Assembly: GCF_000349325.1 (NCBI RefSeq)
Contig: NC_020504.1
Coordinates: 6,854,053 to 6,918,052 of the forward strand
Source: Streptomyces davaonensis JCM 4913
Lineage (GTDB): Bacteria > Actinomycetota > Actinomycetes > Streptomycetales > Streptomycetaceae
Reading direction: 5' to 3'
Length of the DNA: 64,000 bases
Made by a program: the position numbers and the translations under genes. This document shows, in pieces, positions 1-64,000 of the stretch. The number at the start of each line of letters is the position of its first letter. The first letter of the stretch is position 1. A model generated the notes under the pieces. The model saw nothing but the letters and a program-made list of their open reading frames with translations. It ran no database searches and had not been told where the DNA came from.

Positions 1-530
1 TGGCCGGGCTGGGTAGCGAACGGCTGGGAGCGGAAGCGGTCTCGGTGACCGAGCTGTTCCTTGAGGCCCTGCACGCGCAGGTCACGCCAGGCACCAAGCC
101 GACCTGGGAGACGCTGCTCAAGGCGGACGCCGCCGAGCCCGGTTCGAAGGGTGCGGTGCGGTTCGCGGAGTACGCGCGCACGGCGTGGGGCGCGGTCGAG
201 CCACGGATCGCCGAGCTGCTGGGCAACGGTGGCGGCGGTGGCGAGGCCGGTCCTGTGCTGCTGACGGAGGCCGGGGTGTTCGCGCGGTACGACGCGATGG
301 GTGTCCTGCACCGGCTGGCGTCGGCGGCCCGGCGAGGCGGGCGGGGGCTGTGGCTCCTGGTCCCGCAGGCCGACCCGTCGCGCGAGCCCCGGCTCGGGCA
401 GGTGGCCGTCCCGTATCAGGCCGGCCTGGGGGAGTGGATTCAGCTTCCGGACACATGGGTGGGCAACGCCCATCGCGGGTCCGGCGAGGGTATGGCTAGT
501 GCCAGTGGTGTCGAGGGAGACGCGAAGTGA
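1..530 (+). CDS. pglW: PglW C-terminal fragment (BREX type 2 Ser/Thr kinase), 5' end outside window
   Basis: The frame is open from base 3 to the TGA at 528-530 with no stop, so this is the tail of a longer gene entering from the left. The visible part (about 175 residues) has no kinase motifs; those would lie upstream. Identity rests on context: it sits directly in front of pglX, and the two overlap by GTGA (GTG of pglX at 527), as pglW-pglX pairs do in Pgl/BREX-2 loci. PglW is the large serine/threonine kinase of the system. The end of the fragment (VPYQAGLGEWIQLPDTWVGN) resembles C-terminal tails of large BREX-2 proteins as I recall them. An in-frame GTG at 45 exists but is unlikely to be a real start. 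Confidence 0.7.
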   Translation, partial: AGLGSERLGAEAVSVTELFLEALHAQVTPGTKPTWETLLKADAAEPGSKGAVRFAEYARTAWGAVEPRIAELLGNGGGGGEAGPVLLTEAGVFARYDAMGVLHRLASAARRGGRGLWLLVPQADPSREPRLGQVAVPYQAGLGEWIQLPDTWVGNAHRGSGEGMASASGVEGDAK

Positions 531-3500
531 TCGACCGCAAAGCTCTGTTGAACGACCTGAAGCAGCAGGTCAAGGCGGTCGAGACCGACCTGGGGCGCCA
601 GGTGAAGGCGCTGCGGGATGTCAGCGCGCGGCTGAGGGCCGAGTACGACCAGGCACGCAAGCTCGGGCGTACGGCGGCGACGTGGACCTCGTGGCTGGAC
701 GAGCGCGTCACGCAGGTCGCGGTGGCGTGGGTCCTGGGCACTGTGTTCGTGCGGTTCTGCGAGGACAACCGGCTGATCCCGGAGCCGTACCTGACGGGGC
801 CGGAGGGTGACCGGCGGGAGTTGGCGGAGTCCCGGTACGACGCGTACGTGGAGTCGGACGAGGACCCGACGTACCGGGGGTGGCTGGAGAAGGCGTTCGA
901 GGAGTTGGGGCAGGGGCAGGCGGGGCGGCTGCTGTTTGATAAGCGGCATAACCCGCTTTACCAGGTTCCGCTGTCGCATGACGGTGCGCGGGAGCTGGTC
1001 GAGTTCTGGCGGGGGAGGGATGAGGCGGGTGTCCTCGTCCACGACTTCACCGACCCGCTGAACGAGGACGGCACGGAGGGGTGGGACACGCGGTTCCTGG
1101 GTGACCTGTACCAGGACCTGAGCGAGGCCGCCCGGAAGACGTACGCGCTGCTCCAGACGCCGGAGTTCGTGGAGGAGTTCATCCTCGACCGGACGATGAA
1201 TCCGGCGGTGCGGGAGTTCGGGTACGAGGGCCTGAAGATGATCGACCCTACGTGCGGGTCGGGGCACTTTGTGTTGGGGGCTTTTTGGCGGCTGGTGAGG
1301 TTGTGGGGGGAGGAGCAACCAGGCAAGGACATGCATGAAAGGGTGCGGGCTGCGCTGGACTCGGTGCACGGCGTGGACGTCAACCCGTTCGCGGTGGCCA
1401 TCGCACGGTTCCGGCTACTGGTTGCGGCTATGGCAGCAAGTAGCCTCGGGACGCTCGGGGAGGCTGCAAAGTACGAGTGGCCGATCCACTTGGCAGTAGG
1501 TGACTCGCTGATTAAGGCTCGGCAACTGGAGCTCACGTTGGGAGGAGATGAGGAGGGCGCTGAGGACCCGCTGGCCTCGTTCGCCTATGCCACAGAGGAC
1601 GTGCATGAACACCCCGGAATTCTGCAACAAGGACGCTATCACGTCGTAGTGGGGAACCCGCCGTACATCACGGTTACGGATGCGAAGCTTAATGAGCTCT
1701 ATCGGGAGTTGTATGACGCCTGCGGTGGGACGTATGCCCTCTCGGTTCCGTTTGCGCAGCGGTTCTTTGAGCTAGCGAGGCGTGGGGATGCTAACGGACA
1801 CGGTTACGGGCTGGTCGGACAGATTACTGCAAACTCCTTCATGAAGCGCGAGTTTGGCACAAAGCTGATCGAGAACTATTTTCGGGACCGCGTTGAACTA
1901 ACGGAGGTCGTCGACACTTCTGGTGCCTACATCCCTGGTCACAGTACGCCAACTGTCATCTTGGTCGGTAAGCGACGGGAAGGCAGCCGGCGTTCGGCCG
2001 TAATCCGCACTGTCCGCAGCGTTCAAGGCGAGCCTGTAACGCCAGAAAATGGCGAGGATGGCTTGGTGTGGAACGCAATTGTGGATCAGGTTGATGCCCC
2101 TGACTCACTGAGTAAATGGGTATCCGTAGGAGATCTAGACCGGAGTCGATATTTTGGAAGGCAACCATGGATTCTTGCTGATGGCGGTCTTGAGATGGTT
2201 GAGCAGTTGAATGCTGCGTCTTCTCGACGGTTGGGGCACCTCGTTGAATCCATCGGACGAACCACTAAATCTGGCGCTGACGACATCTTCTTCCTCCCTA
2301 ACGGGGCGTCTGCTCGGCGCCTAGGGCTTGTTGAATCAGTTCGGGATCTCGTAACTGGCGCTAACGTGCGAGATTATGAGATCAGAGATGCTGTCGATCT
2401 TTGCAATCCGTATGTGGATGCGCAGAATCGAGAGGCATTGCCGGAGCAGTCTATGCCGGTGTCGCGGTATCTTTGGCTCGCGCGTGTCATTCTTTCTGCG
2501 CGTAGACTCTTTGGTAAAACCATCACCGCGCATGGCCGACCTTGGTATGTGCATCTTGAGAGCTACCCGAGCAAACTCACTTCAAGAATCGGGATCACTT
2601 TTCCTTTCGTTGCTACTCACAATCATTTCGTGCTTGACCGTGAAGCTAGACTGTTCGGCAGTACGGCGCCGATAATTAAATTGGGGGATGGGGCAAGCGA
2701 AGAAGAGTATCTCCAGTTGCTTGGAGTGCTCAACAGTTCCACGGCTGGCTTCTGGCTTAAGCAGGTAAGCCACAGCAAGGGGAATGCGACGGCAGCCAGT
2801 GGGATGCCCGATCAGCCTTGGTCCTGGAATTATGAGTTCACTGGCACCAAGTTGGAAGAGTTTCCGCTACCTGTAGAATATCCGGTCCGTCTCGCTAATG
2901 CCCTCGACAGCTTCGCCCAGCAGCTCACCTCCACTGCCCCGGCAACCGTGGTGACTGAGTCGACGCCTACTGCGACCGTTCTTCGTGAAGCGCGTGCTGC
3001 TTGGGAGTCTGCCCGTGCTCGCATGATCGCCCTTCAGGAGGAGCTGGACTGGCAGGTCTATTCGATCTATGGCCTACATTCCGAGGATCTACGCATTCCG
3101 CACCATGAGGTGCCCGAGATCATGGCAGGGCAGCGTGCGTTTGAGATCCTTCTCGCTCGGCAGGTCGCGAGGGGTGAAGTTTCCACAAAGTGGTTCACGC
3201 ACCACGACCACATCCCTATAACAGAAATCCCCGATCACTGGCCTGCCCCGTATCGTGAAATGGTTCAGAAACGCATCGACGTCATCGAGTCGAACCGTGC
3301 CATCGGTATGATTGAGCGCCCCGAATACAAGCGTCGCTGGGCTACCGAAGGTTGGGACGCGCTCCAGGAGAAGGCCCTCCGCTTCTGGCTGCTCGACCGT
3401 ATGGAGAACCGCGAACTCTGGTTCGACGAGAACAGGCAGCCAGCTATCCTTACCCTGGCCCGGCTCACCGACGTGCTCTCCCGTGACGAGGAATTCGTCT

Positions 3501-4135
3501 CCGTCGCCAAGCTTTACGCGCCCCGCAAGGAGCTTGCTAAGGTCGTCTCCGAGCTGATCACTGATGAGCACGTGCCTTTCCTCTCCGCGCTGCGCTACAA
3601 GGCCTCCGGGCTCAAGAAGCGAGCGGACTGGGAAGAGGTCTGGGACCTCCAGCGCAAGGAGGACGCCGCCCCGGACGAGCCTGCCAAGCGGAAGATCCGG
3701 GACTCCATCCCTGTGCCGCCGAAGTACACCTCGGCCGACTTTCTCCGCCCCTCCTACTGGCGGGCGCGCGGCAAGCTCGACGTGCCCAAGGAGCGGTTCG
3801 TCTCCTACGGGCAGACCAACGCCGCTACCCCCGAGCTGTACGGGTGGGCCGGCTGGGACCACCGAGAGCAGGCGCAGGCCCTCGCCACGTACTTCACCAA
3901 CACCGCGCTGTCCACCGAGGAGATCACGCCGTTCCTCGCCGGCCTGCTGGAACTCCAGCCGTGGCTGTCGCAGTGGCACAACGAGTTCGACATGGTCTTC
4001 AGCGGCTCCCCGGCGGACTTCTTCGCCGGTTACCGCCAGCAGAAGCAGGGCGAGCACGGACTCACGGACGACGATCTCCGTAAGTGGCAGCCTCCGGCCG
4101 CAACCCGAGGTCGCCGCGCCGCAGTGAAGAAGTAG
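527..4135 (+). CDS. pglX: BREX-2 adenine-specific DNA methyltransferase PglX
   Basis: A 1202-residue N6-adenine methyltransferase that in BREX marks host DNA and is needed for defence. The SAM-binding motif I (DPTCGSG) is at residues 240-246 and the catalytic NPPY at 377-380; the length fits PglX. The GTG start overlaps the pglW stop (GTGA), implying translational coupling. Coordinates about 1400-3250, which follow motif I and include the region expected to hold target recognition, are visibly poorer in G+C (53% by hand count at 2641-2700, against 72% at 11041-11100 in pglY) and use many A/T-ending codons. This suggests recombination or recent acquisition of that segment. Runs G5, T5 and G6 lie at about 1276-1310 just after motif I. 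The 3' end overlaps the convergent HATPase gene by 74 bp. Confidence 0.95.
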   Translation: MIDRKALLNDLKQQVKAVETDLGRQVKALRDVSARLRAEYDQARKLGRTAATWTSWLDERVTQVAVAWVLGTVFVRFCEDNRLIPEPYLTGPEGDRRELAESRYDAYVESDEDPTYRGWLEKAFEELGQGQAGRLLFDKRHNPLYQVPLSHDGARELVEFWRGRDEAGVLVHDFTDPLNEDGTEGWDTRFLGDLYQDLSEAARKTYALLQTPEFVEEFILDRTMNPAVREFGYEGLKMIDPTCGSGHFVLGAFWRLVRLWGEEQPGKDMHERVRAALDSVHGVDVNPFAVAIARFRLLVAAMAASSLGTLGEAAKYEWPIHLAVGDSLIKARQLELTLGGDEEGAEDPLASFAYATEDVHEHPGILQQGRYHVVVGNPPYITVTDAKLNELYRELYDACGGTYALSVPFAQRFFELARRGDANGHGYGLVGQITANSFMKREFGTKLIENYFRDRVELTEVVDTSGAYIPGHSTPTVILVGKRREGSRRSAVIRTVRSVQGEPVTPENGEDGLVWNAIVDQVDAPDSLSKWVSVGDLDRSRYFGRQPWILADGGLEMVEQLNAASSRRLGHLVESIGRTTKSGADDIFFLPNGASARRLGLVESVRDLVTGANVRDYEIRDAVDLCNPYVDAQNREALPEQSMPVSRYLWLARVILSARRLFGKTITAHGRPWYVHLESYPSKLTSRIGITFPFVATHNHFVLDREARLFGSTAPIIKLGDGASEEEYLQLLGVLNSSTAGFWLKQVSHSKGNATAASGMPDQPWSWNYEFTGTKLEEFPLPVEYPVRLANALDSFAQQLTSTAPATVVTESTPTATVLREARAAWESARARMIALQEELDWQVYSIYGLHSEDLRIPHHEVPEIMAGQRAFEILLARQVARGEVSTKWFTHHDHIPITEIPDHWPAPYREMVQKRIDVIESNRAIGMIERPEYKRRWATEGWDALQEKALRFWLLDRMENRELWFDENRQPAILTLARLTDVLSRDEEFVSVAKLYAPRKELAKVVSELITDEHVPFLSALRYKASGLKKRADWEEVWDLQRKEDAAPDEPAKRKIRDSIPVPPKYTSADFLRPSYWRARGKLDVPKERFVSYGQTNAATPELYGWAGWDHREQAQALATYFTNTALSTEEITPFLAGLLELQPWLSQWHNEFDMVFSGSPADFFAGYRQQKQGEHGLTDDDLRKWQPPAATRGRRAAVKK

Positions 4136-4676
4136 CCGGAAAAGACTCGGTGTTGTGCCTGTGCGCCGATGCCGAGTCTGCCGGACCGGGGGCCGCCGCG
4201 TGCGTGTGCGGGCGGACTCCGGTCGGGACGCGCAGCTCCGCCCAGACCGTCTTGCCGGGGGCGGTCGGACGAGGGGTGATGCCCCAGTCGTCCGCGAGGG
4301 CGGCGACGAGGAGCAGGCCGCGGCCGAACTCGGATGCGGAGTCGGGGGCCGGGAGAGGGGACGGGGGCTGTTTCTCGGCCCGGGTGTCGGTCACCTCGAT
4401 GCGGAACGTGTCCTCGGTCAGGGTGAGTCGGACGTGGAAGTCCCGGCCGGGCACGTGACCGTGGCGTACGGCGTTGGCGGTGAACTCCGCCGTGATGAGG
4501 GCGAGCGTCTCGTTGACCGGCGTCGCGTACGGGTGGCCCCAGTCGTTCAGGCGGTGCGAGACGAGTCGGCGGGCGAGGCGGGCACCGCGTGGCGTTGAGG
4601 TGAAGCGCATGGTGAACTCGCGTTCGGGTGCGGGGTGCCGTGGCATATGCCCGTTCGGGGGAGTTGCTGCATTCAT
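4062..4676 (-). CDS. ATP-binding regulator, HATPase_c_2 / anti-sigma kinase-like (AbaA-like)
   Basis: A 204-residue single-domain GHKL ATPase of the RsbW-like type abundant in Streptomyces. It has an N-box (E-x-x-x-N-A-V-R-H, in ITAEFTANAVRHG) and a G2-like GRGLLLV segment. The ATG at 4676 (MNAATPPNG) was chosen because a longer reading to 5033 is low-complexity Pro/Arg/Thr sequence; MPRHP or MRFTST slightly downstream are alternatives. It is divergent from the XRE-DUF397 pair at 4853, giving the three-gene layout of WhiJ/AbaA-type developmental loci. Its 3' end runs 74 bp into pglX on the other strand. It probably acts by protein contact in the cytoplasm; the partner is unknown. Confidence 0.8.
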   Translation of the reverse strand: MNAATPPNGHMPRHPAPEREFTMRFTSTPRGARLARRLVSHRLNDWGHPYATPVNETLALITAEFTANAVRHGHVPGRDFHVRLTLTEDTFRIEVTDTRAEKQPPSPLPAPDSASEFGRGLLLVAALADDWGITPRPTAPGKTVWAELRVPTGVRPHTHAAAPGPADSASAHRHNTESFPATSSLRRGDLGLRPEAATYGDRRP

Positions 4677-4852
4677 GCGGTCAACGGTTGCGGACTCTGC
4701 GTAGCGTTGAACAGGAGCGATGCCCTGACGGGTGCGGGCTGTACACGTCGGCTGTGCGCTTGTAAGCGGTATCGGGCGTGACCGGTTTCCGGGCCGCGTG
4801 TTGGGCGAGTGGAGTCCGGTGGCCGTGATGGTCGTACGGGAGGAGTCGCGGC

Positions 4853-5707
4853 GTGGACGATGAGGTTCAGCAGCCGGAGTACGAGGTCGGGACAGGCATC
4901 CTGTGTGTGTTCGGGCGGCAGTTGAAACTGTTCCGGGAACGAGCGGGGCTGGACCGGGCGAGGTTCGGTTCGCTGACCGGATACTCGGCCTCGACGATCG
5001 CGGCGTTCGAGCAGGCGAGACGTATTCCGCCACCGAGGTTCATCGACCAGGCTGACGAAGTGCTGGATGCGAGTGGCGTGTTGAGCGCGAGCAAGGAGGA
5101 GGTGGCTCGGGCTCAGTATCCAACGTTCTTTCGAGATGCAGCCAAGTTGGAGGCCGAGGCGATCGAGCTGCACGTCTACGCCAACCAGGCAGTGCCTGGA
5201 CTCCTACAGACCGAAGAGTACGCGCGGACAGTTTTCATCAACTGGCGGCCCTTGCTGCATGGAGAGGTGGTCGAGCAGAGGGTGACAGCGCGCCTGGCCC
5301 GGCAGGAGATCTTCTGTCGCGCGCAGTTGCCCACTATCAGCTTTGTCATCGAGGAGTCGGTTCTGCGTAGGCCTCTCGGTGGGTGGGGCATCATGCGCGG
5401 ACAGTTGGAGCAGATCCTGCTCCATGGCCAGCGGCGCAACGTGGAGATCCAGGTGCTGCCAACAGAGCGGGATGAGCACGCTGGACTGGCTGGTCCGTTC
5501 ACCTTGATCGAGACGAAGGAAGGGCGGAGGATCGCCTATGTGGAGGCTCAGCAGGACAGCCGCCTCTACACGGCGCGCGGAAGCAAGTCCGGGAGATCGA
5601 GGAGCAGTATGGACTCCTTCGGGCCCAATCGCTCACTCCGCGCGAGTCGCTGGCCTTCGTCGAGAAGTTGCTGGGAGAGAGATGAACGTCGAACAGCCTG
5701 TGCCTGA
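4853..5707 (+). CDS. XRE-family helix-turn-helix regulator with DUF5753 (WhiJ-like), C-terminal frameshift
   Basis: An N-terminal helix-turn-helix (about residues 15-70, RQLKLFRERAGLDRARFG onward) is followed by a DUF5753 domain (PGLLQTEEYAR, RQEIF, PLGGWGIMRGQLEQIL, IQVLP). GTG at 4853 is preceded by GGGAGGAG. After the family-like AQQDSRLYTAR the frame turns into Ser/Arg-rich nonsense and stops at 5705-5707. The -1 frame from about 5580 reads KQVREIEEQYGLLRAQSL and ends LAFVEKLLGER at TGA 5683-5685, forming a classical ATGA overlap with the next gene. The sequence therefore carries an apparent 1-nt deletion near 5575-5585 (mutation or sequencing error) that replaces about the last 35 residues. 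Confidence 0.85.
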   Translation: MDDEVQQPEYEVGTGILCVFGRQLKLFRERAGLDRARFGSLTGYSASTIAAFEQARRIPPPRFIDQADEVLDASGVLSASKEEVARAQYPTFFRDAAKLEAEAIELHVYANQAVPGLLQTEEYARTVFINWRPLLHGEVVEQRVTARLARQEIFCRAQLPTISFVIEESVLRRPLGGWGIMRGQLEQILLHGQRRNVEIQVLPTERDEHAGLAGPFTLIETKEGRRIAYVEAQQDSRLYTARGSKSGRSRSSMDSFGPNRSLRASRWPSSRSCWERDERRTACA

Positions 5708-5876
5708 GTCGGCCTGGTTCAAGAGCAGTTACAGCAGCGGAGCTGGCGGCGAATGCGTCGAGGTCGCCACCCGGCCCGACAGGGTCCACGTCCGCGACTC
5801 AAAGGACACGACCCGAGTCGCACTGGCCGTACAACCCACGGCGTGGACCGCTTTCGTCGAGTTCGCGGCGCTCTGA
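5682..5876 (+). CDS. DUF397 domain-containing small protein
   Basis: A 64-residue protein starting MNVEQPVPESAWFKSSYS, with the DUF397 hallmarks W-x-KSSYSSG, a G-x-CVEVA segment and VRDSKD followed by a short C-terminal helix (WTAFVEF). These proteins accompany XRE-DUF5753 regulators in Streptomyces (whiJ-type loci). The ATG at 5682 overlaps the expected, pre-frameshift stop of the regulator as ATGA, so the two were translationally coupled. Because the regulator's current frame reads through to 5707, that coupling may be weakened. The role is presumed to be as a small partner or antagonist of the regulator. Confidence 0.9.
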   Translation: MNVEQPVPESAWFKSSYSSGAGGECVEVATRPDRVHVRDSKDTTRVALAVQPTAWTAFVEFAAL

Positions 5877-6069
5877 CAGGGGCGGCACCGATGGCAGGGC
5901 CTCCCGGCGAACGTGTGATTGTCGAAGGCCCTGCACATCCCGCCTGCCCAGGGGCGATCGGCACCGTGATGGCCCCGCCCCCGCACCTCACCGTCACGCA
6001 TGTGACGAGGTCTCAACGGAGCAGGTCTGACAAGGCCCTTGGGGCCCGGAGCTACTGTAAGTTCCTGCC

Positions 6070-6948
6070 ATGAAACCGGGTAAAGGGATCGAGAACCCCG
6101 AGTCGCGCTTCTCTACGGTGTTGGTGAGCGCAGCCAAGCTTCCGGGCGTGCGTATCAACAGGGAGGCGTACCTCCGGAGCGCGCTGGCTCGCCGCTGCTC
6201 GGAGGAGGAGATCCGGAAAGCGATAGAAGAGACCCCCGCTGCGGCAGGCATATCTGTCGAGGTTCTCGACAAGGTGGCCGCCGACTCGATCCGCTACGAG
6301 ACCGCCAAGGTCAGTGCTCTCTCCGCCGCCGCCGGGATACCCGGTGTCCTCGCCCTTCCCGCCACCGTGCCCGCCGACCTGGCTCAGTATGTCGGCCATA
6401 TGCTGCGTATCGCGCAGAAACTCGCGTACCTCTACAGTTGGCCCGATCTGTTCTCCGACGAGGGCGACGACGTCGACGACGCGACCATGGCGGTGCTCAC
6501 GCTGTTCTTCGGCGTGATGTTCGGTACCCAGTCGGCAAACGCCGCCGTGGGGAAGGTCGCGGCGATGATGTCGGAGCAGGCCGCCAAGAAGCTGCCTCAG
6601 AAGGCGCTCACCAAGGGCCTCATCTATCCCATCGTCAAAAAGGTCGCGGCCTATCTCGGGGTCAAGATGACAAAGGATTCCTTCGCGAAGAGCGTCTCGA
6701 AGGCCATCCCCCTCGTCGGTGCCGCCGTCTCCGGCACGCTCACCTTCGCGACCTACCTGCCGATGGCCAAAAGACTCAAGAAGCACCTCGCCGGCCTGCC
6801 GCTGGCGGATCCGTCGCACCGTATGGCGGACGGGGACGTCGTGGACGGTGAAGTAGTGGAAGACCACGAGGAAGCTGTAGCCGCAGCGCACGCTGAACAG
6901 CTCGACGCGGACACCACTGCCGTCAAGTTGGAGGAACCCCAGCATTGA
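6070..6948 (+). CDS. EcsC-like conserved protein
   Basis: A 292-residue protein with an alanine/glycine-rich helical core (AAGIPGVLALPATVPADLAQYVGHMLRIAQKL) and a later amphipathic/hydrophobic stretch (KAIPLVGAAVSGTLTFATYLP). This resembles EcsC-type or small-GTPase-associated membrane-contact domains, but I cannot name the family with certainty. It has no signal peptide. The C-terminus is acidic and rich in E/D/V/A. It lies in the accessory block between pglX and pglY, on the BREX strand but without operon coupling (193 bp upstream, 246 bp downstream, where I see no convincing gene). A defence role is possible from location only. Confidence 0.6.
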   Translation: MKPGKGIENPESRFSTVLVSAAKLPGVRINREAYLRSALARRCSEEEIRKAIEETPAAAGISVEVLDKVAADSIRYETAKVSALSAAAGIPGVLALPATVPADLAQYVGHMLRIAQKLAYLYSWPDLFSDEGDDVDDATMAVLTLFFGVMFGTQSANAAVGKVAAMMSEQAAKKLPQKALTKGLIYPIVKKVAAYLGVKMTKDSFAKSVSKAIPLVGAAVSGTLTFATYLPMAKRLKKHLAGLPLADPSHRMADGDVVDGEVVEDHEEAVAAAHAEQLDADTTAVKLEEPQH

Positions 6949-7194
6949 CGCTGCGAGTGCCCTGCTGACTGCCGATGGTCAGCGTGCTGATATCCGCCGG
7001 AGTGGCACGTCGCGGGCATCGCCGCCTACCTGTATTTCGGGATTCTCCCCTACGATCTGGACCGGTGGCCGACCTCGGGCCGGGGTGGCAAACCGCCCCC
7101 CGTGGGCCGGGCCTGCGTGGCACGTCCGAGCATCGAGGGGAGCGCGGGCACACCGAAGGAAGCGAGCTGCGAAGGGGGGTGAGCCGTGATCGGC

Positions 7195-7593
7195 TCAGAG
7201 CTTCACGAGCAGCACGCGGTCGGCGCACAGCTTGCGCATGTCGTCCTCGTCGGACGTGAACACGGTGACCGGGCCGGGCTGCCGCAGGGCGACGGCGGCG
7301 AGGGCTGCGTCAATGGCGTACTTGTGGCCGTGCAGGCCCGTCTCCTTCAGGAGGCCGGTCGCCTCCTTGGCGATCTCCTCGGTCACGGGCTCGATACGGA
7401 TCTTGGAGAGCGCCCAGTGCCACTTGGGGAGGTGGCGCGTGGGGTCGTACGCCTCGATCAGAGTCATCGAGGTGGTGACGACCGGGATTCCCGCTTCGTC
7501 GGCGTGCCTCAGGTAGGCGCCCATGCGGCGCTCCCCGCGTACCCACTGCGAGAGCCCCTCGCTGTCGAGCACGTAGACCCGGTTTCCGGTCAC
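7195..7593 (-). CDS. PIN-domain ribonuclease toxin (VapC-like)
   Basis: A 132-residue PIN domain. The four expected acidic positions are visible: Asp in VYVLDSEGL near residue 10, Glu in TLIEAYD, Asp in YAIDAALAAVAL and Asp in FTSDEDDM. The family cleaves RNA using Mg2+ held by these acids. Its start overlaps the stop of the ribbon-helix-helix gene by 4 bp (7590-7593), the normal antitoxin-toxin order with translational coupling. The pair lies antiparallel to and directly upstream of pglY, so it may share or affect the pglYZ promoter region. As part of a stability module it could help retain the BREX island. Confidence 0.85.
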   Translation of the reverse strand: MTGNRVYVLDSEGLSQWVRGERRMGAYLRHADEAGIPVVTTSMTLIEAYDPTRHLPKWHWALSKIRIEPVTEEIAKEATGLLKETGLHGHKYAIDAALAAVALRQPGPVTVFTSDEDDMRKLCADRVLLVKL

Positions 7594-7886
7594 GCGGCAT
7601 CCCGCTTCGGCGCCCGCGGCTGCTCACCGGTCTCGTGGGCGCCGGTCCGCTCGGCGTGCTGGCGCTCCAGGTCGCGGTGCTCGGCCTCGACCTCGGCCAG
7701 TTCCGCCTCGGTGATCTCCCCGTACTCGGACTCCCACCACCCCACCGCCTCGCGCAGACGCTCCCGCTCCCGCTGGCGCTCTATGGCGTGCGTGACGTAG
7801 CGGCTGAAGCCGCCGGGGCCGACCTCGGCCCGGATGGCCTCGGCGAGCTCCTCGGGAAGCGTCACGGTGTACTTCTTGGTTGCCAT
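7590..7886 (-). CDS. Ribbon-helix-helix antitoxin (VapB/CopG-like)
   Basis: A 98-residue protein that begins MATKKYTVTLPEELAEAI, a typical ribbon-helix-helix beta strand (KYTVTLP) followed by helices, then a charged helical tail rich in E and R that would bind and neutralise the PIN toxin. The ATG at 7886 was preferred over an upstream in-frame start because the fold begins immediately and two CCATACC repeats flank the start. It overlaps the toxin gene by 4 bp. It probably autorepresses its own promoter. Confidence 0.82.
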   Translation of the reverse strand: MATKKYTVTLPEELAEAIRAEVGPGGFSRYVTHAIERQRERERLREAVGWWESEYGEITEAELAEVEAEHRDLERQHAERTGAHETGEQPRAPKRDAA

Positions 7887-7901
7887 ACCATCGACCATAC
7901 C
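7883..7901. promoter_or_regulatory. Candidate antitoxin operator (two CCATACC direct repeats)
   Basis: CCATACC occurs at 7883-7889 and again at 7895-7901, a 12-bp period, covering and just upstream of the antitoxin start codon. Ribbon-helix-helix repressors usually bind short direct or inverted repeats about one helical turn apart, so this is a plausible autoregulatory site. It also lies within 115 bp of the pglY start on the other strand. Assignment is inference from position and repeat spacing. Confidence 0.35.
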
Positions 7902-7996
7902 GAGGGTCTGATCAGGCAGCCAACCAGCAGCAGACATCTCCACACGATCGAGTACGAGCGGCGGCCGAGGCCGCCAGAAGGAGAGCGAGACCGGTA

Positions 7997-10900
7997 ATGG
8001 CCCAGCCCCTCCTCCGCGATGTCATCGACATCAAGAAGAAGATCTCCACTTCCGACTTCGTGCTGTCGCTCGCCGAGGCGACGACCCCGGAAGGCGCCCA
8101 GAACGCGCTCAAGGACTACGTCGTCACCGAGCGGCTGCTGGAGAACTTCGACGAGGCGCTGGCCCTCATCAAGTCCTCGCTGGACGGACACCGCTCCAAG
8201 GCTGCCTACCTGCACGGCTCGTTCGGTTCCGGTAAGTCGCACTTCATGGCGGTGCTCTACGCGCTGCTCAGCGGCGACTCGGCCGCCCGTGCCCGTACCG
8301 AGTTCGACCCGGTGCTGACCAAGCACGAGTGGCTCACCACGGACGGCAAGAAGTTCCTGCTCGTGCCGTACCACATGCTCGGCGCGAAGGCCCTCGAACA
8401 GCGGGTGCTCGGCGGGTACGTCACGCACGTCAAGAAGCTGCACCCGGACGCCCCGACCCCGCAGGTGTACCGGACCGACTCCCTCTTCGCCGACATCCGG
8501 GCCAACCGCTCCAACTTCGGCGACGAGGCAGTCATCCGCCGCCTGGGCGGCGGTGACGCGGGTGACGACGAGACGGACGAATGGGGCGAGGGCTTCGCCT
8601 GGACCCCGCAGCTCCTGGACGCCGCGCTCGCTGCCGAGGAGGACCACGAGGGGGGCACGCCTCTCGACCTCCGCAACCCCTCCACCCCGGCCGAGCTGCG
8701 CGCCAAGCTGGTCAACGACGCCGCAACGAACCTCTTCCCCGGCTTCGCCCAGAACGCCGCCGAGAACGAGCACGGCTTCATCTCCCTGGACGCCGGTCTG
8801 TCCGTCATCGCCGAGCACGCCAAGTCGCTCGGCTACGACGGCCTGATCCTTTTCCTGGACGAGCTGATTCTCTGGCTCGCGACCCTCATCCACGAGCAGA
8901 AGTTCGTGGCCCGCGAGGCCAGCAAGATCACGAACTTCGTCGAGGGCGGCGACGCCCGACGTGCCATTCCCGTGGTGTCGTTCATCGCCCGCCAGCGCGA
9001 CCTGCGGGAACTCGTGGGCGAGGAGGTGTCCGGCGCGGCGGAAGCCTCCATCCAGGACACCCTGAACCTGGCCTCCGGCCGCTTCGACAAGATCACCCTG
9101 GAGGACCGCAACCTCCCGCAGATCGCCCACGCGCGCATCCTCAAGCCGAAGGACGCCGAGGCGGAGCGGCTCGTCGACGCGGCCTTCGAGCAGACCAAGC
9201 GGGTCGGCACCCAGGTCTGGGACACCCTCCTAGGCTCGGAGAAGGGCACGACCGGCGCGGACGCGGAGTCGTTCCGGCTGACGTACCCCTTCTCGCCGGC
9301 GTTCATGGACACCCTCGTCCACATCTCGTCCGCGCTGCAGCGTTCCCGTACCGGTCTCAAGCTGATGGGCCAGCTGCTCGCCGACCACCGCGACGAGATT
9401 CGGCTCGGCCAGCTCATCCCCGTCGGCGACCTCTACCCGGTGATTGCGGAGGGCGGCGACAAGCCGTTCACCGACAGCCTGAAGGTCGTCTTCGAGGCCG
9501 CCGACAAGCTCTACAAGACCAAGCTGCGGCCCTACCTCCTCAGCTCGTACGACATCACCGAGGACGACGTCAGGCAGTACCGCACCAGCCCCGAGACCGT
9601 CACCGACCCGCAGCGCGCCAACCGCTGCCGGATGTTCATCGGCGACAACCGGCTCGTGTGCACCCTGCTGCTGTCCGCGCTCGCGCCCAGCGTGCCCTCG
9701 CTGGCCGAGCTGACCATCCGGCGGCTCGGCGCGCTGAACCACGGGTCCGTGCTCGCGCCCATCCCGGGCGCCGAGGTCGGGATCATCAAGAACAAGGTCG
9801 CCGAGTGGGCGGCCAGGTTCCCCGAGATCAAGGAGACCGGCACCGACGCCAACCCCGGCGTACGGCTGGAGCTGTCCGGCGTCGACGTCGACTCGGTCAT
9901 CGCCAACGCTCAGGTCAACGACAACCCCGGCAACCGGGTCGCCCTCGCCCGGCGCCTGCTGTCCGAGGAACTGGGCGTCGAGCACGGGCAGTTGAGCGAC
10001 CAGCTCGGCTTCACCTGGCGCGGTACTTCCCGTACCGCCGAGATCGTGTTCGGCAATGTCGCCGACGAGGACGAGCTGCCCGATCACGACCTGATGCCGC
10101 AGGAGGACGGCCGCTGGCGGATCGCCATAGACCTCCCCTTCGACGAGGGCGAGTGGGGGCCGGTCGACGACGTCAACCGCATCCAGCGGCTGCGTGAGCG
10201 CCAGCAGGGCGAGCGGTCCCGTGTCGTCGCCTGGCTGCCCGCGCACCTGTCCGCCCAGCGCTTCGCCGACTTCCGGCGGCTCGTCGTCATCGACAAGGCC
10301 CTCGCCGACGAGCATCGCTTCGACACCCAGTACGCCGGCCACCTCAACGCCGACAACCGCAGCCGCGCCAAGGGGCTCCTCGAAACCCAGCGCGAGGCCC
10401 TGCTCAAGCAGGTCAAGGGTGCCTTCAAGCAGGCATACGGGCTCGCCCAGAAGCAGCCGGCCGACGTCGTACCCGACTTCGAGGACCATCTTGTCCCGCT
10501 GCCCGACGTGGACGGACTCACCCTGGCCTTCGGGCAGAGCCTGCGCGACGGCATCCGGCACGTCGCGGGCAAGCTGCTCGCCCACCAGTACCCTGCGCAC
10601 CCCGACCTCGACCCCGACGGGAGCGGTGTCGCCGTCAAGGCGGCCGACACCAAGAAGGTGTTCGCGCACGTCCGGGACGCCGCCGAGGCGCGTGACGGGC
10701 GGGTGGAGGTCCCGGCCGCCGACCGCAGACTCATGCAGCGGATCGCGGGGCCGCTGCGCCTCGGGCAGCAGAAGGAGGCGTACTTCGAGCTGTCCCGCTA
10801 CTGGGCCGACCACTTCCGCCAACTCGCCAGCGCCCGGGGCGTCACCGGGGATCTGTCCCTGATCACGCTGACTGACTGGACTGACAAGCCCGACCCGCGC

Positions 10901-11881
10901 GGCCTGCCCGACTTCCTCGCGCGGCTCGTCGTCGCCGCGTTCGCCGAGATGGACGATCGGGTGTGGGTGCGCGGCGGCACCGTCCTCGATCCCGCGCCCG
11001 AAGTGTCCGCGATCAAGGACCATGACGCGCTGCGCAGCCAGCCGCTGCCCACCGAGTCCGACTGGGACACCGCACGGCAGCGCTTCGAGACGGTCTTCGG
11101 GGCGAAGGCGCCGGCCCTGCGGCGCGGCCGGATGGTCAACCAGTTTGCCCGCCAGATCATCGAGGCTGCCCGCGCCCACCGCGACTACGCGGCCGACCTG
11201 GTGCACCAACTGGACGCCCACGCCTCCTTCCTCGGCCTCGACCAGACTGCCGACACCGGACGCCTCGCCCTCGCCCGGCGCTCCCTGCAGCTCCTGGACG
11301 CCGTCACGGCGGAGGCCGGCAAGGGTGCGGCCGGGGCGAAGAAGACCGTGGAGGCCCTCGCCTCCTTCGACCTGGGCCACACGAGTGCCGACCGATATGG
11401 GACCTCCATCAAGCAGGCCCGCAGCGTTGCGGAAGCGGTCGCCTCCGCCCCCTGGAGCACCCTCGAACTCGCCGCCGGACTCGGCCCCGAGGGCGCGGCG
11501 CTGCTCGACTCGCTGCGCAACGTCGCCCGTGACGACCAGCGCACCGCGGACCTGCGCGACGCACTGGCCCGCACCCAGCGTGAGGTCGTCGCCCTGGCGA
11601 AGCGTGCCCAGGCCGCCGCCACCCTGCCGCCCGCACCCGTCGCGCCGCAGCCCACGGCCGACGACCTGTCCCTGAACACGTCGACCAGTGACCCGCGCAT
11701 CCCGTACACCTCACAGGAGCCTGCCGCCCCGGCCTCCTCCGGCAGCGGCTCGGCGCGAACGGCCGGTGGCCGCCGTACGACCGTGGCACGCGCCGCCGCC
11801 GACCTCCAGGCGGAACTGTCCGAACTGGCCGCCCGCCACCCCGACGCGACCATCGAGATCACCTGGAAGGTCGTGGAATGA
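7997..11881 (+). CDS. pglY: BREX-2 ATPase PglY (BrxC-like)
   Basis: A 1294-residue P-loop ATPase, the BREX-2 equivalent of BrxC. Walker A (GSFGSGKS) is at residues 74-81 and Walker B (LILFLDEL, Asp288-Glu289) follows; the long remainder is helical with a Pro/Ser/Thr-rich linker near the C-terminus (about 1210-1260). The ATG at 7997 ([15 protein letters not shown]) was chosen because the open frame upstream to 7880 is not protein-like and Pgl/BrxC proteins begin with a similar short lead-in. The stop overlaps pglZ by ATGA. It cooperates with PglX and PglZ in the BREX complex that blocks phage replication. Confidence 0.95.
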
Positions 11882-14793
11882 CGGACACCGTCGCCGCCGC
11901 TCCGGGCGCCGTCCGGCTGAACACCGCGACTGTCACCCAGTACCTGTCCTCGCAGTCCTCCCTAGCCGCCTCCCTGACCGCTGACGGCGGGGGCAGGCGC
12001 CGGGTGGTGCTGCTGCGGTCCGCGCCCCAGTGGGACGGGCCGGCCGAACCAGCCTGGGGCGAGGGCCGCACGGCCGGTGTCGCGGTGGCGCCGTCGCCGC
12101 TCGCGGTGCACGAACTCGTCCTCGACCATCTGGCGGGCCGCCGCCGCGGCCCCGCCGTGCTGGTCGTCCTCACCGACCGGGAACAGGGCGAACTCGACCC
12201 GGCGATCCTCGCCCGCGTCCACAAGCTGCGCGTCGACACCGTCGACAGCTGGGACGTCGTCCGCGAGGCGTTCGGCGCCCGGCAGATCGACCCCCGGCTC
12301 AAGGACGTCAACTGGGCCGCCGAGGCGCTTCTCGACGCGACCCCGCCCGGCGGCTGGCCCGCCGTCCCTGGCGGCTGGCTGTCCCGCCAGTACGCCCTCA
12401 CCGCGCTCGCCCAGCGCCGCCTGCGCCTGGGCCGCTACGACACCGAGGACGGCCCGCGCCGCCCGGGCGACGACCGGCTCGACGCCGGGGCCCTGCTGCA
12501 CTGGTCGACCCGGCCCGGCGCCCCCGAACGGTTCCTCACCCTGCGCGGCCCCGAGCGGGCGGGACTGACCGCCTTCCTCGGTGAGGAGGACCAGGCGGGC
12601 CTCGCCGGACGAGCCCTGCTCGCCCTCGTCGACGCCGAACGCGGCGCGGACGCCGCCGCCTTCGGCCTGGTGTGCACCGCCCTGTGGAGGCATGCCGCCC
12701 CCGCCCCCGAGACGTACCAGGCCCGGGGGCGCGCCGAACGCTACTTCGGGGACCGGCCTCCGGCACTGGGTGAACAGCTCGACGCCCTGGTGACCGTCTT
12801 CGGGCAGACCGCCGAGGAGTACGTCACCGCGTTGCTGGCGGCCGGGCACCGCTCCGGTGGAGGCGAAGCCGATCAGGCCCGCGAGGCACGCCGCACCACC
12901 GGCACCGTGCTGGACCGCGCGGCCGTACTGGCCCGCCAGTTCGGCGCGGAACACGCCGTCGCGGCGAGCCCCGTTCTGCGCGGTGGTCTCGACGCCCGGT
13001 TCACCGCGGTCGGCCAGGCCCTTGCGTCGGGTGACACGGCCGCGGTCGGGGACGCCGTACGCCTCCTGCAGGACCATCGGCTCGCCGTGGAACCCGAGGA
13101 GTCGGCCCGTGTCGAACGTGCCCGCATGGGAGAGCGCCTCGCCCGCTGGCTGGCCACTGACCCGTCCGCCGACGCCCTCACCGTCGCCGACGCCATACAG
13201 CGGCACGTCGACGAGACCGGCTGGGTGGATCTCGCCCTGGAGCACATCGAAGCGGGCGGCGACCGGGACCCCGTTCTCAAGGCCGCCTACGACACGCTCG
13301 GCACCCGCGTCAGGGTCCGCCGTCGGCAGATCGACGCGTCGTTCGCCGCAGACCTGGGCTCCTGGACGCAGGCCGGTACCCAGCCGGGGCGCATGCTCAC
13401 CGTGGAGACCTTCCTCGACCGCGTGGTCGGACCGCTCGTCCAGCGGGGGGAGGAACGACGGGTTCTGCTGCTCGTGCTCGACGGCATGAGCGCGGCCATA
13501 GCGAACGAACTGGGGGAGGAACTGCGCAGTTCCTGGGCGGAGTTCGATCCCCTTCCCGTGGAGGGTGCACCGCTGCGGCGGGCGATGGCCGCCGCCCTGC
13601 CCACCGTGACGGCCGTGTCCCGCACCTCGCTCTTCGCGGGCACCCTGATGAAGGGGACCCAGGCTGACGAGAAGCGGCTCTTCCCCGCGCTGAAGCTGTG
13701 GGGCGGGGCCCCGGCCGCCGTCTTCCACAAGGACGACCTGCGCACCGAGACCGCGGGCGACACCTTCGGCCCGGCGCTCACGGAAGCGCTCGCCGACGGC
13801 AGGACCCATGTCGCCGTCGTCCTCAACGCCATCGACGACCGGCTCGCCAAGGAGCAGAAGCTCGGCGACGGCGCCTGGCGGGTCGACGACGTACCCGGCC
13901 TGCGCGACCTGCTGAGAGCGGCGGTGGAGCAGGGCATGGCGGTCCTCCTCACCAGCGACCACGGTCACGTCGTCGACCGGCACGGCACGAAGGTCGACAC
14001 CGCGGCCGATCCCGCGTCCGCACGCCACCGCCTGCCCGGGGCGGGACCACTCGCCGAACGGGAGATCACCCTCACCGGACCGCGCGTCGTGTGGCCCGAG
14101 CCGGGCGCTTCCGTCGTCGCGCTGTGGGACGCCGACTCCCGCTACACCGCCCTCAAGGCCGGCTACCACGGCGGGGCCTCCCTCGCCGAGGTCACCATCC
14201 CCGTGCTCGCCTTCCTGCCCTTCGGCGCTGAACCCCCGAAGGGCTGGCGGGAACTGGGCGACCAGAAGCCGACCTGGTGGGTTCCGGAGGAGGCCGGCAG
14301 GCCGCTCCCGGACGAGCGCGCGGCTCAGACGGCCGCCGCGGCCGCGGCCGCGAAGAAGGCGACCGCGAAGCCCCGGAAGAAGCAGCCCGACCTCGACACG
14401 CTGCCGGAGGCGCTCTTCGACGTGGAGCTGACGGCCGGGGGAGAAGATGCCCTGCTCACGCCGACGGTCGTGTCGAGGACCGAGACGCTCGTCGCGACCC
14501 TGCTCGACTCGGAGACGTACCAGGCCCAACTGGGCGGTCTGGCACGCAAACCCCAGCAGGAGCAGGTCCACAAGGCACTGGCCGCGCTGCTCGACGCGGG
14601 TGGCACCCTGCCCGTGACCGCGCTCGCCCAGCGTGCCGGCATGCCCACCACCCGAGGCGACGGCTTCGCCGCCGTCCTGCGACAGCTCCTCAACTACGAC
14701 GGCGTACAGGTGCTGGAAACCCTGCCGGACGGACGCACGCTGCGGCTCCATGAGCCGCTGCTGCGCGAGCAGTTCGCCCTCCGAGCGGGCTGA
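11878..14793 (+). CDS. pglZ: BREX-2 phosphatase-superfamily protein PglZ
   Basis: A 971-residue PglZ, the hallmark BREX protein with an alkaline-phosphatase-superfamily fold. The metal-binding first aspartate is in LLVLDGMS (Asp535), and the SDHGHV motif (Asp694, His695, His697) sits near the end of the domain. An Ala/Lys-rich linker at about residues 815-840 precedes a C-terminal winged-helix-like region. ATG 11878 overlaps the pglY stop (ATGA), so pglYZ is one translationally coupled unit. A strong hairpin follows the stop. In BREX, PglZ is required for defence; a metal-dependent hydrolase role is inferred from the fold. Confidence 0.95.
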
Positions 14794-14801
14794 CAGCCTT
14801 C

Positions 14802-14834
14802 GGGGTGCCTCTGGCGTTCGTGTCGAGGCACCCC
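14802..14834. terminator. Hairpin between convergent pglZ and CBS-HEPN gene
   Basis: GGGGTGCCTC (14802-14811) pairs perfectly with GAGGCACCCC (14825-14834) around a 13-nt loop. It lies in the 47-bp gap between the pglZ stop and the stop of the opposite-strand gene, so it probably ends transcription from both sides. There is no long T run, as is common in high-G+C actinobacteria. Confidence 0.7.
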
Positions 14835-14840
14835 GCCGCT

Positions 14841-15887
14841 TCAGGCCACGAACGCCCTCAGCACCTTCGCGAACGTCGTCAGCTCGTCGATCATCTCCTG
14901 CGGCAACGGCTTCTCGTCGAAGTGGGCGATCCGGTTGCGAATGTCCTTCACTCGCTTCAGGCGGCCGATGAACTGTTCCCTGGGCATGTTGGGCCATTTC
15001 AGGGCTTCCCAGTTGGCGTCGGCGCGTTCGGCCAGCGACGTCTTCGTCTGGTCGCCGTCCAGGAGTTTCAGATAGTCGCCGAACATCAGGTCGGAGACCT
15101 GGCCGGTGCGGTGCTCGGGCTTCTTGTTCGTCTGGACGGCCTTGATGGTCTCCTCGTCCAGTGCCGCACCCAGACAGCGGCGCAGCAGGGACTCGATCTC
15201 CCCGACGATGAAGAAGGGCCGCGCCGCGCCCTCGAAGCGGTCGGTGACGTCCGCGGCGGTAACGATGCCCGAGAGACAGCCGTCGTCGCCTCGGACCAAG
15301 AGATACCCGTGTTCGCGGATGACCGGCAGGGCGGAGAAGAACTCCTGGCGGGTGTCGGCGACCGGAAGGGAGTCCTTCTCCATCGCGTTGTCCAGCGTCG
15401 GCTGCTTGCCCGCCTCGTACATCTTGGCGACGGACCCCCAGGTGACCACCCCGTGGATCTGCGCCATGCCGGTGGTCACCGGGACCTGTGCGAGTCCCTT
15501 CGTGCGCATCAGGAACGTGGTCTGGGCCAGGGGCGTACCGGGACCGACGGACACCAGGCCGCGCCGTGCCGACGGAATGTCCCCGAGCAGCAGACGTTGC
15601 GGAAGGGCGGCCGAGGGCAGGGCCTCCTCCGTCTCGTCCGCCTCCACGTCGGCGGGGTCGGCCTGTGCAGGGATGGACGCGAGCGGTACCACGTCGACGT
15701 TGCTGCGCTGGCCGCAGACGGCGAAGTCCGGCAGAGTCGTCAGCCCGGCGTCCGTGAGCGCCTGCGAGATGCGGTGCACCGTCCGGTGGTCGCGGACTCT
15801 GACCTGGAACAGGTCGAGAATGTCCTGTACGGGGACGGTCCTGCCCTTGAGCGCGGCGAGGTCCTGCCCGCTCGGTGTGGTCGTCAT
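14841..15887 (-). CDS. CBS-domain protein with C-terminal HEPN-like RX4H motif
   Basis: A 348-residue protein in three parts. The N-terminal 100 residues are winged-helix-like (VHRISQALTDAGLTTLPDF). A tandem CBS module spans about 105-230 (QVPVTTGMAQIHGVVTWGSV, then GYLLVRGDDGCLSGIVTAAD). The helical C-terminal domain ends with KRVKDIRNRIAHF, in which Arg317-x4-His322 matches the RX4H signature of HEPN ribonucleases. CBS pairs usually bind adenosine nucleotides, so the layout suggests a nucleotide-gated HEPN effector; this is inference. The start overlaps the DUF262 stop by ATGA, so the two proteins are made together, antiparallel to and inside the BREX cluster. I do not recognise a named family for the full architecture. 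Confidence 0.75.
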   Translation of the reverse strand: MTTTPSGQDLAALKGRTVPVQDILDLFQVRVRDHRTVHRISQALTDAGLTTLPDFAVCGQRSNVDVVPLASIPAQADPADVEADETEEALPSAALPQRLLLGDIPSARRGLVSVGPGTPLAQTTFLMRTKGLAQVPVTTGMAQIHGVVTWGSVAKMYEAGKQPTLDNAMEKDSLPVADTRQEFFSALPVIREHGYLLVRGDDGCLSGIVTAADVTDRFEGAARPFFIVGEIESLLRRCLGAALDEETIKAVQTNKKPEHRTGQVSDLMFGDYLKLLDGDQTKTSLAERADANWEALKWPNMPREQFIGRLKRVKDIRNRIAHFDEKPLPQEMIDELTTFAKVLRAFVA

Positions 15888-17719
15888 CGGGCGTCGCCCT
15901 CCGCGAGGTCACGGAGCATGGTCCTCTTGCCCATGGCGGCGTGCACGAGGTCCTGCAACTGCTTGGAACGGTCGTTGTAGAACCGTTCGTAGTTGTTGTC
16001 GCGGAGCGCTTCCGGATCGATGAGGTGGGTGGCGAGTACGTCGTCGAACCACTCGGGGCGCATGTCGGAGGCCGCGACCATGGTGGACAGGTAGGACGAC
16101 GGTGCCCCAGTCATGTCCATCGCCGCGCGGTAGGACAGAGGGGTCTTGTTCACGATGGAGTTGGTGGGCAGGCCCTCACTGTTGCCCCGCCGGAACCAGG
16201 TCTTGGGGAAGATCTGTCGGACGTCCACGCTGTACTCGTCCAGCCTGCCGGGGCTGAGCGGGCTGTCCGTGTGGTGCCAGTCCACCGCCCCTTGCTTGAT
16301 GAGCAGGGCGTAGATGCCCTTGTAGGCGGCGCTGTTGCGGGTGGTGAGGCTGTCGAGACGGTCGGCGAAGAAGAACGCGTCCGTGACGGTGTCGGGTGCC
16401 CGGTCGTCCTGCGCGATCCAAGGGACGAGCTGCTCGACGTCACGGGTGAAGCGGGTCTCGGTGGAGCCGCCGTACATCTCGCCAAGGACCCCGCACCAGT
16501 ACCACTGCTCGGTCCTTTCCTCCGCTCCCAGGCCGTCCAGTGCCGTGTCGAGGATGGCGCGGACGGCCGCGAGCGGGACGAGCTGTGTCTTGTACGGCAG
16601 GTCGTTCGGGCGGACGATGCACTGGCGTTCCAGGAAGTCGCCCACCCAGGCGAAGGCGTCAGCGAGTTTCGGCGCCAGCCGGATGAAGTCGTCCAGCGGG
16701 AGGTCCAGCAGATCCCTGCGCTTGCACGACACCGTCGCCCCGGTGCCCGCCTGCTTCCGCTCCCAGGTGCGTACCAGAGCGATGGACTGCAGGAAGTCGA
16801 TGCTGCTCAGCCCATTCTCGACGCTGCTGTCCAGACGGCCGAACACTGGGTACTTGGCCGCCAGCCCCTGCTTGATCTCCCGCCACACTTCGGGGAGCTG
16901 GTAGTAGTCCCCGGTCCGCTCCACGTACTCGCGATCCCCGGCGTAAGTCGCGGTAAGCAGTTCGAAGACGTTCAGGGGCACACCGCCCGTGTTGACCCGC
17001 TCGAACACCGCGCAGACCGCGTCCATGGAGGTGGACGAGGCCAGCCGGATCATCGGGACCTGGAAGGCACGGATCTGCTGAAGGACCGACTCGTCGAACT
17101 GGCCCCACAGACCCCAGTTCTGGTTCTCGTCCGCCTTGACGTACGACATCATCCACTGGTTCACGCGCTGCGCATCGAAGACGAGATGCAGAGGGAAGAG
17201 ACCGGCTGCGCACTCGCCCTCCGTTGTGCTCAGATCCAGCACAACCGTGCGGTTGAAGTCGGTGCGGAGCACCTTGTCCGCCGGGACGGACAGGATGGCC
17301 TCGTCGCGGTCCACGGACGGGCCGACGGCCTTCGCGATGTCGACGTAGTACCAGCGCTCGATGGGCTTGCCACGGGCGTCCGCGGTTTCCACCGGGGCAT
17401 CCAGCCACAGGGCCTGGAAGAGGGAGGTGAGGCGCTGCTGCCCGTCCAGCAGGAGGAGGTCCGCGGCCGGATCCCCGTCCGGGCGTGCTCCGGTGAGCGT
17501 TCGAGAGCGGAATCGGGTGGCGCCGCCGGTCTGCAACGTCATCACCACGCCGAGCGGATAATCCAGCGTCACTGTCGCGATGATGGCGCGGATCCGGTCG
17601 TCGTCCCACTTCCAGTTCCGCTGGAAATCGGGCAACTGTAAGGAGCCCGATGCCACGTCCGCGAGGACATCTTTCAGCTTCACATTGTCGAGTGCCGCCA
17701 CGTTCGTCCCACTCCCCAC
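15884..17719 (-). CDS. DUF262/DUF1524 GmrSD-like protein
   Basis: A 611-residue protein whose N-terminus carries the ParB/Srx-like DUF262 motifs (LQLPDFQRNWKWDD at 28-40; LLLLDGQQRLTSL with DGQQR at 92-96). GmrS-type proteins use this domain with NTP to recognise modified DNA. The C-terminal part resembles DUF1524, including the segment NSIVNKTPLS, but where nuclease members have His-His before IFP, this one reads DVRQIFPKTW. The His-Me finger therefore looks inactive. GTG 17719 is the longest start; GTG 17703 (VAALDNVKLKDVL), with a good GGGGAG upstream, may be the true one. It is cotranscribed with the CBS-HEPN gene and divergent from brxD. Confidence 0.85.
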   Translation of the reverse strand: MGSGTNVAALDNVKLKDVLADVASGSLQLPDFQRNWKWDDDRIRAIIATVTLDYPLGVVMTLQTGGATRFRSRTLTGARPDGDPAADLLLLDGQQRLTSLFQALWLDAPVETADARGKPIERWYYVDIAKAVGPSVDRDEAILSVPADKVLRTDFNRTVVLDLSTTEGECAAGLFPLHLVFDAQRVNQWMMSYVKADENQNWGLWGQFDESVLQQIRAFQVPMIRLASSTSMDAVCAVFERVNTGGVPLNVFELLTATYAGDREYVERTGDYYQLPEVWREIKQGLAAKYPVFGRLDSSVENGLSSIDFLQSIALVRTWERKQAGTGATVSCKRRDLLDLPLDDFIRLAPKLADAFAWVGDFLERQCIVRPNDLPYKTQLVPLAAVRAILDTALDGLGAEERTEQWYWCGVLGEMYGGSTETRFTRDVEQLVPWIAQDDRAPDTVTDAFFFADRLDSLTTRNSAAYKGIYALLIKQGAVDWHHTDSPLSPGRLDEYSVDVRQIFPKTWFRRGNSEGLPTNSIVNKTPLSYRAAMDMTGAPSSYLSTMVAASDMRPEWFDDVLATHLIDPEALRDNNYERFYNDRSKQLQDLVHAAMGKRTMLRDLAEGDAR

Positions 17720-17884
17720 CCTGGCGTATGTACGGAGAGTGATTCCAGCAGCGTCTCCAGGTGACCGTCAACCGGTTCAACGAAGTGGGCGCCTCGCCAC
17801 GGTGCCGCGTCAAGCGCGGACCGGCCAACGGCCGCAATCCGGTCTCCGTACGGGCGTGCTTGTGGAAATGGAAGACTGGTTCTT

Positions 17885-19234
17885 GTGAGCACCCCCGGAT
17901 CCCAGCGCCCCGCACAGGTGAGCGCCGCCCGCCGCCGTACCGTCATCGACGCGCTGCGGCGCGGAGCCGTGCCCGACAGCGGACTCGACCTGCTGGCCAC
18001 CGGACTCGACCGGTTCGAAGCGGCCCAGGACGCGGAACTGGACGCCGTGGCGTCCGGCGGCTCGGTGTTCAAGGCCGTGCGGGGTGAGTACGGGTCTGGC
18101 AAGACGTTCTTCACCCGCTGGCTGGGGGAGCGAGCCAAACGCCGCAACTTCGCCGTGGCCGAGATCCAGATCTCGGAGAACGAGACCCCGCTGCATCGGC
18201 TTGAGACGGTCTACCGGCGGCTCACGGAACGGCTCACCACCTCCAGTTTCCCGCCCAGCGCGCTGCGGCCCGTTGTCGACGCCTGGTTCTACGCCCTGGA
18301 AGAGGACGCCCTCGCGGCCGGCGCGACCGAGGAGGATCTTGCCAGCGAGGTGGAGAAACTGCTCGCCGCACGGCTCGCCGAGGTCTCCCGGCACGCCCCG
18401 TCGTTCGCCACGGCTCTGCGCGGCTACCGGGCCGCCCTCGCGGATGGCGACGAGGCGACCGCTGCGGCCGTCCTGGCTTGGCTCGGCGGTCAACCGCACG
18501 TCGCCGCCTCTGCCCGCCGGACCGCCGGGGTACGCGGCGACCTCGACCACTTCGGTGCGCTCGGGTTCCTGCAGGGTCTCCTCACCGTGCTGCGTGACTC
18601 CGGGCACACAGGGCTGTTCGTCGTCCTCGACGAGGTGGAGACGCTCCAGCGGGTCCGCTCCGACGCCCGCGACAAGGCGCTCAACGCGCTGCGGCAGCTC
18701 ATCGACGAGGTGCACTCGGGCCGCTTCCCCGGCCTCTATCTGGTCATCACGGGCACCCCGGCCTTCTACGACGGTCAGCAGGGCGTGCAGCGGCTGGCCC
18801 CGCTCGCTCAGCGGCTGGCCACCGACTTCACCACCGACACGCGCTTCGACAACCCTCGCGCGGTACAGATCAGGCTTCCCGGCTTCAACCAGGAGTCCCT
18901 GGTAGGACTAGGCCTCACCATCCGTGACCTGTACGCCGGTGCCGCAGAAATGCCCGAGCGCGTGCGAAAGGTCGTCGACGACGCGTATGTCGCCGACCTC
19001 GCGGTGGCCGTCGGCGGGGCGTTGGGCGGGAAGGTCGGGGTGGCCCCCCGGCTGTTCCTGAAGAAACTCGTCGGGGACGTGCTCGACCGTGTGGACCAGT
19101 TCGACGACTTCGACCCCCGCCAGCACTACCGGCTCACCGTCGCCGGCAGCGAACTCACCGACGTCGAGCGGAACCTGGCCGCCACGGTCTTCGGAGATTC
19201 CGCGTCGGCCGATGACATCGACCTGGAGCTGTGA
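17885..19234 (+). CDS. brxD: BREX-2 ATP-binding protein BrxD
   Basis: A 449-residue AAA-type ATPase characteristic of BREX-2 and related subtypes. Walker A GEYGSGKT is at residues 67-74 and Walker B VVLDEVE centres on Asp249-Glu250. ITGTPAFYDG (sensor-like) and RLPGFNQESL follow. The start is GTG at 17885. The stop overlaps the next gene by GTGA, marking a brxD-brxHI operon. The 165-bp gap to the divergent DUF262 gene should hold promoters for both. The protein probably loads or drives the partner helicase. Confidence 0.93.
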   Translation: MSTPGSQRPAQVSAARRRTVIDALRRGAVPDSGLDLLATGLDRFEAAQDAELDAVASGGSVFKAVRGEYGSGKTFFTRWLGERAKRRNFAVAEIQISENETPLHRLETVYRRLTERLTTSSFPPSALRPVVDAWFYALEEDALAAGATEEDLASEVEKLLAARLAEVSRHAPSFATALRGYRAALADGDEATAAAVLAWLGGQPHVAASARRTAGVRGDLDHFGALGFLQGLLTVLRDSGHTGLFVVLDEVETLQRVRSDARDKALNALRQLIDEVHSGRFPGLYLVITGTPAFYDGQQGVQRLAPLAQRLATDFTTDTRFDNPRAVQIRLPGFNQESLVGLGLTIRDLYAGAAEMPERVRKVVDDAYVADLAVAVGGALGGKVGVAPRLFLKKLVGDVLDRVDQFDDFDPRQHYRLTVAGSELTDVERNLAATVFGDSASADDIDLEL

Positions 19235-21432
19235 TGGCGGACGCGGGACTCCCGGCCGGGAAAGACCAGGGTGACGCGGACGCTGACGTACTGGACCGAC
19301 TCGACCCCGTCGTCCTGCATCACATCGTCAACACCCTTGGCTGGCCTGATCTGCGCCCACTGCAGCGGGCGGCGATCACGCCGCTCATGGAGGGACAGGA
19401 CGCCGTACTGCTGGCGCCGACAGCGGGAGGCAAGACCGAGGCAGCCTGCTTCCCCTTGCTTTCGGCGATGACCGAGCAGAATTGGACCGGCACATCCGTG
19501 CTGTACTTGTGCCCTCTCAAGGCACTCCTCAACAACCTGGTCGTCCGAGTCGACTCCTACGCACAGTGGCTGGGGCGACGGGCTGCACTCTGGCATGGCG
19601 ACACCAAGGAATCGCAGCGGCAGCGCATCCGGGCCGAGGCGCCGGAGATCCTGTTGACCACGCCCGAGTCGCTCGAGGCGATGCTGATTGGCGTAAAGAC
19701 CGACCACGCCCGCCTGTTGGGAAGCGTCCGGGCCGTCGTCATCGACGAAGTGCACGCGTTCGCAGGGGATGACCGAGGATGGCACTTGCTCGCCGTGCTC
19801 GAACGGTTGGAGCGGGTCACCGGACGGCCCATCCAGCGCGTCGGGCTCTCGGCGACCGTCGGCAACCCGGCCGAGTTGCTGCACTGGCTGCAAGGCGCGG
19901 GCGCTGGCAGCCGCACCGGTCAGGTGGTCGCGCCTGGAGTGCAGCTGCCGGCCACCGAGGGCAGCAGGCACGGCGACAAGGCGGGTCCTGGGCCGTCCAG
20001 CAGGCCTGCGGGCGCAGTGGAACTCGACTACGTCGGCTCCCTCGACAACGCGGCCAAACTCATTGCGGCGCTTCACAGGGGAGAGAAGCGGCTCGTCTTC
20101 TGCGACTCGCGCCGCCAGGTCGAGGAGTTGGGCGCGGCTCTCCGCACGCGCGAGGTGACTGTCTTCCTGTCCCACGCTTCGCTCTCCGTCGATGAACGCA
20201 CCCGTTCCGAGCAGGCGTTCGCTGAGGCACGCGACTGCGTCATCGTCTCCACTTCAACCCTCGAGCTCGGCATCGACGTCGGTGACCTGGACCGTGTCAT
20301 CCAGATCGACTCACCGGTCTCCGTTGCCTCGTTCCTGCAGCGCATCGGCCGCACCGGCCGGCGTCCCGGCACTGTGCGGAACTGCCTGTTCCTCACCACC
20401 CGCAAGGACACACTGCTGCAGGCGGCGGGCCTGTTGTTGCTGTGGTCGCGGGGCTGGGTGGAACCGGTCGTCCCGCCGCCAGAGCCGCGTCACCTGGTGG
20501 CTCAGCAACTGCTTGCCGTCACCCTGCAACAGCACAAGCTCGGCGACCAGTTGTGGGACCGGCAATGGAACGGCCTCGCCCCCTTCGACAAGTCGGCCGC
20601 CCCCATCCTGCGTTTCCTCACCGATGAGGGCTTCCTCGACAGCGACGGTGGGATGTTGTTCGTCGGCCCCGAGGCCGAACGACGCTTCGGCAAAAGGCAC
20701 TTCATCGAACTCACCGCCTCCTTTACCGCACCTCCGCAGTTCACCGTCCTGTCCGGACGCACGGAGATCGGCCGCACCGACCCGAGCGTACTCACAGAGG
20801 AACGCCCCGGCCCCAGGCGGTTGCTGCTCGGAGGACGCAGTTGGCAGGTCACGTACATCGACTGGCTGCGCAAACGCGTCTTCGTCGAGCCGGCCGACGG
20901 CGGCGGAATCGCCAAGTGGATGAACGGCGGCGTCGCCGGGCTGTCGTACGCGCTGACGCGTGCCATGCGCGAGGTGCTGCTGGGCACGGCCCCGCCGATC
21001 TCCCTCACCCGGCGTGCCGAGGCGTGCCTGGCCGAACAGCGCGAGAGCGACGCACCTGACACCGTCCATCCGGGCGGCACGTTGATCACGCGCGTCGGCT
21101 CCGATGTCCGTTGGTGGACCTGGGCCGGCTACCGCGCCAACGCCACGCTGGCCGCCACCCTCCAGTCGGTCACCGACCCTCTGCAACGACCCACCGACAG
21201 CTGGCTGCGTCTACGCGAGAACCTCACCCCGGCCCACTGGCGTGCGGCACGTGACAACGTCGGCGAGAACCTCGTCCTGCCTGACGTGGACCGCCGGGCC
21301 GTACGCGGCCTGAAGTTCTCCGCTGCCGTCCCGGAACGCCTCGCTGTGGCCACGGTGGCGGCCCGCTTGGCCGACTTCGAGAGCGCTCGCTTGGTGCTCG
21401 GGGAGCCAGCGCGCTTTGAGTACGACGGCTGA
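19231..21432 (+). CDS. brxHI: BREX-2 Lhr-like DEAD/DEAH helicase BrxHI
   Basis: A 733-residue superfamily 2 helicase. Motif I APTAGGKTE is at 62-70, motif II DEVH at 172-175, motif III SAT follows in VGLSATVGNPAEL, and motif VI reads QRIGRTGRRPG. An Lhr-like extension with DUF-type C-terminal sequence follows. The first codon is GTG 19231, overlapping the brxD stop, with an ATG immediately after it (19234) that could equally be used. It completes the BREX-2 gene set pglW, pglX, pglY, pglZ, brxD, brxHI. Confidence 0.93.
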   Translation: MMADAGLPAGKDQGDADADVLDRLDPVVLHHIVNTLGWPDLRPLQRAAITPLMEGQDAVLLAPTAGGKTEAACFPLLSAMTEQNWTGTSVLYLCPLKALLNNLVVRVDSYAQWLGRRAALWHGDTKESQRQRIRAEAPEILLTTPESLEAMLIGVKTDHARLLGSVRAVVIDEVHAFAGDDRGWHLLAVLERLERVTGRPIQRVGLSATVGNPAELLHWLQGAGAGSRTGQVVAPGVQLPATEGSRHGDKAGPGPSSRPAGAVELDYVGSLDNAAKLIAALHRGEKRLVFCDSRRQVEELGAALRTREVTVFLSHASLSVDERTRSEQAFAEARDCVIVSTSTLELGIDVGDLDRVIQIDSPVSVASFLQRIGRTGRRPGTVRNCLFLTTRKDTLLQAAGLLLLWSRGWVEPVVPPPEPRHLVAQQLLAVTLQQHKLGDQLWDRQWNGLAPFDKSAAPILRFLTDEGFLDSDGGMLFVGPEAERRFGKRHFIELTASFTAPPQFTVLSGRTEIGRTDPSVLTEERPGPRRLLLGGRSWQVTYIDWLRKRVFVEPADGGGIAKWMNGGVAGLSYALTRAMREVLLGTAPPISLTRRAEACLAEQRESDAPDTVHPGGTLITRVGSDVRWWTWAGYRANATLAATLQSVTDPLQRPTDSWLRLRENLTPAHWRAARDNVGENLVLPDVDRRAVRGLKFSAAVPERLAVATVAARLADFESARLVLGEPARFEYDG

Positions 21433-21471
21433 ATCGGAAAGCCGCCAAGGTCACTTCAATCCGGAGAGCGG

Positions 21472-21830
21472 ATGAGACCTGAGCAATACCCGCGCCAGAG
21501 CGTCACCCTCGCGAGTGAGGCCGCGACTGTTCCCGCGCCGCGTCAGATAGTCCGCGAGGCATGCGCGGAGTGGGGGATGGACGAGGACCTACAGATACAG
21601 GCACGCTCTTGATGTCCGAGATCGCTACCAACGCAGCCCACACGGACACTCGCGCAGTCTCCGGGTGATCGCCGAGCAGCTGCGCCCTGACCGGCTCCGC
21701 GTCGCCGTGGTCGACAAGTCCCGCCGCATGCCCGAGCTGCACTGCGTTGGACCGGACGCCATCGGCGGCCGTGGCCTCCTCCTGGTCGATGCTCTCCCGA
21801 CTGTTGGGGAACTGATCTCCTTCTGGGTAA
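21472..21830 (+). pseudogene. Degraded HATPase_c_2 regulator (frameshifted remnant)
   Basis: An HATPase-type ATP-binding regulator can be reassembled only by moving through three frames. ATG 21472 (after GGAGAG) gives RPEQYPRQSVTLASEAATV; the frame at about 21605 gives LLMSEIATNAAHTDTRAV, matching the N-box (E-x-x-x-N-A); the frame from 21665 gives RLRVAVVDKSRRMPEL and GGRGLLLVDALPTVG, matching the G1/G2 boxes. At least two frameshifts separate these parts. It is a relic of the same family as the intact gene at 4062-4676, on the far side of the BREX cluster. Confidence 0.75.
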
Positions 21831-22286
21831 GCGGGTCTGGGCTGAGATTGCGATCAAGGTCGGCGACCGCTGACAGATCGTCGCCGCATGCTGGAAGCCG
21901 ACGGGGTAGCTGTCGCCACGGGGCTCTTGGGAGCGGTCGTTGCGGGGCTCGGGCTGGTGGTGTCCATGGTTTCCAGACGACGTCCACACGGAGCCCGCCT
22001 TGGCTGCGCACTCCGTTGCCCACAAGGAGCCGCACGGGAGCGCTGGGGCGACCACGAGCGACTACCGCAGGTAGATGCGCGGTGCGCAGACCCGCTTCCC
22101 TGCGTGCGCAGCTTGCGCAGCCGTCCATGCGTGCTGCGCAATGCGCTTGGTGTGCGGCTGGATGCCCAGCGCAGTGGTTTGCGGGCGTGGCCATGGTTGG
22201 GCCTGTGGTTGGAATGCGCAGCTGCCCCAGCTCCACAGGCACTGCGGGTGGTGTGCAGCGGCTGCGCCCGCCGCCTACGCATGCGG
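21831..22286. other. Non-coding stretch with relic and repeat sequence
   Basis: No reading frame here looks like a gene: the open frames have Arg/Ser/Pro-rich content without domain patterns. It begins at the end of the HATPase relic and contains the TGCGCA cluster described separately. It lies downstream of the replication-relaxation gene, on whose strand I also see nothing convincing. Confidence 0.5.
22083..22220. repeat. Cluster of five TGCGCA palindromes
   Basis: TGCGCA occurs at 22083, 22105, 22114, 22135 and 22215; three copies extend to TGCGCAGC, and a fourth has GCTGCGCA in the other orientation. Near-copies (TGCGCG 22076, TGCGCT 22142) lie between. Spacings of 22 and 21 bp place pairs on the same DNA face. 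In sequence of this composition such a 6-mer would be expected well under once in this length. The neighbouring plasmid-type gene makes a protein-binding array (iteron or transfer site) possible. Confidence 0.5.
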
Positions 22287-23180
22287 CTACCACGTCCAGG
22301 CGACTACGCGGTCAGGGTCGTGGACGGGATGCCACACGGGCTCGGATGGGCCGTGGGTGCGTAGGTCTGTCAGCGCTGCGGCCATGACAGGGACGGCGTG
22401 CAGGAAGGGGGTTAGCTCCGGGGCCTTGGCGGCTGCGCGCAGGGCGCGGATGCGGTTGGTGACGCCGACGGGGCCGGTGCCGTCCAGGACGAACAGGACG
22501 CGGGGGAAGAGCGGGTAGTGGCGTCGCCATTCTTCCTGCACCGGGTGTTGCGCGACTGAGGGCCGGTGGCGTGCGACGGGGGTGGGTGTGTAGCTGTAGA
22601 GGCGAGCGTAGGCGCCGAGTTTCGCGGCCAGGCGTTCCGGGCCCATGGTGGCCCTGTCGACCTCGACGAACGCTCGCAGCATCGCACCGCCGTTGTCGCC
22701 GTCGGCGGGGCCGCGCTGGTAGTACATGAGGGCGTCGGGTATGACGGCCTCCCGGCCTCCGAGGGGATGGTGGACCTCGGGGATCCAGTCCAGTGGGCGG
22801 CACAAGTCGCCGCGCCGGCGGGCGTCTTCGAGGAAGGCGAGCGCTGTCTCGGTCACCGTCAGCGTGTGTCCTAACCGGAGCCGCGCGGCTGTCGGGTCGG
22901 ACACCGTCCTGGGCAGTCGTCGGGCGCGCAGCTCCGGCCATTCCGAGGCGATTTGCGCGCCGTAGGAGGTCGGAAACCATACGCGCAGGCGTCCTGCTTG
23001 GGGGAGCGTGATGCGGTCGACCAGCCCTTCATCCCGCAGCTTGGTCATCCGTCGCCGCGTCTGCTCGATCCGTACCCCTGGCGCGATCAGTCGGTGCATC
23101 TGCTCGGTGGTGGCCATCCTGTATTGGGTCAGCACCGCCAGCGCCAGATGATCTCCGCCGCCTGCGTCCACGTCCGTCAT
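22287..23180 (-). CDS. Replication-relaxation family protein (plasmid/ICE type)
   Basis: A 297-residue protein of the Replic_Relax type found on actinobacterial plasmids and integrative elements. The N-terminal winged helix (ALAVLTQYRMATTEQMHRLI, RRRMTKLRDEGLVDRI) is followed by a nuclease-like core with TPDALMYY-like sequence (VIPDALMYYQRG) and FVEVDRATMGPERLAAKLGAYARLY, the pattern of conserved E/K residues. ATG 23180 (MTDVDAGGG) was chosen; the longer frame to 23291 is poor. It lies between the BREX and Wadjet operons and is divergent from jetA, suggesting mobile-element ancestry of the island. Confidence 0.82.
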   Translation of the reverse strand: MTDVDAGGGDHLALAVLTQYRMATTEQMHRLIAPGVRIEQTRRRMTKLRDEGLVDRITLPQAGRLRVWFPTSYGAQIASEWPELRARRLPRTVSDPTAARLRLGHTLTVTETALAFLEDARRRGDLCRPLDWIPEVHHPLGGREAVIPDALMYYQRGPADGDNGGAMLRAFVEVDRATMGPERLAAKLGAYARLYSYTPTPVARHRPSVAQHPVQEEWRRHYPLFPRVLFVLDGTGPVGVTNRIRALRAAAKAPELTPFLHAVPVMAAALTDLRTHGPSEPVWHPVHDPDRVVAWTW

Positions 23181-23731
23181 TGTCGGCCTGCCTCTCGTGT
23201 ACCGGTGGCGTCTGCCCGGCGCCACGTGTACGGCCACAGCAGCAGCCGACCCCAACCACACCTGCGACCACCAAGGCCCGACCACGGTCACGATGCGACA
23301 ACTCCCCTGACGACCAGGCTGACAACCCCGCCCGCATCCTTCACGGCAGCCGTCCGTATCCTGCAGCGCCGTGGATGGCGTATCTGCAGGTCAACGCCGC
23401 AGACATCGCATGGTCGCCAGCCCGACATCCCCCTCTGCACACCCCACGCCCGCCCCGAAGCAGAAGAAAAACAGGGGACGGCGGGCGAACGGGCGGGCGC
23501 GTGCCGCCGGGGGATCCGGGCGCTGTTTCCCATGTTGCGCGCCGGCGGCCGCCGACGCGCTCGCGCCGAACCTGCCGCATGTCAACAGCGCCACGGGGCG
23601 ACAGAACCAAGGACAGAGCTTCACTCACGGTCGCCCACGTGCAGAGAAGCCTCACCCGAGAGACCGTACGACCCAGCCAGATTCCCCGAACTCGGTCCGG
23701 ACTGTCAGTGCCGATCCGTACGCTCGAAAAC
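23181..23731. other. 551-bp divergent intergenic region upstream of jetA
   Basis: It separates the replication-relaxation gene from jetA. A long frame is open in phase with jetA back to 23180, but it is Pro/Arg/Thr-rich and unlike DUF2397 N-termini, so I treat it as non-coding. A near-repeat CGTATCCTGCAG / CGTATCTGCAGG lies at about 23357-23392. Promoters for both flanking genes must be here; I cannot place them firmly. Confidence 0.45.
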
Positions 23732-25330
23732 ATGGTGGGGGACGAACTGCACGAAGAACCACACGACGACGACAGCGGCAGCCAGACCTGGCAGCGGCTC
23801 AGCGCCTACGCCTACCTCAGCGCACCCGAACGCCTGGAGTACGTCGCGGTGATGCGGGTCTTCTGCGGCACCCTGCTCGCGGACCTCGCCGTACCCGATG
23901 TCCTCGCCAAGCTTGCGCAGTCCGGGCACCCGGCGGCTGCGCTGGGGGCCGAGACCTTGACCGCTCGGCTCGAACAGCTCGTGCGCTGGGGCAATCTGCT
24001 GCGCAGTACCCACACGGTCACCGCGACCAGCATCGCCGAGTATCAGCGCTCCCGGTCCCGTTACCAGCTGTCCAAGCTGGGCGAGCGCGTGCAGCGCGAC
24101 GCCGACGAGGTGCTGGCGGGAGCGGACGCCGCACGTGAGGTCAGCAGTGAGCTGCTCACCCTCGTCGACCGAGGGCTCAAGGAGATCGCCAACCTAGCCG
24201 CCGCTCCGGGCGGCGGCACGGACCCGCAACAGGCCCTGGAGAAGATCAGCACCCTCTTCGCGCAATTCTCCGAATTCGCCGAGTCCGTGCGGGACTTCTA
24301 CGCCTACCTCGGTCAAGTACTCGCCCGCTACGACCTCGACGGCGCCGAGTACCAGGGGTTCAAGGAACTGCTGCTCGACTACGTGGAAGCGATCACCGAG
24401 GACGTGTCCTTCCGCGCCCCGCGCATTGCCGCCCATCTGCGTGCGATCTGGCCGCACCTGCCCACGCTGTTGAGCCGTATCGATGCGCATGCGTCGGGTC
24501 TCGGTGCGCTCTCCGATGCTTTGCCCGAGACGCGGGTGCAGCGCAGCCGGGGGCGGGAGATGGCCGACTGGGAGGGGCTGCGCGATTGGTTTGCCGACAG
24601 CGACGGTCACGGCAGCCAGGTCGACCAGCTCCGGGACGCCACCCTGCGCGCTTTGCAGTCGCTCCTTGCCAATGCCAAACGGATGCTGCGCTCGGCCTCG
24701 GGGGAGATGTCCCGCCGTAAGGACCTGCTCAGGCTTGCCGCCTGGTTCGACGCCGCGGAGCCCGAGGAGGCCCATGACATCGCGGTGGCCGCCTTCGGGC
24801 TGTACGGGGCACGGCATCTGGGCGTGGCGCCGGACCCCGATCTGTCCGTACCGGCGTATGTGAGCTGGTGGACCGGGCCCGTTGTGGACGTGCCGGTGGC
24901 GTTGCGTGAGCGTGGCAGCCGAGCCCCGCGCGGGCGCTCAGCAGCGGTGGAGGACCACGGCGAGCAGAAGCGCCGTCTCATGGAGGAAGCACGCGAGCTG
25001 GCCGCCGCCCGGCAGGCTGCCGCCGCCGAACTGCGCAGCGCCTCCGGCCGGTTCGACCAGGTGAGGCTGGGGTCCGCGGCCATGCGACTCCTGCTGGAAC
25101 TCCTCACCGCAGCTCTCGGCAACGCCCAACTGCACAGGAAGGACGGTGACTTTCAGCTCGATGGAGGGCACGCGGACGATGCGGATCTGGGCATCAGACT
25201 GACGGCGTGGCGGACCCCGGGCAGGCACACCCTGCTGCGTTCCGTGGACGGAGACCTGACAGCGGACGACCTCACCCTGGCCGTCGAGAGCACCTCAGCG
25301 CCCGCCGCAGCCGAGGAGGCGAGCGCCTGA
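23732..25330 (+). CDS. jetA: Wadjet type II JetA (DUF2397, TIGR02677)
   Basis: A 532-residue protein starting MVGDELHEEPHDDDSG, with the conserved opening LSAYAYLSAPERLEYVAVMRVF, a winged-helix (LEQLVRWGNLLRSTHTVTATSIAEYQRSRSRY is typical of DUF2397, quoted in part as LVRWGNL), a long helical centre and the late motif RRKDLLRLAAWFDAAEP. JetA is the kleisin-like subunit of the SMC-type Wadjet complex, which extrudes and cleaves small circular plasmids. ATG 23732 fits homologue starts; GTG 23708 is an alternative and no strong ribosome site precedes either. The stop overlaps jetB by TGATG. Confidence 0.9.
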   Translation: MVGDELHEEPHDDDSGSQTWQRLSAYAYLSAPERLEYVAVMRVFCGTLLADLAVPDVLAKLAQSGHPAAALGAETLTARLEQLVRWGNLLRSTHTVTATSIAEYQRSRSRYQLSKLGERVQRDADEVLAGADAAREVSSELLTLVDRGLKEIANLAAAPGGGTDPQQALEKISTLFAQFSEFAESVRDFYAYLGQVLARYDLDGAEYQGFKELLLDYVEAITEDVSFRAPRIAAHLRAIWPHLPTLLSRIDAHASGLGALSDALPETRVQRSRGREMADWEGLRDWFADSDGHGSQVDQLRDATLRALQSLLANAKRMLRSASGEMSRRKDLLRLAAWFDAAEPEEAHDIAVAAFGLYGARHLGVAPDPDLSVPAYVSWWTGPVVDVPVALRERGSRAPRGRSAAVEDHGEQKRRLMEEARELAAARQAAAAELRSASGRFDQVRLGSAAMRLLLELLTAALGNAQLHRKDGDFQLDGGHADDADLGIRLTAWRTPGRHTLLRSVDGDLTADDLTLAVESTSAPAAAEEASA

Positions 25331-26673
25331 TGGCCCTGCCCTCCACCCACGACGTGGCACTCGCTGCCGAACGCCGGGCCGCCGCCCGCCTGCTGTTGGC
25401 CCACCCGCTGGTCACCAGCAACGGCCCGCAAAGCGACACCTTTCCGTTGATCCGCCGCCACGCCGACTGGCTTTCCCAGCGCTTCCAGCAGGTGTTCGGC
25501 TACCGGCTCCTCGTCGAAGCGTCGCATGCCCGTCTGTTCAAGGCCGGCCTCGGGCCCGGCTCCGGGCACCGTCTGGAGCGGCCGTCCACCGGCACACCGT
25601 TCACGCCACGGACGTACACCTACCTGGCCCTCGCCCTCTCGGTCCTCGTCACCGCCCCCGAGCAGATCCTGCTCTCCCAGCTCGTCGCCGACCTGAGGGC
25701 CGCAGCTGTGGACGCGGGCATCGAGATCAGCGACACCGGGCGCCAGGCGGAGCGGCGCACCCTCGCCGCCGCGCTGCGCCAACTCGTCGACTGGGGCGTG
25801 CTGGCGGAAACCGAGGGCCATGTCTCGGCCGTTGCCGAGGAGCGGGGCGGCGAGGCGCTGCTGACCGTGGACCGCGAGATCGCCCGCGTGGTCGTCGCCG
25901 GGCCGCTGGCGCAGAGCCGCGACGGCGCGGATCTTGTCCGACGGGCCGCCGACCCTGGCTTCGGGGGTCCGCGGACGTACGTGCGCAGACGCCTCGTCGA
26001 GACACCCGTCGTCCACCTGGACGACCTCACCGGCGCCGAGCGGGAATGGCTGCGTACCCGACAGCGGCGTGAGTCCCAGGCCTTCTCCGAACTGCTGGGC
26101 CTGGAGGCCGAGATCCGTGCCGAGGGCATCGCCCTGGCCGACCCGGACGGCGACCTCACCGATCTGTACCTGCCCGGCACCGGCACGGTCGCGCAGGCGG
26201 CCCTGCTGCTGGTGGGACGGCTGGTCGACCGGCTGCGCCCCGAGGATCCCGGCCACCCAGCGGTCGGCGGCAGGCTGGTCATCGGCGTGCCCGTCCCGGA
26301 CGGGCTGTTGACCGAGTTGCTCGATGAGCTCGTCGAGGAGTACGGCCGACGCAGCAACTGGCAGCGAGGCCTCGTGGAAGATCGGGACGGGCTGCTCGCC
26401 GCCGTCCTCGACCTGCTGGTCCGCATGCGCCTCGTGGCACCCGTCGGCCGGGTGCGCGCCGACGGCCACGGCCTGCCCGAAGGATACGAGGACGCGGCGC
26501 TGGACGGCCGGACCGTCACCGACGTCTCGGGCGCCCGCGGACAGGACCGCACGGACGGGTGGGTGCTGCTTGCCGCGGCCGCCCGGTTCGCCACCACGGT
26601 GGCCGTCACCTCCCGTACCGAACAGCCGCCAGCAGACGATGTCCCCCAGGGATCTCAGGAGCCGACCCGGTGA
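25330..26673 (+). CDS. jetB: Wadjet type II JetB (DUF2398, TIGR02678)
   Basis: A 447-residue protein beginning MALPSTHDVALAAERRAAAR. DUF2398 features are the early HADWLSQRFQQVFGYRLLVE, then YTYLALALSVLV and ALRQLVDWGVLAETEG (winged helix). JetB is the KITE-like accessory subunit of the Wadjet SMC complex. ATG 25330 shares its A with the jetA stop; an in-frame extension to 25207 lies inside jetA and is rejected. Its stop overlaps the jetC start (GTGA at 26670). Confidence 0.9.
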   Translation: MALPSTHDVALAAERRAAARLLLAHPLVTSNGPQSDTFPLIRRHADWLSQRFQQVFGYRLLVEASHARLFKAGLGPGSGHRLERPSTGTPFTPRTYTYLALALSVLVTAPEQILLSQLVADLRAAAVDAGIEISDTGRQAERRTLAAALRQLVDWGVLAETEGHVSAVAEERGGEALLTVDREIARVVVAGPLAQSRDGADLVRRAADPGFGGPRTYVRRRLVETPVVHLDDLTGAEREWLRTRQRRESQAFSELLGLEAEIRAEGIALADPDGDLTDLYLPGTGTVAQAALLLVGRLVDRLRPEDPGHPAVGGRLVIGVPVPDGLLTELLDELVEEYGRRSNWQRGLVEDRDGLLAAVLDLLVRMRLVAPVGRVRADGHGLPEGYEDAALDGRTVTDVSGARGQDRTDGWVLLAAAARFATTVAVTSRTEQPPADDVPQGSQEPTR

Positions 26674-29600
26674 ACCGCCCCCCTTCCGCGCACCGCTACC
26701 GACTGCACCGCGCCGGCATCCGCAATGTGTGGCAGTACGACGAGCAGGAGTTCGCCTTCGGCGACGGCCGCCTGCTGCTGCGCGGCAAGAACGGCGCCGG
26801 CAAGTCCAAGGCCCTGGAGATGCTGCTGCCCTACCTCCTGGACGGCGATGCCCGTGCGCTGGATGCGACCGGTACCGGGCGCACCACCCTTCCCTGGCTC
26901 ATGCTGGACGGATTCGAGCAGACCAACCGGCTGGGCTATCTGTGGGTGGAGTTCGCGCGCACGGACGACGACGGCAACAATCACCACCTCACCCTCGGAG
27001 CGGCCATCCGCGCCTCGCAGTCGACCAGGACGGCCAAGCCGTTCTTCTTCGTCACCCCGCTGCGGGTGGGCGAGGACCTGCACCTGGCGCCCGCCGGTCA
27101 GCCGTTGCCGCTCGACCAACTCAAGTCGCTCGTCGGCCCGGAGAACGTCACCGACCGTGCCGTGGAGCACCGGGCCCGGGTCGCCCGCCATCTGTTCGGC
27201 CTCACCGATCCGGCGCGGTATCGCAATCTGCTCCATCTGCTGCACCGCCTGCGGCGCCCCACCATCGGCGACCGTATCGACTCCGGCGGTCTGGTCTCCG
27301 TCCTCGCGGAGACGCTGCCCGCGCTCGACGACGAGGTCGTGGAGAAGGTGGCCCGCAACCTCGACGACCTGGACTCCGTACGGACCGACCTCCAGCGCCT
27401 GGAGCGGACCGACGAGGCGCTGCGGACCTTCCTGACCGGCTACCGCGGCTATCTGCACGGGGCGCTGCGCCGTCGGACCGCCGAGGTGAACGGCGAACTG
27501 GAGCGGCTGGCGGAGCACCGGCGCCTGGCGGGCGAGGCGGTGAAGAAGGCGGCGAAGCTCCGCACGAGCGAGGACGAACTCACCGCTCGCCTCGACGTCC
27601 TCACGGCCGAGGCGGAAGCGGCCGAGACGGACCTCGCCGCCCTGCATGCCAGCGCCGCCTACCGCAGCTTGCAGGAACTCGGCGAGAAACGCGCCACGGT
27701 GACCGCCCTGCACAGCGCGGCCGCGACCGCCTTCAAGGCGCTGCGCCAGGCCCACAGCACTCAGGAGGAGGCAGGACGCCGGCTCACCGAAGAAGCCGGA
27801 AGGCTCGGCGGAGAGCTGGCCGAACTCGAAACGACCCACGGCGAGTTGCTGCGCGAGGCGGAGCGCTCCGGCCTCGACCCCGTGCATCTGGGCGAACCCG
27901 GGACGGTCCCCGTCTCGCCGGTCGCGGGTGCAGCGGCAGCGGAACTGACCTCCCCGGACGGCGACTTCCACGTCGTACGCCACAGCGAGGTGCTTGTCGT
28001 CGACACGGAGTCCTGCGCGACGGGCCTGCACGGATGGGACACCCAACTGGGCGCCGCCGGGCCCGTGATCAGGAACCGCGCCCGGGCCGTGACCGAACTG
28101 ACCGCACTCATCGACACGACCCACCAGGCCCAGCGAGAGGCCCACGAGGCCGACGCCACGCGGGAACGACTGGAGGAGCAGGCGGACGACGCACGTGAGC
28201 GGGCCGGACACCGACGCGAGGAGACGGCACGCGAAGGCGAGGCCTACGCAGGCGCCGTACGGACCTGGACCGAGCGGCTGGAGAGCCTCACCGGCCTGTC
28301 CCTCGACGCCGTGCACGCTCTGACCGCCCACGACCCGGCGGAGGGGCCGCTTCCCGCCCACGCCCCCGACGACGTGGCCGACACCGCCCGGTCGGCCGTC
28401 GAGCCATGGCTGGCCGAACTGGGCGAACAGCGCATCGCGCGTGCCGTGGCGATCCGCGAGCTGGCTGCCGAACAGGACCGCCTGCGACAGAAGCGGAACG
28501 ACTGGGAAGCCCGCACCGACCCCGAGCCCGCACCCCCGCCCCACCGCTCGGCACCTCGCACCCCCGGCACCGGGGCACCCCTGTACCGGCTTGTGGAATT
28601 CGCCGACGACCTGGAGCCGACGGCCCGGGCGGGCCTGGAAGCCGCACTCGAGGCGAGCGGCCTGCTCGATGCCTGGGTGTGCGGCGACGGCACCGTCATG
28701 GACCCGGCCACCCACGACACCCTCCTCACCCCCGGTACCCCGGCTGCCGGACCCGCGCTCGCCGAGGTGTTGCACCCGGTCATGGCACCGGGCAGCGGAG
28801 TGCTTCCCGAGCAGGTCGAGGGCGTGCTCCACGCGGTGGCTCTGGTCACGGACGGGACCACCGGCACCCAGGCGGAATCCGCGATCGGCACGGACGGCTT
28901 CTGGAAACTGGGTATCGCCCGAGGTCGTCACACCAAGCAGGCGGCCGAGTACGTCGGCGCGGAGGTGCGTGCCGAGACCCGTCGCCGGGCCCTGGCCGAA
29001 CTCGATCGACAACTCGCGGACAAGCAGGCGGAGGTGACGCAACAGGAACAGGAGCTGCGGATCCTCACGGAGCATCGCGCCCAAGTGGCCGACGTACTGA
29101 GCCACCCGCCCACGGGACGCCCACTGACCGACGCGTGGGCCCGCGCCACCGAGGCCGAGCGTGCTGCCCAGGTGCTGGCCGGCCAGGCATCCGCAGCAGC
29201 CCGTGCGGCGGAGGAGGCGCGCGCCCGCGCGGTCGCCGCCCGGCGCGAGGCCGAGGCGACCGCGAGCGCGCACGACCTCCCGGTTGACCCGGCCGCACTC
29301 GGCTCCGTACGGCTGTGTCTGGACCGCCTCGACACGGGCACACAACGACTGCGCAGGCGGCTGCGCGTGGTGGGTTCGTCCACGGACGCCCATCGCCGGA
29401 GTCGCGAAGACTTCGCGCGCGCTCTGACGTCCACCGGGGAGGCGGAATCCGACTACTCCGAACCGCTCGCCCGCCTCGACGCCGCGCGCCGCACCGTTCG
29501 GGGTCTGGAGGAGGCGCTGGATGCGCCGGAGCAGGAGATCCTTGCCCGCGAGAACGAGGCGAAGCGGCGACTGGAGGCCGTGGGACGTCAACTCCCCGGC

Positions 29601-30890
29601 GCTGAGCGGGACCTGAATGCCGTGCACGACGAGCGAGTGCGCGCGGAGGAGGACGAGAGGGGCAGACGAGAGGCCCTGGCCACGCAGGAAGCAGAGGCCG
29701 TCGCCAGTGGCAGGAGACTGCGTACGACGCTGTCCCTGCCGGGCGTGAGCAGGGGCGCGGGCCTCGACATGCAGGCGGAGGACCAGGGAGGCGAGGTGCA
29801 CTCCTCCCAGCGCGGCGAGCGTTCCGCCGAGCAGAGCGATGCGCACCCTTCCGGGGACGGCGAACACGACCGCACCAAGACCCTGCGCCTGCTCGTGGAC
29901 GACGTACGAAGCCGCCTGGACGCCGAGCGGCGCGATATCTCGGACACCGCGCTCCTCAACCGTCACACGGAACTGCGCGACCAGCTCTCCGGAGGCTACG
30001 ACGCCACCCTGGAGGAACACGACGGCATCAAGATCTGCCGTCTCGTCGACGACCACGGCCCGCACGACATCGCCGTGGTCGGCGAGCGCATCGCCGCCCA
30101 GGCGACCGAGGCCCGCGAACGGCTGACGGAGCGCGAGCGAGAGGTGTTCCAGCGCTTCCTCACCGGAGAGCTGGGGGATCACCTCTCCTCCCAGGTCCTG
30201 TCCGCGGGAGCCCTGGTAGCCGCTCTGAACGACACGCTGTCCACGGTCCGGACCTCACACGGGCTGGGCGTTGCGCTCGACTGGAAGCTGGCCGACGGCG
30301 TGGAAGCCGACGTCAAAGCGGCGGTCGACCTCCTGCGCAGCCCCTCCGGCTTGCGCACCCACGACCAGTCCGACCAGCTCCGCGACGTACTCCAGCGCCG
30401 CATCGAAGACGCCCGCCGCGCCGACCCGGGCGCCAGCTACGCGGCCCATCTGCGCACCGCACTCGACTACCGGGACTGGTTCACCTTCACCCCCTGGGTG
30501 GTCAACGACGCCGCCCCCGGCAGCCGCCGCAAACTCTCCGGCCGCACCGGCCTCAGCCAGGGCGAACAGCGAGTCCTGTCCTACCTGGTCCTCTTCGCCG
30601 CCGCGGCCGCCCACTTCACGAGCCTCGCCGAGACCGCCCCGCACGCACCCCGGCTGATCCTGCTGGACGACGCCTTCGCCAAGGTCGACGAGCCCACCCA
30701 TGCGCGCCTGGGCCGCATCCTGGTCGACCTGGACCTCGACTTCGTCCTCACCAGCGAACGCCTCATCGGCAACTGGCCCGACGTGCCGTCCCTGCACATC
30801 TACGAGTGCCTGCGCGACCCGCACGTGCGAGGCGTGGCCACGCTCCACTACACGTGGAACGGGCGGCAGAGGCGGCTGGTGTCGGTATGA
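26670..30890 (+). CDS. jetC: Wadjet type II JetC, SMC/MukB-like ATPase (TIGR02680)
   Basis: A 1406-residue SMC-like motor. Walker A GKNGAGKS is at residues 39-46, preceded by the family-typical NVWQYDEQEFAFGDGRLLLR. Long coiled coils rich in E/A/R/L occupy about 290-480, 500-600, 770-900 and 930-1080, with a globular hinge-like part near 650-760. The C-terminal signature LSQGEQRVLSYL starts at 1295 and Walker B LILLDDAF centres on Asp1333-Asp1334. It drives loop extrusion on plasmid DNA. GTG 26670 overlaps jetB; the stop overlaps jetD (ATGA). Confidence 0.95.
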   Translation: MNRPPSAHRYRLHRAGIRNVWQYDEQEFAFGDGRLLLRGKNGAGKSKALEMLLPYLLDGDARALDATGTGRTTLPWLMLDGFEQTNRLGYLWVEFARTDDDGNNHHLTLGAAIRASQSTRTAKPFFFVTPLRVGEDLHLAPAGQPLPLDQLKSLVGPENVTDRAVEHRARVARHLFGLTDPARYRNLLHLLHRLRRPTIGDRIDSGGLVSVLAETLPALDDEVVEKVARNLDDLDSVRTDLQRLERTDEALRTFLTGYRGYLHGALRRRTAEVNGELERLAEHRRLAGEAVKKAAKLRTSEDELTARLDVLTAEAEAAETDLAALHASAAYRSLQELGEKRATVTALHSAAATAFKALRQAHSTQEEAGRRLTEEAGRLGGELAELETTHGELLREAERSGLDPVHLGEPGTVPVSPVAGAAAAELTSPDGDFHVVRHSEVLVVDTESCATGLHGWDTQLGAAGPVIRNRARAVTELTALIDTTHQAQREAHEADATRERLEEQADDARERAGHRREETAREGEAYAGAVRTWTERLESLTGLSLDAVHALTAHDPAEGPLPAHAPDDVADTARSAVEPWLAELGEQRIARAVAIRELAAEQDRLRQKRNDWEARTDPEPAPPPHRSAPRTPGTGAPLYRLVEFADDLEPTARAGLEAALEASGLLDAWVCGDGTVMDPATHDTLLTPGTPAAGPALAEVLHPVMAPGSGVLPEQVEGVLHAVALVTDGTTGTQAESAIGTDGFWKLGIARGRHTKQAAEYVGAEVRAETRRRALAELDRQLADKQAEVTQQEQELRILTEHRAQVADVLSHPPTGRPLTDAWARATEAERAAQVLAGQASAAARAAEEARARAVAARREAEATASAHDLPVDPAALGSVRLCLDRLDTGTQRLRRRLRVVGSSTDAHRRSREDFARALTSTGEAESDYSEPLARLDAARRTVRGLEEALDAPEQEILARENEAKRRLEAVGRQLPGAERDLNAVHDERVRAEEDERGRREALATQEAEAVASGRRLRTTLSLPGVSRGAGLDMQAEDQGGEVHSSQRGERSAEQSDAHPSGDGEHDRTKTLRLLVDDVRSRLDAERRDISDTALLNRHTELRDQLSGGYDATLEEHDGIKICRLVDDHGPHDIAVVGERIAAQATEARERLTEREREVFQRFLTGELGDHLSSQVLSAGALVAALNDTLSTVRTSHGLGVALDWKLADGVEADVKAAVDLLRSPSGLRTHDQSDQLRDVLQRRIEDARRADPGASYAAHLRTALDYRDWFTFTPWVVNDAAPGSRRKLSGRTGLSQGEQRVLSYLVLFAAAAAHFTSLAETAPHAPRLILLDDAFAKVDEPTHARLGRILVDLDLDFVLTSERLIGNWPDVPSLHIYECLRDPHVRGVATLHYTWNGRQRRLVSV

Positions 30891-32191
30891 CGGACGCCCG
30901 AGCGGAGGACGAGCCGTCGCTGCCCGCCGAAGCGCTGGCGTTCCTGACCCGGCCGGGGCTGAAGCGTCTTTGGACGGCGGCCCGTACCCGCCTCGAACGG
31001 GGCGGCCTCCGTCCGGTCGGCACGATCCGCCTGCCGGACCTGGACGCGGAGGAGCGCCAGGCACTGTCCCTCCTCCTGGCCAGACCGGTCACCGGTCCCG
31101 CCGTCACGATCCGCCTGTCGGACCTGGACACACGCCTGCGCACCAGCGCGGTCGGACTGAGCCTGGCTGCGACCCTGACGGAACTGGGCCCGCCGCTGAC
31201 CGACCGGCGGGCGGCCCGGGACGCGGCGCAAGCCGAACGCACCCGTCTCTGGTCGGAGTCGGAGGCGGCCCTCGCCGCAACGCCACTGGCGAACCAGGAG
31301 TGGGCCCGGCAATGGCTGGAGGGCATACGGCGAGGGGGCACGCTGATGCGGCAGCCGTCCGGCACCGCCCTCACCACCATCGCCCAGGCCATCGAGACCC
31401 TCGCCACCCTCTTCCCCGGCACAGCAACGGATCCGACCCCCGCCACCTGGGGCCGCGGCGAACTGGCCACCCGCACAACCGGTTCGGCCCATGGCCTGGA
31501 CGACGGCACGCTGCTGGCCCGCCTGGTCCAGCGCGGCATAGCGGTGGCCCGGGGCGTGGACTTCCCCATCGACGCGCCGGGCCGCCGCGCTCTGTGGCGT
31601 CAGGCCTCGGTCACCCCCGACGAGGTTTCCAGCACCGTGCTCACCTACGGCCTTCGGCCGACGGGCACCACCTGGCAGGAAGGAGCCCTGCGCCAACGCG
31701 CCGACCACCGGCTGGAGGCGCACCTGACGCTGCGCGAACTGCGCGCCCTTCAGCTGTCGTTCCCGCCCGGCACGCGGATCCACGTCTGCGAGAACCCCCG
31801 TGTGGTGGAGGCCGCGGCGGACACCGCCTGCACCGCACCCCTGATCTGCACTTCGGGCAGTGCCGCGACGGTGGTCCTCACGCTCTTGGACGCGTTGTCG
31901 GCGGCCGGCTGCACCTTCGCCTACCACGGTGATTTCGACTGGCCGGGCATCGCCCTCGCCAACCGGATCATGGAGCGCTACCAGGCGGAACCGTGGCGCA
32001 TGCAAGCGGCGGACTACGAATACCTCGCGACGCGAGCGGAGCTGCACGGGACACCGCCGCTTTCCCTCACCGGCACACCGATCGAGGCGGCCTGGGACGC
32101 GGAACTGGCCCCGACCATGGACGCCTTGGGCATCGCCCTGCATGAGGAGGCAGCGCTGGATCTGCTGCTGGGCGATCTCGTAGAAGCCTGA
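30887..32191 (+). CDS. jetD: Wadjet type II JetD nuclease (DUF2399 Toprim, TIGR02679)
   Basis: A 434-residue protein. The N-terminal half contains a DUF3323-type region (RPVGTIRLPDLDAEERQAL). The C-terminal half is a Toprim domain with the catalytic glutamate in HVCENPRVVEAA (Glu302) and the metal-binding pair in YHGDFDWPGIALANRI (Asp349, Asp351). JetD is the nuclease that cuts plasmids stalled by the SMC complex. ATG 30887 overlaps the jetC stop, so all four jet genes are coupled in one operon. All expected catalytic residues are present. Confidence 0.92.
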   Translation: MTDARAEDEPSLPAEALAFLTRPGLKRLWTAARTRLERGGLRPVGTIRLPDLDAEERQALSLLLARPVTGPAVTIRLSDLDTRLRTSAVGLSLAATLTELGPPLTDRRAARDAAQAERTRLWSESEAALAATPLANQEWARQWLEGIRRGGTLMRQPSGTALTTIAQAIETLATLFPGTATDPTPATWGRGELATRTTGSAHGLDDGTLLARLVQRGIAVARGVDFPIDAPGRRALWRQASVTPDEVSSTVLTYGLRPTGTTWQEGALRQRADHRLEAHLTLRELRALQLSFPPGTRIHVCENPRVVEAAADTACTAPLICTSGSAATVVLTLLDALSAAGCTFAYHGDFDWPGIALANRIMERYQAEPWRMQAADYEYLATRAELHGTPPLSLTGTPIEAAWDAELAPTMDALGIALHEEAALDLLLGDLVEA

Positions 32192-32253
32192 GCATCTGTG
32201 ACCTAGGGCACTCTTGAGAGGGCACATCGAGCGCACCAGGGGAGCTGGGCGAA

Positions 32254-33936
32254 ATGGTCACAGGCGGCCTTACCGAGGCGAGTCTCCGAGCACTGGCCGG
32301 AGCTCGTTCCTTCGAGCGCGGGCTCGGATACCTCGACGCCGTCAGCCGAGTGGAGATCGGCGACGGCTGGGTCACCGCAACCGTCCACGGCACCGAGCGT
32401 TACGCGGTGGAGCTGACACTTGACGATCCCGGCGGACTCTCCGGCGAGTGCGACTGCCCCTATGGCCGGGAAGGCAACTTCTGCAAACACCTGGTCGCGC
32501 TCGGCCTGACGGTTCTCGCCCAGCGGCAGAGCTTGCCGCAGCAGCGCGAGGCGGCCAGGTGCCGGGCGCAGGACCTGGACGCATGGCTGTCCGCCCTGTC
32601 CAGGGACGAGTTGCTCGCCCTGACGCGTGAACAGATCGCGGAGGACCGCAAGTTGCGGCGCCGCCTTGAGCTGCGGGCCGCGACTGCCCGCGGGGATGTC
32701 GCCGAGATCAGGTCCCGCATTCGTGAGCTCCTCGACATCACCCCGTTCGCACGCTACGGATACGTCGAGTACGCCGACGCATGCGCCTACGCCGATCAGG
32801 CCGGGCAGGCGGCTTCCGCGATCGGCGACCTCTCCCGCTCAGGCCGGGCAGCCGAGGCGATCACCGCGGCGCGTGAGGCGATGCGGCTGCTGACCGAAGC
32901 GGCGGACAGCGTCGACGACTCCGACGGCGGGCTCGGCGAGGTCGGTCACGCACTTGCCGACGCCCACCTCGAGGCGTGCCGTGCGGCAGGCCCGGACGCG
33001 CAGGACCTCGCGCGCTGGCTGGTCGGTCAGGCGCTCGGCGCATTCGACGACTGCCTCACCGACATCGATCCGCTCGACTACGAGGACGTCCTCGGCGACA
33101 CGGGCATGGCCACCCTCCGTGAGCTGGCGATCGAGGCGTGGCGACGCAACCGCAAGGGCTGGGCGGAGAAGACCCTGATGGGGCGTCTGGCCAAGGCCGG
33201 CGGTGACGTCGACACGGTGATCGCCGTGCACGCGGCCGCCCTTGCGGCGAATGGTCACACACACCTGGCCATTGCCGGCGAACTGGACGGCGCGGGGCGC
33301 ACCGAGGAGGCGTTGGGCTGGGCGGAGCGCGGCATCCGGGACGCGGGCGACCTCGCCGCCGTGGACACGGCGCTCGTCGACTACCTCCACGACCGCTACG
33401 CGCGAGCGGCGCGGCTCTCCGATGCCGTCACCCTGCGCCGCGACCACTTCCGCGCACGCCGCACGCTGCTCACGTACCGGCAGTTGCGCACCGCCGCGCA
33501 AGCCGCCGACTGCTGGCCGGCGGAGCGCGCAGAAGCGCTGACCTTGCTGCGGGCCGACGCCGCCCGGCAGCGTCCGGGGCGGCACAGCGGCCCGGTCCTC
33601 GTCGACGTCCTGCTCGACGACAAGGACATCGACGCAGCCTGGCAGGCCGCCACCGCCACGGGCGCCGACGACCGCCAGTGGCTCGTGCTCGCCGACCAGG
33701 CGCGGGCCGACCGTCCCGCCGACGCGCTCGGCGTCTACCTGCGCCTGGCCGAACCGCTCACCGAACAGACCGGCAACTCGGTCTACGAGCGGCTCGTCAG
33801 CCTGCTCCTGAGCATCCGCGACTGCCACCAACGCTTGGGAACACCGGACGAGTTCGCCGCGCACGTCCACGCTCTGCGCGCAGCCCACAGACGCAAGCGG
33901 AATCTGATGCGGCTGATGCAGGAGCAAGGGATGTGA
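32254..33936 (+). CDS. SWIM zinc-finger protein
   Basis: A 560-residue protein with an N-terminal SWIM finger: Cys66-x-Cys68-x8-Cys77-x-His79 in CDCPYGREGNFCKH. The rest is alpha-helical with repeated Ala/Asp/Glu-rich units resembling TPR or HEAT-like repeats (LREAM, EALGWAERGIRDAGDLAAVD). SWIM fingers bind DNA or protein; the enzyme role, if any, is unknown. ATG 32254 lies 62 bp after jetD on the same strand, so it could be read from the jet operon or be a separate gene. Whether it contributes to defence cannot be told from sequence. Confidence 0.85.
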   Translation: MVTGGLTEASLRALAGARSFERGLGYLDAVSRVEIGDGWVTATVHGTERYAVELTLDDPGGLSGECDCPYGREGNFCKHLVALGLTVLAQRQSLPQQREAARCRAQDLDAWLSALSRDELLALTREQIAEDRKLRRRLELRAATARGDVAEIRSRIRELLDITPFARYGYVEYADACAYADQAGQAASAIGDLSRSGRAAEAITAAREAMRLLTEAADSVDDSDGGLGEVGHALADAHLEACRAAGPDAQDLARWLVGQALGAFDDCLTDIDPLDYEDVLGDTGMATLRELAIEAWRRNRKGWAEKTLMGRLAKAGGDVDTVIAVHAAALAANGHTHLAIAGELDGAGRTEEALGWAERGIRDAGDLAAVDTALVDYLHDRYARAARLSDAVTLRRDHFRARRTLLTYRQLRTAAQAADCWPAERAEALTLLRADAARQRPGRHSGPVLVDVLLDDKDIDAAWQAATATGADDRQWLVLADQARADRPADALGVYLRLAEPLTEQTGNSVYERLVSLLLSIRDCHQRLGTPDEFAAHVHALRAAHRRKRNLMRLMQEQGM

Positions 33937-33997
33937 GCCGGTCCCGATCTCCCTTCCGCTTACGCCCCCACTTCGCGCCCCCCACCCTTTGTGTACT

Positions 33998-34123
33998 GCA
34001 AGTGAACTGAAATTCCACAGCTCAAGTGACCCTTCCGTGATGCTGAAACAAGATCCGTCTATATAGATGGCTGCCTATAGTTCACATTTGAGTGGCGACG
34101 CATACGCGGAGAGTTCATACAGC
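33998..34123 (+). promoter_or_regulatory. Candidate PHO box region upstream of pstS
   Basis: Four 11-nt units fit the Streptomyces PhoP half-site pattern beginning G(G/T)TCA. GTTCACATTTG (34080-34090) and GTTCATACAGC (34113-34123) lie on the plus strand exactly 33 bp (3 x 11) apart. GTTCACTTGCA (about 33998-34008) and GGTCACTTGAG (about 34021-34031) lie on the minus strand. They sit in the AT-richer 247-bp gap ahead of the phosphate transport operon, where PhoP control is expected. Confidence 0.55.
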
Positions 34124-34183
34124 CCCGCTTCGATCCAGCACACGCGGCCGGGTAAGCCGGCGGACACGAGGATCGAGAGTCAC

Positions 34184-35164
34184 GTGGACATTCATTTGTT
34201 GCGCCGGGCCAAGGCGCCCTTGGCTCTGATGGCGGCTGTGATGCTGGCGGTGAGCGCGTGCGGTGGGGATGACGACGGGGATGGAGACGGCGGTGGGGCC
34301 GGCGGCAGTGAGCTGTCGGGGTCGGTGAAGGTCGACGGGTCGAGTACCGTCGCTCCGCTGACCACCGCCGCCGCCGAGCTGTTCGCCGAGGAGCAGTCCA
34401 AGGTCCAGGTCACCGTGGGTACTTCGGGTACCGGCGGTGGGTTCGAGAAGTTCTGCAACGGTGAGACCGACATCTCCGACGCCTCCCGCCCGATCAAGGA
34501 CGAGGAGATCGCGGCCTGTAAGGAAAAGGGCGTCATCTACGAGGAGTTCCAGGTCGCCAACGACGCCCTGACCGTCGTCGTGCCCAAGGAGAACGACTGG
34601 GTCGACTGCCTGACTACCGAGCAGCTGAAGCAGATCTGGGAGCCCGACTCCAAGGTCAGCAACTGGAACCAGGTCGACCCGAAGTTCCCGGACGAGGAAC
34701 TGAAGCTGTTCGGGCCCGGCACCGACTCCGGCACCTTCGACTACTTCACCGATGAGATCAATGGTGAGGAAGGGGCCTCCAGGACTGATTACAGTCCCAG
34801 TGAGGACGACAACGTCATTGTGCAGGGTGTCGCCGGGTCCAAGGGTGGGCTCGGGTACTTCGGGTTCTCCTACTTCGAGGAGAACGCCGACAAGCTCAAG
34901 GCCCTTGAGATCGACGGTGGGGAAGGGTGCGTCTCGCCCAGTGTCGAGAGTGCTCAGGACGGGTCCTACACGCCTCTCGCCCGGCCCCTCTTCATCTACC
35001 CCTCCGCCAAGGCCCTTGAGCGCAAAGAGGTGCTCGGGTTCGTCGAGTACTACGTCGAGGACCACAAGGCCATCGCCGAGGACGCGCAGTTCATCCCGCT
35101 CAACGCCGAGCAGGAGACCGAGCTCAAGGCCGACCTCGACAAGCTGAAGGCAGCGGCGGGGTGA
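34184..35164 (+). CDS. pstS: Phosphate ABC transporter substrate-binding lipoprotein PstS
   Basis: A 326-residue periplasmic-type phosphate-binding lipoprotein. A short basic start, a hydrophobic segment ([14 protein letters not shown]) and lipobox Cys precede an Asp/Gly-rich linker, then the PstS core: [39 protein letters not shown] and [15 protein letters not shown], which hold the phosphate ligands. GTG 34184 ([10 protein letters not shown]) was chosen because it places a normal-length signal peptide; the open frame to 34067 would overlap the PHO-box region. The stop overlaps pstC by GTGA. Confidence 0.95.
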
Positions 35165-36108
35165 CCTCGCCGACGCTCAAGGCCCCCGCAGGGACCGGGA
35201 CCCGGTCCCTGCGGCGGGCCAAGCCGCGTTATGGCGAACGGGTCATCCAGGGGCTGTTGTTCGTGGCGGCGCTCGTCTCCGTCGCTACGACCGTGGGCAT
35301 CGTTGTCTCGCTCATTCCGCCTACCGTCGACTTCTTCGAGCAAGTCAGCTTTGCTGAATTCCTCGGGGGGACCGAGTGGACCGCGCTGTTCAGTACCCCT
35401 GAGTACGGTGTGCTGCCGCTTCTCGGCGCCACCATGCTCATCACCGTCATCGCCCTCGCGGTCGCCGTGCCGGTGGGGCTCGGGGCCGCCATCTATCTGA
35501 GTGAGTACGCCGATCGGCGGGTGCGGGCCACTCTCAAGCCCGCGCTCGAAGTTCTTGCCGGGGTCCCGACCGTCGTCTACGGGTTCTTCGCGCTCAGCTT
35601 CGTCACGCCCCGGCTGCGCGAGTGGTGGCCCGGTGGCACCGGGCCCGACTTCCAGAACGCCCTCTCCGCGGGGCTCGTCATGGGCGTCATGATCATCCCG
35701 ACCATCGCCTCGCTCTCCGAGGACGCCATGGCCGCCGTACCGGACTCGCTGCGGGACGGGGCCTACGCGCTCGGCTCCGGCAAGCGGGTCGTGTCCGTGC
35801 GGGTCGTGGTGCCCGCCGCGCTGAGCGGCATCGTCGCTGCGTGCGTGCTCGGGATCTCGCGGGCCATCGGCGAGACGATGATCGTCGCCATCGCCTCCGG
35901 GCTTACTGCCAACCTCACTTGGAACCCGCTGGAGGCGATGCAGACCATGACCGGGTTCATCGCCCAGGCCGGTTCCGGTGACGTGCCCGTGCAGTCCTTC
36001 GAGTACAAGACCATCTTCGCCGTCGGCGCCCTGCTGTTCGTCATCACCTTCGTGATGAACGTGATCAGCATCCGGCTCGTGCGCAAATACCGGGAGGTGT
36101 ACGAATGA
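35161..36108 (+). CDS. pstC: Phosphate ABC transporter permease PstC
   Basis: A 315-residue inner-membrane permease with about six transmembrane segments, the first at FVAALVSVATTVGIVVSLI. The EAA-like loop (DSLRDGAYALGSGKRVVSVRVVVPAALSG) precedes ISRAIGETMIVAIASG, typical of PstC. GTG 35161 overlaps the pstS stop; its own stop overlaps pstA (ATGA). It forms the channel with PstA, energised by PstB. Confidence 0.95.
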   Translation: MTSPTLKAPAGTGTRSLRRAKPRYGERVIQGLLFVAALVSVATTVGIVVSLIPPTVDFFEQVSFAEFLGGTEWTALFSTPEYGVLPLLGATMLITVIALAVAVPVGLGAAIYLSEYADRRVRATLKPALEVLAGVPTVVYGFFALSFVTPRLREWWPGGTGPDFQNALSAGLVMGVMIIPTIASLSEDAMAAVPDSLRDGAYALGSGKRVVSVRVVVPAALSGIVAACVLGISRAIGETMIVAIASGLTANLTWNPLEAMQTMTGFIAQAGSGDVPVQSFEYKTIFAVGALLFVITFVMNVISIRLVRKYREVYE

Positions 36109-37019
36109 GCACCGGGACCGGTGTCCGGGTCACCGAACCGCCCGCCCACCCGGCGCCGCGCAAGCTCGCCGGGCCCCGCTTCCGGCCGGGGGAGACCGCC
36201 TTCCGGCTGCTTCTGCTGTGCTGCCTCGCGGTCGGGATCATTTTCCTCGGTGTTCTCATCACCTATGTGCTGGTGGAGGCCTGGCCTCGGCTCGACTCGC
36301 GGCTGTGGGAGAACTTCCCCTCCATCCGCCGGCCCGAGAACGCCGGCGCCCAGTCCGCGATCTTCGGCACGATCTGGGTGATCGCCTTCACCGCTCTGTT
36401 CTGCCTGCCCACCGGCATCATGGCGGCGATCTACCTGGAGGAGTACGCCGACCAGAACCGCTGGTACAACCGCATGATCGAGCTGAACATCCAGAACCTG
36501 GCCGCCGTGCCCTCGATCATCTACGGGATACTGGGACTTGGGCTCCTCGCCCGTGAACTCGACCTCGGCACCACCGTGTTGACGGCCTCGCTCACCCTCT
36601 CCCTGCTCGTCCTGCCCGTCGTCATCATCGCCTCGCGCGAGGCCATCAGAGCCGTGCCGCAGTCCATCCGGCAGGCCTCGCTCGCTCTCGGCGCCACCCA
36701 GTGGCAGACCATCTGGCGCCAGGTGCTGCCCGCCGCCGTACCCGGCATCGCGACCGGCTCGATCCTCGCCCTGTCCCGGGCGATCGGCGAGGCCGCGCCG
36801 CTGCTGCTGCTCGGCGCGGTGACCTACGTGGCGTTCAACCCGGAGGGCCTGGAGAGCGCGTACACCGTGCTGCCCATCCAGATCTTCGGCTGGATCAGCC
36901 AGTCCCGCGAGGAGTTCCACCACCTCGCCGCGGCCGGGATCGTCATCCTCCTGGCCATCCTCCTGCTCATGAACGCGGCCGCGATCTGGCTGCGCAACCG
37001 CTTCAGCAAGCGCTGGTGA
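36105..37019 (+). CDS. pstA: Phosphate ABC transporter permease PstA
   Basis: A 304-residue partner permease with six predicted transmembrane segments. The PstA pattern includes FPSIRRPENAGAQSAIFGT, IYLEEYAD and AVPSIIYGILGLGL, with the EAA loop at SIRQASLALGATQWQTIW and LSRAIGEAAPLL. It overlaps pstC by ATGA and is followed 24 bp later by pstB. Confidence 0.95.
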   Translation: MSTGTGVRVTEPPAHPAPRKLAGPRFRPGETAFRLLLLCCLAVGIIFLGVLITYVLVEAWPRLDSRLWENFPSIRRPENAGAQSAIFGTIWVIAFTALFCLPTGIMAAIYLEEYADQNRWYNRMIELNIQNLAAVPSIIYGILGLGLLARELDLGTTVLTASLTLSLLVLPVVIIASREAIRAVPQSIRQASLALGATQWQTIWRQVLPAAVPGIATGSILALSRAIGEAAPLLLLGAVTYVAFNPEGLESAYTVLPIQIFGWISQSREEFHHLAAAGIVILLAILLLMNAAAIWLRNRFSKRW

Positions 37020-37043
37020 TACCCATGACTGCTGGTGATTTCC

Positions 37044-37922
37044 ATGACTGACGATGCCATCCCCGCCCAGAGCACCGGGGGAGAGGAACACGCCCTCTCC
37101 CTCACCATCGGCGACCGCCGCCGCAACCGGCCCGAACCCTCCCTGAACGACCCGGTGTTCCACATCTCCGACCTGGACGTCTGGTACGGCGACCACCAGG
37201 CCGTACGCGATGTCACCATGCTCATCGGACGCCGCCAGATCACCGCGATGATCGGCCCCTCCGGCTGCGGCAAGTCCACCGTCATCCGCTGCTTCAACCG
37301 CATGAACGACCTGATCCCCGGCGCCCGGGTCACCGGCAAGGTCGCCTACCACGGGGAGAACCTCTACGACCCCGACGTCGACCCCATCGAGGTGCGGCGC
37401 CGGATCGGCATGGTGTTCCAGAAGCCGAACCCCTTCCCCAAGTCGATCTACGACAACATCGCCTACGGGCCGCGCGTCAACGGCATGAAGGGCACCATGG
37501 ACGACCTCGTCGAGGAGGCCCTCACCGGGGCCGCCCTCTGGGACGAGGTCAAGGACAAGCTCAAGTCCAGCGCCCTCGCCCTGTCCGGCGGACAGCAGCA
37601 ACGGCTGTGCATCGCGCGGGCCATCGCGGTCCGGCCCGAGGTGATCCTCATGGACGAGCCCTGCTCCGCGCTCGACCCGATCGCCACCGCCCGCATCGAG
37701 GACCTGATGGCGGAACTCGCGGCCGACTTCACCATCGTGATCGTCACCCACAACATGCAGCAGGCCGCCCGCATCTCCGACTACACCGCCTTCTTCACGG
37801 CCGACGTCGACGACAAGGGCGTACGGCACGGGCGGCTCGTCGAGTACGACACCACCGTGAAGATCTTCGAGAACCCCGCCGACCAGCGCACCGAGGACTA
37901 CATCACCGGCCGCTTCGGCTGA
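37044..37922 (+). CDS. pstB: Phosphate ABC transporter ATPase PstB
   Basis: A 292-residue ABC ATPase with Walker [11 protein letters not shown]-loop [15 protein letters not shown] (diagnostic for PstB), signature [16 protein letters not shown], Walker [14 protein letters not shown] and H-loop THNMQQA. The first 30 residues extend the family N-terminus. ATG 37044 (MTDDAIPAQ) is preferred; an in-frame GTG at 37035 is possible. It is the last gene of the pst operon. Confidence 0.95.
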
Positions 37923-37990
37923 GCCGGTGTCCCGTCCGAGGTCCCTCCGCTCCGCGCCCCTTTGCGCGTCCACGTGAAGGAGTACGACGG

Positions 37991-38788
37991 GTGACACCCC
38001 ACGAGGCACACGGACCGTCCGAGGCACACGGACCCCCCGACCCACAACTCGCGCCCCCGGACCTGTTGCTCGCCGACCCCGACCCCGACCTGGCCCGGGA
38101 CGTCGCCGCCCGTTTCCTCGCCGCGGGCGTGCGCACCCTGGTCTGCCACGACGGCGCCGAGGCCCTGCTCCAAGTCGGCGCCCGCCGCCCGCGCGCGGTG
38201 CTGCTCGCCGCCCCGCTGCCGCTGGTCGGCGCCGCCGCGGTCACCGAACTGATCGCCCGGCTGCACCCGGTGCCGGTCATCGTCGGCGCCGGGGCGGAGG
38301 GCGCCGCGGAGGCCACCGCCGCGCTCTCGGCGGGCGCCGTGGCCTTCGTCGCCCGCCCCTACCGGGCCGAGGAGATACTGCCGTTGCTCAGGGGCGACCG
38401 GGGCGACCGGGGCGACCGGACCGCGGGCGACGCGCCGCGGATGCTGGTCGTCGGGGACATCGAGCTCGATGCCGAGGGCTTTCATGTGTACGTCCGCGGG
38501 CGCTCCCTCACCCTGCCGGTGCGCGAGTTCCTGCTGCTGCGCTATCTGATGGAGCGGCCCAACAAGGTCGTCAGCCGAAGGGAGTTGACCAAGGCGCTCT
38601 GGGGCGTGGACAAGCTCGACAGCAACACGCTGACGGTGCATGTGCGCCGGGTTCGCAACAAACTGCGGGACGAGGCGGGCAGCCGGTGCACCATCGACGC
38701 GATCCGGGGCATGGGATACCGGCTCGAGTGCGGGCGGGAGGACGCCGCCGCAAGCGACCGCGCCGGGGTGAAGGTGAACCGTGGGTGA
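37991..38788 (+). CDS. OmpR/PhoB-fold response regulator with degenerate receiver
   Basis: A 265-residue protein with a receiver-like N-terminus and a winged-helix DNA-binding C-terminus (about 155-250: LPVREFLLLRYLMERPNKVV, VHVRRVRNKL, IRGMGYRLE). The receiver lacks the key residues: where the phosphorylated Asp is expected it reads RAVLLAAPLP (Ala73), the Thr/Ser position falls in VIVGAGAEG, and the conserved Lys is replaced by Arg in FVARPY. It is therefore probably not controlled by a histidine kinase. Between the domains a 9-nt repeat encodes GDRGDRGDR. GTG 37991 follows GAAGGAG. Its place 68 bp after pstB suggests a phosphate link. Confidence 0.88.
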   Translation: MTPHEAHGPSEAHGPPDPQLAPPDLLLADPDPDLARDVAARFLAAGVRTLVCHDGAEALLQVGARRPRAVLLAAPLPLVGAAAVTELIARLHPVPVIVGAGAEGAAEATAALSAGAVAFVARPYRAEEILPLLRGDRGDRGDRTAGDAPRMLVVGDIELDAEGFHVYVRGRSLTLPVREFLLLRYLMERPNKVVSRRELTKALWGVDKLDSNTLTVHVRRVRNKLRDEAGSRCTIDAIRGMGYRLECGREDAAASDRAGVKVNRG

Positions 38789-38850
38789 ACTACTGGTGGG
38801 TGCGGCGGTCGGGTTCCGGAGCATCGGCGGAACCGCCCTATGGTGGGTGA

Positions 38851-39213
38851 ATGAACGTCTCTTCTGGGGAAACGGAGACCGCGGCCGGCCAACCGGAAGG
38901 GGCTACGTCGTCCTTGGCCCGCCTGCTGATCGACCGTGACGAGGCCGAGCGCCTCGCCGCCGTGCTCAAGGCCATCGCCGACCCGACCCGGCTTCAGCTG
39001 CTCCGGCTCATCGAGCGCGCCCCCGCCGGCGAGGCGTGCGTCGCCGACCTCACCGACTGTCTGGGGCTGCGGCAGCCGACCGTCAGCCACCATCTGAAGG
39101 TCATGACCGAGGCGGGGCTGCTCACCCGGGAGCGGCGCGGGACATGGGTCTGGTACGCCGTCGACCGCGGCGGGCTGCACCGGGTACGGGACATCCTGGA
39201 CCGGGCCGCCTAG
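38851..39213 (+). CDS. ArsR/SmtB-family regulator
   Basis: A 120-residue winged-helix repressor: LKAIADPTRLQLLRLI, then the recognition helix QPTVSHHLKVMTEAGLL and wing GTWVWYAV. There is a metal-type ACVADL (Cys after Glu-Ala, like the ELCVCDL site of ArsR), but only a single Cys there plus one in TDCLG, so metal sensing is uncertain. ATG 38851. Its stop overlaps the convergent MazG-like gene by 4 bp. Target genes are not evident. Confidence 0.88.
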   Translation: MNVSSGETETAAGQPEGATSSLARLLIDRDEAERLAAVLKAIADPTRLQLLRLIERAPAGEACVADLTDCLGLRQPTVSHHLKVMTEAGLLTRERRGTWVWYAVDRGGLHRVRDILDRAA

Positions 39214-39581
39214 CTCTTGGGGGAGTGCGGTCCCCGGGACCGCTCCCGCACCCGGGCCAGATGGTCGCTGAACACCTGCCGCGTGTCCGGCGTCAGCGTC
39301 CGCAGGGCGACCAGGGCCGTGATCACGACATCGCAGAGCTCGGCCTGGACGTCGTCCCAGGTGTGGGTGACGCCCTTGCGCGGGTTCTGGCCGGTCGCCC
39401 CGATCACCGCCTCGGCGACCTCGCCGACCTCCTCGGACAGCTTCAGCATGCGCAGGAGCATGCCCTCGCGGCCGTCGAGCGGACGGTTCGCGTCCACCCA
39501 GGCCCACAAGTCCTCGATGCCGGCCCAGAGGTCGTCGGCGGGGTCGGTGGGGGTGGCCTGTTCCGTCGTACGCGAAGTCAT
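39210..39581 (-). CDS. MazG-like nucleotide pyrophosphohydrolase
   Basis: A 123-residue all-alpha NTP pyrophosphatase. The metal-binding acids are in LSEEVGEVAEAVIG (E-E-x-x-E) and QAELCDVVITAL (E-x-x-D). The family hydrolyses (d)NTPs to monophosphates, often for housecleaning. The product is close to the normal size for single-domain MazG-like proteins. It is convergent with the ArsR gene and followed at 39641 by a same-strand DoxX gene. Confidence 0.85.
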   Translation of the reverse strand: MTSRTTEQATPTDPADDLWAGIEDLWAWVDANRPLDGREGMLLRMLKLSEEVGEVAEAVIGATGQNPRKGVTHTWDDVQAELCDVVITALVALRTLTPDTRQVFSDHLARVRERSRGPHSPKS

Positions 39582-39640
39582 ACGCAGAGCCTGCCATGCC
39601 CCACTGACAACGCCCCCGACAGCGTCCCTGACCGCGCTCC

Positions 39641-40198
39641 CTACTGGGAGAACTCCTCCTCGAACAAGGCCACCTGCTCGCCCTCCCGCTCCTCGCGCAG
39701 CCGCTTGGTGCGCATGCCCACGATCACCGCCGTGCCCGCCGCCGTCGCCGCGAGGGCCGCCGGCACCATCCAGCCGCGGTCGAAGACATGGCCGAGCGCG
39801 TGGTCCAGGGAGAGCCGCCCCGGTCCGCTGATCGCGAGCCCGGTCGCCGCCAGGCCCAGGGTCGCCGCGTACTCGTAGCCACCACCGGCGTTGAAGAAGC
39901 CGTTCGGGGTGTGCACCGCGGCCGCGCCCGCCATGGCACCGGCCGCCGCCGCGCCCGCCGCCGGGGTCGCGAGGCCCAGCGCCAGCAGCGTGCCGCCGCC
40001 CGCCTCGGCGAGCCCGGCCATGGTCGCGTTGGTCCGGCCGGGCCGGTAGCCGACGGACTCCATGAACTGCCCGGTGCCCTCGATACCTCCTCCGCCGAAC
40101 CAGCCCAGCAGTTTCTGTGCGCCGTGCGCGGCGAGCACCCCGCCGGCACCCAGCCGGAGCAGCAGCAGGCCCAGATCACGTCGGTCGTATGCGCTCAC
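39641..40198 (-). CDS. DoxX-family membrane protein
   Basis: A 185-residue membrane protein with four hydrophobic segments. It opens with the DoxX pattern LLLLRLGAGGVLAAHGAQKLLGWFGG and continues GFMESVGY-like (FMESVGYRPG), LAEAGGGTLLALGL and an HTPNGFF loop. GTG 40198 (VSAYDRRDLG) with GGGAGA upstream is the likely start; the long open frame to 40660 is antisense to the SnoaL-like gene. The substrate is unknown; the family is linked with thiol/redox functions. Confidence 0.85.
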   Translation of the reverse strand: MSAYDRRDLGLLLLRLGAGGVLAAHGAQKLLGWFGGGGIEGTGQFMESVGYRPGRTNATMAGLAEAGGGTLLALGLATPAAGAAAAGAMAGAAAVHTPNGFFNAGGGYEYAATLGLAATGLAISGPGRLSLDHALGHVFDRGWMVPAALAATAAGTAVIVGMRTKRLREEREGEQVALFEEEFSQ

Positions 40199-40330
40199 GA
40201 TGTCTCCCGTGACAGACAGCAGGATCGGTCCCCTCCGGTGGGTCCACCGTCCCACCGCCCGCGCCCGGCGGGCCTGTCCGGGCCGCCGTTCGGGTGGCGG
40301 GGCGGCGGGAGCGGTGTGAGTCTGACGGGC

Positions 40331-40657
40331 ATGACGATCCAACCGAAGAACCTCAGCGACCCGGTCGTCCGGGACTTCGTGACCGCCGTCAACCAGCACG
40401 ACCGGGACGCCTTCATGGCCCTGCTCACCCCGGACGCGACCATGGCCGACGACGGCACCGACCGCGACCTCGATGACTGGATCGACCGGGAGATCTTCTC
40501 CTCCAACGGTCATATGGAGGTCGACAAGGAGTCCGACGGCGGCCACGCCCTCCTCGCCCGCTACCGCAACGACACCTGGGGCGAGATGCGCACCCGCTGG
40601 CGCTTCGACGTCGACGACAACGGCCGGATCCGCCGCTTCGAGACCGGCCAGGCGTAG
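40331..40657 (+). CDS. SnoaL/NTF2-like small protein
   Basis: A 108-residue alpha+beta cone-fold protein. The pattern FVTAVNQHDRDAFMALLTPDATMADDGTDRDLDDW is typical of SnoaL-like/DUF4440 proteins, and the end is RTRWRFDVDDNGRIRRFETG. The ATG at 40331 was selected; the upstream open frame is antisense to the DoxX gene. The function (enzyme, ligand binder) cannot be determined. Confidence 0.8.
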   Translation: MTIQPKNLSDPVVRDFVTAVNQHDRDAFMALLTPDATMADDGTDRDLDDWIDREIFSSNGHMEVDKESDGGHALLARYRNDTWGEMRTRWRFDVDDNGRIRRFETGQA

Positions 40658-40675
40658 CACCAGGCCGTACGCCGG

Positions 40676-41362
40676 TCAGTACGCCACTCGCTGTTCCGTC
40701 AGCGTGATCCGGCCCGACCTGATGGTGGCCAGGCGCGGGGCGCGGCGGGCGATCGAGGAGTCGTGGGTGACCATGACGAAGGTCAGCCCGTGCTCGCGCC
40801 ACAGCCCCTCCAGCAGGGCCATGATGTCGTCCCGGGTGCTCTCGTCGAGGTTGCCGGTGGGCTCGTCGGCGAGCAGCACCTTCGGCCGCTTGACCAGCGC
40901 GCGGGCGATGGCGACGCGCTGCTGCTGGCCGCCGGACAGCTCCGAGGGGACGTGGGTCAGGCGTTCGCCGAGGCCGACCGAGCGCAGCGCCTCGGCCGCC
41001 CGCTCGCGCCGCTCGGCGGGCTTGACGCCGAGCGGGACGAGGGCGGTCTCGACGTTCTCCTGCGCGGTCAGCGTGGGGATCAGGTTGAACGCCTGGAAGA
41101 TGATGCCGATCTTCTCGGCGCGCACCCGGGTCAGCCGGGCCTCGCTGACGGTCGCGAGGTCCACGCCGTCGAGTTCCACGCTGCCCTCGGACGGGCGGTC
41201 CAGGCCGCCGATCATCTGAAGAAGCGTCGACTTGCCGCCGCCGGTGGGTCCTTGGATGACGAGCTGGTCGCCGTCGGCGATGGTGAGGTCGACGCCGCGC
41301 AGCGCCTCCACCGTCTCCTTGCCGCGCGTGTAGCGCTTGGTGACGCCGGTGAGCTGGTACAT
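40676..41362 (-). CDS. MacB/LolD-type ABC transporter ATPase
   Basis: A 228-residue ABC ATPase with Walker A GPTGGGKST (usual second Ser/Gly variation), Q-loop IFQAFNLIPTLTAQEN (typical of MacB/LolD), signature [15 protein letters not shown], Walker B VLLADEPTGNLDE and H-loop VTHDSSIA. ATG 41362 (MYQLTGVTKRY); the longer frame reading to 41878 is antisense to the permease. It lies 29 bp downstream of the permease gene, in the same transcript. Confidence 0.93.
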   Translation of the reverse strand: MYQLTGVTKRYTRGKETVEALRGVDLTIADGDQLVIQGPTGGGKSTLLQMIGGLDRPSEGSVELDGVDLATVSEARLTRVRAEKIGIIFQAFNLIPTLTAQENVETALVPLGVKPAERRERAAEALRSVGLGERLTHVPSELSGGQQQRVAIARALVKRPKVLLADEPTGNLDESTRDDIMALLEGLWREHGLTFVMVTHDSSIARRAPRLATIRSGRITLTEQRVAY

Positions 41363-41391
41363 GGGGGTTCTCCGAAAGGTTGGTAGCAGGT

Positions 41392-42849
41392 TCAGGAGAC
41401 GCTGCGCAGGGCGTCCGCCGGGCGCATTCGGGAGGCGCGCCAGCCGCCCATGGCGCCGGCGATGAGACCGCCGGCGACCGCGAGGCCGACCGCGAGGGCG
41501 ATGGTGGTCACCGAGACCGGCGCGGACAGGGCGATCTCCATGGTGTTCTGGGCGGACTGACCGCCAGGGCCGCCACCCATGCCGCCCCCGCCGGGACCGC
41601 CGCCCATGCCGCCACCGCCGCTTGAGCCGAGCTGCGCCGTCAGCTTCGGACTGATCGCCGTGACCGCGTACGCCGCCGCGAGGCCCAGCGCGATTCCGAG
41701 GCCGCCGCCGAGCAGTCCGTTGACCATCGACTCGCCGACCACCTGCCGGGTCACCCGGCGGCTCGGCCAGCCGAGCGCCTTCAGCGTGCCGAACTCCCGC
41801 ACCCGGCGTGAGACCGCCGAGGAGGTCAGCAGCGCGGCCACCAGGAAGGCGGCGGCGAGCACCGCGACCGACAGCCACTTGCCGACGCTGGTGGCGAGGT
41901 TGGAGGCGGTCGACAGCGAGCCGGACACCGTGTCCGCGAGGTCGGCGGAGGTCGTCACCGTCGTACCCGAGATGTTCTTCTGGATCGCCGACTTCACGGT
42001 GTCGATCCGCTGGGAGTCGGTGGCCTTGACGTAGATCGTGGTGACCTTGTTCTTGGCGTCGCCCAGCGTCTGGGCCTGCTTCAGCGGCAGATAGACGTCG
42101 GTGGTGGCCTCGCTGCTCTCCGGCGTCGCGAGGCCGATGACCGTGTACTTGGTGCCGGAGATCTTGAAGGTCTCGCCGACCTTGTACTCGTTCTCCTTGG
42201 CGTAGGACTTGCTGAGCACCGCCACCTTCGCGTTGGTCTGCGCGGCCGTGAAGGTCTTGCCGGAGGTGATCGTCGAGCCGGCCAGCGGGCCGAGGTCCTG
42301 GTCGGTGACGTCGACGCCGGCGACCGAGTAGGAGTTGACGTCGAAGGCGGCGCCGCCGCCCTGGACCTGGGGCTGCCCGGTGCCGGTGTCGCCACCGCCG
42401 GGACCTCCCTGACCCTGACTCTGCGACTGGGCCTGGCCCTGGGTGAAGGTGCCGTCGACCTTGGTGACGTTCAGGGTGAGGGCGCCGACCGCGTTCGCGA
42501 CGCCGCTCTGTGCGGCGACCTTCTCCACCAGGGAGGCCTTGAGGGCCTCACCGCCCTGGGTCATCACCCGGTCCGAGCTCTGCTCCTCGTCGTCGTCGGA
42601 GCCGGCGTCGAACTCGAACCTCGGGCCGCCCGAGGCGTTGTCGGTGGGCGCCGAGCGGGCCTTGGTGACCGTCATGTCGGTGCCCAGGCCGTAGAGCGAC
42701 TGAAGGACCTTGTCCTGCGCCTGCTGCATGCCCGCCGACACCGAGTTGACGGTGATGACGAGGGCGATTCCGAGCGCCAGACCCAGTGCGACCACCAGAG
42801 CCGCCTTCTTGCGCCGGCTCAGCTCGCGCTTGAGATAGATGCCAAACAT
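41392..42849 (-). CDS. FtsX/MacB-like ABC transporter permease
   Basis: A 485-residue permease with an N-terminal membrane anchor (AALVVALGLALGIALVITVNS), a long extracytoplasmic MacB-like region, then three C-terminal transmembrane segments with the FtsX pattern GTLKALGWPSRRVTRQV. Two low-complexity inserts are notable: a Gln/Gly/Ser-rich stretch near 130-155 and a Gly/Met/Pro repeat (GGGMGGGPGG twice) near 425-445 between the last two membrane segments. With the downstream ATPase it forms an exporter of unknown substrate. Confidence 0.9.
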   Translation of the reverse strand: MFGIYLKRELSRRKKAALVVALGLALGIALVITVNSVSAGMQQAQDKVLQSLYGLGTDMTVTKARSAPTDNASGGPRFEFDAGSDDDEEQSSDRVMTQGGEALKASLVEKVAAQSGVANAVGALTLNVTKVDGTFTQGQAQSQSQGQGGPGGGDTGTGQPQVQGGGAAFDVNSYSVAGVDVTDQDLGPLAGSTITSGKTFTAAQTNAKVAVLSKSYAKENEYKVGETFKISGTKYTVIGLATPESSEATTDVYLPLKQAQTLGDAKNKVTTIYVKATDSQRIDTVKSAIQKNISGTTVTTSADLADTVSGSLSTASNLATSVGKWLSVAVLAAAFLVAALLTSSAVSRRVREFGTLKALGWPSRRVTRQVVGESMVNGLLGGGLGIALGLAAAYAVTAISPKLTAQLGSSGGGGMGGGPGGGGMGGGPGGQSAQNTMEIALSAPVSVTTIALAVGLAVAGGLIAGAMGGWRASRMRPADALRSVS

Positions 42850-43215
42850 CCCGTTCCTCGAAGGTTCTCGGCGCCCGCTGTGGGCGCCGCCTCAAGGTAG
42901 GGACGAAACGTTGTACGGCCGTGAGCAATCGATATGTACGACCTGAGAAGGGATGTGTGCGAGCTGAGAGTTCCGAGTGGTACGGCAGCCGTCCACGGCG
43001 CGGTGCGTACCCCGCGGTCCCACGCGAGGTCCACCCCCAACCCGCGCCGTGAACGGCTGCCGTCTCCCCCCTCGGTTTGGTCAGCGGAAGCTCTTCTCTC
43101 CAACTGTGAAGCTCTTGTGGAGGAGAGTTGAGCATAAGCCGCCGACCGGCCGCAATGGAGCGGACGGTCAAATTCCGGTTGTGCAAGTTATGAAGACCGG
43201 GCTCCTCGGAAATGC
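42850..43215. other. 366-bp intergenic region upstream of the ABC permease
   Basis: No convincing gene is present. It lies between the permease start (transcribed left) and the stop of the SDR gene (also transcribed left), so it holds the promoter of the ABC operon and probably the terminator of the SDR gene. Its main feature is the long inverted repeat at 42982-43063. Confidence 0.6.
42982..43063. repeat. Long inverted repeat (22-bp arms, one mismatch)
   Basis: The arm 42982-43003 (starting ACGGCAGCCGT, ending GGCGCGG) is the reverse complement of 43042-43063 with one mismatch, around a 38-nt spacer that has partial self-complementarity. Beyond the arms, weaker pairing continues (GGTACGG side against CTCGG side). 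It could be a terminator for the SDR gene, an mRNA leader structure of the ABC operon, or the remnant of a small inverted-repeat element. Confidence 0.6.
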
Positions 43216-43983
43216 TCAGCCGCGGCCCACGTACGGCATCGCCGTCGCCAGCACCGTCGCGAACTGCACATTCGCCGCCAACGGCAGCTCCGCCATGTGC
43301 CGGACCGTGCGCGCGACATCGGCCGCGTCCATCACGGGCTCGGGCGCCACCTCGCCGTTGGCCTGGAGCGCGCCGGTCTGCATCCGGGCCGTCATCTCGG
43401 TGGCCGCGTTGCCGATGTCGATCTGCCCCACCGCGATGTCGTACGGCCGCCCGTCCAGCGACAGCGACTTGGTCAGGCCGGTCAGCGCGTGCTTGGTCGC
43501 CGTGTAGGCGACGGAGTGCGGACGGGGCGCGTGGGCGGAGATCGACCCGTTGTTGATGATCCGCCCGCCCCGCGGATCCTGCTCCTTCATCTGCCGGAAC
43601 GCCGCCTGCGCGCACAGGAACGCCCCGTTGAGGTTGGTGTCCACCACATGCCGCCAGGCCTCGTACGGCAGCTCCTCCACCGGAACCCCGCCCGGACCGA
43701 ACGTCCCCGCGTTGTTGAACAGCAGGTCGATGCGCCCGAACCGGTCCACCGCCGCGGCGAACAGCGCGGCCACGTCCTCGGGCCGCGAGACATCCGCGCG
43801 TACGGCCAGGGAGGCGCCCTCGGGCATCAGGGCCGCCGTCTCCTCCAGGGTCTCAAGGCGGCGGCCTGCCAGCGCCACCGACCAGCCCGCGCGCAACAGT
43901 TCCACGGTGACGGCGCGTCCGATGCCGGAGCCCGCCCCAGTCACCACGGCGATGGACGGCTTGCCAGTTTCCTTCGCATTCAT
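43216..43983 (-). CDS. SDR-family NAD(P)-dependent oxidoreductase
   Basis: A 255-residue classical short-chain dehydrogenase: cofactor motif [10 protein letters not shown] near the N-terminus, NNAG, the catalytic Ser in [14 protein letters not shown], and Y-x-x-x-K in [11 protein letters not shown]. The usual residue after the first strand is Gly-Arg-Arg, which favours NADP. ATG 43983 ([10 protein letters not shown]); the frame extends to 44028 without protein-like sequence. The substrate is unknown. Confidence 0.92.
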
Positions 43984-44118
43984 GGGCCCGCAGCGTACGG
44001 GAGGGTCCGCCATTCGGAACTCATCCATCCGCCATCTGGGTGTTGTGTACGCGCCAATCGAGAGTCGTCCCCGGGCACTCCAATGCCTGATGCATTCATT
44101 TCGTCAGGGGAGGACCGG

Positions 44119-45759
44119 ATGACACTCGACACACACCCGTCCCGACACACTGCCGAACTGCGCGCGGCGGCCCGCCACTTGGGCCGCCGCCGCTTCCTCA
44201 CGGTCACCGGCGCGGCCGCCGCGCTCGCCTTCGCGGTGAACCTGCCCACGGCCGGGGTCGCGGGCGCCGCGGAGCTGGACGCCGCGCGGATCACCGACGA
44301 CCCGTTCACCCTCGGCGTCGCCTCCGGCGACCCCCAGCCCGGCTCGGTCCTGCTGTGGACCCGGCTGGCCCCCGCCCCTTTCCAGCCCGACGGCGGACTG
44401 CCCGCCGAGCGCGTCACCGTGCACTGGGAGCTGGCCCGCGACGAGAACTTCCGCCGCACCGTCAGACGCGGCACCGCCACCGCACACCCCGAGTTCCAGC
44501 ACACGGTCCACGTCGAGGTCGGCCGGCTCGACACCGACCGCGTCTTCTACTACCGCTTCCGGGTGGGCTCCTGGATCTCCGAGACCGGCCGCACCCGCAC
44601 CGCCCCCGCCCCCGGCGACCGCGTCTTGGGGCTCAAACTGGCCGCCGTCTCCTGCCAGGCGTACCACGACGGCTACTTCACCCCGTACGCCCATCTCGCC
44701 GCCGACGACGTCGACGTCGTCCTGCACCTCGGCGACTACCTCTACGAGTACGCCGTCAGCGCGGCCGGCGGCTCCCGCAACTACACCGACCGCACCCTGC
44801 CCGCCCTGTTCAACCGGGAGACGCTGACCCTGGAGGACTACCGGCTGCGGTACGCCCTCTACAAGAGCGACCCCGATCTGCGCGCCGCGCACGCCGCGCA
44901 CCCCTTCGTCGTCACCTGGGACGACCACGAGACCGAGAACAACTACGCCGACGACATCCCCGAGAACAGCGTGCCCCCGGAGGAGTTCCTGCTGCGCCGC
45001 GCCTCCGCCTACCGCGCCTACTGGGAGCACCAGCCGCTGCGCCGCCCCCAGCTCCCCGAGGGCCCGGACATGCAGCTCTACCGGCGGCTGCACTGGGGCC
45101 GGCTCGCCCAGTTCGACGTGCTAGACACCCGGCAGTACCGCTCCAACCAGGCCCAGGGCGACGGCGCCAAGGTCCCAGGGCCCGAGGTCGACGACCCGGC
45201 GCGCACCATGACCGGCGAGACCCAGGAGCGGTGGCTGCTGGACGGCTGGCAGGACTCGCGGGCGCTGTGGAACGTCGTCCCGCAGCAGGTCGTCTTCTCG
45301 CAGCGGAAGTTCGACCTGACCGAGCCGTCCCGGGTCTCGATGGACGCCTGGGACGGCTACCGCGCCTCCCGCCGCCGGATCCTGGACGGCGCCGAGGCGG
45401 CGGGCGTCGCGAACCTGATGGTGCTCACCGGCGATGTGCACGTCGGGTACGCCTTCGACATCAAGGACGACTTCGACGACCCGGCGTCCCGGACCCGGGG
45501 CACCGAGATCGTGGCGACCTCGATCTCCAGCGGCCGGGACGGCGCCGACAAGCCCGCGAACTGGGACACCTACATGACCGCCAACCCGCACCTGCGGTTC
45601 TACAACGGACGGCGCGGCTATGTGACCGTCGCGCTCGGCGAGGAGCTGGCGCGGGCGGACTTCAAGACGGTGCCGTACGTGACCACGCCGGGGGCGCCGG
45701 TCACGACGGCCGCGTCCTTCGTCACGGAGGCGGGGGAGCCGGGGCTCAAGCCCGCGTGA
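44119..45759 (+). CDS. phoD: PhoD-type alkaline phosphatase, Tat-exported
   Basis: A 546-residue secreted phosphatase/phosphodiesterase. A Tat signal (GRRRFLTVTGAAAALAFAV) is followed by the PhoD N-terminal domain (FTLGVASGDPQPGSVLLWTR) and the metallophosphatase core: CQAYHDGYF, HLGDYLYEY (Asp206), WDDHE (Asp268-Glu271) and GDVHVGY (Asp439, His441). PhoD releases phosphate from phosphodiesters using Ca2+/Fe3+. ATG 44119 follows GGGGAGGA. It belongs functionally with pst, though I could not find a clear PHO box; an AATGC-N5-GCATT inverted repeat lies at about 44080-44094. Confidence 0.93.
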   Translation: MTLDTHPSRHTAELRAAARHLGRRRFLTVTGAAAALAFAVNLPTAGVAGAAELDAARITDDPFTLGVASGDPQPGSVLLWTRLAPAPFQPDGGLPAERVTVHWELARDENFRRTVRRGTATAHPEFQHTVHVEVGRLDTDRVFYYRFRVGSWISETGRTRTAPAPGDRVLGLKLAAVSCQAYHDGYFTPYAHLAADDVDVVLHLGDYLYEYAVSAAGGSRNYTDRTLPALFNRETLTLEDYRLRYALYKSDPDLRAAHAAHPFVVTWDDHETENNYADDIPENSVPPEEFLLRRASAYRAYWEHQPLRRPQLPEGPDMQLYRRLHWGRLAQFDVLDTRQYRSNQAQGDGAKVPGPEVDDPARTMTGETQERWLLDGWQDSRALWNVVPQQVVFSQRKFDLTEPSRVSMDAWDGYRASRRRILDGAEAAGVANLMVLTGDVHVGYAFDIKDDFDDPASRTRGTEIVATSISSGRDGADKPANWDTYMTANPHLRFYNGRRGYVTVALGEELARADFKTVPYVTTPGAPVTTAASFVTEAGEPGLKPA

Positions 45760-45765
45760 GGGGGC

Positions 45766-45789
45766 CGGGCCTTCTGAGGCTCAGGCCCG
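45766..45789. terminator. Weak hairpin between convergent phoD and Gfo/Idh/MocA gene
   Basis: CGGGCCT (45766-45772) pairs with AGGCCCG (45783-45789) around a 10-nt loop, in the short convergent gap and reaching into the last codons of the oxidoreductase gene. It may serve both genes. Confidence 0.35.
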
Positions 45790-46815
45790 CGTGAGTGCGG
45801 GCTCCGGCTCGCCCGTCTCGCCCGGGTACCGGACGCCGACGCGGTCCCGTATCGCGTCGAGCGTCCGCATCACGGCGAGCGTGCCGTCCAGCGGGACCAG
45901 CGGGGACTCGGTCTCACCGGCCCGCAGGGCGCGCATCACCTCGGCGGCCTCGTGGCGCATGGTGCTGCGGGGGCCGTCGGCCGGGTCGGCGGTGAACGTC
46001 TCGGGGTCGCGGCCGTCCCGGTGCAGGACGAAGTGGTCCGGGAAGAAGAAGCCGTGCGGGATGTCGATACGGCCGAGCGAGCCGGTGACCGAGGCCCCCG
46101 TCGCCGTACCGCCGACGATGGAGCAGTGCACCGAAGCGAGAGCGCCGCTCTCCCAGGAGAGCAGTGCTCCCGTCTGGAGATCGACGCCCTCATCCGAGAG
46201 CACTGCTCTCGCGGCGACGTCCGAGGGCTCCCCGAGCAGCAGCTGGGCGAACGACACCGGGTAGACGCCGAGATCGAGCAGGGCGCCGCCGCCCTGGGCG
46301 GGGTCGCGCAGCCGGTGCGAGGGCGGGAAGGGCCCGGCCAGCCCGAAGTCCGCCTGCACGGTGCGCACCTCGCCGATCGCCCCGTCGTCGACGAGCGCCT
46401 TGAGCTTGCGGACCAGCGGATTGCAGTACATCCACATCGCCTCCATCAGGAAGCTCCCGCGGTCCTTGGCGAGGGCGACCAGCTCCTCCGCCTCGCGCGA
46501 GTTCAGCGTGAACGCCTTCTCGCACAGCACGTTCCGCCCGGCCTCCAGACACAGACCGGCGGCCTCCCGATGCGCCGAGTGCGGGGTGGCGACGTAGACC
46601 ACATCGACGTCCGCGTCCGCCGCGAGCGAGGCCCAGTCGCCGTACGCCCGCCCGATCCCGAACCGCTCGGCGAAGGCGTCCGCCGAGCCCTGCGACCGCG
46701 AGGCCACGGCAACGACCTCGGCATCCGGCAGATCGACGAGATCACCCGCGAACGAGGCCGCGATCCCCCCGGTCGCCAAAATCCCCCAACGCACCCGTTG
46801 CTGCTGCTCGCCCAT
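45781..46815 (-). CDS. Gfo/Idh/MocA-family oxidoreductase
   Basis: A 344-residue NAD(P)-dependent dehydrogenase. The Rossmann start is RWGILATGGIAASFAGDL, then DVVYVATPHSAHREAA and the family signature CEKAFTLN (E-K-P/A). The C-terminal substrate domain includes GGGALLDLGVYPVSFA. ATG 46815 (MGEQQQRVRWG) is chosen; the open frame continues to 47151 without protein character. The substrate is probably a sugar or cyclitol derivative and is not identifiable. Confidence 0.9.
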   Translation of the reverse strand: MGEQQQRVRWGILATGGIAASFAGDLVDLPDAEVVAVASRSQGSADAFAERFGIGRAYGDWASLAADADVDVVYVATPHSAHREAAGLCLEAGRNVLCEKAFTLNSREAEELVALAKDRGSFLMEAMWMYCNPLVRKLKALVDDGAIGEVRTVQADFGLAGPFPPSHRLRDPAQGGGALLDLGVYPVSFAQLLLGEPSDVAARAVLSDEGVDLQTGALLSWESGALASVHCSIVGGTATGASVTGSLGRIDIPHGFFFPDHFVLHRDGRDPETFTADPADGPRSTMRHEAAEVMRALRAGETESPLVPLDGTLAVMRTLDAIRDRVGVRYPGETGEPEPALTRA

Positions 46816-46903
46816 CCCCGAACCCCACCCTTGCTGTAGCGACCCTCGGCACTGTGTTCGAGCTGAGAGCATAGGTGGCGTATCGCGAGGAGAGGGAGGG
46901 CAC

Positions 46904-48226
46904 ATGCCCGAGAGCGGGGCGTCCGGGGCATCCATATCGAACGAGGCGCAGGCGGCCGTACCGGAGACGGAACCGGCCGCCCGCGCCGTGCGGCGCACCT
47001 CGTTGCTGGTCACCCTGGTCCTCGGCGGGCTGACCGCCACGCCCCCGCTGGCGATGGACATGTACCTCCCCGCCCTCCCGCAGGTCACCGAGGCGCTGAC
47101 CGCCCCCGCCGCGACCGTCCAGCTCACCCTCACCGCCTGTCTCGCCGGCATGGCGCTCGGCCAGCTGGTGGTCGGCCCGATGAGCGACCGCTGGGGCCGC
47201 AGACGTCCGCTCCTCGTCGGCCTCGCGGTCTACGTCCTCGCCACCGCCCTGTGCGCGCTCGCGCCGACCGTGGAGTTCCTCGTCGCCTTCCGCCTCGCGC
47301 AGGGCCTCGCGGGCGCCGCCGGGATCGTCATCGCACGGGCCGTCGTACGCGACCTCTACGACGGTGTGGCGATGGCCCGCTTCTTCTCCACCCTCATGCT
47401 GGTCTCCGGCGTCGCGCCGATCGTGGCGCCGCTCATCGGCGGGCAGATCCTGCGGGTGACGGACTGGCGGGGCGTGTTCGTCGTGCTGACCGTCGTAGGG
47501 GTGCTGCTGTCGGCACTGGTCTGGGCACGGCTGCCCGAGACGCTCGCCCCGGCAGACCGGCACGAGGGCGGAGTGGGCCAGGCGCTGCGCTCGATGCGCG
47601 GACTGCTCGCCGACCGCGCCTTCGCGGGCTACATGCTGACCGGCGGCTTCGCCTTCGCCGCGCTGTTCGCGTACATCGCGGCGTCGCCGTTCGTGATCCA
47701 GGAGATCCACGGTGCCTCTCCGCAGACCTTCAGCCTGCTGTTCGGCCTGAACTCCATCGGTCTGGTGGCCGTGGGCCAGATCAACGGCAAGGTGCTGGTC
47801 GGCCGGGTGAGCCTGGACGCGGTGCTGGCGGCCGGGCTCGGCGTGGTGGTGCTGGCGGCGAGCGCGCTGCTGCTGATGTCGACGGGCGTGTTCGGCGAGG
47901 TGGGCCTCGCCCCCGTGGCCGCCGCCCTCTTCGTCCTGATGTCCGCCATGGGCGTGACGCTCCCCAACACCCAGACCCTCGCGCTGCTGCGGACGAAGCA
48001 GGCGGCCGGATCGGCGTCCGCGCTGCTGGGTACGTCCTCCTTCCTGATCGGCGCGGTGGTGTCGCCGTTGGTGGGCGTGGCGGGGGAGGACACCGCCGTC
48101 CCGATGGCCGTCGTCCAACTGGCCGCCGCACTGGTGGCGGCGGCCTGCTTCGTGGGACTGTGCCGTCCCTGGGGCAGGCGGGCCGACGCGGAGGGAGCGG
48201 CGAGCGTGGAGGGAGTGGCGAGCTGA
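46904..48226 (+). CDS. Bcr/CflA-type MFS multidrug exporter
   Basis: A 440-residue 12-helix transporter. After a 35-residue polar N-terminus comes the diagnostic Bcr/CflA pattern MDMYLPALPQVTEAL and MFS motif A (GPMSDRWGRRRPLLVGL), then ARAVVRDLYDG and RLPETL in the first half. The family pumps drugs such as bicyclomycin or chloramphenicol, or exports small metabolites. Its stop overlaps the likely start of the next gene, so the two may be coupled. Confidence 0.92.
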   Translation: MPESGASGASISNEAQAAVPETEPAARAVRRTSLLVTLVLGGLTATPPLAMDMYLPALPQVTEALTAPAATVQLTLTACLAGMALGQLVVGPMSDRWGRRRPLLVGLAVYVLATALCALAPTVEFLVAFRLAQGLAGAAGIVIARAVVRDLYDGVAMARFFSTLMLVSGVAPIVAPLIGGQILRVTDWRGVFVVLTVVGVLLSALVWARLPETLAPADRHEGGVGQALRSMRGLLADRAFAGYMLTGGFAFAALFAYIAASPFVIQEIHGASPQTFSLLFGLNSIGLVAVGQINGKVLVGRVSLDAVLAAGLGVVVLAASALLLMSTGVFGEVGLAPVAAALFVLMSAMGVTLPNTQTLALLRTKQAAGSASALLGTSSFLIGAVVSPLVGVAGEDTAVPMAVVQLAAALVAAACFVGLCRPWGRRADAEGAASVEGVAS

Positions 48227-49353
48227 GCGCACCGAGACTGCGCGGCGACACACCGGAGCGGGCCGGACTCGACCCCGAGGAGTTGGGGCACCTGGTCCGC
48301 GAGGTCCACGACCTGACCACGGGCGAGCGGCCCTGGGCGGCGGGCGCGGTGGTGATCGCCGGACGTGGCCCCTGTGTGGCCGTGGAGGAGGCGGCGGGCT
48401 GGGCGGTCCGTTATGCCGCGTACGACCCGGAGACCGACACCGGTGTGGAGCTGCCGCCCGCGTCCCGCGTCCCGATGACGGTCCGGACGGCCTTCGATCT
48501 CGCCTCCCTGACGAAGCTGTTCACCGCGGTCGCCGCGGTGCAGCAGATCGAGCGGGGGACGCTGGGCATAGACGCGGAGGTCGGGGCGTACCTGCCGGAG
48601 TTCCGCGGGGCGGCCCGCCACGGCGTGACGGTACGGCAGCTGCTGACGCACACCTCCGGGCTGCGCCCCGAACTCCCGCTGTACGACTGCGCGGACGACG
48701 AGGAGAGGCTGGCCCGCCTGCGGGCGGAGGTCCCCATCGGGGTCCCCGGCACGTACTGCTACTCCGACCTCAACATGCTCCTGCTCCAGCACGTCCTGGA
48801 ACGCATCACGGGCCGCGGCCTGGACGTCCTGATCCACGACGGCATCACCCGTCCTCTCGGTATGACCTCGACCCGGTTCGGCCCGTTCCCCGGTGCGGCG
48901 GCGACGGAGGACCAGCGGCGGCCGTGGGCGAAGGCGGACCGGGGAATGCTGCGGGGAGTGGTGCACGACGAGAACGCCTGGGCGCTGGGCGGGGTGGCGG
49001 GCCACGCGGGCCTGTTCTCCACGGCCCACGACCTGGCAGTCTTCTGCCGCACCTTGCTGGCCGGCGGCTCCTACGGCCCGGCCCGCATCCTCGGCCCCGA
49101 CTTCGTGGAACTCCTCCTGGACCCACCGGGCCTCGGCTTCGCCCTGGACCAGGAGTGGTTCATGGGGGAGCTGGCGGGCCGCGGGGCCGCGGGCCACACG
49201 GGCTTCACCGGCACAATGCTGACCCTGGACCGCTCGACGGACACCTTCCTGGTCCTCCTGGCCAACACGGTCCACCCCCGCAGACGCCCCGCGGACAGCG
49301 GCCCGCGGGCGGCGGCGGGGACTCGGGTGGCGCGGGCGGTACGGGAACGGTGA
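48223..49353 (+). CDS. Class C beta-lactamase-fold serine hydrolase
   Basis: About 376 residues. The serine hydrolase motifs are present: S-x-x-K in ASLTKLF, Y-S-D-L-N in YCYSDLNM, and GHTGFTG (HTG, the KTG equivalent). No signal peptide is visible, so it probably acts in the cytoplasm as an esterase or peptidase and not as a beta-lactamase. No ATG or GTG lies at a plausible place; a CTG at 48223 overlaps the MFS stop as CTGA with GGAGGG 10 nt upstream. I give that as the start, with moderate certainty. Confidence 0.85.
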   Translation: MSAPRLRGDTPERAGLDPEELGHLVREVHDLTTGERPWAAGAVVIAGRGPCVAVEEAAGWAVRYAAYDPETDTGVELPPASRVPMTVRTAFDLASLTKLFTAVAAVQQIERGTLGIDAEVGAYLPEFRGAARHGVTVRQLLTHTSGLRPELPLYDCADDEERLARLRAEVPIGVPGTYCYSDLNMLLLQHVLERITGRGLDVLIHDGITRPLGMTSTRFGPFPGAAATEDQRRPWAKADRGMLRGVVHDENAWALGGVAGHAGLFSTAHDLAVFCRTLLAGGSYGPARILGPDFVELLLDPPGLGFALDQEWFMGELAGRGAAGHTGFTGTMLTLDRSTDTFLVLLANTVHPRRRPADSGPRAAAGTRVARAVRER

Positions 49354-49371
49354 GGCTTGTTGCCGACTCCC

Positions 49372-49869
49372 TCAGGCCCACACCACCTTCACCACGGCAT
49401 GATGTGCCGCCGCAGCCCGCTCGTAGAGTCCAAGGAGGTCCCTGTGATAGCCGAGGAACTCCTCCCTTGCCTGCGCCTCGCCCCGGCCGTAGCCGCTGAG
49501 TCCGGCGCCCGCGATATCCCACAGCTCGTCGAAGGAGATCCGCGCGAGGAAGTCCGCGGCCTGTGACACTTCGGACGGCGGCAGGAGCATCATGGGCGGG
49601 TTGGAGGGATCAGCAGTGGTGCCGTATGCCACAGGCCGACCGCCGTAGATCGGCAACGTCCAAGGCTCGTCCGCATCTTCGAGTAGCGCATGGGCCGCGG
49701 CATAGAGGTCATCGACGGAGTGCCAGACCTTGTCGATCGCCCAGGCGATGCCCGCTGCGTACTCCTGGGGCAGATTCTCCCAAGCCGCCCACATGAACTC
49801 CGTAAGCCATGTGTGGTCGTCCCGGATCTCGGATTCCGCGACGGCGCGGAAGTGCAGGTGGATGCTCAC
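49372..49869 (-). CDS. DUF1877 (YfbM-like) family protein
   Basis: A 165-residue protein with the DUF1877 outline: MSIHLHFRAV at the N-terminus, DKVWHSVDDLYAAAHALLED, IYGGRPVAYGT, then LPPSEVSQAADFLARISFDELW. The structural role is unknown. The 12-bp gap to the next same-strand gene (50757-49882) suggests an operon with the lipoprotein. Confidence 0.85.
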   Translation of the reverse strand: MSIHLHFRAVAESEIRDDHTWLTEFMWAAWENLPQEYAAGIAWAIDKVWHSVDDLYAAAHALLEDADEPWTLPIYGGRPVAYGTTADPSNPPMMLLPPSEVSQAADFLARISFDELWDIAGAGLSGYGRGEAQAREEFLGYHRDLLGLYERAAAAHHAVVKVVWA

Positions 49870-49881
49870 AGTTCCGGGCCC

Positions 49882-50757
49882 TCAAGCGACGCTGTCAGGA
49901 AGGGTGATGTCCCCGGCGAAGACACCGCGGTTGGCTTCCTCGACCTCCTGCCGGTAGGTGATCTGCTGCCCCTGGTAGGGGATGGTGAAGCCGAAGGAGA
50001 ACCGGTGGGACTTGATCCGGTACGAGTCCCCGTCCAGCACGAGCACATCGGTGAGGCGCGTCAGCGCGATCTCGCTGTCGGTGGCGGTGACCCCGCCCTC
50101 CCGCAACTGCTCGATGGTCGGCCGCACTTCACGTACGGCCTTGGCGAGCGCGGGCCGTTCGTCGGAGAGCTTCCCGGACGGAACCTCGACGCGCAGGGTG
50201 ATGTCGCCACCCTCACGGGCAACGTCGATACGCTCACCGCCCTCCGCGTAAGCCCGGAACACGTCAAGGGCATCAACAGGATCCTCGACCTTGTTGGCGA
50301 TCTCCGGATCGGAGACGTCCCCCGACTCCCAAGCACCGTCCCCCTCCCGGACGTGCCCCACCCCGTCCACGACGAAGACCTCTTCAGGGGTACTGCTCCC
50401 CTTGCTCACCACAGTCCCACTGGCATGCAGAGCCTCGGGCTTCCCGGTCCGCTGCACGGTGGCGCTGTAGGTCGCCTCACTGCCCCCACCCGAGAGATCG
50501 AGCCCTTCCTCCCCCTCCACGGCGAAGGTCCACCCGGACTCACCCCGCATGGCCTCCTCGGCGGCGTCGAGGACCCCGCCGGGGGTAGTGGGCGGCGCTG
50601 AACTGACCGAGGCCGAGGCCGAGGCCGAGGAGGAGACGGACGCACCCGAAGCCCCGCCCTGCGGCTCCTCCTCACCCCCGGAACACCCACCCAGTACCCC
50701 CACCACCACACCGGTGACAGCAACAGCACCCATCAACCGCACCCCGCGCCCGCCCAT
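49882..50757 (-). CDS. LppX/LprG-like lipoprotein
   Basis: A 291-residue secreted lipoprotein: signal GAVAVTGVVVGVLGGC with lipobox LGGC, a Ser/Ala/Glu-rich linker, then a core with VLDAAEEAMRGESGWTFAVEGEEG and ATYSATVQRTGKPEALHASGTV, a LolA/LppX-like half-barrel pattern. Such proteins bind lipids or lipoproteins at the membrane. ATG 50757 follows GGGGAG; a TTG two codons earlier is less likely. Confidence 0.75.
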   Translation of the reverse strand: MGGRGVRLMGAVAVTGVVVGVLGGCSGGEEEPQGGASGASVSSSASASASVSSAPPTTPGGVLDAAEEAMRGESGWTFAVEGEEGLDLSGGGSEATYSATVQRTGKPEALHASGTVVSKGSSTPEEVFVVDGVGHVREGDGAWESGDVSDPEIANKVEDPVDALDVFRAYAEGGERIDVAREGGDITLRVEVPSGKLSDERPALAKAVREVRPTIEQLREGGVTATDSEIALTRLTDVLVLDGDSYRIKSHRFSFGFTIPYQGQQITYRQEVEEANRGVFAGDITLPDSVA

Positions 50758-50853
50758 GCCCAACTCCCCGCGAAATCCTCCGGATTCAACAGCCCCGGAT
50801 ATACACCGCGGCGGATCCCGTACACCAACGGCCGGACATATCGGAGAACTGAC

Positions 50854-51153
50854 TCAGAACGGACTCGGCACCTGAGTCCAGACGCCCACCATGAGAACCG
50901 CGTGGAGCAGACACACCGCACGCGCGGCCCTCCACCGAAACGAGACCACCGCGGTGGCGACAAGGAACAGCCCGGACAGGACCAGACAGAGGAACGCCCC
51001 GGCCGCCGTGTCGCGATCACTCGTCGGCGTCATTTCGACGCCCATGGCCGGAAGACTCAACGCCAGCATCGCGGCCGTGACGGTGTACAGACCGACTGCG
51101 AGGATTCCCCTCACCCACAGGCCCGCCTTCTGGTGTGTGACGGTCACTCTCAC
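50854..51153 (-). CDS. Small membrane protein, unknown function
   Basis: A 99-residue protein with three hydrophobic segments (VRGILAVGLYTVTAAMLALSL, AGAFLCLVLSGLFLVATAVV, AVCLLHAVLMVGVW). GTG 51153. No family recognised. It is divergent from the Rsm22-like gene, with 44 bp between the starts. Confidence 0.6.
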   Translation of the reverse strand: MRVTVTHQKAGLWVRGILAVGLYTVTAAMLALSLPAMGVEMTPTSDRDTAAGAFLCLVLSGLFLVATAVVSFRWRAARAVCLLHAVLMVGVWTQVPSPF

Positions 51154-51197
51154 TCCGCTCTGGATGATGCCGACGTGGGCCGGATTAGAATCTGGGG

Positions 51198-52184
51198 GTG
51201 AACGACCCCGTGCCCTCGGCCGAGACTCTGCGTGCCGCCCTCGACGGCCTCCTCGACGGACTTCCGCCCCGGCAGGCCGCCGCTGCCGTGGAGCGGCTGA
51301 TCGCCAATTATCGCGGGGTCACGCCGACCGACGCTCCCATCCTTCGCGACCGTGCCGACGTCGCCGCGTACGCCGCCTATCGGATGCCCGCCACCTTTGA
51401 AGCCGTGCACTCCGCGTTGGAGGCGTTTGCGGAGGCCGTGCCTGAGTGGGTGCCGGGGAGTCATGTTGATGTTGGTGGGGGTACTGGGGCCGCTACCTGG
51501 GCCGTGAGTGCTACCTGGCCTGGGCGACGTCCTGTCACCGTGCTTGATTGGGCCGCGCCCGCGCTCGACCTCGGGCGGGAGATCGCCGCCGGTAATCCCG
51601 CGCTGGACGGCGTCCGTTGGCAGCGCTCTCGTATTGGATCAGCGCTCTCCATCGAGAGCACTGATCTCGTCACCGTCTCCTACGTTCTCAATGAGTTGTC
51701 GGAGGGGGATCGCGGGTCGCTCGTCGACGCCGCTGCCTCCGCCGCGCAGGCCGTCGTCATCGTCGAGCCCGGCACCCCGGACGGGTACGCCCGCGTCATC
51801 GAGGCGCGAGACCGGCTGATCGCCGGTGGGTTCCGGATTGCCGCTCCCTGTCCCCACAGCGCCGGCTGCCCCATCGTTCCGGGCAGCGACTGGTGTCACT
51901 TCTCCGCCCGGGTCAGTCGTTCCTCCCTGCATCGGCAGGTCAAGGGTGGCTCCCTCGCCTACGAGGACGAGAAGTTCTCCTATGTCGCCGCCGCCCGTTT
52001 CCCGGTCGCCCCGGCCCCCGCCCGCGTCGTCCGCAAGCCGCAGATCCGCAAGGGCCAGGTCCTCCTCGACCTCTGCGAGACCGAACCCGCCCTCGCCAGG
52101 ACCACCGTCACCAAACGCCACGGCGACCTGTACAAGGCCGCCCGTGACGCGGACTGGGGCGACGCCTGGCCCCCGGCGGAGTAG
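51198..52184 (+). CDS. Rsm22-like SAM-dependent methyltransferase
   Basis: A 328-residue protein of the small-ribosomal-subunit Rsm22 family. It carries a SAM-binding motif (HVDVGGGTGAATWAV), VTVSYVLNELS, then a Cys cluster CPHSAGCPIVPGSDWCHF (three Cys within 16 residues) typical of the family's Fe-S or Zn site, followed by KRHGDLYKAARDADWGD. Bacterial members are thought to act on ribosomal RNA or ribosome assembly. GTG 51198. An imperfect 12-bp inverted repeat lies within the CDS at about 51637-51664. Confidence 0.9.
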   Translation: MNDPVPSAETLRAALDGLLDGLPPRQAAAAVERLIANYRGVTPTDAPILRDRADVAAYAAYRMPATFEAVHSALEAFAEAVPEWVPGSHVDVGGGTGAATWAVSATWPGRRPVTVLDWAAPALDLGREIAAGNPALDGVRWQRSRIGSALSIESTDLVTVSYVLNELSEGDRGSLVDAAASAAQAVVIVEPGTPDGYARVIEARDRLIAGGFRIAAPCPHSAGCPIVPGSDWCHFSARVSRSSLHRQVKGGSLAYEDEKFSYVAAARFPVAPAPARVVRKPQIRKGQVLLDLCETEPALARTTVTKRHGDLYKAARDADWGDAWPPAE

Positions 52185-52206
52185 CCGGAACCACCAGGGG
52201 TGCATC

Positions 52207-52401
52207 TCAGGCGTCCGGCTGGCCTTCCGGCCCTCGACCCTCCTCCCGGCTCTCCTGAAGCTTCCGCAGCAGTTCCCTCTTCTGAGCCTGCGGGTCCTGC
52301 GTGCCGCCGACCCGGCCGCCCCGGGCGCCGCCCCGCAGCGCGTCCCGCCCCAGGTTCCTGCGGGTGCCGCCCACTCCGAGCATGTTTCCGCCTCGCGTCA
52401 T
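52207..52401 (-). CDS. DUF6243 small protein
   Basis: A 64-residue Gly/Arg-rich protein beginning MTRGGNMLGVGGTRRNLGRD and ending with the conserved DPQAQKRELLRKLQE helix, the pattern I know as DUF6243 in Streptomyces. A good AAAGGAG precedes ATG 52401. It is divergent from the TetR gene across the operator palindrome. Function unknown. Confidence 0.75.
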   Translation of the reverse strand: MTRGGNMLGVGGTRRNLGRDALRGGARGGRVGGTQDPQAQKRELLRKLQESREEGRGPEGQPDA

Positions 52402-52432
52402 CGCCGGGCTCCTTTGCCATGGCCATCAGTGC

Positions 52433-52450
52433 AGACGATACGTATCGTCT
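52433..52450. promoter_or_regulatory. 18-bp perfect palindrome, candidate TetR operator
   Basis: AGACGATACGTATCGTCT is a perfect 18-bp palindrome, 32 bp before the DUF6243 start and 63 bp before the TetR start, in the divergent gap. TetR regulators bind such sites to control themselves and a divergent neighbour. A related AGACG-CTC-CGTCT inverted repeat lies at about 52473-52485. Confidence 0.7.
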
Positions 52451-52513
52451 CGCTCATAACTCCTCCACTCTCCGGCGAGACGCTCCGTCTTGTCAACCTG
52501 ATAAATTCGACCC

Positions 52514-53131
52514 ATGGCCAAGAACCTCGCCCCCGACTCCACCCGCCGCCGCAGCGAGAAGTCCCGCCGCGCCATCTACGACGCAGCCCTCGCCCTCGTC
52601 GGGGAGGTCGGGTATCCGAAGACGACCATCGAGGGGATCGCCGCCCGTGCCGGGGTCGGCAAGCAGACGATCTACCGGTGGTGGTCCTCCAAGGCCGAGG
52701 TGCTCATGGAGGCGTTCCTCGACCTGGGCGAGCAGGCCAGTCGGGAGGCCGGGCAGGAGCCGTACGCCATCCCCGACACCGGGGACCTCGCCGCCGATCT
52801 CAAGGCCGTGCTGCGCGCCACCGTCGACGAGCTCAAGGACCCCCGCTTCGAGGTGCCGTCACGTGCGCTCGCCGCCGAGGGGGTCGTCAACGAGGAGCTG
52901 GGCCGGCGGTTCGTCGCCCAGCTGCTCGAACCCTCCCTCCAGCTCTACGTCGCCCGGCTGCGCGCCGCCCAGGACGCCGGTGACGTGCGCCCGGAGATCG
53001 ATCCGCGCATCGCCCTCGAACTGTTCGTCTCCCCGCTCGCGCAGCGCTGGCTCCAGTACTCCGGGCCCATCTCCTACGAGTACACCGACACCCTCGTCGA
53101 CTACGCCCTCCACGGCCTCGCGCCCCGCTGA
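52514..53131 (+). CDS. TetR-family transcriptional regulator
   Basis: A 205-residue repressor. The N-terminal HTH (residues 18-65: SRRAIYDAALALVGEVGY, TIEGIAARAGVGKQTIYRWW) is canonical TetR, and the C-terminal ligand domain is TetR_C type. The upstream palindrome is the likely operator. The 3' end overlaps the convergent GDPD gene by 31 bp. The ligand and targets are unknown; the closest candidate targets are itself and the DUF6243 gene. Confidence 0.93.
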   Translation: MAKNLAPDSTRRRSEKSRRAIYDAALALVGEVGYPKTTIEGIAARAGVGKQTIYRWWSSKAEVLMEAFLDLGEQASREAGQEPYAIPDTGDLAADLKAVLRATVDELKDPRFEVPSRALAAEGVVNEELGRRFVAQLLEPSLQLYVARLRAAQDAGDVRPEIDPRIALELFVSPLAQRWLQYSGPISYEYTDTLVDYALHGLAPR

Positions 53132-53940
53132 GCAACCCGGGCCAGCCGCCCCGGCGCGTCCGTGATCACCCCGTCGCAGCCCAGCGCCAGCACCCGGTCC
53201 CGCTGGGCCGGGGTCACCACGGTGTGCGCCCACACCCGGGGGATCCCGGACCGTACCGCCCGCCGCAGATCCGCGTCCCGGGCCCGGTGGTCCACGTCCA
53301 GGACATCGACGTAGGAGCGCCAGCGCTCCGGGCGGTCCCCGCGCAGCTGGCGGGCCGAGCGCCACAGCTGGGTCAGCAGGCCCAGGCGGTCGGCGCGCCG
53401 GGCCAGCTCCGGGTCGTTGGTGTTCACCAGCACCGAGCGGGTCAGGCCCCGGGACCGGATCAGCGCCGCCAGCGGGCCGAGCCCCCTCGGGTCCTTCACC
53501 TCCAGCATCAGCACGATCCGCCCGCCGAACCGGTCCAGCACCTCGGCCACCGTCGGCGGCCGCTCCGGACGCCAGCGGCCCGGCAGTGACGGCGCCGGAC
53601 GCAGCCGTACCGTCCGCCAGTCGCGGGCGTCCAGGGTGCGTACCTCGCCGGAGTGGTCGGTGGTGCGGTGCAGGGTCGGGTCGTGGTGGACCACCAGGAG
53701 GCCGTCGCGCAGGACGCGGGTGTCGACGTCCAGGACCTGCGCCGTCCCGCGCGCGTACGCCGCCGCCAGGCCCGCCATGCTGTTCTCGGGGACCTCGCGG
53801 GCGCCGCCGCGATGGGCGACGTAGGTGATGCGGGGGAGCGCGTCGACGGTCAGGGGGGCCGTGCCCCACTCCAGCGGGGGCGGGGAGAGCAGGGCGGCCG
53901 CGCACGCTGCGGAGGCGGTCAGTCCGGTCCAAGTGACCAT
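53101..53940 (-). CDS. Glycerophosphodiester phosphodiesterase
   Basis: A 279-residue secreted GDPD. An N-terminal hydrophobic segment (MVTWTGLTASAACAAALL) precedes the TIM-barrel motifs: YVAHRGGAREVPENSMAGL (catalytic His, Arg and Glu), LDVDTRVLRDGLLVVHHDPTLHRTT and VLMLEVKD. The family releases glycerol-3-phosphate from phospholipid-derived diesters. ATG 53940 was chosen; a TTG at 53961 would add seven residues. The 3' end overlaps the TetR gene. Confidence 0.92.
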   Translation of the reverse strand: MVTWTGLTASAACAAALLSPPPLEWGTAPLTVDALPRITYVAHRGGAREVPENSMAGLAAAYARGTAQVLDVDTRVLRDGLLVVHHDPTLHRTTDHSGEVRTLDARDWRTVRLRPAPSLPGRWRPERPPTVAEVLDRFGGRIVLMLEVKDPRGLGPLAALIRSRGLTRSVLVNTNDPELARRADRLGLLTQLWRSARQLRGDRPERWRSYVDVLDVDHRARDADLRRAVRSGIPRVWAHTVVTPAQRDRVLALGCDGVITDAPGRLARVAQRGARPWRA

Positions 53941-54098
53941 GGCGACACCGTAGGGTCGCAAACCGTGATAAAGCGTGCAATGACACTCGATCCCGGGCTC
54001 GTCCCACCCACCCCTGTTGTCGGCTCCGACCCCCCGAAGCGCATGAAGGTGGGACGATAAGGCATGCTGTTCGGCACGACAGCGAGGCGAGGGGATAG

Positions 54099-54830
54099 AT
54101 GAGCGCGGAGTTCGGCGACCAAGGCCTGACGGGCAAACTCTCCCGGTGGCTGCGCGGCCGCCGCCCCCAGCAGACCGCCGACGACGGCGGTCGCGAGGCC
54201 CTGCTGCTCGCCGCCGCCGAGGCGGGACTGCCGCTCGCCCCCGCCGCCCACCCGGCGCCCGGCTACCGCTGCTCCTGCGACCGCGTCGGCTGTCCCACCC
54301 CTGCCCAGCACCCGGTGTCGTTCGCCTGGAAGACGCAGTCCACCACCGACCGCGCCCAGATCGAGCGCTGGGCCCGCCATCAGCCGCAGGCCAACTTCAT
54401 CACCGCCACCGGCATGGTCCACGACGTCCTGGACGTCCCCCTGGACGCCGGCCGCGAGGCCCTCGACCGGCTCCTCGAAGCCGGCGTCGAGGTCGGCCCG
54501 GTCGCCGAGCGCGACGACGGCCGCCTGCTCTTCTTCACCCTCACCCGCGGCACCCCCGAGGACGAGGACGAGTGGTGGCCCTGCGAGCTGGACTGCCACC
54601 CCGAGACGATGGACGAGCATCCGGGCCTACGGTGGCACTGCCGCGGTTCGTACGTCCTCGTACCGCCCGCCCGGCTCCCCGGTGACGACCAGAACGTGCG
54701 CTGGGTCCGCGGACCCGAGCATCCCCTGCCGGATCCGCTCAGCCTGCTGGAGGTCCTCACCGACTCCTGCGCCCGGCACGCGGGGCAGGAGCCCGACCAC
54801 GCGCACACCGCCTGGCCCTCGCGGCGCTGA
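54099..54830 (+). CDS. Orphan primase-polymerase (Prim-Pol) domain protein
   Basis: A 243-residue protein resembling the bifunctional DNA primase/polymerase N-terminal domain: a leading WLRGRRP segment, a Cys-rich CSCDRVGCPTPAQHPV motif, then WARHQPQANFITATG and VHDVLDVP, which align with the metal-site strands of archaeo-eukaryotic primases. It has no attached helicase, unlike phage or plasmid forms. ATG 54099. It may be a stand-alone housekeeping member common in Streptomyces; catalytic activity is uncertain. Confidence 0.8.
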   Translation: MSAEFGDQGLTGKLSRWLRGRRPQQTADDGGREALLLAAAEAGLPLAPAAHPAPGYRCSCDRVGCPTPAQHPVSFAWKTQSTTDRAQIERWARHQPQANFITATGMVHDVLDVPLDAGREALDRLLEAGVEVGPVAERDDGRLLFFTLTRGTPEDEDEWWPCELDCHPETMDEHPGLRWHCRGSYVLVPPARLPGDDQNVRWVRGPEHPLPDPLSLLEVLTDSCARHAGQEPDHAHTAWPSRR

Positions 54831-54838
54831 ACGGGCTG

Positions 54839-54890
54839 CTGAAGCCGAACGGCCCGCTGAAGCTGAACGGGCCGCTGAACAAGGGGCGCG
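54839..54890. repeat. Short tandem repeat after the prim-pol gene
   Basis: A near-identical 24-nt unit (CTGAAGC-GAACGG-CCG type) is repeated about twice between the prim-pol stop and the stop of the opposite-strand lipoprotein. It may fold into a terminator, since the two copies differ in G/C at pairing positions. Confidence 0.4.
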
Positions 54891-55886
54891 CTACTCGCCC
54901 TTCGCCCCCGTCAGCCCCTCGATCCGGCCCAGCACCGACACCGCGCCCGTGCCCCTCGCCGGGTCCAGGGCCACCTCGTTCGAGACGAACTCCATCGTCA
55001 GCGACTGCTTGATCTCACCCTTCGTCAGGGCCAGTACGTCCTTGTTCGGGGTGGGCACCGTCGCGCCCGGGGCGGCCGTCTGCTTCTGGTAGTGGTGCGT
55101 GGTAAAGAACACCAGCGCCCCGCCGTCCGCCGTGCGCAGCGCCAGCGGCGCGTAGTCGCCCTCGGTCAGCGGCTCGTCGATGTACTGCGTGACCAGACCC
55201 GGCCGTTCGGCGTTCTTCGTGCGCTTCTCGCGCCAGCCGGAGGTGTGGCTGCCGTCCGCGAAGGCCGCCCCGCCGCCCTTCAGGTAGGTCGTGTAGTCGT
55301 TGCTCAAGTCGGCCGGGGCTATGGCCAGTTCGGCGGAGTTCGGGTCCACCGCCTCGGCCCAGCCGTCCTTGTCCTTCTTGAACTCCGGCAGGTCGTCCGG
55401 CGCCACCAGCGTCAGATAGGCGGCCTCCCACGGCGCGTCCAGCCCGTCCCGGGTGAAGACCAGCAGCCAGCGGGAGTCACCGCCGCGGTTGCCCTTGGCG
55501 TCCGCCAGGAACCAGCGCGGCCAGCCCGGCTTCTTCGGGATGGTGAACTCGGCGTCCGTGAACTCCAGCGGAGTGTGCCCGGAGTTGCCGTCCGGGTTGT
55601 TGGCGCGCCCCGCCTCGAGACGCGCCTCGTCGATGTCACCGAGGGCGCCGGTGACATGGTCGGCGTCCAGGGAACTGTCGTACGCCTCGTCAGCCGCGTT
55701 GTAGGCGGCAGTGAAGTCCTTGAGGGCCTTGGCGGCCTCGGCCTGGGTGGCGGCGGGGATGAACTCCCGTTCCCCGTGCACCACCACGCATCCGCTCGCC
55801 GTCAGCGACAAAGCGGTCAGGGAGGCCGCTATCAGCACCCTCCGGTCAAGACTGCGAAGCCTTCGAGGGCCGCGATCCGTGCTCAT
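54891..55886 (-). CDS. Secreted lipoprotein, unknown function (efe-linked)
   Basis: A 331-residue lipoprotein with signal VLIAASLTALSLTASGC (lipobox ASGC) and a soluble domain (LKDFTAAYNAADEAYD, DAEFTIPKKPGWPRWFLAD) with no family I can name. The ATG at 55886 lies inside the 3' end of efeU (41-bp overlap), so it is probably translated with the iron-uptake operon. Function unknown. Confidence 0.75.
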   Translation of the reverse strand: MSTDRGPRRLRSLDRRVLIAASLTALSLTASGCVVVHGEREFIPAATQAEAAKALKDFTAAYNAADEAYDSSLDADHVTGALGDIDEARLEAGRANNPDGNSGHTPLEFTDAEFTIPKKPGWPRWFLADAKGNRGGDSRWLLVFTRDGLDAPWEAAYLTLVAPDDLPEFKKDKDGWAEAVDPNSAELAIAPADLSNDYTTYLKGGGAAFADGSHTSGWREKRTKNAERPGLVTQYIDEPLTEGDYAPLALRTADGGALVFFTTHHYQKQTAAPGATVPTPNKDVLALTKGEIKQSLTMEFVSNEVALDPARGTGAVSVLGRIEGLTGAKGE

Positions 55887-56718
55887 CGGGTACCTTCACC
55901 TTCCCCTTCCCGGAGGCGAACCCTACCGGGGCGAGGAACAGCGCGAGCGTCGGGACCAGGTACAGCAGCCACACCGTGACCTGGAGCACGGTCGGATCGG
56001 GCTGGAAGTTGAAGACACCCTTCAGCAGCGTGCCGTACCAGCTGTCCGGCGGGATCGTCCCCGTGATGTCGAAGGCCTTGTCGGTCAGGCCCGGCAGCCA
56101 GTCCGCCTCCTGGAGGTCATGGAAGCCGTACGCCAGCACCCCCGCCGCGACCACGACCAGCATCCCGCCGGTCCAGGTGAAGAACTTGGCCAGGTTGATC
56201 CGCAGGGCGCCCCGGTAGAACAGCCAGCCGAGGACGATCGCCGTGGCCAGGCCGAGCCCCGCGCCGATCGCCGGGTCCGCCGAGCCGTCGCCGGCCGCGC
56301 GCACCGACGTCCACACGAACAGCGCCGTCTCCAGGCCCTCCCGGCCCACCGCGAGGAACGCCGTGGCGACCAGCGCGCCGGTGCCCATGTGCAGCGCCGC
56401 GTCCAGCTTGCCGTGCAGCTCCGCCTTCAGGTGCCGGGCGGTGCGCCGCATCCAGAACACCATCCACGTCACCAGGGCGACCGCGAGGATCGACAGCGTG
56501 CCGCCGAGCGCCTCCTGCGCCTCGAACGTCAGCTCCTGGGAACCGAATTCGAGCGCGCAGCCGAAGCCCAGGGCGAGCGCCACCGCGATCCCGATGCCGG
56601 TCCAGACGGGCTTCAGCGCGTCCCTGCGGTCCGTCTTCACCAGGTAGGCGACGAGGATGCAGACGACCAGGCTGGCCTCAAGTCCCTCGCGCAGACCGAT
56701 CAGATAGTTCGCGAACAC
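55846..56718 (-). CDS. efeU: Iron permease EfeU (FTR1 family)
   Basis: A 290-residue FTR1-type membrane permease with seven or so helices. The two iron-translocating REGLE motifs are at residues 10-14 (GLREGLEAS) and 126-130 (GREGLETA). It imports ferric iron after oxidation by EfeB. It begins 3 bp after the efeB stop (efeB ends at 56722) on the same strand, third in the order efeO-efeB-efeU. Confidence 0.93.
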   Translation of the reverse strand: MFANYLIGLREGLEASLVVCILVAYLVKTDRRDALKPVWTGIGIAVALALGFGCALEFGSQELTFEAQEALGGTLSILAVALVTWMVFWMRRTARHLKAELHGKLDAALHMGTGALVATAFLAVGREGLETALFVWTSVRAAGDGSADPAIGAGLGLATAIVLGWLFYRGALRINLAKFFTWTGGMLVVVAAGVLAYGFHDLQEADWLPGLTDKAFDITGTIPPDSWYGTLLKGVFNFQPDPTVLQVTVWLLYLVPTLALFLAPVGFASGKGKVKVPDEHGSRPSKASQS

Positions 56719-56721
56719 GGC

Positions 56722-57945
56722 CTACGCCTCCTCTGCGAACAGCGCCCGGCCCCACCAGTCGTCCTTGTTGCGGACGCCGGGCGGGATGGCGTAGATCGCC
56801 GAACCCACGTGCTGGATGTACTCGTTGAGCGTGTCGGTGGCCAGGTTGCGCTGGACCGGGATGAAGCCCCGGCGCACGTCCTTCTGGTACGCCAGGAAGA
56901 ACAGGCCCGCGTCCAGGCGGCCCAGGCCGTCCGTGCCGTCGGTGAAGGAGTAGCCGCGGCGCAGGAGCGTGGCCCCGTCGTTGGAGTCGGGGTGCGCGAG
57001 CCGTACGTGCGCGGTCGGCAGCATCGCCTTCAGGAACGGCTCGTCGCGCTCCTTGGCCTTGCCGACCGGGGCGCCCTCGCCCTTGTCGCGGCCGAAGATG
57101 TCCTCCTGCTCCTGGAGCGAGGTGCGGTCCCAGGTCTCGATGTGCATCCGGATCCGCCGGGCCACGAGATAGGACCCGCCCGCCATCCAGTCGGGCCCGT
57201 CCTTCCTGTCGACCCACACGAACTTCTTCAGCCGGTCGGTCTCCGTCCCCGCGATGTTGCGGGTGCCGTCCTTGAACCCCATGAGGTTGCGCGGCGTCTG
57301 CGCCTCGGGGGTGGTGGACGAGGTCTTCCCGAAGCCGAGCTGCGACCAGCGGATGACGACCTTGCCGAAGCCGATCCGGGCGAGGTTGCGGATGGCGTGC
57401 ACCGCGACCTGCGGATCGTCCGCGCAGGCCTGGACGCACAGGTCACCGCCGCTGCGGTTCTTGTCGAGGTTGTCGCCCGCGAACTTCGGCAGGTCGACCA
57501 GGGCCTCGGGACGGGCGTCGGCGAGCCCGAACTTCTCGAACAGGGACGGCCCGAAGCCGATGGTCAGGGTCAGCCGCGAGGGCTGGAGCCCCAGCGCCTC
57601 ACCGGTGTCGTCCGGCGGCGCCTCGGGCAGCCCGCCGAACCCGCCCTCGCCGACCGGGTGTCCGGCGGTCATCCGGCGTGCGGCGGCCGTCCAGTCCTTC
57701 AGCATCTGCACGAACTCGGCGCGGTCCTCGGTCTGCACGTCGAACGAGGCGAAGTGCAGCCGGTCCTGGACGGGCGTGGCGATGCCGGCCTGATGGTCGC
57801 CGTGGAAGGGGATGGCGGTGTCCGGGGTGCTCTGGTCACTCGTACGAGCCACCGCCACCGCACCACCGGCAGCGGCGGCCCCGAGCGCGAGCCCGGCGCC
57901 GCCCCAGCCGATGAGCGCGCGGCGGGACGGGGATTCCGAAGTCAT
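56722..57945 (-). CDS. efeB: EfeB, Tat-exported DyP-type heme peroxidase
   Basis: A 407-residue DyP-type peroxidase. The Tat-like signal (SRRALIGWGGAGLALG) is followed by DyP motifs: FGFGPSLFEKFGL-like GFGPSLFEKFG, FKDGTRN and DGTDGLGRLDAGLFFLAYQ. EfeB oxidises Fe(II) or heme iron in the extracytoplasmic space for EfeU. It lies 12 bp downstream of efeO on the same strand. Confidence 0.93.
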   Translation of the reverse strand: MTSESPSRRALIGWGGAGLALGAAAAGGAVAVARTSDQSTPDTAIPFHGDHQAGIATPVQDRLHFASFDVQTEDRAEFVQMLKDWTAAARRMTAGHPVGEGGFGGLPEAPPDDTGEALGLQPSRLTLTIGFGPSLFEKFGLADARPEALVDLPKFAGDNLDKNRSGGDLCVQACADDPQVAVHAIRNLARIGFGKVVIRWSQLGFGKTSSTTPEAQTPRNLMGFKDGTRNIAGTETDRLKKFVWVDRKDGPDWMAGGSYLVARRIRMHIETWDRTSLQEQEDIFGRDKGEGAPVGKAKERDEPFLKAMLPTAHVRLAHPDSNDGATLLRRGYSFTDGTDGLGRLDAGLFFLAYQKDVRRGFIPVQRNLATDTLNEYIQHVGSAIYAIPPGVRNKDDWWGRALFAEEA

Positions 57946-57957
57946 GGAGGCTGCCCC

Positions 57958-59094
57958 CTACTTGGCGACGACGGCTGCGGCGAGCTTGGACAGCGGCTCC
58001 GCCAGGGCGTTCACCGCGTCCGAGAGGTCCTTGCGGTCGGCGTCGCCGACCTTGTCGTACGAGGTGAACTCGTAGGAGTCCTTGTCCGCGCGGTACTTGT
58101 CGAGCAGCGTGTCGAGGGCGGCGAACTGCTTGTCCAGTTCGGTCGTCAGAGAGGGGTCGTTCTCCTTGGCGACCGGCTTCAGCAGCTCGTACGACTTCTC
58201 CGCGCCCTCGACATTGGCCTTGAAGTCGACGAGGTCGGTGTGCGAGTAGCGCTCCTCCTCACCGGTGACCTTGCCGGTGGCGACCTCGTCCAGGAGTTCC
58301 TTGGCGCCGTTGGCCATGGAGGTCGGGGTGATCTCGGCCTTGCCGACGCGGTTCTGCCAGTCCTTCAGGTCCGTGATGAGCTGGTCGGCGAGCCCCTTGT
58401 CGGCTTCGGTGATCTTCTTGTCGTGCCAGAGGGACTTCTCCAGCTTGTGCCAGCCGGTCCACTTCTGACCCTCAAGGCCGTCCTCGCGGATGTCCACCTT
58501 CGGGTCGATGTCCCCGAAGGACTCGGCGACCGGCTCGGTGCGCTCCCAGCCGATACGGGAGGGCGCGTACGCCTTCTTCGCGGCCTCGAGGTCGCCGTCC
58601 TTGACGGCCTTGGCGAAGGTCTCGGCGAGGGGGAGGGTCTCGTCGGCCTGCTGCTGGACGTACTGGCGGTAGGCGGCGACGGCCTTGTCCAGGCGCGGGT
58701 CGCGCTTGGCGGCCTTGCCTCCGCCGGTGGCCTTCACGGCCTGCCGGATGCCGTCGCCCTTCATGCCGGGCTTACAGGCGATCTGGTAGTCGCCGGCCTT
58801 CACTTCGGCGGTGACGCGCTGCTTGGTGCCGGGGCCGATGTTCTCGCGCTCGGTGACGACCCGGTCGTCCGGGAAGAGGATGTAGACCTCGGTGACCTTG
58901 GAGCCCTTGTTCTCTATCGCGAGCTCGACGTGTCCGGCCGGGAACTCCTTGGTGGAGACCTCGCACTTGTCGTCCGTGGCGGTGACATGGACGACCCCGT
59001 CGCCGCCGTCACTGCCCTTCTCGGTGCACCCCGTCACGGCGGTCAGGGCCGCGACGACGGTGGCGGCGAGGGCGGAGAGTCTGGCGGCGCGCAT
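57958..59094 (-). CDS. efeO: EfeO iron-binding lipoprotein (M75/imelysin type)
   Basis: A 378-residue lipoprotein with N-terminal signal (LSALAATVVAALTAVTGC), a cupredoxin-like domain and a C-terminal imelysin/M75 domain whose HxxE motif reads WHKLEKSLW. It delivers iron to EfeU. ATG 59094 (MRAARLSALA) was chosen over the longer frame to 59127. An iron box lies 36 bp upstream, so the efe operon is under DmdR/IdeR-type iron control. Confidence 0.93.
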   Translation of the reverse strand: MRAARLSALAATVVAALTAVTGCTEKGSDGGDGVVHVTATDDKCEVSTKEFPAGHVELAIENKGSKVTEVYILFPDDRVVTERENIGPGTKQRVTAEVKAGDYQIACKPGMKGDGIRQAVKATGGGKAAKRDPRLDKAVAAYRQYVQQQADETLPLAETFAKAVKDGDLEAAKKAYAPSRIGWERTEPVAESFGDIDPKVDIREDGLEGQKWTGWHKLEKSLWHDKKITEADKGLADQLITDLKDWQNRVGKAEITPTSMANGAKELLDEVATGKVTGEEERYSHTDLVDFKANVEGAEKSYELLKPVAKENDPSLTTELDKQFAALDTLLDKYRADKDSYEFTSYDKVGDADRKDLSDAVNALAEPLSKLAAAVVAK

Positions 59095-59129
59095 GAAGGC
59101 TCCTGGGAGTGACCGGGGAAACACCACAC

Positions 59130-59148
59130 GTAGGTGAGGCTCACCTAA
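59130..59148 (-). promoter_or_regulatory. Iron box upstream of efeO
   Basis: GTAGGTGAGGCTCACCTAA (read on the plus strand) matches the 19-bp DmdR/IdeR consensus TTAGGTTAGGCTAACCTAA closely, with inverted halves around a central G. It is centred about 45 bp upstream of the efeO start. Confidence 0.85.
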
Positions 59149-59219
59149 CGTACTTACGGTGGCTCAAAAGTAGTGTCATGAGTTGGTCAAGCGCGGGCCA
59201 GAGGTGGACCAAAGGGGAG

Positions 59220-60041
59220 TCAAAGATTCCGACGAGGGGTGACGAGGACGGCGCCGGTCCGTGGATGTGCGAGCACTTCAACGGGCTGTTCGTATACATC
59301 GGACAGCAACTCCTCGGAGAAGACCTGCACTGGCGGCCCATCGGCGGCGACCCTCCCGCCCCGGAGCACGGCGACGCGGTGCGCGTAGGCGGCGGCGAGC
59401 CCCAGATCGTGCAGCACGACGACGACGGCGTCCCCGGCCGCGGCACGCTCCCGGCACAACCGGAGCACCAACTCCTGGTGCCGGAGGTCCAGAGCGGCGG
59501 TGGGCTCGTCGAGCAGCAACAGCGGCGCACGCTGAGCGAGCACCCGGGCCAGCGCGACGCGGGCACGCTCACCACCGCTGAGCGCGGAGAAGGAACGTGG
59601 CGCAAATTCGATCACCTCGGTGGCCTTCATCGCGTAGGCGACGGCGGCGTCATCGTCCCCTGCGCCGAGCGCCCCCCAGGGCGCCCGCCCCATCCGCACG
59701 ACGTCCTCCACGGAGAAGGGAAAACTGAGCGCAGCGGCCTGCGGCAGCACGGCCCGACGCAGGGCGAGTTCGGGGGCGGACCATTCAGTGGCGGGCCGCC
59801 CATGTATCCGTACGACACCGTCCACGGCCGGTGCGTCGCCGGCGAGGGCGCCGAGCAGGGTGGACTTACCGGCGCCATTGGGCCCGACGAGAGCGAGCAC
59901 TTCCCCGGCGCGGACGGTCACGTCGACGCCGTGGAGGACATCCCGGGTGCCGAGCCGGACACGGAGGTTTTCGGCTTCGGCGAGGACGTCACCGGGTGCG
60001 GCGGGGGGTGGGGGAGTGGGCCGGGGGCGGAGGAGTCTCAT
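59220..60041 (-). CDS. hmuV: Heme/iron ABC transporter ATPase HmuV
   Basis: A 273-residue ABC ATPase of the FepC/HmuV type: Walker A GPNGAGKST, Q-loop VLPQAAALSFPFSVEDVV (HmuV-type), signature LSGGERARVALARVL, Walker B LLLLDEPTAALD and H-loop VLHDLGLA. ATG 60041 (MRLLRPRPT); the frame to 60545 reads through a repeat-rich gap. It is separated from hmuU by 277 bp containing intergenic repeats, so it may need its own promoter. Confidence 0.92.
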   Translation of the reverse strand: MRLLRPRPTPPPPAAPGDVLAEAENLRVRLGTRDVLHGVDVTVRAGEVLALVGPNGAGKSTLLGALAGDAPAVDGVVRIHGRPATEWSAPELALRRAVLPQAAALSFPFSVEDVVRMGRAPWGALGAGDDDAAVAYAMKATEVIEFAPRSFSALSGGERARVALARVLAQRAPLLLLDEPTAALDLRHQELVLRLCRERAAAGDAVVVVLHDLGLAAAYAHRVAVLRGGRVAADGPPVQVFSEELLSDVYEQPVEVLAHPRTGAVLVTPRRNL

Positions 60042-60115
60042 GGGCGGGGCCTCTTTGGTGGGATGGCGGGGGGATTTCTTGGCGGAAGAAGGCGGGGCGA
60101 GCTGCCGAACTAGGG

Positions 60116-60171
60116 GCGAGGCGGGTTCCCCAGGGGCGCGGGGAACTGCGCGACCAGCCCCCACGCACCCG
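60116..60171. repeat. Streptomyces-type intergenic repeat, copy 1
   Basis: The core GGGGCGCGGGGAACTGCGCG followed by ACCAGCC is a very common short intergenic element in Streptomyces genomes, usually found between genes. Here it lies between hmuU and hmuV, and its arms could form a hairpin. Confidence 0.6.
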
Positions 60172-60212
60172 ACATAGAGGCGACGTGCGAAGATCGAGCG
60201 AGCCGTAGAAGT

Positions 60213-60300
60213 CGGGGCGAGGCCGGTTTCCCTAGGGGCGCGGGGCTGTGCTGGATTTGCGGCTACCGCCGCGTGGGCGCGACCAGCCCCCACCCACCCG
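60213..60300. repeat. Streptomyces-type intergenic repeat, copy 2 (long form)
   Basis: A second copy: TTTCCCTAGGGGCGCGGGG, then the variant insert that includes GCTGTGCTGGATTTGCGGC, and ending GCGCGACCAGCCCCCACCCA. It shows the longer form of the same element, immediately downstream of hmuU, and is the reason hmuU and hmuV are not tightly spaced. Confidence 0.55.
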
Positions 60301-60318
60301 CACCCGGCATGCAACCCC

Positions 60319-61359
60319 CTACGCCCACCCCCCTTGCCGCCGCCGAGTCCGGCGCAGGAGCCAGAAGAAGAACGGGCTGCCCAACAGAGCCGTAAGAACA
60401 CCCAGCGGCAATTCCGCCGGCGCGGCCATCGTGCGGGACGCCAGGTCCGCCGCCAACAGAACCAGCGCTCCCAGCAGCGCACTGGCCGGAACAAGGAACC
60501 GATGCCCCGGCCCCACAGCCATCCGCAGCAGATGAGGGACGACAAGCCCCACGAAGCTGATGATCCCGGAGACGCTCACCGCCGCAGCCGTCAGCAGCGC
60601 GATGACGAAGACCAGCGTGACCCGGAGCCGCTCGACGTCCACGCCGAGGTGCCGAGCCGGACGTTCCCCCAGCGACAGCAGGTCCAGGCGCCGGGCGTAC
60701 ACCGGAGCCACCGCCAAGCCCAGCGCCGCGCACGGCAGAACAGCCACCACCTTCGGCCACGTCGCCTGCGACAACGACCCGAGCTGCCAGAACGTGATCT
60801 GCTGAATCGCCGCCGCGTCCGCGAAGAACAGGAACAGCCCGATCACCGCCCCCGCGAACGCGTTCACCGCGATGCCGGTAAGGATCAGCGTCACGACCTC
60901 CGTACGCCCGCCAGATCGGGACAGCGCATACACCAGCAGCACCGTCGCGAGCCCCGTCACGAACGCCGCCACCGAAACCGTCCACGTACCGAGGAAGTTC
61001 AGCCCGAGCGCGATCGACGCCACCGCCCCAACCGCCGCGCCGGAGGAGATCCCGATGACCCCCGGCTCCGCGAGCGGGTTGCCGAACACGCCCTGCATCA
61101 GCGCCCCGGCGCACCCCAGCGAGGCCCCGATGAGCAGCGCGAGGACGATACGCGGGAACCGCACGTTCCAGAGCACCGACTCCGCCACCCGGTCCAACTC
61201 CGTTCCACCGAGCCCGATCCGGTGCTGCACGGAGGCCAGCACATCACCGACCGGCACCGGATAGGCCCCGGTCCCGGCCGCGACCGGCACCAGGACGAGC
61301 AGGGCGAGGACCAGCACCGCCGTCAGCGCTCCCGCCAGGTGTGTGCGCAAGCGTCGCAC
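60319..61359 (-). CDS. hmuU: Heme/iron ABC transporter permease HmuU (FecCD family)
   Basis: A 346-residue FecCD permease with about nine transmembrane segments: R-L-P-R-like NVRFPRIVLALLIGASLGCAG, GALMQGVFGNPLAEPGVIG, GERPARHLGVDV and IISFVGLVVPHLLR. GTG 61359. A strong iron box lies 21 bp upstream, so the gene is iron-repressed. A substrate-binding protein (HmuT) that normally accompanies HmuUV is not in the window. Confidence 0.92.
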   Translation of the reverse strand: MRRLRTHLAGALTAVLVLALLVLVPVAAGTGAYPVPVGDVLASVQHRIGLGGTELDRVAESVLWNVRFPRIVLALLIGASLGCAGALMQGVFGNPLAEPGVIGISSGAAVGAVASIALGLNFLGTWTVSVAAFVTGLATVLLVYALSRSGGRTEVVTLILTGIAVNAFAGAVIGLFLFFADAAAIQQITFWQLGSLSQATWPKVVAVLPCAALGLAVAPVYARRLDLLSLGERPARHLGVDVERLRVTLVFVIALLTAAAVSVSGIISFVGLVVPHLLRMAVGPGHRFLVPASALLGALVLLAADLASRTMAAPAELPLGVLTALLGSPFFFWLLRRTRRRQGGWA

Positions 61360-61380
61360 GGTCGGACCCCCGTCATTGAA

Positions 61381-61399
61381 TTAGGTTAGCCTTACCTAA
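61381..61399 (-). promoter_or_regulatory. Iron box upstream of hmuU
   Basis: TTAGGTTAGCCTTACCTAA at 61381-61399 is nearly the ideal 19-bp DmdR/IdeR box. It sits directly before hmuU and could also affect the divergent gene at 61451. Confidence 0.9.
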
Positions 61400-61450
61400 T
61401 CTAATCAGAACTACATTTAATCAACCCGCCAAGGGCGCAACACTGGTCTG

Positions 61451-62167
61451 GTGCTGCGCGTACAGAACCGCCCCGCCCCACCGCCGCTGCGATTCGAGAC
61501 GGCGGACAGCCGACGGATGACGCTCCTCCAGGGCCAGCGCCCCTTGCTGCTGGGCCGCTCCGACGGCGACGGCTGCTGCCGGGACCTGGCGATGCACCGC
61601 CTCGACGGCTACCGCTCCCCACTTCCGCCGATCCGCTCGGCGCTGATGCGAGACCCTGGCAACTGGCCCCACCGGTACGCGAGTTGGCTGGATGAATCAC
61701 CGGAGTCCCCGCTGCACGACGGACGCTGGGAGCTGCGGGAGCGCCGCGAATTCCCGCCGTACGTATGGTTCAGCGAGGAGTTCGTGCGGGACTGGCCGGG
61801 TGGCAGCCTCGAGCTGTACTGCGGGGGCGGCTGGAACGGCGTACTGCCCCTGCGCCGCCTCTCTGCGCCGGACGACCCACGGGTGAAGGCGTACCGCAAG
61901 CACGTGAGGGACGGCACGCTCGCCCCCGTACTCCTGTGGCGGGTCACGTTCCTGGACGGCTGGCTGATCCTCGACGGCCACGACAGGGCGCTGGCCGCGC
62001 TCGAAGAAGGACGGACCCCGCCCTGTGTGGTGCTGACGCGCGTGCCGGACGACGAGAACGACGAGGTGACCGAGACGGCCGGCACCCGCACCTGGCCCCA
62101 CCCCGGCGGTCCCCGGGCCTGGGACGAGATCGCCGCCCGGGTGATGTTTGAATGCCCCCGTGACTGA
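61451..62167 (+). CDS. Conserved hypothetical protein (Trp/Arg-rich)
   Basis: A 238-residue soluble protein starting GTG 61451. Notable segments are WLDESPESPLHDGRWELR, YVWFSEEFVRDWPGG and WLILDGHDRALAALEEGR, the last resembling ParB/Srx-type loops only loosely. No domain assigned. It is divergent from hmuU and its stop overlaps the PhzF-like start by 8 bp, so the two may be coupled. Confidence 0.7.
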   Translation: MLRVQNRPAPPPLRFETADSRRMTLLQGQRPLLLGRSDGDGCCRDLAMHRLDGYRSPLPPIRSALMRDPGNWPHRYASWLDESPESPLHDGRWELRERREFPPYVWFSEEFVRDWPGGSLELYCGGGWNGVLPLRRLSAPDDPRVKAYRKHVRDGTLAPVLLWRVTFLDGWLILDGHDRALAALEEGRTPPCVVLTRVPDDENDEVTETAGTRTWPHPGGPRAWDEIAARVMFECPRD

Positions 62168-62804
62168 CTACGACGTGCTCCGGGTGTTCTGCGGCCCGCG
62201 CGGCGGATACGGCAACGAACTGGGTGTCGTGCGCGAGGGTTCCGTGCTGCCCGAGCGCGAGGAGCGGCAGGCGTTCGCCGCGAAACTCGGGTTCAGCGAG
62301 ACGGTGTTCGTGGACGACCCCGAACGGGGAGTCATCGACATCTACACCCCCGGCGTGCGGCTGCCGTTCGCCGGTTACCCCTGCGTCGGCGCGGCCTGGC
62401 TGCTGGACGTGCCCGAACTGGTCACGCCCGCCGGGGTGGTCGGCGCCCGGCAGGACGGGGAGTTCTGCTGGATCGAGGCGCGCGCGGAGTGGGCTCCGCC
62501 GCGGACGCTGAAGCAGTACCCGACGGCGGCGGAGGTCGACGCGCTGCCCGTGCCGCCGCCCGGGGAGTGGATCTACGCCTGGGCGTGGGAGGACGAGTCC
62601 GCGGGCCGGATCCGCGCGCGCGGCTTCCCCGGCCGGGGCGACGGCATCGACGAGGACGAGGCCACGGGAGCGGCCGCGATCCTCCTGACGGAACAGCTCG
62701 GCCGCGCCCTCAACATCACGCAGGGCGCGGGCTCCCAGCTCCTGACGGCACCGCAGCCCGGCGGCTGGGTGGAACTCGGGGGACGGGTCTATCTGGAACG
62801 CTGA
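62160..62804 (+). CDS. PhzF-family isomerase-like protein
   Basis: A 214-residue protein with PhzF motifs: RVFCGPRGGYGNELGVV (N-terminal, G-N-x-x-G-V), FSETVFV (with catalytic Glu position) and LPFAGYPCVGAAW, then DEATGAAAILL. It is shorter than full PhzF (about 280), resembling the truncated Streptomyces type. GTG 62160 was chosen; a TTG at 62148 is possible. The substrate is unknown. Confidence 0.85.
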   Translation: MTDYDVLRVFCGPRGGYGNELGVVREGSVLPEREERQAFAAKLGFSETVFVDDPERGVIDIYTPGVRLPFAGYPCVGAAWLLDVPELVTPAGVVGARQDGEFCWIEARAEWAPPRTLKQYPTAAEVDALPVPPPGEWIYAWAWEDESAGRIRARGFPGRGDGIDEDEATGAAAILLTEQLGRALNITQGAGSQLLTAPQPGGWVELGGRVYLER

Positions 62805-62810
62805 CCGCGC

Positions 62811-63458
62811 TCACGCCGACAGCGGGAACTCCTCACCCAGCGCCCGGAACACCGCGGTGTTCAGCGCGAACGCCCTCTTGCACTCCGTCACGACCCGCTG
62901 CTTCTCCAGGTCGTCCGCCCGTACCCCGTCCAGGAGTTCGCGGTAGGACCGCTTGAAGGCCGCCGGGTTGGCGATGCCCTCGAAGACGTAGAACCGGACG
63001 CCGTCGCCCTTCTTCTCGAAGCCCCAGGTCTTCTCCGCCTTGTCGCGGATGATCTGGCCGCCGGAGAGGTCGCCGAGGTAGCGGGTGTAGTGGTGGGCGA
63101 TGTAACCCGCGGGCCAGGTCGCGGCGCACTCCCGGACCCGGTCCGCGTACGCGCGCGTCGCCGGGAGCGCCGTCACGCCCGCCCGCCACCGCGGACCCCG
63201 CAGATGCGCGAGGTCCCGCTCCAGCGCCGTCAGCCGGAACAGCTCCGGCTGGATGAACGGCCCGGCCACCGGATCCGACGCCAGCCGCTCGGCCCCGCTC
63301 TCCAGCGCCTCGTAGACGAACCACAGCTGCTCGGTGTAGCGCGCGTACGCGTCGACGCCGAGGCGCCCGCCGAGCAGATCGCTCATGAACGTCGAGGTCT
63401 CGGCCTCCACGTGCTGCTCGTGCGAGGCGGTGCGGATGACGGTCGAGAAGGAGTCCAT
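62811..63458 (-). CDS. hmuO: Heme oxygenase (biliverdin-producing, HmuO type)
   Basis: A 215-residue heme oxygenase closely patterned on corynebacterial HmuO: the proximal heme ligand is His16 in EQHVEAETSTFMSDLLGGRL, and the distal helix is YLGDLSGGQ. It opens heme to release iron, CO and biliverdin. ATG 63458 (MDSFSTVIR) is preferred; 63467 adds three residues. The iron box at 63472-63490 is directly upstream, linking it to HmuUV. Confidence 0.93.
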   Translation of the reverse strand: MDSFSTVIRTASHEQHVEAETSTFMSDLLGGRLGVDAYARYTEQLWFVYEALESGAERLASDPVAGPFIQPELFRLTALERDLAHLRGPRWRAGVTALPATRAYADRVRECAATWPAGYIAHHYTRYLGDLSGGQIIRDKAEKTWGFEKKGDGVRFYVFEGIANPAAFKRSYRELLDGVRADDLEKQRVVTECKRAFALNTAVFRALGEEFPLSA

Positions 63459-63471
63459 GCCGAGCATCCTC

Positions 63472-63490
63472 TAAGGTAAGGCTTACCTAA
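63472..63490 (-). promoter_or_regulatory. Iron box upstream of heme oxygenase
   Basis: TAAGGTAAGGCTTACCTAA (plus strand) is a 19-bp DmdR/IdeR-type palindrome at 63472-63490, ending 5-14 bp from the possible start codons of hmuO. Confidence 0.85.
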
Positions 63491-63526
63491 GTCAATAGGT
63501 TTGCCGACGCTCTGTCGGTAAAAGCG

Positions 63527-63558
63527 TACAAGAAAAGACCCGCCCCGGCAGGGGCGGG
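63527..63558 (-). terminator. Rho-independent terminator of map
   Basis: An 8-bp stem CCCGCCCC/GGGGCGGG (63539-63546 and 63551-63558) with a GGCA loop; on the minus strand it is followed by TCTTTTCTT. It ends transcription from map before hmuO. Confidence 0.85.
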
Positions 63559-63590
63559 CCTCAGGGTCTCGACGGGGTCCAGGCGACGGA

Positions 63591-64000
63591 CTACGGCAGC
63601 GTCAGGATCTCCGCCCCCGTCTCCGTCACCACCAGCGTGTGCTCGAACTGCGCCGTCCGCTTGCGGTCCTTGGTCACGACCGTCCAGCCGTCGTCCCACA
63701 TGTCGTACTCGTGCGTGCCCAGCGTCAGCATCGGCTCGATCGTGAAGGTCATCCCGGGCTGGATCACCGTCGTCGCGTGCGGGCTGTCGTAGTGCGGGAT
63801 GATCAGGCCCGAGTGGAACGACGAGTTGATGCCGTGGCCGGTGAAGTCCCGGACCACGCCGTACCCGAAGCGCTTGGCGTACGACTCGATCACCCGGCCG
63901 ATGATGTTGATCTGCCGGCCCGGCTTGACCGCCTTGATCGCCCGGTTCAGCGACTCCCGGGTCCGCTCCACCAGCAGCCGGCTCTCCTCGTCGACCTCCC
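63591..64000 (-). CDS. map: Methionine aminopeptidase type I, C-terminal part (runs off window)
   Basis: About 136 residues of a longer product whose 5' end lies beyond 64000. Metal ligands and active-site residues are visible: [11 protein letters not shown] (His), [10 protein letters not shown] (Glu) and [11 protein letters not shown] (Glu). MetAP removes the initiator methionine from nascent proteins. The stop is at 63591-63593, followed by a strong terminator. Confidence 0.93.

Follow-up and report, generated by a model that had tools for sequence, protein, structure and literature searches.

Between pglZ and brxD in the BREX cluster of Streptomyces davaonensis JCM 4913 lie two overlapping genes, and the question raised by this locus is what these genes are and whether they act together. 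The window, by which we mean the whole 64,000-nucleotide stretch that was analysed, carries the BREX type 2 genes pglX (527..4135; NF033451, 1798 bits), pglY (7880..11881; NF047891, 2262 bits), pglZ (11878..14793; NF033446, 1010 bits) and brxD (17885..19234; NF033438, 659 bits), all on the plus strand and all above the model cut-offs, as well as a brxHI helicase gene (19231..21432, plus strand; PADLOC PDLC02503, 1063 bits). The upstream member of the pair (15884..17719, minus strand) encodes a DUF262 protein, that is, a GmrSD_N / ParB-Srx-like NTPase protein, of 611 aa with a GTG start, and the downstream member (14841..15887, minus strand) a CBS-HEPN protein of 348 aa with an ATG start. Both open reading frames were called exactly where they had been predicted, and they share an ATGA stop/start overlap (15884..15887, minus strand), which suggests translational coupling. 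The predicted position, with pglZ on the left and a divergent brxD on the right, was likewise confirmed, the BREX system being of type 2. The description of the two as opposite-strand genes holds relative to BREX, to which the pair is antisense, but not relative to each other, since both lie on the minus strand.

In the CBS-HEPN protein, Pfam CBS matched residues 102-155 (E=6.8e-8), and a profile of ten relatives matched solved CBS pairs at profile positions ~99-205. The CBS (Bateman) module extends over residues ~99-220 (15228..15593, minus strand), with a GIVTxxD motif (T210, D213), and is joined to a predicted HEPN domain at residues ~221-348 (14844..15227, minus strand). The HEPN R-x4-6-H motif is present as R317-N318-x3-H322 (14922..14939, minus strand), and R317 and H322 were conserved in 71 of 71 aligned proteins (43 paired and 28 solo, window included; L024 and L119, with frameshifted CBS genes, left out). 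In a structural comparison of the CBS-HEPN model, HEPN proteins were the best rows, though Foldseek gave no match at E≤0.001. Together with the DS-11 family match described below, these results support the original prediction of a CBS module fused to a HEPN domain with an Arg317-His322 motif.

The pair had also been put forward as a candidate undescribed module. For the CBS-HEPN gene this did not stand: judged by its sequence, the protein is a divergent relative of the published DS-11 and not a new kind. It matched the NCBIfam model NF053863 (DS11_antiphage) over positions 2-305 of 305 (E=3.3e-68), with 230.1 bits below the cut-off of 260. Two other proteins, L030 and L180, also remained below this value (219.6 and 252.3 bits), a paired relative (L120, genome G380) passed with 285.6 bits, and E. 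coli WP_000257686.1 reached 404.9 bits. Over the phylum, 255 of 296 genomes matched the model, mostly through other CBS-domain proteins, and among the matches listed three exceeded 200 bits, including the one in the window. DS-11 (DefensePredictor) is described as a single-gene system whose anti-phage activity was validated in E. coli, where mutation of the CBS nucleotide contact Y157 or of the HEPN catalytic residues abolished defence, and its authors infer an undiscovered adenine derivative as the activator (PMC13092281). The window protein shares with DS-11 the CBS module, the C-terminal HEPN domain with RN-x3-H and homology over the whole length. It differs in its lower model score, in having Leu132 at the place of Y157, and in being preceded by a DUF262 gene, DS-11 being a single gene. 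This adenine-contact place, mapped via WP_000257686.1 (Tyr at 157), which we take to correspond to DS-11 itself, was aromatic in 16 of the 43 paired proteins and in 27 of the 28 solos.

For the DUF262 protein, Pfam GmrSD_N (DUF262; PF03235) matched residues 15-259 (E=5.9e-25). As predicted, the NTP-site motif DGQQR is intact (residues 92-96; 17432..17446, minus strand), and it was retained in every DUF262 row covering the site, among them all 48 distinct paired rows. The HNH/DUF1524-like core (residues 499-533; 16121..16225, minus strand), in contrast, is degenerate, reading D-V-R501-Q502-I-F-P ... R-A-A versus D-I-H-H-I-F-P ... R-T-N. Up to E=1, the window protein gave no GmrSD_C or HNH match, and weak, below-cut-off GmrSD_C / HNH_4 matches were found at this place in three of seven unpaired DUF262 relatives scanned. 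None of the 50 distinct paired proteins has the His-His dyad, and 24 of the 25 distinct unpaired ones do; rows agreeing in all of their last 150 residues were counted once (reducing the paired from 53 to 50 and the unpaired from 26 to 25), and a protein was called unpaired when the stretch examined, 1.5 to ~7 kb per side, held no CBS match. The broken copy G687 and the split copy G740 were kept in the count and left out of the DUF262 tree. By its motifs, the window protein is probably no longer able to cut DNA. The loss of the HNH dyad with retention of the NTPase motif is the most telling feature of the locus and had been missed by the original prediction. A reading of the protein as a plain type IV enzyme was rejected in view of R501-Q502. 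The relatives L009 and L023 carry an ATG at the position of the GTG at 17701 (residue 7), which may therefore be the true start of the DUF262 gene. With the DUF262 protein alone, a sequence search of the PDB found no match up to E=1, and an AF2 model built with 16 Streptomyces sequences was too poor for use (pLDDT 44.8).

The protein is akin to BrxU and GmrSD (DUF262 + DUF1524) in its DUF262 domain with DGQQR, and the A4 profile matched BrxU 7p9k at 1e-9; BrxU, too, is encoded within BREX, with brxC and pglX as its flanking genes. In contrast to these enzymes, the window protein has lost the HNH dyad, is accompanied by a separate CBS-HEPN effector and lies antisense in a BREX locus of type 2. 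The BrxU DHIYP-motif mutants D474A and H475A lost DNA cleavage and resistance and kept NTP hydrolysis (PMC8565348), so the loss of the HNH motif need not end sensing. In SspE, according to a review, a DUF262 NTPase acts as the sensor of a DNA mark and triggers a C-terminal nuclease; SspE keeps its DUF1524 nickase activity, whereas the window protein has no dyad in that half. In PADLOC, the DUF262 protein came closest to PDC-M55C (1.2e-19), HEC-05 (6.7e-13) and NsnA (5.1e-11), a comparison by the DUF262 gene alone in which the first two matched only residues ~12-109 and NsnA residues 12-261.

We consider it probable, by a modest measure, that the two genes form an anti-phage cassette, in which a DUF262 sensor or regulator, a type IV-restriction-like NTPase that has lost its DNase, would be served by a CBS-HEPN RNase effector. 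In surveys of genome neighbourhoods, the pair proved to be conserved elsewhere. The two genes occurred together in 31 of 31 loci of one collection, and among 295 Streptomyces genomes, some of them common to both samples, DUF262 was adjacent to 23 of 24 CBS-HEPN rows at at least 40% identity, the 24th being a 69-residue fragment. The count of pairs excludes two fragments (G323, G335) and a split gene (G311). Among the locus entries, L118 and L023 stem from a single genome, and so do L151 and L022. In trees, the paired DUF262 and the paired CBS-HEPN proteins each formed one group (support 100/100 and 99/100), and the sub-groups of the two trees agreed. A reading of the CBS-HEPN gene as plain DS-11 was rejected in view of this constant partner. 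It is also quite unlikely that the CBS-HEPN protein works alone like E. coli DS-11, with DUF262 merely regulating expression or being a separate defence protein: DS-11 is a one-protein system (PMC13092281), and solo relatives were found in Streptomyces and E. coli as well as on plasmids and viral contigs, but the strict adjacency, the matching trees and the retention of a partner despite its lost nuclease dyad argue against it.

The same solo relatives bear on a toxin-antitoxin-like arrangement, in which a toxic CBS-HEPN RNase would be kept inactive by bound DUF262, mainly an inhibitor and not a DNA sensor, and be freed by phage attack on DUF262 or by its nucleotide-driven release. The overlap of the genes and their order, DUF262 before HEPN, suit this idea, HEPN RNases are common toxins (PMC3710099), and a nuclease-less DUF262 under purifying selection would suit a binding partner. 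However, a protein as long as 611 aa whose NTPase motif is intact exceeds the needs of an inhibitor, and the CBS-HEPN frame of S. clavifer is open despite an in-frame stop in its DUF262 gene (one draft genome). Moreover, none of the 14 distant solos of the Streptomyces sample had a DUF262 match in the 10.9-15 kb around it. Such absence was judged by phmmer against the window protein, and in E. coli by gene annotation, and a very distant DUF262 could escape either. We regard this arrangement as unlikely.

The third question concerns the relation to BREX. In 28 of the 31 loci the pair was flanked by pglZ and brxD, one on each side, with gaps of up to ~5 kb, and 16 of 23 Streptomyces pairs adjoined brxD, which would suit an accessory BREX-2 part that modulates methylation or restriction by PglX/PglZ/BrxD. 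However, the pair is antisense to BREX and has its own divergent intergenic region. A core component of BREX type 2 would be present in BREX-2 loci generally, and the pair stood beside brxD in 16 of 63 brxD-bearing Streptomyces genomes, with one further pair locus (G439) cut by a contig end. Within the 18 kb examined, four Streptomyces pairs (G394, G570, G380 and G381) were without a BREX-2 core gene, and none was among the genes called over 17-19 kb around the pair in four genomes of another family; in G496 the pair lay 5.4 kb from pglX, and in G532 it adjoined a brxD fragment. Among 20 pair-less brxD loci, taken from the top of a longer list of such places, the pglZ-brxD junction was empty (59-168 bp) in 11, and the slot held an AIPR/AbiU-like gene in five. 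A role as BREX accessory is thus very unlikely, and the reading as a BREX component was rejected since pairs occur away from BREX. The predicted location inside BREX holds for the window locus, but the pair is not tied to BREX.

Both genes appear to be under constraint. In six closer comparisons, dN/dS was low for the whole DUF262 and CBS-HEPN genes (0.10-0.23) and for the HNH-like domain of the DUF262 protein (0.11-0.23). This low dN/dS and the recurrence in every locus of the collection argue that the pair is not due to chance. The lost HNH dyad and the existence of broken copies (a DUF262 stop in L023/L118, CBS frameshifts in L024 and L119, a CBS remnant in L099) might point to a non-functional passenger, a decayed restriction gene that pulls its neighbour along. 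We find this scarcely credible, as the low dN/dS includes the HNH-like domain and DGQQR and RN-x3-H are kept throughout. The pair of L121 is intact, with open frames of 605 and 374 aa.

The novel element is the DUF262 partner of the CBS-HEPN protein, and it is to the exact pair that the claim of an undescribed module still applies: our literature search found no description of it, bioRxiv preprints being outside the search, so that the pair may be described there or elsewhere. Related combinations are on record. A 2013 survey lists Swt1-like HEPN domains fused to CBS, and others fused to ParB (DUF262) and HNH (PMC3710099). These belong to the same HEPN group as the weak Pfam match of the window protein and are joined to each partner type, but they are single proteins, the DUF262 one has HNH, and no CBS-HEPN beside DUF262 was noticed in the survey. 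A study of the BREX landscape counts HEPN RNases and GmrSD-type enzymes among the auxiliary effectors of BREX loci, and the term CBS is absent from its main text (PMC12839542). A review table places PD-T4-2 under both DUF262 and HEPN (PF18735), with no DUF1524, and, like Menshen (DUF262 + OLD nuclease), it exemplifies DUF262 with another nuclease output (PMC10952713); unlike PD-T4-2, the window effector has CBS. The main text of the primary paper names PD-T4-2 once and DUF262 never (PMC9519451). Our PADLOC scans gave no PD-T4-2 row, though PADLOC-DB may have no model under that name.

The reading of a DUF262 sensor with a CBS-HEPN effector draws on the invariant HEPN motif, the adjacency, the dyad missing from every paired protein with DGQQR kept, the DS-11 kinship, the matching trees and the low dN/dS. 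It is also in line with the AIPR/AbiU-like gene that takes the slot in some pair-less loci, and with the precedents of Menshen, PD-T4-2 and the HEPN-DUF262-HNH fusion. The DUF262 protein would have descended from a single-chain GmrSD/BrxU-like restriction enzyme, from which it retains the NTPase site and, C-terminally, a conserved domain. Upon infection, it would recognise a feature of the invading DNA, perhaps of modified DNA left untouched by BREX restriction, turn over NTP, change its oligomeric state and release or activate the HEPN RNase. This RNase, gated by the CBS module as proposed for DS-11, would cut RNA and so stop phage growth, probably at the cell's expense. What was observed is the pair of genes, the fold families, the state of the motifs, the recurrence and the congruent histories; the sensing of DNA, NTP turnover, a contact of the two proteins, the RNA target and a role in defence are inferred. 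A protein like a sensor of phage DNA, with its DNA-cutting site lost and an RNA-cutting partner beside it, suggests a restriction enzyme turned alarm for a different weapon. More tentatively, a DUF262-HNH enzyme may have lost its DNase in one ancestor and become a pure sensor. It would since have signalled the presence of foreign DNA, by contact or through an adenine nucleotide, to a CBS-HEPN RNase of the DS-11 type that had been captured. Type IV-like DNA recognition would in this way be coupled to abortive RNA cleavage, and the resulting module, being portable, would have taken up residence in BREX-2 loci as a backup against phages that get past BREX.

For the activation of DS-11, the paired clade offers a natural comparison, having an NTPase partner that looks obligate and lacks the nuclease dyad, and an adenine-contact residue that has drifted; the DUF262 partner may be, make or replace a DS-11-type signal. 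It appears that a restriction-type DUF262 protein can persist after the loss of its nuclease, so wherever a DUF262 gene is annotated as a restriction enzyme, its surroundings deserve a check for an adjoining effector. Finally, the convergent ends of pglZ and the CBS-HEPN gene are separated by a perfect 11-bp inverted repeat (14801..14835; arms 14801-14811 and 14825-14835), which, although it has no T run, is a possible candidate for a bidirectional terminator of both genes.

The original prediction of two overlapping genes proved correct: the DUF262 gene (15884–17719) and the CBS-HEPN gene (14841–15887) share an ATGA. Their description as opposite-strand genes applies relative to the BREX-2 genes pglX, pglY, pglZ, brxD and brxHI, to which the pair is antisense, but not to each other, as both reading frames lie on the minus strand. 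The pair is convergent with pglZ over a 47-bp gap, which contains an 11-bp perfect inverted repeat, and divergent from brxD with a spacing of 165 bp. At E≤0.001, the pair's DUF262 gene was the sole PF03235 match in the 9.56-Mb host genome, whose nearest relatives place it in Streptomyces.

The predicted conservation of the pair was borne out. A DUF262 gene directly preceded the CBS gene in 31/31 loci found from the CBS protein, one of which (L011) ends at a contig edge. In 28 of these, the pair lay between pglZ and brxD, with gaps up to ∼5 kb; of the remaining three, L011 had pglZ only, L009 neither gene and L023 a brxD fragment. A CBS search of 295 Streptomyces genomes yielded 38 matches, 24 at ≥40% identity and 14 at 27–32%. 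Among the former, 23 adjoined a DUF262 match at ≥55% (the one in genome G439 being truncated by the contig end), and the other was a 69-residue fragment in genome G323. No DUF262 match was detected near any of the 14 weaker ones in the 10.9–15 kb read around each. brxD was located within ∼1.2 kb in 16 of the 23 Streptomyces pairs. No BREX-2 core gene was found in the 18 kb read near the pairs of G394, G570, G380 and G381; the others adjoined a brxD fragment (G532), lay 5.4 kb from pglX (G496) or ended at the contig edge (G439). Furthermore, among 246 genomes of the class, four of one other genus (family f85) carried the pair (CBS 41–42%, DUF262 53–56%; HNH dyad lost); the genes called over 17–19 kb included no BREX-2 core gene. 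The two f85 CBS proteins called by a simple gene finder were longer (469 and 533 aa).

In the DUF262 protein, PF03235 matched residues 15–259, and DGQQR (residues 92–96) was present in all covering sequences (48 paired, 23 unpaired). The C-terminal half could be aligned with relatives bearing D-I-H-H-I-F-P...N, a site where GmrSD_C or HNH_4 of Pfam matched weakly, under the cut-off, in 3/7 unpaired relatives scanned and in none of three paired ones. The His-His dyad was absent from all 50 distinct paired proteins fetched and aligned (RQ 41, RM 4, RL 2, RH 1, RY 1, CQ 1) and present in 24/25 distinct unpaired ones; the following Asn occurred in 1/50 and 24/25, respectively. The one unpaired protein without the dyad comes from a broken gene in G687 (L183:5884–7971), whose HNH site is degenerate. 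By motif position, R501 and Q502 of the window protein would be the counterparts of D474 and H475 in the DHIYP motif of BrxU. In BrxU, both residues are required for cleavage and resistance, while their mutants still hydrolyse NTP and undergo the ATP-driven shift from dimer to monomer (PMC8565348). Two intact-HNH relatives reside on cyanobacterial plasmids in similar gene rows, directly behind a gene recorded as DISARM drmC (L072) and a phospholipase D gene (L073).

Paired sequences formed one side of a single branch in both the DUF262 tree (26 of 49; support 100/100) and the CBS tree (25 of 53; 99/100), with agreeing sub-groups. Pairing and HNH loss therefore fall on one branch, a coincidence that suggests functional replacement but counts as one event. 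dN/dS for the HNH-like domain was 0.11–0.23 in six closer comparisons and 0.28–0.33 in four distant ones; since purifying selection persists, the domain is retained for another role. For the whole CBS gene, the values were 0.11–0.23 in the closer comparisons and, as a rough estimate due to high dS, 0.31–0.57 in the distant four. Within the GIVTxxD motif, T210 was conserved in 42/43 paired and 28/28 solo CBS-HEPN proteins, and D213 in 39/43 and 28/28. An aromatic residue at the position of the DS-11 nucleotide contact Y157 occurred in 27/28 solo proteins versus 16/43 paired ones, the window protein having Leu. Judged from these residues, nucleotide gating may be altered in paired proteins, perhaps because DUF262 took over control.

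The pair is thus real, conserved and under selection; its mechanism we infer. Both components are of known kinds, the CBS-HEPN gene of the DS-11 type and the DUF262 gene of the GmrSD/BrxU type. Precedents for joining DUF262 and HEPN include a Swt1-like HEPN-DUF262-HNH fusion in a 2013 survey (PMC3710099) and PD-T4-2 in a review table (PMC10952713). In the literature searched, no description turned up of a DS-11-type effector constantly united with a DUF262 protein that has lost its nuclease dyad.

Among 20 pair-less BREX-2 loci fetched, 11 had only 59–168 bp between the matched pglZ and brxD ends. Five, in other Streptomyces, carried an AIPR/AbiU-like gene of 581–583 aa (L101:1787–3535, L103:6223–7968, and in L104, L105 and L107), two being called by Pfam, one of these also by PADLOC, and the other three being the same ORF. 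With this gene filling the same position, the interval between pglZ and brxD is a slot for cassettes. Two further loci had small ORFs of 174–207 aa without a Pfam match (L097:1809–2429, L098:1973–2494), one had a PASTA-domain protein, and one a CBS remnant (L099:1918–2037; query residues 199–240) that represents cassette decay. In a second BREX-2 cluster of the window's own genome (L109, G000:C1:8556800–8565000), with a brxD 81% identical, the junction was empty (95 bp).

The BREX cluster is part of a larger defence island, since the Wadjet type II genes jetA2 (23180–25330), jetC2 (26559–30890) and jetD2 (30806–32191) lie at 23180–32191 (PADLOC, E≤1e-138). An ORF at 32254–33936 matched the PADLOC candidate PDC-S62 (7.1e-38). 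Between pglX and pglY, a second embedded gene of the cluster (6070–6948) matched the PADLOC phage-defence candidate PDC-S30 (7.7e-114), and an ORF within the cluster at 4853–5707 resembles Sco1979-family transcriptional regulators (116 bits versus a cut-off of 350).
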